This document shows, piece after piece, positions 1 to 21,846 of a stretch of DNA of 21,846 nucleotides. The position numbers and the translations under genes were made by a program. How positions within the stretch are numbered: the first letter of the stretch is position 1; each line of letters starts with the position of its first letter. Under the pieces are notes generated by a model. That model was not told the origin of the DNA. It did not search any database and saw nothing but the letters and a program-made list of their open reading frames with translations. Origin of the DNA: a virus. The stretch lies in IMG/VR virus record IMGVR_UViG_3300006484_000069, positions 1-21,846 of that record; one strand, written 5' to 3'.

Positions 1-270
1 AGTACCAGTAACACCTTGAACGCTAGTTCCCTGATTACCTTGAGTACCTTGACTTGCCTGTGTACCTTGGGTGCCTTGAGGTCCTGTAAGGAGGCCGGTA
101 CTAATATAAATTTGGCCGCCGACATATAAATCTTTACCAATACCAACACCGCCGGAAACGATTAGTGCTCCGGTAATGGTTGAAGTTGCACTGGTAGTGC
201 CAGTGACTAATAATTGAGTGTCAACGGTGCCAGTTCCGTAAATTCTTGTTCCGGATAAGAGTTGTGCCAT
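1..270 (-). CDS. Fibre protein with collagen-like repeats, 5' part only (cut by window edge)
   Basis: The frame opens with ATG at 268-270 and stays open for 90 codons to the left edge, so the C-terminus is missing. Residues 3-11 (QLLSGTRIY) resemble residues 3-9 of the 461-aa protein at 5884-7269 (KLLSGSR), which suggests a common N-terminal attachment element. Residues 33-52 are one copy of the shared cassette (TGALIVSGG, then VGIGKDLYVGG). From residue 63 the chain is Gly-rich with Gln and Thr (GPQGTQGTQ, then SQGTQGNQG), a collagen-like Gly-x-y pattern with a break near residue 71. Collagen-like stretches are common in phage fibres and form trimeric rods. Ten bases separate it from the 74-aa gene upstream, with no clear Shine-Dalgarno; a late-promoter-like box overlaps that gap. 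A fibre role is inferred from composition and neighbours. Confidence 0.75.
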   Translation of the reverse strand, partial: MAQLLSGTRIYGTGTVDTQLLVTGTTSATSTITGALIVSGGVGIGKDLYVGGQIYISTGLLTGPQGTQGTQASQGTQGNQGTSVQGVTGT

Positions 271-277
271 GGTTTAG

Positions 278-285
278 TATTTATA
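278..285 (-). promoter_or_regulatory. T4-type late promoter box (TATAAATA)
   Basis: On the minus strand this is an exact match to the T4 late promoter -10 element TATAAATA. It overlaps the stop codon of the 74-aa gene. With T4 geometry transcription would begin near 272, only about two bases before the ATG at 270. That implies a nearly leaderless message, or that the match is chance in AT-rich DNA. Confidence 0.4.
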
Positions 286-505
286 TTGGTTTATTAACTT
301 CGTTGAATCCATTAGATACAAAGATTGTTCCTGTATTTGTTTCTCGTTTTGCTACTGATCCAGAACCATTCATACTAACTTCGTCAAATTGAGCAGCATG
401 GTAAGTTGTAGTGGTTAAACGTATAGTAGATTGAGTAACTTCATTAAATTCACCGCTGATAAACAACGTACCTGTTGAGGTCAATCGTGATGCTATGGTT
501 GCCAT
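281..505 (-). CDS. Small protein with three F-(N/D)-E-V motifs, fibre cluster
   Basis: A 74-aa protein of unknown function. The aromatic-(Asn/Asp)-Glu-Val motif occurs three times: FNEV at 20-23, FDEV at 40-43 and FNEV at 67-70. Two copies are preceded by a similar strand, GTLFISGE and GTIFVSNG, so the protein looks like a short beta repeat. I see no signal peptide or membrane segment. Its ATG shares one base with the TAA of the 1478-aa fibre gene (TAATG on the minus strand), which suggests translational coupling: ribosomes finishing the fibre can restart here. The position between two fibre genes suggests a small accessory piece such as a tip, joint or assembly factor, but nothing in the sequence proves this. 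Confidence 0.7.
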   Translation of the reverse strand: MATIASRLTSTGTLFISGEFNEVTQSTIRLTTTTYHAAQFDEVSMNGSGSVAKRETNTGTIFVSNGFNEVNKPI

Positions 506-3500
506 TATCCAAACACCGTATCTAAACTGTTAGTTGCTACATTATAATACTGATATACTGTGCTAATATTGCTAGTATTAACAAATCCAACTCTATTACT
601 AACATAGACACTGCCGCCAATACCAACACCACCTTTTACCTGTAATGCACCCGTTGTAGTGCTAATTGAAGTTGTTGTACCTGCTAGTGTCAATGTGTTT
701 TGGAATACAGGACCGGTTGAAGTTGTTCCAGCACTTACTAAAAGATTCCCGGCTGTTCCTGGACCAAAGAATGCAGTAGTTCCTGTATTAGTTTGGAATG
801 GTATCTGCCCACGGGTTCCTCCTCCAATATTTGTTGAGGTAGTTGCACCTTCTGTGGCAACTTTAATCCATGTTGGTGCAGAACTAACACCAGTTGACGC
901 TAATACCCATCCGGATGTAGTAGCTGGTGATAAGAATGCTGTTATATTAGGAGCACTTTGATATACTATAGAATTTGAAGCACCACCTGCTAAATATGCA
1001 TCTACGGCCCCTTTGGTTCCAGATACAACATCTCCTGAAAAACTAGCGTTTGGTATAAATGTAAAAAATCCTAATGAATCTTTATAACCAAAAAATCCTG
1101 TTTTTGCATCTGTGTCAAACCAGTTAAATGCAATACCTTTATCTTGATTAGTGTCAATTATGTATGGTCCATTATTGGCAACACCACCTAATGTAATAAT
1201 AGGATCAATAAAGTTTGTCACAGTAGTATCAACAACTGTTCTTGTACCTTGAACAACTAGGTCTCCTCTCACGGTTAAGTTATTATTAACAGTGGTAGTA
1301 CCGGTGCTGGCACCAATACTAATAATTGTACCAGCACCGGCAAAATTAACTGTAGTAGCAATACCGTTTAATAAACTAACAGTACCTTCATCAGTTTCAA
1401 TGGTGTTACCGCCAATATATAAATTTCCTCCAATACCAACGCCACCTGCAACTATCAATGCTCCAGTGATAGTACTTGATGCCGCAGTATTACTTGTTAT
1501 ATTTGTTGCCCCTGATATTTTAACTGCACCTGTACTTGGAATATAAGTTAAGCCCGATGGTCCAGATGTTCTAATTCCAGCAGCACCGGTGGTAGTACTT
1601 ACAAAAGTAATATAATGTACGTTACTAGTACTTACTTCACTGGTAATAGATACATTAGTTGCTGTACCAGCAGATAAAGATCCTAGTCCAACCCATTCAG
1701 GAACAGTTCCATTAGAAGTTAGTAAGAATCCGCTATTTCCAAGTGGCAACATGGTAGTTATACCAACATTGGATTGATAAGGCAATGAACCTATATTGCC
1801 ACCTACTATATTTGTAGCGGTAACTGCTGACCCTACATACAAAGATCCAGTAGTAATAAAGTCCGTGGTGTTTGGTGCAGTTTGATATACTAATGTTCCA
1901 GTATTACCTCCTACTATGTTATTTGCATATCCTATAGTAAATGTAGAGGTGTTTACAAATATAGCAGCGTCAGTTCCTCCACTAATTAATATTTGTCCCA
2001 CTGTTCCAGTAGCCACAAATCCAGTAGTACCGGTACTGGATTGATATATAAGTTGTCCAGGCCCGCCGTTGGCAATATTAGTTGCAGTGGTAGCTACTCC
2101 AGTTAACCTACCAACAAATAATGTTGCAGTTACAATGCCACTAACAAATATATTGCCACCAACCCCAACACCACCTATAACTCTTAATGCTCCGGTTGTT
2201 GTATTTGCACTAGATGCAGTACTGGTAAAATGAACGATATTAGTAAATGTGCTTATTCCACCAACAAATACTCCACTACCAACTCCTATACCACCCACAA
2301 CTCTTAATGCTCCAGTTATTGTTGAAACTGCTGAGCCTGTATTTGTAATATTAATTACGTTTGTGGTAGTTGATCCTCTATTTGTAATAGTTTGAAGTGT
2401 ACTGGTATTTGAGATTGTAACTATACCCGAACTAGTATTAACGGCTGTATCAGTTCCTGCCCTAATAGATGATACACCAAAATTTCCAGCATTGCCTGCG
2501 TGTATAATTTCATTATTATTGATATAACCAGTACCACCAATATATAAATCACCACCAATACCAACGCCGCCTCTAACAGTCAATGCTCCTGTGCTGGTAC
2601 TAGTTGCCGATGTAGCATTAGTTAATGTTGTAACATTTCTAATGTTTGTATAACCAGACGTTGCACCAATTGTAAGAGCAGTAGAAGAACCGGCAAAATT
2701 AACAGTAGCAGCATTTGTATTAATTAAACTATATGTTGTTTGATCTGTTATAAAATCTCCTCCAACATATAAATTACCACCAATACCAACGCCGCCTGCA
2801 ACTCTTAATGCACCTGTGGTACTTGACGCAGATTCTAAACTTCTAATAGAAACGTATCCAGTACTAGTACCAATTGTAAGAGCAGTAGACGAACCGGCAA
2901 AATTAACTGTAGTAGCGATACTATTAATTAAATTAAAAGTAGTGTTATCTGTTGTAAAATCACCACCGCGTACTTCAATATCACCAAAAATAACTTCATT
3001 ACCGCCTACATATAAATTTTTGCCAATGCCAACACCACCAACTACTTGTATTGCTCCAGTAATGGTACTTGATGCATTTGTAGTGTTAGTAAATATGCCT
3101 GCACCGGCCTTTAATGTAACAGGACCTGCCAAACTTTCAAGTATTAAATTTGTAAGCGTGCCAGAAAATTTAATTGTATCAATATATAATGAGTTTGCTC
3201 CTAAGAATATATCGGCAAATGGAGATGATAATGATCCTAGTGAAATATTATTGTTGGTAGGAATTATATTTCCGCCAACATTAATTCCCTCGCCCACATA
3301 TAAGGCTTGGCCAATACCAACACCGCCTACTATAGTTAATGCACCTGTTGTGGTTGATGTTGAATTAGTTGTAGTAGTTATTGATATACCAGTAGCAGCA
3401 ATACGCATACGTTCCGTTGGGCCACCAATACCATACTCTCCATTAACACTAAATGCCATAAAATTATTGGTATTATCATAGTAGATTCTACCAGTTTCTG

Positions 3501-4941
3501 TTCCGGCTCTTGAAAATACTACAGAAGTTGAACTGGTTACGTTTCCGTCAAGTTGTATAAAACCATTTCTATTTGTAGATGAAACCAAGATACTAGCATT
3601 ATCAAATGGTGTTCCTAAATTTTTACTATTAACAATAAGTAATTTATCAGCAAATGTACTAGTTGTTCCTCCTACATACAAGTTCCCACCAATACCAACT
3701 CCACCTGCTACTTGTAATGCACCTGTTATAGTTGATGTTGAATTAGTGGTTCCTGTGAATACAGCATTAACTGTTCTTAAGGTATTGTTGGTATAGTCAT
3801 ATCTAAAATCGTATTCAAATGCTGTTGTTCCATACCCTGTTTGGTAAGGAATTTGCATATTTGCACCAGCATTTATATTTGAAGAAGTATTTGAATAATC
3901 AACTGGAACAGTGGATAAAGGGTACCATACTGGAACAGTGCCGTCTGATGATAACACTTGTCCAGCACCACCGATTGGAAGAGTTGTTGAAATTCCTGGA
4001 GCACTTTGATATACCAATGAACCGGTAGACCCTGCTATGATATTAGATGCGGTTGAAGCAAGTCCTTTTAAGTATCCAGTAAATGTCGATGCACTGGCAA
4101 TTCCAGCTACAAATAAATCTTTACCAATTGCAACACCGCCAATGACCTGTAAAGCACCAGACTGTGTTGTAATTGCTGTATCTGTCCCGGTTAATATTAT
4201 ATTTCCAGTTTTAAATGTTCCGTAAGTAGTGGCCGTAAAAGTTCCAGTAGTAGATTCTGCACCAGTATTGTACCATTCTAAATATTTTGTACTGTTGGCT
4301 AATACCAATGCTCCCCTTTGATTAGAACTATTTGAATAATAATTAAAACGTAAACCAATATCTTTTCCGTCATCAATTGTCCAAGTAGAGGTATTGTTAG
4401 GTACATGTAATTCTAATAAATTATCAGTATAAACAGTATTGGTACTATACACGTTTGTGGTAGCACCAGTAAAAACTACATCGCCTTGAAATAATGCTTG
4501 CCCAGCAACAACCAACGATTTTGCAATACCAACTCCACCTGCTACGTATAGTGAATTATTTACAATAGTACCTGTGCTGGCATTTGTTCCATTTATTACA
4601 ATATTATTACCAATATATGCACCACCTGCAACTTTAAGTGTTCCTTCTCCTCCTATAGTTGCTGTGGTTAAATCAAATAATGCCAATGATGTAGCGGTAG
4701 TAGCTTTTAATTTAATAACTCCAAGAACTAATAAATCTCCAGATATAGTTACATCTCTATCTGTGATTAAATTTCCGCCAATGGTGGCGGTGGTTCCTAC
4801 AATCAAATTTTTAGCAATAGCGGCACCGCTGTTAACTTGAAGAGCGGAGGTTTGTCCTGTTGAACTTGTAACCGTTCCAGTACCTTGAGTTATCAATCCA
4901 CTTCTGGTTACAAAATCTTCTGTAATTACTGCTATTGCCAT
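505..4941 (-). CDS. Giant repeat-built fibre-like structural protein (1478 aa)
   Basis: Almost entirely beta-type and rich in Gly, Thr, Ser and Asn. Three repeat families are visible. (1) The cassette TGALxVxGGVGIGxxLYVGG has about ten good copies, beginning near residues 261, 406, 532, 628, 709, 784, 876, 916, 1159 and 1430, plus worn copies near 32, 100 and 130. (2) A YQ(S/T) unit, as in GSLVYQSAPG followed by GxxGxxLxSxGxxPxW, occurs near 307, 362, 962, 1015, 1051, 1323 and 1378. (3) A TVNFAGSST unit occurs near 678, 746 and 1197. Residues 172-225 and 1240-1297 look like two copies of one domain (DIGLRFN, DKGIAFN). The stretch at 509-518 (TERMRIAATG) and the SLGSLSSPFADIFLG strand at 568-582 recall phage fibre shafts. 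AAAGGA lies 9 bases before the ATG. A trimeric tail fibre or similar appendage is inferred; no receptor-binding tip is recognisable. Confidence 0.8.
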   Translation of the reverse strand: MAIAVITEDFVTRSGLITQGTGTVTSSTGQTSALQVNSGAAIAKNLIVGTTATIGGNLITDRDVTISGDLLVLGVIKLKATTATSLALFDLTTATIGGEGTLKVAGGAYIGNNIVINGTNASTGTIVNNSLYVAGGVGIAKSLVVAGQALFQGDVVFTGATTNVYSTNTVYTDNLLELHVPNNTSTWTIDDGKDIGLRFNYYSNSSNQRGALVLANSTKYLEWYNTGAESTTGTFTATTYGTFKTGNIILTGTDTAITTQSGALQVIGGVAIGKDLFVAGIASASTFTGYLKGLASTASNIIAGSTGSLVYQSAPGISTTLPIGGAGQVLSSDGTVPVWYPLSTVPVDYSNTSSNINAGANMQIPYQTGYGTTAFEYDFRYDYTNNTLRTVNAVFTGTTNSTSTITGALQVAGGVGIGGNLYVGGTTSTFADKLLIVNSKNLGTPFDNASILVSSTNRNGFIQLDGNVTSSTSVVFSRAGTETGRIYYDNTNNFMAFSVNGEYGIGGPTERMRIAATGISITTTTNSTSTTTGALTIVGGVGIGQALYVGEGINVGGNIIPTNNNISLGSLSSPFADIFLGANSLYIDTIKFSGTLTNLILESLAGPVTLKAGAGIFTNTTNASSTITGAIQVVGGVGIGKNLYVGGNEVIFGDIEVRGGDFTTDNTTFNLINSIATTVNFAGSSTALTIGTSTGYVSIRSLESASSTTGALRVAGGVGIGGNLYVGGDFITDQTTYSLINTNAATVNFAGSSTALTIGATSGYTNIRNVTTLTNATSATSTSTGALTVRGGVGIGGDLYIGGTGYINNNEIIHAGNAGNFGVSSIRAGTDTAVNTSSGIVTISNTSTLQTITNRGSTTTNVINITNTGSAVSTITGALRVVGGIGVGSGVFVGGISTFTNIVHFTSTASSANTTTGALRVIGGVGVGGNIFVSGIVTATLFVGRLTGVATTATNIANGGPGQLIYQSSTGTTGFVATGTVGQILISGGTDAAIFVNTSTFTIGYANNIVGGNTGTLVYQTAPNTTDFITTGSLYVGSAVTATNIVGGNIGSLPYQSNVGITTMLPLGNSGFLLTSNGTVPEWVGLGSLSAGTATNVSITSEVSTSNVHYITFVSTTTGAAGIRTSGPSGLTYIPSTGAVKISGATNITSNTAASSTITGALIVAGGVGIGGNLYIGGNTIETDEGTVSLLNGIATTVNFAGAGTIISIGASTGTTTVNNNLTVRGDLVVQGTRTVVDTTVTNFIDPIITLGGVANNGPYIIDTNQDKGIAFNWFDTDAKTGFFGYKDSLGFFTFIPNASFSGDVVSGTKGAVDAYLAGGASNSIVYQSAPNITAFLSPATTSGWVLASTGVSSAPTWIKVATEGATTSTNIGGGTRGQIPFQTNTGTTAFFGPGTAGNLLVSAGTTSTGPVFQNTLTLAGTTTSISTTTGALQVKGGVGIGGSVYVSNRVGFVNTSNISTVYQYYNVATNSLDTVFG
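2533..2961 (-). repeat. Tandem 68- and 75-codon duplication within the 1478-aa fibre gene
   Basis: Residues 661-728 and 729-803 are two consecutive copies of one unit: D-F-(T/I)-T-D start, ATTVNFAGSSTALTIG or close, then the GGVGIGG cassette. At DNA level the stretches at 2665-2713 and 2869-2916 are nearly identical, about 204 bases apart. A diverged third copy of the first half encodes residues 1183-1212. Confidence 0.75.
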
Positions 4942-4957
4942 TTTTTCATTCCTTTAA

Positions 4958-5866
4958 TTAAGAAGTCATCGCGGTTCTTAATACTTTAACCTGTTTTATT
5001 GGAGATGATGACACCGCCTTAAAAGTTAAAGATACTAGTATATCAGTACCGGTAGATTCTCCTTTTGCACCAAACGTTCCTAATTCTACTCCAGTGGTCA
5101 CATATCCATATTGTGTCATATATGGTGTTCCGTCATTTTTAGCAGTTAAAATTATTTCTACTGCCTGATAATTTAAGTTAGGCTCTGTATTAGAATACCC
5201 TGCTCCTTCTGAAACTTGTATAAAATATTTTGATGATCTATATTGACTTAACAAATAAGAATCAATTGTATATTCATTAACAGTATTTACATAGGTATCA
5301 GTTGAATCAAATACAGTATCAGCAATTTGTATACTTTCTGTATTTAATCTTCCTCCAATGCCAACTCCACCGGTCACTACCAATGCACCGCTAAAATTTG
5401 ATGTTGAGATTGTATTATTTGTAATTTGTATAATATTTGGAGTTAACGAGCCTCTACCTGTAACCGATGCTAATGTTGAAATATTATTAATCGATATAGT
5501 TGATGTACCGGTCAACGCATCTACCACATGTTGTATATTAATATCTGTCCCACCATCGGGTCCATCGCTAATATTAAAACTTGATGTTGTTAATGCAGGA
5601 ACACCATTAGTATAAAGTATACCGCCTATATGAACATCGCCACCAATACCAACACCACCTTTTACTACCAATGCACCGGTGATTGTTGAGATGGAAACAG
5701 TACCGCTAGTGATACTCACGTTTGGACTTACTACGGTTGTTGCTGTAGTTTGTATGTTATATATTAACCAAGCACCTTGAGTTGAAGACCATTGGTAGGT
5801 TTTACTACTCCCACTAGGAGTATATAAATATCCGTTTTGTATGCCTGTTGGGAATCCTAATGCCAT
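4958..5866 (-). CDS. Structural protein with two beta cassettes and a C-terminal beta domain
   Basis: A 302-aa protein. The N-terminus has NGYLYTPSG and TYQWSSTQGAW (residues 11-33), a pattern often seen at the start of phage fibre or neck domains. Cassette copies are at residues 63-82 (TGALVVKGGVGIGGDVHIGG) and 159-173 (SGALVVTGGVGIGG). From about 197 to the end is a distinct domain: TIDSYLLSQYRSSKYFIQVS at 200-219, then alternating strands with YQAVEIILTAKND and TQYGYVTTG. I recall similar domains from structural proteins of marine T4-like phages, function unassigned. It lies 16 bases upstream of the 1478-aa gene and 17 bases after the 461-aa gene, so it is probably cotranscribed with both. 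The Shine-Dalgarno is weak (GAGAAA). Confidence 0.75.
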   Translation of the reverse strand: MALGFPTGIQNGYLYTPSGSSKTYQWSSTQGAWLIYNIQTTATTVVSPNVSITSGTVSISTITGALVVKGGVGIGGDVHIGGILYTNGVPALTTSSFNISDGPDGGTDINIQHVVDALTGTSTISINNISTLASVTGRGSLTPNIIQITNNTISTSNFSGALVVTGGVGIGGRLNTESIQIADTVFDSTDTYVNTVNEYTIDSYLLSQYRSSKYFIQVSEGAGYSNTEPNLNYQAVEIILTAKNDGTPYMTQYGYVTTGVELGTFGAKGESTGTDILVSLTFKAVSSSPIKQVKVLRTAMTS

Positions 5867-5883
5867 AATATTTTTCTCATTTA

Positions 5884-7269
5884 TTAAATTGAACTAACTT
5901 GTAACCAAAGTTTATCACTACCATCTACAATATATTGTAGATATGCATACGTATTTTGATTTATCCAGAAATCTCCAATTCTTGGATTAGTTGGTGTAGT
6001 GTTACTTACTGTCACCCTAGGAGTATATAACAAATAATTTTCATCTGGATGTCCTTCATTGCTATATATACTACCATCTGCTCCAATCCCGCCTATAACT
6101 CGAAGAGCACCTGTTTCTCTTGATGTGGCTTCTTCTCCTAATCCTACACTGAGTGTTGAATATATATCACTGGTACCAGTTCCGTCATAATAAAATATAC
6201 TACCAATACCAATTTGATTATCAATTCCATCTACTATTGTTTCTGCACCAATAGCAATAATACCGCTAACATTGGTTAAATTATTTCCTACTTCGTTGCC
6301 TATAAAGAAATTATTAGATCCAGTAGTTAGGTCTCCAGCAGATCTATTACCAAGAATAAAATTGCTGCCACCGTCAATTAATTTAGGAGTAGTGTCATTG
6401 CCAATAGAAATGTTATCATTACTACTAACAACTCTATTTAATCTTCCGTTGCTGGTATATGTGGTATATCCTGTACCATTAACTGTAGTTGATAAAAGTA
6501 GATCACTATAAAGTGACAAAGTATTTGGACCTGTAACATTAACATAATATTGATTACTATTCAGTTCTGTCATTCCACTAATACTATCAATAATAACCAG
6601 TGTCCCAGTACTTATATTATGATTTGCAACAGTTATCACTACAGGATTTGTTTTGGTTGCACCAACTATATTACCCAAGTATATAGAACGAATGGTACCC
6701 ATATTTTTCATTGCATTATGACCAATTGCAATACTTTCAGAAATATTAGTACCAGTAGAAAATATGTTTGATCCAATAGAAATAGTTTTATAGGCCATAT
6801 CTATATTCTTTAATGTATTATATCCAAATACTAAATTTTCTTGGCCGTTATCCGGTGTTACAACCGCTTGTGCTAGACCTGTTATTACAATATTATTTTT
6901 TCCTTCGTATCCACGTCCAAAGGTTATATCATTAACATGAATGTCATCTTTTACCCATAAATTTCTACCAATTCCAACTCCTCCGGTAACCACTAATGTT
7001 CCAGTAGCGGTACTTGTTGATAGTGATACTGTTCCTGTAGAAAGTATAGTAATTGTTCCAGTACTTTGATTACTATACATTTTAGATTGATTAAATTCAA
7101 TATTACCCAAACTAGATGCATATGTTGTTTGCAAAAACTTGTTGGTAATTATAGTAAAACCAGTGGTAGTAGAAGCACTTTCAGGCAACTGAGGTTGGGC
7201 ATTTGATACCTCAAGGAATTCACCACTGCCTCCACTCCTTAATCTTGATCCACTTAATAATTTAGACAT
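5884..7269 (-). CDS. YadA-head-like fibre protein with inserted FCCH-like domain
   Basis: A 461-aa protein. Residues 3-9 (KLLSGSR) match the N-terminus of the collagen-like gene. A cassette copy lies at 90-106 (GTLVVTGGVGIGRNLWV) and a weaker one at 387-404. Between 143 and 357 are repeats of an S/N-x-x-(I/F)-G-N/H pattern: ENLVFGYNT, KTISIGSNI, ESIAIGHNA, RSIYLGNI, DNISIGNDT, SNFILGNRS, NNFFIGNEV, GIIAIGAET. This resembles the left-handed beta-roll head of trimeric autotransporters such as YadA. Residues about 202-275 interrupt it with a segment (NPVVITVANHNISTGTLV, then ISGMTELNSNQYYV, then GTGYTTYTSNG) that resembles the small domain widely labelled ubiquitin-activating E1 FCCH in phage proteins. 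The C-terminus (PRIGDFWINQNTYAY) is a common phage-fibre ending. A trimeric appendage is likely; its place on the virion is unknown. Confidence 0.75.
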   Translation of the reverse strand: MSKLLSGSRLRSGGSGEFLEVSNAQPQLPESASTTTGFTIITNKFLQTTYASSLGNIEFNQSKMYSNQSTGTITILSTGTVSLSTSTATGTLVVTGGVGIGRNLWVKDDIHVNDITFGRGYEGKNNIVITGLAQAVVTPDNGQENLVFGYNTLKNIDMAYKTISIGSNIFSTGTNISESIAIGHNAMKNMGTIRSIYLGNIVGATKTNPVVITVANHNISTGTLVIIDSISGMTELNSNQYYVNVTGPNTLSLYSDLLLSTTVNGTGYTTYTSNGRLNRVVSSNDNISIGNDTTPKLIDGGSNFILGNRSAGDLTTGSNNFFIGNEVGNNLTNVSGIIAIGAETIVDGIDNQIGIGSIFYYDGTGTSDIYSTLSVGLGEEATSRETGALRVIGGIGADGSIYSNEGHPDENYLLYTPRVTVSNTTPTNPRIGDFWINQNTYAYLQYIVDGSDKLWLQVSSI

Positions 7270-7282
7270 ATTAATCTCTCTT

Positions 7283-7693
7283 TTATGTATTTGCCGTTTC
7301 TAAAACGCTCAATACTAATTGAAGTGTACTTGTACTACTACCATATGCACGGACACTATCGAGTTGTTCTAAAATTAATTTTCCAGTTAGCACCGATGCA
7401 GAGTCTCCAGCAGGAATTGCAAAATTCTTCACTAATAAGCTATCAGTATTTCCAGTTTGAGCACCGTTCCCCTGAGCGTCTGATAATATTGGTCTATTTC
7501 TATGATGCATAAAACTACAATATTGTGTTTGTGTACTAATATTTGCTAATTGGGCCATTAGAATAATTGAAGTTACTCCGATTGGTGCTGTATATACCGT
7601 AGAAGTACTAACTCCGTTATAATTAGAATACGTAGGTAATGCTACCAACACTGTTGTTTTTGTTTTAAATGTGTTTAATGGAATTAACGCCAT
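7283..7693 (-). CDS. Small conserved virion-type protein (136 aa)
   Basis: Function unknown. The N-terminus (MALIPLNTFKTKT) leads into a predicted beta-sandwich: strands VYTAPIGVTSIILMAQLAN (33-51), a polar loop with FMHHRNRP (61-68), SLLVKNFAIPAGDSASVL (85-102), then LILEQLDSVRAYG and LQLVLSVLETANT at the end. I recall the PLNTFK start and LSVLETAN ending from small proteins in structural operons of cyanophages and related marine myoviruses. The gene sits 13 bases after the 1826-aa gene and 13 bases before the 461-aa gene. AAGGAT lies close to the ATG. It could be a baseplate, neck or fibre-attachment piece. No signal peptide or membrane segment is seen. Confidence 0.7.
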   Translation of the reverse strand: MALIPLNTFKTKTTVLVALPTYSNYNGVSTSTVYTAPIGVTSIILMAQLANISTQTQYCSFMHHRNRPILSDAQGNGAQTGNTDSLLVKNFAIPAGDSASVLTGKLILEQLDSVRAYGSSTSTLQLVLSVLETANT

Positions 7694-7706
7694 AATTTAT
7701 CCTTTT

Positions 7707-10700
7707 TTAAAATCCGCCGCCGCCTTCAATTGCTAGAATGAACGGAGTCATATTAGCAAATAAAGATTTAGTAAATGTTCTACCGCTTAGAACACCTGTT
7801 GCTTGACTAATTACCAATCCTGGACCAATTCGGAAATCGCCGTTCTGGTCAGTGGATGTAAAGAATACTTTACCACTATCCAGTTGTACAACTTCTTTAC
7901 TTTGTACAGGATCTGCAACGCCTCGTTGCGGTAATGCTCCATAATTAGTACCAGCACCAACATATTCAAATACATATCCACTAGCACTGATATAACTGCG
8001 TTGATAGAAGTTAACTGTGGCACCATCTGGAAATAAATCTGTTCTTGTTACGTTTTCGCCTAATTGAACAATATGATGTGTTCCATTTCTTGACCAATAG
8101 CTTAATCCTGCCATTACACTGTTATATCTACCGCCCGTTTCTATATCGTAAATTAATCTTTGTAAAATTATTTTTATATCTCGTTGACATTTAAACTCAT
8201 CATACTGATTTATCAACGAAGGATTATTTATTTTTACACGAGCATTGATTTCATCGGCTAAAAATTCAATATTAGCTCTAATTAATACAATAGCATCGCC
8301 ACCGCCCTGAACAGGAGGACCCGATTTAGTTCGTTGACTTGGCTTAATAACAGCTTCAGCGGCATTAATATCAGCAGCATTGATAATATTTTTCATTTCT
8401 GCAAATCTTAGATCAATAAATGTAGTTGCTGCACCACCACGTGATACTAATGTAGCAGTAGTTTGATATGTAGGTACACCTTTATTATTTCCACTAGGCC
8501 CGGATGTTTGTAATCGTGTAATCAATTGATTATTAACAATTTGATTAGTTAATGTGTTTAAAAAGGTTAATGCTTGAATATGTGCAGGAACTTGATTAAT
8601 TGTTACACCTATTGATGCTGTTGTTAATATATTAATTCCTGCTGGTTTAGGATTGTCTCCAACATTGCTGCTTAAAACTGTATAGTAAGCATTTCCACAG
8701 AAATATAAATCAAAGTAATTATTATTATAACTGTTTAAAGTATTCGATGGATCAGATCCACCACTACTCAATGCATAATTTAGTGTAACACTTTGATATC
8801 CAAGTGCAGTTACTACAGTTCCGCTAGCCGCATACAATAAACCATTTGTTCCAGTTTGACTTGCATTTTGATCACGTACATATAAACTATTGCCGATAGC
8901 AATATCAGTTGTATCAATTCCTGTAATTGTAATACTACTAGTTGTTAATGTTCCTGTATTAGGAGCAGCATTTAGGAATCCAGGAAACCCTTGATCATTA
9001 GTATACGGAACTACACCACCTGTAAAATCTTTAAATGTTTCTGGTGGTATTACTTCCATGACCAATGATATATGTGGCCTATCATCTAGATCAGGTAGGA
9101 ACACTCTTACCCGACCGTTATTTGGCCAAAATCCGTTTGGATAATATATATTAAGCTCTGGATCATCTGGATATGATTTAAATGCAGGATTGTAAACTGT
9201 TCCGCTAAATTTACGTGTTCCGTATCCAGATGATAATAAACAAATATCTCCAAAGTTAGCATTACTGTTGACAATACTTGCAATACCACCGTTATCAGTT
9301 TGAACACCAATGGAACAGAAAATTGTAAACACAGAAACTAGCTGTGCATATCCGTCATTGGTAATATGAATTCCTCTACCACCTTGGTTAACTTGTGTAA
9401 ATGCATCATAGACATTCGACTGAATAGGACTTCTTGCAGATATTACTGCACCATCAACTAAGCTACCACCCATGCTACCTATTGCGTCAACTTTACGACT
9501 GTTCCAAGTAGATGCTCTGCCTGTATATTCTAAACTTAATGCTTCTACTTCTGCGTCTTGTTTTGGAAATATTAGTGTATCTCCAAAGTATAGTGTGGAG
9601 TTAGTACCAAACCCAATAGTTGGTGAACTTAATCCAATTAGACGCTTATTTCCGCTGATTGTTGATACAGAGGTCACCGTTGGTGAAATTTTTACATCAG
9701 ATCCATTTAATCCTGTTAATGCAAATAGGCCGCCTCCAGCATATGATATTGGTGCATATAATGGGCCTTTTTCAATTATATTAGTAATAATACCAAAATT
9801 ACGAGTCACCGCCTGCTGCGGCATATAGTCACCGCCATATTGAAAGAACGGGTTAATAACTTGAACCGCTGTTGTTCCAGTTTGCGATGTTACTGTGTTA
9901 TTAGCAATGATCTGTAATGCTATATTTCTAGTATAGTTAATAGCATTAGTTGTAGTAGTTTCTTGTCCGGCTATATAGTTATAACCCGCAGACCAATATG
10001 CTAATCCTGCCTCGATAGATTTTTGATTACCACCTAATAAAATGTCTTGACTAACCGCATCAACAATTAATCCAGTATCTCGGTAGCATGATTCTTCATC
10101 ATATGAAAATTTACCAGGATTGTAAGTTTGATCAATATACGCAATTACTTCTTCAACAATAAATGTTTTATTAGCTACCACATTTTTGTAAGCGTTGATA
10201 ACATTAATATCAGAACTCTTTATAAGTGAAATAGCAGTGCTAGAACTGGCATTATTTACATTTGTTATAATACTGTTAATTTTAAGTATTTTTGTATTCA
10301 ATGCTGTTGCTTCTGTAGAGGTAGCAGCAGTAAGAGATAAATTTTGTTTTATTCTTGACTGTAATGCAGTTACCTTAATATTTTGTATAATTTTTTGTGC
10401 TATTGTTGATAAATGTGTAAACGCATTTATAGTCTGTGTTATTTGACCGTGTATTGAGCTATTACTCGAATCAACTCCAAGATAATAAACGCCTGCTTGA
10501 ATACTTTGACGATTCCCCCCGTGTAATAAATCAAAACATACACAATCAATTATTAATCCTATATCATTTTTACATTTGTTTACATCATAATATGCCGCCG
10601 AATATCCTAGTCCGCCATTTGCAACAGAAGCTTGAATGTACGCATTTACTTCATTTTGTAAATAAATTTTATTATTTTGTAACGATGTAACAGCATGTTG

Positions 10701-13187
10701 AACACTAAGTAATTGGCTTGCTTCCCCGTTAGTAATAACACTATCACTCCATGTAGTGTTAATTTTATTAATAATATCTATAATTGTATTGAACAATGGA
10801 TTAATAATTACAACTTCACTATCAGTAGCAGGTTCTACGGTTGTATTTTGAGAATCACCTGAAAATCTCTGTACTAAATCATCAGCAGGTGTAATATTTT
10901 TTATAATTTTAATTGACAATTCTTTTAGATAACGAATAGCACCAGTGGTGGTGCTTAATTCTCTTAAAATAGCACCAGTATATCCACTTTTATTCCAGTA
11001 TTGAATTCCTGCAAAATTACTCTGTGTAAGTCCGTTATACAATAAATCAAATGCAATAGAGTCAACAACTAATCGTGTATCTCGACGACAGTCAATTTTA
11101 CTGTATGGAAATGATCCTGCATAGATTACATTATTAATATAGTTAATTGTATCTTCTTGTATAAACTTTCTGTTGGCTTGCATTAATATTTCGGCACTAA
11201 CAAATGCAGCATCGGGTCCTGTACTCTTATAAACTTCAGGAGCAGCACTTGGACCATTATTAATTATAGTATTAATGATTCCAAATAATGATGTTATTGA
11301 ATCACTTGCTATTCCACCACCAAGTAATACAGTGTTTCTCACTTGTGCAAATAATCCACCTGCAATGGTATTTGTACATGTAGTATTGGTTATAACTTCC
11401 AAACAACGAGATTTAAGATAATTTATAGCACTAGTAGTTTGTAGTTCTTGTCCTGCAATTAAACTAACTACCCCATTATAATACGATAGCCCACTTTCTA
11501 TAGCTTTCTGATTTCCGCCAAATGTTGCGTCATATGCAACATTTTCAACTAATATACCTACATCTCGTCGACATTTTTCTTGATTATATACAAATCTATA
11601 CCATATATTTGATGGGGTGCTTGCATTGTCTACTATCTGTTTATTAATATACTTAATAACTTGTTCTTGTAAAAATGGTTTACTGGCTAGTAATAAAGTA
11701 CGTGCATTGAAAAATCCTGGATTTTGTTCGCCTGCATTGATAGACATTCCAAGAACTATAGTACCAATGCTAGTGGATACAACAATAGTAGTGGTATTAG
11801 CTATCCAGGTACCTGTACCAACTGCCGCTGGTACTTGTACAGTTTGATTTGGTACAAACATAGTACCATCTTTGAGCCACGGACCGCTTTGATTGGTACA
11901 GTTTTGAATGTATGGAGAATGAAATAAGTCAATGCGGTCTTCACCAGTGAGTGGAGGAAATGCTGTTGCATAGGCACCCCTATTAAATCCTCGAGCATAC
12001 TGACCTTCTAACAATCCACTACGTCCATTTAAGAAAGTCATATAGTTAAGATAACATCCGCTGTCTACATGAAATAAATCTTGTGTTTTGTTAATTGGTT
12101 CAATGAACGTTGTACGGATATCACTGCCTCTAATACTAGTATATGGTTTCATTCTTAGAGGATTATCTTCTAAATAAAATCCAGCACTGACTAAAATTTG
12201 TGTGCCTGGTTGATAGTATGGACTATTAATTGCTGCTCCAATAGTACGGCAGGCACGACTTGCATCCATTGCACGACCGTCGTTGGTGTCATTACCGTCA
12301 ACTGTAACATATAAGGTATTTGTAACTACTGGTGCAGTACCAATTGGATTAGTACCTCGTACTCTAATGTCACCGTAAATATCTGTTAATCCTGCTTCGG
12401 GTTTAATTTCAATAGTGCCAGTAGTAGATGTAATTAATCTAGTATAGATATCGTGAACATAGGCTTCTGCCCATTGGGAAGAAGTATTGCCCAATTGTTG
12501 TTCAAGATCAACAGCAGGTAGTATATCTCCACCGATGGTCATTGTACTTGCAATACCAACACCACCTTTGACAACTAATGCACCGGTTTCTGTACTTGTA
12601 GATCTATCACTTTCTTGTACAATTATTCTATCTGTTTTTAATTTACCAGTGAAAGGATTATATCTTAAACCACTGTTTGCCCCTTCTTTATCAATGAATA
12701 CAATATTATAGCTAGCAGTAGTCAATACAAAAGTAGGGAAAAAATCTATATCAACATTAGTTGCAGTAACAACCACAGATAATGACGTATTAGCAGTTTC
12801 AATTCTGCCATATATAAATCCACCAACGTTTAAATCTTTTTCAATGCCAACGCCGCCAGATACGTATAATGATGCAGTATTTCTATTAGCAGGAGTATCA
12901 TATATATCTGTAGGATCATACGGGCGATTGTATTTGTTTCCAACATTATTTTTGCTAAGTATTCTTTGTTGTTCGTTATATATAAAATTCCAAGAACTGG
13001 TACTAGCACCTAGATTATAAGTTGATGAAGTTTTTGGTATTAAATTAGTAATAAATCTTGCAGGAACAGCAATTGTATTGGTAAAAGTGGCACCTAAAAC
13101 ACTGTTTCCTGAAATGGTCACAATTCCATTTGTACCACTAGATACAATTTTATAATCACCTGGTAAATTTAATACGTTAGTTGTCAT
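7707..13187 (-). CDS. Very large beta-helix neck/tail structural protein with helical C-x-R-D modules (1826 aa)
   Basis: Domains in order. Residues 1-290: fibre-like, with cassette copies at 104-123 and 201-220 and shaft motifs YNLGASTSSWNFIY (57-70) and QQLGNTSSQWAEAYV (230-244). Residues 292-400: start of a right-handed beta-helix (YVTVDGNDTNDG, then CRTIGAAI, then ILVSAGFYLEDNP). Residues about 490-1100: four copies of an alpha-helical module with the pattern FxxEExxxYI, C-x-R/N-D, (I/V)xD, GGN, SIxAGxxYW; Cys at 539, 700, 872 and 1034. Residues 1110-1340: beta-helix resumes (MGGSLVDGAVIS, AFTQVNQGGRGIHI, NSNANFGD). A fifth module lies near 1633-1700 (C1667, GGRYNS). The C-terminus (FFTSTDQNGDFRIG at 1775-1788, ending EGGGGF) matches endings I recall from marine T4-like phage structural proteins. 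GAGGA lies just before the ATG. No catalytic motif is evident; a structural role is inferred. Confidence 0.8.
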   Translation of the reverse strand: MTTNVLNLPGDYKIVSSGTNGIVTISGNSVLGATFTNTIAVPARFITNLIPKTSSTYNLGASTSSWNFIYNEQQRILSKNNVGNKYNRPYDPTDIYDTPANRNTASLYVSGGVGIEKDLNVGGFIYGRIETANTSLSVVVTATNVDIDFFPTFVLTTASYNIVFIDKEGANSGLRYNPFTGKLKTDRIIVQESDRSTSTETGALVVKGGVGIASTMTIGGDILPAVDLEQQLGNTSSQWAEAYVHDIYTRLITSTTGTIEIKPEAGLTDIYGDIRVRGTNPIGTAPVVTNTLYVTVDGNDTNDGRAMDASRACRTIGAAINSPYYQPGTQILVSAGFYLEDNPLRMKPYTSIRGSDIRTTFIEPINKTQDLFHVDSGCYLNYMTFLNGRSGLLEGQYARGFNRGAYATAFPPLTGEDRIDLFHSPYIQNCTNQSGPWLKDGTMFVPNQTVQVPAAVGTGTWIANTTTIVVSTSIGTIVLGMSINAGEQNPGFFNARTLLLASKPFLQEQVIKYINKQIVDNASTPSNIWYRFVYNQEKCRRDVGILVENVAYDATFGGNQKAIESGLSYYNGVVSLIAGQELQTTSAINYLKSRCLEVITNTTCTNTIAGGLFAQVRNTVLLGGGIASDSITSLFGIINTIINNGPSAAPEVYKSTGPDAAFVSAEILMQANRKFIQEDTINYINNVIYAGSFPYSKIDCRRDTRLVVDSIAFDLLYNGLTQSNFAGIQYWNKSGYTGAILRELSTTTGAIRYLKELSIKIIKNITPADDLVQRFSGDSQNTTVEPATDSEVVIINPLFNTIIDIINKINTTWSDSVITNGEASQLLSVQHAVTSLQNNKIYLQNEVNAYIQASVANGGLGYSAAYYDVNKCKNDIGLIIDCVCFDLLHGGNRQSIQAGVYYLGVDSSNSSIHGQITQTINAFTHLSTIAQKIIQNIKVTALQSRIKQNLSLTAATSTEATALNTKILKINSIITNVNNASSSTAISLIKSSDINVINAYKNVVANKTFIVEEVIAYIDQTYNPGKFSYDEESCYRDTGLIVDAVSQDILLGGNQKSIEAGLAYWSAGYNYIAGQETTTTNAINYTRNIALQIIANNTVTSQTGTTAVQVINPFFQYGGDYMPQQAVTRNFGIITNIIEKGPLYAPISYAGGGLFALTGLNGSDVKISPTVTSVSTISGNKRLIGLSSPTIGFGTNSTLYFGDTLIFPKQDAEVEALSLEYTGRASTWNSRKVDAIGSMGGSLVDGAVISARSPIQSNVYDAFTQVNQGGRGIHITNDGYAQLVSVFTIFCSIGVQTDNGGIASIVNSNANFGDICLLSSGYGTRKFSGTVYNPAFKSYPDDPELNIYYPNGFWPNNGRVRVFLPDLDDRPHISLVMEVIPPETFKDFTGGVVPYTNDQGFPGFLNAAPNTGTLTTSSITITGIDTTDIAIGNSLYVRDQNASQTGTNGLLYAASGTVVTALGYQSVTLNYALSSGGSDPSNTLNSYNNNYFDLYFCGNAYYTVLSSNVGDNPKPAGINILTTASIGVTINQVPAHIQALTFLNTLTNQIVNNQLITRLQTSGPSGNNKGVPTYQTTATLVSRGGAATTFIDLRFAEMKNIINAADINAAEAVIKPSQRTKSGPPVQGGGDAIVLIRANIEFLADEINARVKINNPSLINQYDEFKCQRDIKIILQRLIYDIETGGRYNSVMAGLSYWSRNGTHHIVQLGENVTRTDLFPDGATVNFYQRSYISASGYVFEYVGAGTNYGALPQRGVADPVQSKEVVQLDSGKVFFTSTDQNGDFRIGPGLVISQATGVLSGRTFTKSLFANMTPFILAIEGGGGF

Positions 13188-13204
13188 TCTCTGATCCTCA
13201 GATA

Positions 13205-13212
13205 TATTTATT
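13205..13212 (-). promoter_or_regulatory. Late-promoter-like box (AATAAATA) before the 1826-aa gene
   Basis: The minus strand reads AATAAATA, seven of eight bases of the T4 late element. It lies in the 27-base gap before the ATG at 13187. T4 spacing puts the start near 13199, giving a 12-base leader that begins with the GAGGA ribosome-binding sequence. The position is sensible but the match is short and AT-rich. Confidence 0.4.
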
Positions 13213-13214
13213 TG

Positions 13215-13739
13215 TTAATGTACTCTTAGTTCAATTGCATCTACCAACGCACTACATTTATGTGGCCAGTTTGGGTGACTTTGAAATCTTACTACCACAC
13301 CAAAATTTGAATTTTGTATATTTTCTATAGATAATACTGCTCCCCAGGTGTTAGTTGAGTCTCCGTAAATATTAGGAGAATCTAAATTTAAAGTAGCTTG
13401 ATTCTCCCCTAATAGATTTTCATCTAAACATAGTTGTACAGTTTCATCAGTTATTCTACCTAATCTATTCATATATAGTCGCATTTCAACACCCAAAATA
13501 GTATCAGGTATTATATTAAAATTAAAACCAGTAGCTTTTAAATAGTAAGTTTTTTCCACTAAATCGTGTTTTGGTTGTTTAGCAATATGTAATAAATCTC
13601 TTGATGTTTTTACAAATTTGCCATCACGATTTTTAATTGAATAAAACTCATTATCAGTTAGCCATGCTACGTGAATATTTTCAGCATTAGGTTCGGCATA
13701 TTGAGTTACAGATGTAGGTAATGTCCAATTGGAAGTCAT
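13215..13739 (-). CDS. Beta-rich virion-type protein (174 aa), function unknown
   Basis: No enzymatic motif is visible. Residues 65-115 (YYLKATGFNFNIIPDT, VEMRLYMNRLGRITDE, VQLCLDENLLGENQA) and 145-173 (FGVVVRFQSHPNWPH, then ALVDAIELRVH) form alternating strands, as in a jelly-roll-like beta-sandwich. Proteins with this GIxI/VEMRL...RxGRxTDxTVQL plus FGVxxRFQS layout occur beside fibre and neck genes in phages, where they are probably structural. It is the first gene after the terminator at 13778-13803. AAGG lies about 11 bases before the ATG. The next gene starts 27 bases after its stop. Carbohydrate or fibre binding is possible but unproven. Confidence 0.7.
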   Translation of the reverse strand: MTSNWTLPTSVTQYAEPNAENIHVAWLTDNEFYSIKNRDGKFVKTSRDLLHIAKQPKHDLVEKTYYLKATGFNFNIIPDTILGVEMRLYMNRLGRITDETVQLCLDENLLGENQATLNLDSPNIYGDSTNTWGAVLSIENIQNSNFGVVVRFQSHPNWPHKCSALVDAIELRVH

Positions 13740-13777
13740 ACCGTATTTACCTTAATGCATATACTACGTATTAAATG

Positions 13778-13803
13778 AAAAAAGGCTCCGGAGAGCCTTT
13801 TTT
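13778..13803 (-). terminator. Intrinsic terminator with UCCG tetraloop, after the 228-aa gene
   Basis: A perfect 11-bp inverted repeat, 778-788 against 793-803 of the 13-kb block, with a 4-base loop. On the minus strand the G+C core is GGCTC/GAGCC, flanked by A and T runs, and the loop reads UCCG closed by C-G (a UNCG-type tetraloop). It ends in a T run in both directions, so it could act bidirectionally. It lies 13 bases past the stop of the 228-aa gene. Confidence 0.9.
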
Positions 13804-13816
13804 ATTATTTACTATA

Positions 13817-14503
13817 TTAGTTGGTATCTGCAATAGTAACAACAGTACCTGTGGCTGCACCTAAAGTCCAACCGGTGGCAACACCAGTACTTACCAAGAA
13901 AGCGGTGCTTACTGTTGATTGAACTAAAACAACTTTACGTGCAGTTAATTTACGAACATAATAACTACTTCCGTTCCAATCTGTAGCAACCATGTTCATT
14001 TGTCCTACATCTAGCGTAGATGTAGTAACCAATTTACATTGACCTCGACCCTGTGCATTTTGTACAAAATAGCGACGACTTGCTTCTTGTTTTATAATAT
14101 CGCCATTTGATACAACTGAAGATCCTGTTGTTAGATACGAATTAAATACAATTGCATTTGGACGAGTAGAAGTTAATGTTGCTGTAGGTGTTGCTGAGCC
14201 GGTACCGCCAGCTAGTGATCCGAGAACAGTAACAGTTGGAGCTGAAAGATATCCAGTTCCTGATGATACAACTGCAACAGTACCTGCGGTGGCGCTGGAT
14301 GTAGTGAATGTTAATACTGGTTTAGTACCGCCGGTAAGTTGTGGTGCAGTAATATTTGCGGCTGAAATTGTGAATACTCCACTATTGGTCATTCCTGACA
14401 CGCCTGCGCTGACTGCGGCTACACTAGCAACACCTTCACCGCCAACGCCTCCTGATGATGCACCAAAATTACCAAAAAATGTCTTTTTAATTGGACGTCC
14501 CAT
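13817..14503 (-). CDS. Gly/Ser/Thr-rich accessory virion-type protein (228 aa)
   Basis: Starts MGRPIKKTFFGN, a beginning I recall from structural-cluster proteins of marine T4-like phages. Residues 13-38 are Gly/Ser/Ala/Val-rich. Residues 73-95 (GTVAVVSSGTGYLSAPTVT) match the GxGYxxAPTVT beta unit found in many phage surface proteins. The C-terminal half (residues 134-228) looks like a compact beta domain: DIIKQEASRRYFVQNAQGRG, MNMVATDWNGSSYYVRKLTAR, then GWTLGAATGTVVTIADTN. AAGGAG lies 8 bases before the ATG. The gene stands alone between the capsid terminator and its own terminator, with its own late-type promoter box, so it may be expressed at its own level. A decoration or head/neck accessory role is inferred only from position next to the capsid gene. 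Confidence 0.75.
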   Translation of the reverse strand: MGRPIKKTFFGNFGASSGGVGGEGVASVAAVSAGVSGMTNSGVFTISAANITAPQLTGGTKPVLTFTTSSATAGTVAVVSSGTGYLSAPTVTVLGSLAGGTGSATPTATLTSTRPNAIVFNSYLTTGSSVVSNGDIIKQEASRRYFVQNAQGRGQCKLVTTSTLDVGQMNMVATDWNGSSYYVRKLTARKVVLVQSTVSTAFLVSTGVATGWTLGAATGTVVTIADTN

Positions 14504-14526
14504 TTTGTTTCTCCTTAAAAATAAAC

Positions 14527-14562
14527 TAGTAGATTCAATCTACTACGCGGTTGGATTTCCGC
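14527..14562 (-). other. Structured 5' leader of the 228-aa gene (two hairpins)
   Basis: Positions 14527-14545 form a perfect 9-bp inverted repeat (TAGTAGATT and its complement) around a single base, so the RNA loop would need to open some pairs. Next to it, 14547-14550 (GCGG) pairs with 14559-14562 (CCGC). Both lie between the promoter box at 14592-14599 and the AAGGAG at 14511-14516. They may stabilise the message or tune translation; no riboswitch class is recognised. Confidence 0.45.
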
Positions 14563-14591
14563 ATAAACTCTAACCTAAGAGTGAACAATAC

Positions 14592-14599
14592 TATTTATG
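14592..14599 (-). promoter_or_regulatory. T4-type late promoter box (CATAAATA) for the 228-aa gene
   Basis: The minus strand reads CATAAATA, seven of eight bases of the T4 late element. It lies just downstream of the capsid terminator and upstream of the 228-aa gene. T4 spacing puts the start near 14586, giving a leader of about 82 bases that carries the hairpins and a good Shine-Dalgarno. The placement between a terminator and a gene makes this the most convincing promoter in the window. Confidence 0.55.
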
Positions 14600-14611
14600 T
14601 AATGGTCAACA

Positions 14612-14635
14612 AAAAACCTGCCGAAGCAGGTTTTT
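14612..14635 (-). terminator. Intrinsic terminator with UUCG tetraloop, after the major capsid gene
   Basis: A 10-bp perfect stem (14612-14621 against 14626-14635). On the minus strand it reads AAAAACCTGC, loop TTCG, then GCAGG and a T run. The C(UUCG)G hairpin is exceptionally stable and is known from T4 intercistronic regions. It lies about 21 bases past the capsid stop codon and probably ends the head operon message. Confidence 0.92.
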
Positions 14636-14656
14636 GTTTGTGTTACAAGTAACGGA

Positions 14657-15832
14657 TTACTTGAAACTTACGGTTCCGCTATTAATTGCCACACGACCTA
14701 AGTAGTCGGCAGCATTACCTAGAGAAGACGCAGTATTGTTCAACTCAACATAGCCGTAGCGTGTTAAGAAGCCAACTACTGGCTCAAAGGTTGCTGGATC
14801 TAGAACAACACCAGAACTCATTAGAGGAATGTATGGGCAATAGAACGCAGCAGCATCTGCTTCGCTTGTACCTTTGTATCCAACTAGAACTTGGTTGCCA
14901 TCTACTGTATCGCTTAGATAAGCATCAACATAGATACGCATTGCACCGTTCAATGTACCAACAAACTTAGTGTTTGTAGGAGCTTCGAATGTGCCTTCTG
15001 TTGTACGAGCAAAAGCAGAAGTAGTAGCACTTTGTAGAATTGTCAATGCTTGGTTAGAAACAACAGCCCAGTTACCAGAACCACGACGTGTACGTTGAGC
15101 AATTAAATTGCTTACACGGTTGATTTGGATAGCTAGAGCAGCGTGCTCATCACCAACGAATGTAGCTGTACCAGAAACTAATGACTGGTCATATGTTTCT
15201 TCAAGACTTGCTAAAGTGCGTAAGCTAGCTAGAATTTCTTGGTCAATTTCAGCAGTAATTTCTTGTGCTAAAGCGGCCATGATTTCTGCTTCGATATCAA
15301 TACCTTGTTGGGCTTGTGCATCTTGAGCAGCTTCGAATGTCCAACGTGCGCTTAGTTTACGTGACTTAGCTTCAACTGGTGTCTTCAAGATTTGGATGCT
15401 CATACGCTTGCCTGGTGTACCTTCTAAAGCAGAAGTTGCAGCAGCTCTGGATACATTATCACCAGAGTAAGCATTAGCAATCTTGAATGGGCTTAGGGCC
15501 TCTTCACCTGCTGTTACTGGATCACTACCACTAACGCCATCAGCATAACGAACACGTAGAGTGTGGATCTGACCAACTGGACCAGTCATTGGCTGAACGC
15601 CGATGATCTCGTTGGCAATAACTGTAGGCATAACACGACGAATAACTGGAAGAATTACACGGTTTAGTGTAGCAATGTTTCCAGCTGATGTTGCACCAGC
15701 AGTTGCGCTTTCAGCCAAATGACGGCGTGTATTCTCTAGGCATACGCCCATAGATGCACGACGGTTCCCTTGTAGGCCTTCAAGCAGAGCTTCTTTGGTC
15801 TCTGACCATCTTTCATTTAATAATTGTGACAT
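14657..15832 (-). CDS. 23: Major capsid protein, T4 gp23-like
   Basis: Forms the head lattice as an HK97-fold protein. Recognisable gp23 signatures: IGVQPMTGPVGQIHTLRVRYAD (77-98), VEAKSRKLSARWTFE (153-167), then DIEAEIMAALAQEITAEIDQEI (179-200), NWAVVSNQALTIL (254-266), VGTLNGAMRIYVDAY (291-305) and the C-terminal YCPYIPLMSSGVVLDPATFEPVVGFLTRYGY (331-361). Residues 38-42 (H-L-A-E-S) hold a (L/I)-x-E site of the kind cut by the gp21 protease, so a propeptide of about 41 residues is likely; LLE at 16-18 is an alternative. At 391 aa it is clearly shorter than T4 gp23 (521 aa), suggesting reduced insertion domains. AAGGAGA lies 5 bases before the ATG. No gp24-type vertex paralogue follows. Confidence 0.96.
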   Translation of the reverse strand: MSQLLNERWSETKEALLEGLQGNRRASMGVCLENTRRHLAESATAGATSAGNIATLNRVILPVIRRVMPTVIANEIIGVQPMTGPVGQIHTLRVRYADGVSGSDPVTAGEEALSPFKIANAYSGDNVSRAAATSALEGTPGKRMSIQILKTPVEAKSRKLSARWTFEAAQDAQAQQGIDIEAEIMAALAQEITAEIDQEILASLRTLASLEETYDQSLVSGTATFVGDEHAALAIQINRVSNLIAQRTRRGSGNWAVVSNQALTILQSATTSAFARTTEGTFEAPTNTKFVGTLNGAMRIYVDAYLSDTVDGNQVLVGYKGTSEADAAAFYCPYIPLMSSGVVLDPATFEPVVGFLTRYGYVELNNTASSLGNAADYLGRVAINSGTVSFK

Positions 15833-15852
15833 TTATGTCTCCTTGAATATAA

Positions 15853-16938
15853 TTATTTTAGACCCGCTAATTTGCGGATATCTAAGATGTTATCTAAGCC
15901 TACCTGTGGCTTGTTTTCTCGATTCCCAGTTACTTCAGAGCTTTCAGTTAGTGTTGCTTTCGCTGTCTTAACTGCGGCACCTTCCATAACAGTGGGTAGG
16001 TATTTCTCAAATGCTACTGACAATCTCTTGGTCTCTACAGATTCAAGTAATTGATTCATTAGCGCTCTTTTTTCACCAGTGATTGGTGATAACAACTCGG
16101 CCATAACTTGTTTACGTTCCATTAAATCTTTTGTAACACGGATTTCGCGGTCCTTAGATTCAACGATTGTAGACTTGTCTGTTAAGGCTTGTTTTGTTTC
16201 AGCAAGTTCTTGATCTTTCTTAGAAATAATCTTTAACAATTTACTTGTTTCAGACTTCTCATTTAGGAAAGACGCAGAATACTCTTGTGCAAACGCTTCG
16301 TACAACTTACGACCAAATGCATTGTTACGGGCACTATCGATATCTTCTTTCAATTGCTTGATTTCAGATTTCATTTGTTTAGTGACTGTAGCCTCTACTA
16401 CTTGTGCGCTACGTTGAATAAAACGGTATTTAATTTCTTCAAACTTACTCTTTGCTTCGCGAACTAACTTAACTTTTGTTTCAGCTAGGTCACGTTTGTC
16501 AACCGCAAACTCTTTAATTTCTCTTGCTAAAGCGTGTACAATAAACTGTTCTAATTTGCTAAAGTTCTCAGCAACTTTCTTACGATCGCTTTGGAACTCT
16601 ACAACTTCTTTGCCTAATTGTTTGATAACAAAACCTTCTAGTTTCTTAGCATCTTCAGCAATACGTTGTTGGTATGCTACTTTTGCTTCGGCTAGTGCTC
16701 GTTTGTCATTATACAATTCGGCCATTTCTACGGCCAATCTGTCGCTTAACATCTTGTCGATTGCTTCAACCATAACAGTTTTGTCATGACTGTATTTTTG
16801 TGCAAATTCTTCACGAAGTTCTGCGGTGACTTGGTCGCGATTCTCTTGAATTTTCTCTGCAAAGGCAGACTCAATGACAGACTTTACGTCTTCTGTCATT
16901 ACTCCTGACTCTACTAATTGTTTGAATGCGTCCAACAT
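15853..16938 (-). CDS. 22: Prohead core scaffolding protein, T4 gp22-like
   Basis: Expected to form the internal core around which the capsid assembles, then to be degraded by the gp21-type protease. The 361-aa chain is almost wholly helical and highly charged, with long coiled-coil stretches at about 30-290. An internal repeat is visible: DKRALAEAKVAYQQRIAEDA (78-97), DRKKVAENFSKLEQF (118-132) and DKRDLAETKVKLVREA (147-162), each followed by a segment such as FVIKQLGKEV or FIVHALAREI. The C-terminus is short and polar, then DNILDIRKLAGLK. The N-terminus (MLDAFKQLVESGVM) is of the type I recall in cyanophage gp22. GAGGAG lies 8 bases before the ATG, in the 18-base gap after the protease gene. 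Order protease-scaffold-capsid matches T4 genes 21-22-23. Confidence 0.9.
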   Translation of the reverse strand: MLDAFKQLVESGVMTEDVKSVIESAFAEKIQENRDQVTAELREEFAQKYSHDKTVMVEAIDKMLSDRLAVEMAELYNDKRALAEAKVAYQQRIAEDAKKLEGFVIKQLGKEVVEFQSDRKKVAENFSKLEQFIVHALAREIKEFAVDKRDLAETKVKLVREAKSKFEEIKYRFIQRSAQVVEATVTKQMKSEIKQLKEDIDSARNNAFGRKLYEAFAQEYSASFLNEKSETSKLLKIISKKDQELAETKQALTDKSTIVESKDREIRVTKDLMERKQVMAELLSPITGEKRALMNQLLESVETKRLSVAFEKYLPTVMEGAAVKTAKATLTESSEVTGNRENKPQVGLDNILDIRKLAGLK

Positions 16939-16956
16939 TTTTTTTTCTCCTCGGGC

Positions 16957-17586
16957 TTATTTTAGACCTTTAATAATTTGAAGAAGTGATTCCTTCAAAT
17001 ACTTCTGGGCCTTTGGATCTTCTTTTACTTCATTAGCAACATTGAAGGCACGGTTTCCGCCTCTTGTGTTCATGAGATGTTCATAAACAGGAGTTGGATA
17101 TGCACCAGGTGCGCTAGGTTGTGCAACTACATCTACTGTGATAATTTCAAAATCGGATACTTTGCCAGACATTTCGTCAACGTTGCCGCTGCCTCTACTA
17201 CTGACACCTAGTTTCACTCCGCTTTCAAGCATAGTACGAATTAAGTTGCCCATCGGTGTTGGCAAAATTTTCATCTTGCCATAACCATTAGGACCTTCCA
17301 TCCACATTTGAGTAATCATATGGGATACACGGTCCAAATTCACTTTTAAATCATCCGGATGATCTACTTCACCTAAAACACTGTAACCACTTTGTAGTTG
17401 ATCATTTAGTGTTTTCACAGCACGTTCAATTTCATCTACAGGGTAGACTCTTTGATTTGCATTGCGAATTCCACCTTGGATAGCAATACCTTTTAGATAA
17501 AGGCTTTTGCCATCCTTGTCATCCGACTCCATTACGATGCCGGATTGATCAAAACTTAGGTGTTCTCTTAGATAAGATACTTTCAT
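16957..17586 (-). CDS. 21: Prohead maturation protease, T4 gp21-like (peptidase family S77)
   Basis: A serine protease that cleaves scaffold and capsid precursors inside the prohead. At 209 aa it is close to T4 gp21. The fold signatures are present: LKGIAIQGGIRNANQRVYP (31-49), GEVDHPDD (72-79) with the probable catalytic His76, LGVSSRGSG (126-134) with the probable catalytic Ser129 or Ser130, and IITVDVVAQPSAPGA (148-162). Assignment of the exact nucleophile is by motif, not by alignment. The C-terminal 25 residues are Lys/Glu-rich and may be trimmed by self-cleavage. The ATG lies 13 bases after the acidic core gene; the Shine-Dalgarno is weak (AGAGCA). Confidence 0.95.
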   Translation of the reverse strand: MKVSYLREHLSFDQSGIVMESDDKDGKSLYLKGIAIQGGIRNANQRVYPVDEIERAVKTLNDQLQSGYSVLGEVDHPDDLKVNLDRVSHMITQMWMEGPNGYGKMKILPTPMGNLIRTMLESGVKLGVSSRGSGNVDEMSGKVSDFEIITVDVVAQPSAPGAYPTPVYEHLMNTRGGNRAFNVANEVKEDPKAQKYLKESLLQIIKGLK

Positions 17587-17599
17587 CTAGGTGCTCTAA

Positions 17600-18610
17600 T
17601 TAATTAGCTGGCTTTAAGAATTGTTTTACAGGACTAACACTGGTTTGACCAGCTTTGTCACCTGTACCAGAACCTACTGGGCCTGGACCGGAACCTTTCT
17701 TCTCAGCACCGTGTCCACCTTTAACAGCGGATAGGTTCTTAACACCCATCTTACCGCCAGGAACATTTCCATTACCACTAGCAAATTTTTCACTACCGGT
17801 TCTTGTAATACCATTGTTTACTTTACCTGGGCTTGTTCCGGTGTTACTTTGACCTTCGGTGGAACCTTGAACCAAGTTTTTACCGTTTACGCCTGCTGGG
17901 CCTGGCTTGTTTTTACCAGAAGCAATCGGGCTACGTCCTTCAACTGGTGCACCTTCTTTGTCACCAGTACCAGCACCTACGTACTGACCTTGTGATTTTT
18001 GGCTATTTTTTTCCCAGTCGTTACCAACTTTCTCCACGTATTCACGTGTCATGCGACGACCTTCAAATGCTGGCTTTCCCATCATGTCTCCCATGTTATC
18101 TTTTCCCATTTCTTCATCACCAAATCCCATGTTGGAGTTTTCACCATCTTGGGATTTTTCTAATTGAGCAAAGGCTGCTTCAAGTTCTTGAATAGCAGTT
18201 TTGATATCCATAATTGCATTATCTTCTTGTTCTTCCGGATCTTCTTCACCATCCATATTGTCACCACCAGCACTAATGCTTCGTTCAAAATCGTCGGTAG
18301 AGTCACCAGACTTGCTCATTGGATCGTCTTCGTCATCGGCTTCCATGCTGTAAGAATCTTCTAGATCCATGGACTCTTCCATATCGGTATCATCAGACTC
18401 TTCTACGTCATCAGCACCTTCTTCAACGGAATCTTCATCAGTTCCTTCTTCAGCTTCATCCATTCCGTTGGACTCGTCTTCTTCTTCTGCGATTAAATTT
18501 TCATAGATTTCTCTAGATTTCTCAACGACGATAGCGTGGAAAAGTTCTTGGGCTTTTTCACTTTCTTCATTAACGATGAGATCTAATAGTTGTTCAAACT
18601 TTGTAGACAT
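17600..18610 (-). CDS. Acidic prohead core-type protein in the gp68 position (336 aa)
   Basis: Three zones are visible. Residues 1-45 are helical (FEQLLDLIVNEESEKAQELF, then VVEKSREIYENLIAEEE), a start I associate with core proteins of T4-like phages. Residues 43-130 are extremely rich in Asp and Glu and probably disordered; a helix follows at 130-153 (IMDIKTAIQELEAAFAQLEK). Residues 200-336 are Gly/Ser/Asn/Lys-rich, basic and disordered, with GTGDK at 214-218 and again at 315-319. The gene lies between the 81-aa gene and the protease, where T4 has gene 68, but T4 gp68 is only 141 aa. Likely role: internal prohead core, cleaved during maturation; IAE and similar sites fit the protease. AAGGAG lies 10 bases before the ATG. 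Assignment to the gp68 family is by position and composition only. Confidence 0.6.
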   Translation of the reverse strand: MSTKFEQLLDLIVNEESEKAQELFHAIVVEKSREIYENLIAEEEDESNGMDEAEEGTDEDSVEEGADDVEESDDTDMEESMDLEDSYSMEADDEDDPMSKSGDSTDDFERSISAGGDNMDGEEDPEEQEDNAIMDIKTAIQELEAAFAQLEKSQDGENSNMGFGDEEMGKDNMGDMMGKPAFEGRRMTREYVEKVGNDWEKNSQKSQGQYVGAGTGDKEGAPVEGRSPIASGKNKPGPAGVNGKNLVQGSTEGQSNTGTSPGKVNNGITRTGSEKFASGNGNVPGGKMGVKNLSAVKGGHGAEKKGSGPGPVGSGTGDKAGQTSVSPVKQFLKPAN

Positions 18611-18652
18611 TGCGTGTATTCTCCTTAATTAGATTGCGCGGCACGGCTGTAT

Positions 18653-18672
18653 TGTGTTTATATTTAAACACA
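18653..18672 (-). other. Perfect 8-bp inverted repeat in the leader of the acidic gene
   Basis: TGTGTTTA (18653-18660) pairs exactly with TAAACACA (18665-18672) around a 4-base loop. On the minus strand the same bases contain TATAAACA at 18662-18655, one mismatch from the T4 late element, which would start transcription near 18649 and leave a leader of about 39 bases with AAGGAG. It may be a hairpin, an operator-like palindrome or a weak promoter; I cannot tell which. Confidence 0.4.
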
Positions 18673-18740
18673 TTTACATAAAGGCATATGAAACAGGCCT
18701 AAAACGAGTCATTATTGATCGTTTGAGACATTTTTTTGAC

Positions 18741-18766
18741 AAATTTTATTAATTTTAATAAAATTT
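18741..18766 (-). other. AT-only hairpin overlapping the stop codon of the 81-aa gene
   Basis: An 11-bp perfect inverted repeat (18741-18751 against 18756-18766) with a 4-base loop, made only of A and T. On the minus strand it is followed by GTC and an A run, not a T run, so it is not a standard intrinsic terminator. It could protect or mark the 3' end of the upstream message. Confidence 0.45.
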
Positions 18767-19010
18767 AGACTGGTGCTGCTTCAGGAGGAGGAGCTGCATA
18801 CATCTTTCTTACTAAACTTAACTCTTCTTTTTTTTCTTGTTCTCTTGCATCTCCGGCTTTGCGTAAGTCATTTAACATACGTAAAGTTAGTCTAGTTTTG
18901 CGAAGATCTTTTGATTTCAATACGCTAGTATCATTGTCAGAATTATATCTTAGATCATCAACTTGACCTGCTTGCTGACCGTCAAAATATATAAATTCAT
19001 TTAATAACAT
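18765..19010 (-). CDS. Small charged protein in the gp67 position (81 aa)
   Basis: Sits between portal and the acidic core gene, where T4 has gene 67 (80 aa, prohead core). The N-terminus is acidic (FIYFDGQQAGQVDDLRYNSD), the middle is a strongly basic helix (KDLRKTRLTLRMLNDLRKA, residues 34-52), and a mixed-charge helix follows (REQEKKEELSLVRKMY). It ends with AAPPPEAAPV, similar to the Ala/Pro-rich tail of the portal just upstream. The RKTRLTL block is one I recall from proteins downstream of the portal in marine T4-like phages. The length and place fit gp67, but the basic middle differs from the acidic T4 protein, so homology is not claimed. The stop of the portal gene is 8 bases upstream. 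No good Shine-Dalgarno is seen. Confidence 0.65.
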   Translation of the reverse strand: MLLNEFIYFDGQQAGQVDDLRYNSDNDTSVLKSKDLRKTRLTLRMLNDLRKAGDAREQEKKEELSLVRKMYAAPPPEAAPV

Positions 19011-19015
19011 AATAA

Positions 19016-19023
19016 TATTTATG
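19016..19023 (-). promoter_or_regulatory. Possible late promoter box (CATAAATA) at the portal stop codon
   Basis: Minus strand CATAAATA, seven of eight bases of the T4 late element, overlapping the portal TAA. T4 spacing would place the start at about 19010, the first base of the ATG of the 81-aa gene. That would be a leaderless message, in keeping with the lack of a Shine-Dalgarno there, or the match is coincidence. Confidence 0.3.
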
Positions 19024-20737
19024 CTGCGGGCGGTGCTTCTGGAGGTGCTGCACCAGCCTCTGCACCGGGTTCTGCAGGTGGTGGTGCTGCTGTTGCAGAA
19101 TTTAATCCAGAAATATCAGCACCCATTGCATTAGCAGTAATACCAACACTTCTAAGTTCAGCACTTGCTGGCAATGTAGCATCATCATCTATGTTTTCTT
19201 CACGCCATAATGTTTCGTTTTCTGCCATTTCTTCTGCACTTAAACCTAAGAATCTCTTGAGTGCAAAACGCTTACTGATCTGCGGAATAGCTATCATGGT
19301 ATTAAATGTATTAACACGGGCTGTATCCATTTCTGCTTGACGATAACTGGCAAAATTCTGTGGAGGATTAAATTTAACTTCAAAAATATTGCTATCTACA
19401 TTGATACCTTTGTTATGTAGATACAGTTTAAACTCAGTATCAAACTGTTCATTCATTAAGGATTGTAATCGTTCGCAATATTTGTTAAACCGTAACTCTT
19501 GTATATAGGCTGTTCCAACTCGTCCATCATTAAACGAACTGCCGCCGTCATCTGCACCAGTGGGTAGATAACTACTAGGAATACGCAAAGCTCTAAACAG
19601 TTTATTAGTAAAGTAACGAAGGTCATCAATTTCTCCTAAATTGGTGCCACCGGGTAATGTTTCAACTTTACTACCTCTACCTTCGGCTGTTTGAGGAAAA
19701 AAGTAATCTTCGTTGATACTTAATGGATTGTATCCAGCATCTACTACACTTTGACCACCACCTGTACTACTAGGAATTCGACGTTGATTTACTTCATTTT
19801 TAACACGTTCAACAAAACTCATGGCTAAATGGCTAGGCATATTACCCACATCAATATAAAAAATTCTGCGTTCTGGAGCACGTTGAATACGATAGATTAG
19901 AATAGCATCTTCTAATAATTCTTTTTGTTTATATACTTTAAACACACTTTCTAACAAACTTGTACCAAATGGAAAGTTATTATCAAGCCCTTCACTCATG
20001 CTAATATGTATTACATGTTTAGCATCAATAGCGTATTGATTTTCAGATTTTGTAAATCTGCTACCTGATATATTACTTGGATATGATCCTGTCATTCCTC
20101 TACTGCCGCCAGCACCGCCTTGTCCTGTACTATAACCGCCACCGGCATATTGACTGCCACCACCGGTGATATTACTTGGATTAATAGCAGTTGTTGCCAG
20201 TGTTTCTAGATTGGGATTGAAGTCACGAATCATATATTGTTCAGGCTTTTTACCTTCTGATTCGTTAACAACAATACGATCCACTTTGTTAGGATCTATG
20301 TACATCCACGCTTGTGTTTCAGGATCTCTGACAAAAAAAGTATCGCCGTATTTGAAACTGTTGCGAACAATTTTAAATATCCTAGTTTGAAATTTGTTTA
20401 GTTTAGTCCATTGCTGCATGTACTTTCTAATGATCTTAATCTCTGTACTTGTAGCTTGATCTTTAAAAAATACTCTAAATGGTGTTCCGTTTTCTTCGTT
20501 AGATTGGCTACAAAACTCTGCTAGAATATCTAGTGCAGCATTAACTTCACTGTCTGCATCCATGGTATCATATTGCCCATATCGTTCTAAACGATTTGGG
20601 TGTCCAGAATATACATCAGGCAAGTAACTTGAATAATTGCGGTGGCTAGGACTGGCATAAGCACCGGTTGAGCCGCTGACAGGACTTAACGTTCCCGATG
20701 CGTTAACTGGAGTAAAATATTTTTTCCATCCGGCCAT
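19019..20737 (-). CDS. 20: Portal vertex protein, T4 gp20-like
   Basis: Forms the dodecameric ring at the head vertex through which DNA is packaged and where the neck attaches. Length 572 aa against 524 in T4. Portal-family features: YSSYLPDVYSGHPNRLERYGQYDTMD (35-60), ALDILAEFCSQ (68-78), NSFKYGDTFFVRDPE (126-140), HVIHISMSEG (241-250), LLEDAILIYRIQRAPERRIFYIDVGNMP (274-301), LPGGTNLGEIDDLRYFTNKLFRALRIPSSYL (361-391) and FNPPQNFASYRQAEMDTARVN (456-476). A Gly/Ser-rich loop occupies 191-225, and residues 547-572 are an Ala/Pro/Glu-rich tail. AAGGAT lies 7 bases before the ATG and overlaps the stop region of the upstream gene, 11 bases away, so the two are cotranscribed. Confidence 0.96.
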   Translation of the reverse strand: MAGWKKYFTPVNASGTLSPVSGSTGAYASPSHRNYSSYLPDVYSGHPNRLERYGQYDTMDADSEVNAALDILAEFCSQSNEENGTPFRVFFKDQATSTEIKIIRKYMQQWTKLNKFQTRIFKIVRNSFKYGDTFFVRDPETQAWMYIDPNKVDRIVVNESEGKKPEQYMIRDFNPNLETLATTAINPSNITGGGSQYAGGGYSTGQGGAGGSRGMTGSYPSNISGSRFTKSENQYAIDAKHVIHISMSEGLDNNFPFGTSLLESVFKVYKQKELLEDAILIYRIQRAPERRIFYIDVGNMPSHLAMSFVERVKNEVNQRRIPSSTGGGQSVVDAGYNPLSINEDYFFPQTAEGRGSKVETLPGGTNLGEIDDLRYFTNKLFRALRIPSSYLPTGADDGGSSFNDGRVGTAYIQELRFNKYCERLQSLMNEQFDTEFKLYLHNKGINVDSNIFEVKFNPPQNFASYRQAEMDTARVNTFNTMIAIPQISKRFALKRFLGLSAEEMAENETLWREENIDDDATLPASAELRSVGITANAMGADISGLNSATAAPPPAEPGAEAGAAPPEAPPAA

Positions 20738-20748
20738 TATCTATATCC

Positions 20749-21846
20749 TTAAAATTTTAACAAATCACCACTAAGTGATTTAGTAGCACTCACGCTGCGT
20801 TTCATGTATTCTAAATTCTCTTTCATTACTTTTAGCATTTCTGTTGTCATGTTATTTAAGGTTTTTAGCTCACTTGCAACATTATTTCCACTATCTGCAC
20901 TGGCAGCAGAGCCGCCAGTACTTGGTGATGCAGTTGTGGATTCTGAAGGTGCTACTGCTTTACTAACCATACCAGCAATACCTATTCTAAGTATTTCGCC
21001 TGCTGATGGTGCAGCATCTTTTACTTTTTGTAAAGCACTGGCTACTAGTTCTAATTTGCCAGCATCGATGCCACTGAGTTTTGATACACCATCTGCTAAA
21101 CTGTTTATTGCCATTGCAGCAGGTATTCCAAATATTGCAAAAGGTGCAAAAGACATTAATCCAATACCCATTACTCCAAGAGATGCTCCTAAACTAGTAA
21201 GACCCCCTGTGTCAAGTTGTAGAAATTTCTCTAATCCGTCGCTAACACCACTAAGTTTTTCTATTCCATTAGCAAATAAAGTTAATGCAATACCTATAGG
21301 CAATCCAAGTACTGCAAATGGTCCCCATGCTAATAAACTTAGCCCTAATCCACCCAATCCAAGGGCTAGTCCTCCAAAATTACTTGTATCAACTTCTGAT
21401 AATGTTTTTAATCCTGTGGAGAATGTTGGTAATGCTAGTCCAATTAATGCCATGGTAGCAGCTATACCTGCTCCTACTCCGGCGATAATAATAGCTAAAG
21501 AGCCTGCTAAAAATGTTGCACCAATCAATTGCGCTGGCCCAAATGCCGTTAATCCTGTAGCTAATCCCTGTAATGCTGGACCAATACCGCCACCTGCTGC
21601 TTTACCAATAGCATCAAGTGGACCAGCACCTCCGCCACCTCCGCCACCTGCAAGTTTTCCAGCAGCACCCATTACGCCGCCGCCCAACAACTGGGCTTTT
21701 TTCAATGCAAACTTTTTAGCTTCCCACGTAAATACTATTGCTTTATAAGCGGCATAAGCTGCTAGCAATGAAGACAATGGCCCAAGAAAATCTATTACTT
21801 TTGCAAAACCTTTAGCTAAAAATCCTACAACACCAAACAGCATAGT
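20749..21846 (-). CDS. Tape-measure-like hydrophobic protein, C-terminal part (cut by window edge)
   Basis: The frame is open to the right edge; the codon before the first visible Met (21841-21843) is Thr, so the real start is probably outside. About 365 residues are visible. They are rich in Gly, Ala, Leu and Ile, with several hydrophobic stretches (about 1-40, 103-140, 155-192 and 213-250, counted from that Met) and a Gly run at 66-73. Residues about 155-209 and 213-265 are a tandem duplication: GLALGLGGLGLSLLAWGPFAVLG and LGASLGVMGIGLMSFAPFAIFG, each followed by LSG(V/I). A Ser/Thr/Ala linker (295-322) leads to a helix, LNNMTTEMLKVMKENLEYMKRSV, and the ending SLSGDLLKF. This ending and the amphipathic hydrophobic repeats suit a tail tape-measure protein, though a membrane-active virion protein is possible. 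Confidence 0.6.
   Translation of the reverse strand, partial: TMLFGVVGFLAKGFAKVIDFLGPLSSLLAAYAAYKAIVFTWEAKKFALKKAQLLGGGVMGAAGKLAGGGGGGGAGPLDAIGKAAGGGIGPALQGLATGLTAFGPAQLIGATFLAGSLAIIIAGVGAGIAATMALIGLALPTFSTGLKTLSEVDTSNFGGLALGLGGLGLSLLAWGPFAVLGLPIGIALTLFANGIEKLSGVSDGLEKFLQLDTGGLTSLGASLGVMGIGLMSFAPFAIFGIPAAMAINSLADGVSKLSGIDAGKLELVASALQKVKDAAPSAGEILRIGIAGMVSKAVAPSESTTASPSTGGSAASADSGNNVASELKTLNNMTTEMLKVMKENLEYMKRSVSATKSLSGDLLKF

Follow-up and report, generated by a model that had tools for sequence, protein, structure and literature searches.

Genes and features of the locus

The window, by which we mean the whole stretch of DNA that was analysed (G000), is a virus record of 21,846 bases that carries a T4-like head block on its minus strand. 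The block includes genes for the portal protein (Pfam Portal_T4, E 2.5e-110) and the major capsid protein gp23, and the gene order on this strand is portal, gp23, a gene of 228 aa, a gene of 174 aa and several genes for large fibre-like proteins (Table 1). The best-scoring named relatives of gp23 that were listed all belong to large phages, namely Sinorhizobium phage Phosso, Vibrio phage 2.275.O, GAP32, 121Q and PA5oct.

A first-pass annotation of the window had proposed that the 228-aa gene is an insulated unit among otherwise densely packed genes, and that its product, perhaps a decoration protein, is needed at a different level from its neighbours. The dense packing is seen for most genes, with most gaps measuring 8-27 nt (20 nt between gp23 and gp22), except that a second large gap of 154 nt, at 18611-18764, had gone unmentioned. 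This gap separates the 81-aa and 336-aa genes, and a TAAATA is found in it 51 nt before the start of the 336-aa gene.

The 174-aa gene, with which the next transcription unit starts, has its late box so close to the ATG that the message probably has no leader. The same layout recurs, by eye, before similar ORFs at 16 further loci (L002-L030; 37 rows). Two more TAAATA boxes on the minus strand, at 19016-19021 (5 nt before the ATG of the 81-aa gene) and at 278-283 (7 nt before that of the 90-aa gene), mark possible further leaderless late starts.

Table 1. Features of the 228-aa gene and its surroundings in the window.
Feature	Position	Strand	Remarks
gp23 major capsid gene, 391 aa	14657..15832	-	upstream neighbour of the 228-aa gene; Pfam Gp23, E 9.8e-98; PHROG 138
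Terminator behind gp23, loop UUCG	14612..14635	-	counterpart in 67/69 gp23 loci scanned
T4-type late promoter box CATAAATA	14592..14599	-	resembles TATAAATA-like box at about -10
freshwater-2 RNA (RF02980)	14501..14583	-	whole 5' leader up to the start codon
P1, 5'-proximal hairpin of variable sequence	14567..14582	-	from fold of the strand
P2, hairpin UAUGCGG/CCGCGUA	14544..14565	-	from fold and covariation
P3, hairpin	14529..14543	-	consensus loop UAGAA, window loop UUGAA
Shine-Dalgarno AAGGAG	14511..14516	-	belongs to the Rfam consensus
228-aa MGRP-family gene	13817..14503	-	conserved N-terminus MGRPIKKTFFGN; repeat-like insert; C-terminal core about 117-228
Terminator behind the 228-aa gene, loop UCCG	13778..13803	-	downstream terminator in 22/33 long-form relatives
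TAAATA box of the 174-aa gene	13744..13749	-	4 nt before ATG; start of the next transcription unit

The leader is a freshwater-2 RNA

The leader of the 228-aa gene matches Rfam family RF02980 (freshwater-2) over its full length (1-84) with 60.8 bits, against a gathering cut-off of 49.9 (E 6.8e-9 on a stretch of 501 bases and 3e-7 on the whole window), and freshwater-2 is the only Rfam family above its cut-off in the window. The alignment runs through the hairpins, the Shine-Dalgarno sequence and the start codon, which places the element in cis. The upstream sequences of the gene family share a block, and it is this block that Rfam names freshwater-2; R1, a covariance model made here, scores the window leader at 46.1 bits.

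The core of the element consists of the hairpins P2 and P3. Among 68 sequences, five of the seven P2 pairs are invariant, the other two show compensatory changes and 100% of the cells are paired. P3 shows compensatory changes in all four modelled pairs, with 91.3% of the cells paired in these 68 sequences, and of 116 distinct elements 110 show complete pairing of this hairpin. Taken together, six of the 11 core pairs carry double changes in an alignment of 52 sequences, and likewise among the 68 core sequences, of whose cells 97.0% are paired; their covariation score is 0.460, compared with 0.086 +/- 0.011 for shuffles and 0.02-0.063 for slid controls. Two of the five covariation measures were not clearly above shuffles, these being the number of double-change pairs (6 vs 5.1; 30/500) and of further pair types (17 vs 17.3; 374/500). 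Support for P1 is modest: 104 of 119 elements have a hairpin abutting UUAUG, but so do 62% of shuffled sequences, and some relatives are without P1.

Across 168 leaders, the predicted folds are more stable than those of mono-shuffled sequences (-19.8 vs -13.2 kcal/mol), and the Shine-Dalgarno sequence has a higher probability of being unpaired than with shuffled leaders (0.59 vs 0.44). The window leader taken alone folds no better than its shuffles (z -1.12; 32 of 200 as good). As the Shine-Dalgarno sequence is predicted to be mostly paired in 25 of the 168 leaders, and partly so in the window (0.35), the folds do not point to a uniform on or off state. By eye, a CTCC adjoining the ribosome-binding site could pair with that site in the leaders of L046, L077 and L090; these leaders are without the usual CC in the P2 loop, and in all three the predicted openness of the Shine-Dalgarno sequence is below 0.3. 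A pairing between the 5' end and the coding region was inspected and dropped as unconvincing, and one between the P2 loop and the Shine-Dalgarno sequence, weighed by eye only, was also dropped.

The RNA is found with a single gene family

Two pattern scans of virus contigs, both blind to the protein, retrieved the RNA in at least 160 rows with at least 161 matches, some of them on contigs that are near copies of each other. An ORF of the family of the 228-aa gene, which we call MGRP after its first residues, stands behind the RNA in 158 of the 161 matches listed (family profile E < 1e-3), in a test that is not wholly independent, since some family-profile rows share contigs with RNA matches. 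In the remaining three listed, the ORF is cut by the contig end after 0, 1 or 4 residues. An ORF start follows the ribosome-binding site in 160 of the 161 matches listed; 148 begin with MGRP, and the divergent starts MASN, MAKI, MARG, MANG, MARP and MGRA also match the family profile.

Loci were also retrieved by gp23 only. Among the best 80 of at least 598 such loci, 48 had at least 2 kb downstream of gp23, and a search with the covariance model made here, to which many of these loci had also supplied sequences, found the RNA in 43 of them, the exceptions being L032, L034, L080, L086 and L088. The gp23 loci, the window included, gave 59 RNA matches, of which six lie at contig ends (four of these with an MGRP start) and 53 have a testable ORF; 52 of the latter are family members, and the one that does not match, in L027, is cut at 69 aa. 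Starting from the protein, 52 of the 61 MGRP starts in the window and L002-L097 match a strict RNA pattern. In five of the nine misses the element can be recognised by eye, or by Rfam in the case of the window, and the four without the element directly upstream are second copies in L053 and L069 and the genes of PA5oct and Atu_ph07. The second copies (L053:4606 and L069:5009) are tandem MGRP genes without a leader; L137 has tandem MGRP genes that each carry their own freshwater-2 (483-522 and 1665-1704).

The RNA lies no more than 1 kb behind gp23 in 107 of the 159 RNA-retrieved elements listed, and 17 of the elements listed have at least 2.5 kb upstream with no gp23 there. Freshwater-2 did not exceed the cut-off in any of six cultured relatives, three of which, Phosso, PA5oct and Atu_ph07, encode MGRP homologues by profile; thus, the protein can do without the RNA. 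These homologues share the MGRP core but differ from the window in that their genes do not adjoin gp23. Upstream of the PA5oct and Atu_ph07 homologues (L096:6001 and L097:6001) the TAAATA box is kept, followed by a short leader without the RNA. A blastn search of cultured phages with the leader of L054 returned short chance pieces only, none covering 80% of the query. In cellular genomes, one for each of 84,980 species, a single common-form pattern, of a kind that would miss divergent copies such as that of the window, gave four matches, none of them convincing: they lie in unrelated places without a ribosome-binding site and MGRP gene, and the single one scored by covariance model reached 22.2 bits. 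On these sequence matches, freshwater-2 is dedicated to one phage protein family in the virus contigs examined.

Late promoter and terminators

The late-type box that the first-pass annotation had placed upstream of the gene is present, with the sequence CATAAATA at 14599-14592. It lies 88 nt before the ATG, and a T4-type late promoter at this position would be expected to start transcription about 83 nt before the ATG; the first-pass annotation had given the leader as 82 bases. In 81 relatives the box that precedes the RNA has the majority consensus GATAAATAC, and TAAATA is present in all 161 RNA-retrieved matches listed, at most 110 nt before the end of the pattern, with a chance expectation of about 0.037 per 80 nt. 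A homologue of the gp55 sigma factor is encoded on eight out of eight contigs of large metagenomic relatives (E 1.3e-8 to 1.3e-5) and by five of six cultured relatives, the window itself being a fragment without one. Only three of 81 gp23 starts have a box within 130 nt; its absence from the other 78 argues that the late promoter and leader are particular to the MGRP gene.

Both UNCG-loop hairpins by which the gene was said to be flanked are there, each with a loop of four bases and, on the minus strand, a run of U; they have 10 and 11 pairs, including four G-C pairs each. Weak single sites of this kind mean little, because a scan of positions 5000-21846 found 18 terminator-like sites compared with 9.4 +/- 2.8 in shuffles; one other site, at 18536-18561, has 11 pairs, three of them G-C. 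A terminator 3' of gp23 is a general feature of the group, being present in 67 of the 69 loci that have 500 nt or more downstream. Among 105 leader-bearing family genes a terminator was found downstream in 39, upstream in 55 and on both sides in 24, and the control value for a downstream terminator is 130 of 918 other ORFs; these rates are rough, because the test is a simple rule and the controls are any open frame of at least 150 aa. In the 33 long forms (at least 190 aa) the numbers are 22 downstream, 21 upstream and 16 on both sides. Insulation on both sides is thus not general among the relatives, and the late box and the RNA are the constant part. The view that the 228-aa gene is specially expressed gains from this, although by a feature that had been overlooked: given that most relatives are without one or both terminators by the simple rule, and that the late box accompanies every listed RNA match, the conserved structured leader speaks more strongly for special expression than the terminators do.

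The MGRP-family protein

The proteins of the family are built of a near-invariant MGRP start, an SGY-type repeat insert in the long forms and a core of about 110 aa. The Arg3 codon varies (CGT, AGA, CGC and others), which indicates that the start is kept as protein and speaks against the idea, which we considered, that the first codons are constrained as RNA; the Gly2 codon is GGA in 120 of 127 cases. The conserved N-terminal tail persists in the homologues without the RNA.

The window protein matched no Pfam or PHROG family at E 0.01, and a tblastn search of cultured phages gave no match; Tubulin_2 (Pfam, E 0.022) and phrog_7914 (E 0.46) were taken as chance. An alignment-wide search with 32 members matched phrog_460 in five, phrog_5342 in four and phrog_701 in three, and these were not used to name the family because those placed in one member lie over the repeat insert. 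The family profile, on the other hand, finds PA5oct gp102 (E 4.2e-16), Atu_ph07 gp498 (5.3e-15) and gp466 (1.1e-9), and Phosso 317456-318160 (1.8e-20). Since the record of PA5oct gp102 annotates it as a structural protein by ESI-MS/MS, the product of the 228-aa gene is likely, by homology, to be a virion protein. A second PA5oct match, gp299, is without such a note. In the accessible portion of the Atu_ph07 paper 131 virion proteins are reported; that of the MIJ3 paper names four virion proteins by MS, and the MGRP-family protein is not among these four.

The AlphaFold2 models are confident, with mean pLDDT values of 89.2 for the window protein and 88.2 for a short form. Comparison with solved structures gave no significant match of any kind (none at E 0.001; best Foldseek E 0.041; VIA Z at most 4.3), and pilins from a PDB sequence profile search (E 0.06) were rejected. 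The best non-significant neighbours are Tudor/KOW/SH3-like and the core is predicted to form small beta-barrel-like units, a hint only, as the list of neighbours leaves other folds possible. In a viral structure library seven entries matched at E <= 0.001; one of these is Atu_ph07 gp498, and the others are uncharacterised or unnamed. No likeness to Hoc or Soc turned up by sequence or by fold, in line with the first-pass annotation. Three parts of its interpretation are supported: transcription as a separate unit, with a late box of the gene's own and a terminator on either side; the place of the gene after that for the capsid; and a product that is likely to belong to the virion. The decoration role is a suggestion for which the solved structures gave no significant match.

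Discussion

The RNA family, its covariation, the late box and the dedicated gene family are established here at the level of sequence. What we infer for this phage concerns the transcription start, the action of the RNA on translation, its partner and the location of the protein in the virion. According to the model that we propose, a terminator would end the capsid message ahead of the 228-aa gene, and host RNA polymerase with a gp55-like sigma factor would start a new message at the T4-type late promoter. This message would carry freshwater-2 at its 5' end, encode a single protein of the MGRP family, which is most likely part of the virion, and stop at the second UNCG terminator. As the cis element extends as far as the ribosome-binding site, with no terminator separating the RNA from the gene, the RNA would most simply act on translation, P2 and P3 being situated just upstream of the ribosome-binding site and start codon. 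A partner that reads the invariant P2 base and the UAGAA loop of P3 may then set the amount of protein; the candidates are the ribosome, a host factor, a phage protein or the gene's own product. We consider the case for a single-gene late unit under translation control by freshwater-2, whoever the partner, to be evenly balanced, and this judgement takes in feedback by the protein and constitutive enhancement, which are also weighed separately below.

Gp32 of T4 and ribosomal proteins shut off their own translation by binding their leader, and it is conceivable, if rather doubtful, that the MGRP protein likewise binds its leader and shuts off translation once the needs of the virion are met. 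The pairing of one RNA with one gene family would fit such autogenous control, as would the predicted resemblance of the core to Tudor/KOW/SH3-like folds, some of which bind nucleic acid, but the fold matches have Z scores of 4.3 or less. Over 49 loci, RNA distance tracks MGRP distance slightly beyond gp23 distance (partial r 0.18, p 0.001), a weak correlation that could reflect mere linkage. Moreover, conservation is far stronger in the RNA core (mean distance 0.27) than in the protein (0.69). This would be odd if the protein were the reader, and it suggests that the ribosome or some conserved factor may be the partner instead; the retention of the N-terminal tail in homologues without the RNA also speaks against autogenous control.

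If, on the other hand, the leader served constitutively to shield the mRNA and hold its ribosome-binding site open, and so gave high output of a high-copy virion protein, its position at the 5' terminus directly after the late box would be explained, and so would the stability of the leaders and the openness of their Shine-Dalgarno sequences relative to shuffles. We nevertheless regard this as improbable on balance: the abundant gp23 is without such a leader, the invariant P2 base and the UAGAA loop suggest specific recognition beyond a stem, and P1 is missing in some elements. A metabolite or ion riboswitch captured by phages would also be compact and covarying and have conserved loop letters, but one structural gene family, and no metabolic gene, lies downstream, and the four common-form pattern matches in the genomes of 84,980 species include no full element; we therefore give this explanation very little credence.

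Returning to translation control by a partner, we tentatively put forward a wider reading, which we consider somewhat less likely than not. Freshwater-2 may be a phage-only class of translation-control RNA, dedicated to a single family of virion proteins in T4-like phages of jumbo type. Its invariant P2/P3 surface would be read either by the protein itself, as assembly feedback, or by a partner whose conservation exceeds that of the protein, possibly the ribosome or a host factor that is itself conserved, which would tune the dose of the protein relative to the capsid.

The soc and hoc genes of T4 are late monocistronic units, and the 228-aa gene resembles them in being a single late-promoted gene of virion type apart from the capsid operon; it differs from them in its conserved structured leader. 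The leaders of T4 gene 32 and T7 gene 10 are phage 5' leader RNAs that set the translation of one protein. They are alike in the role proposed here, whereas freshwater-2 has an Rfam family of its own. RF02980, which is said to have been discovered by Weinberg et al. in 2017, is catalogued as a cis-regulatory RNA of unknown function. The leader described here shares with it the full-length match, the hairpins, the Shine-Dalgarno sequence and the start codon, and differs from the catalogue entry in being tied to a phage late promoter and to one protein family. Our literature search on RF02980 and freshwater-2 listed no paper on them, the original description of the RNA lying outside that search. 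The RNA family itself is known, and what seems to be new within the literature searched is that it is linked specifically to a single family of phage genes.

An orphan Rfam RNA is thus given a home, together with a promoter and a gene family, and its function can now be tested directly. A family of likely virion proteins for which there was no Pfam or PHROG model receives a name. In a phage group that is widespread and uncultured, these results point to gene-specific control of the translation of a single structural protein late in infection.
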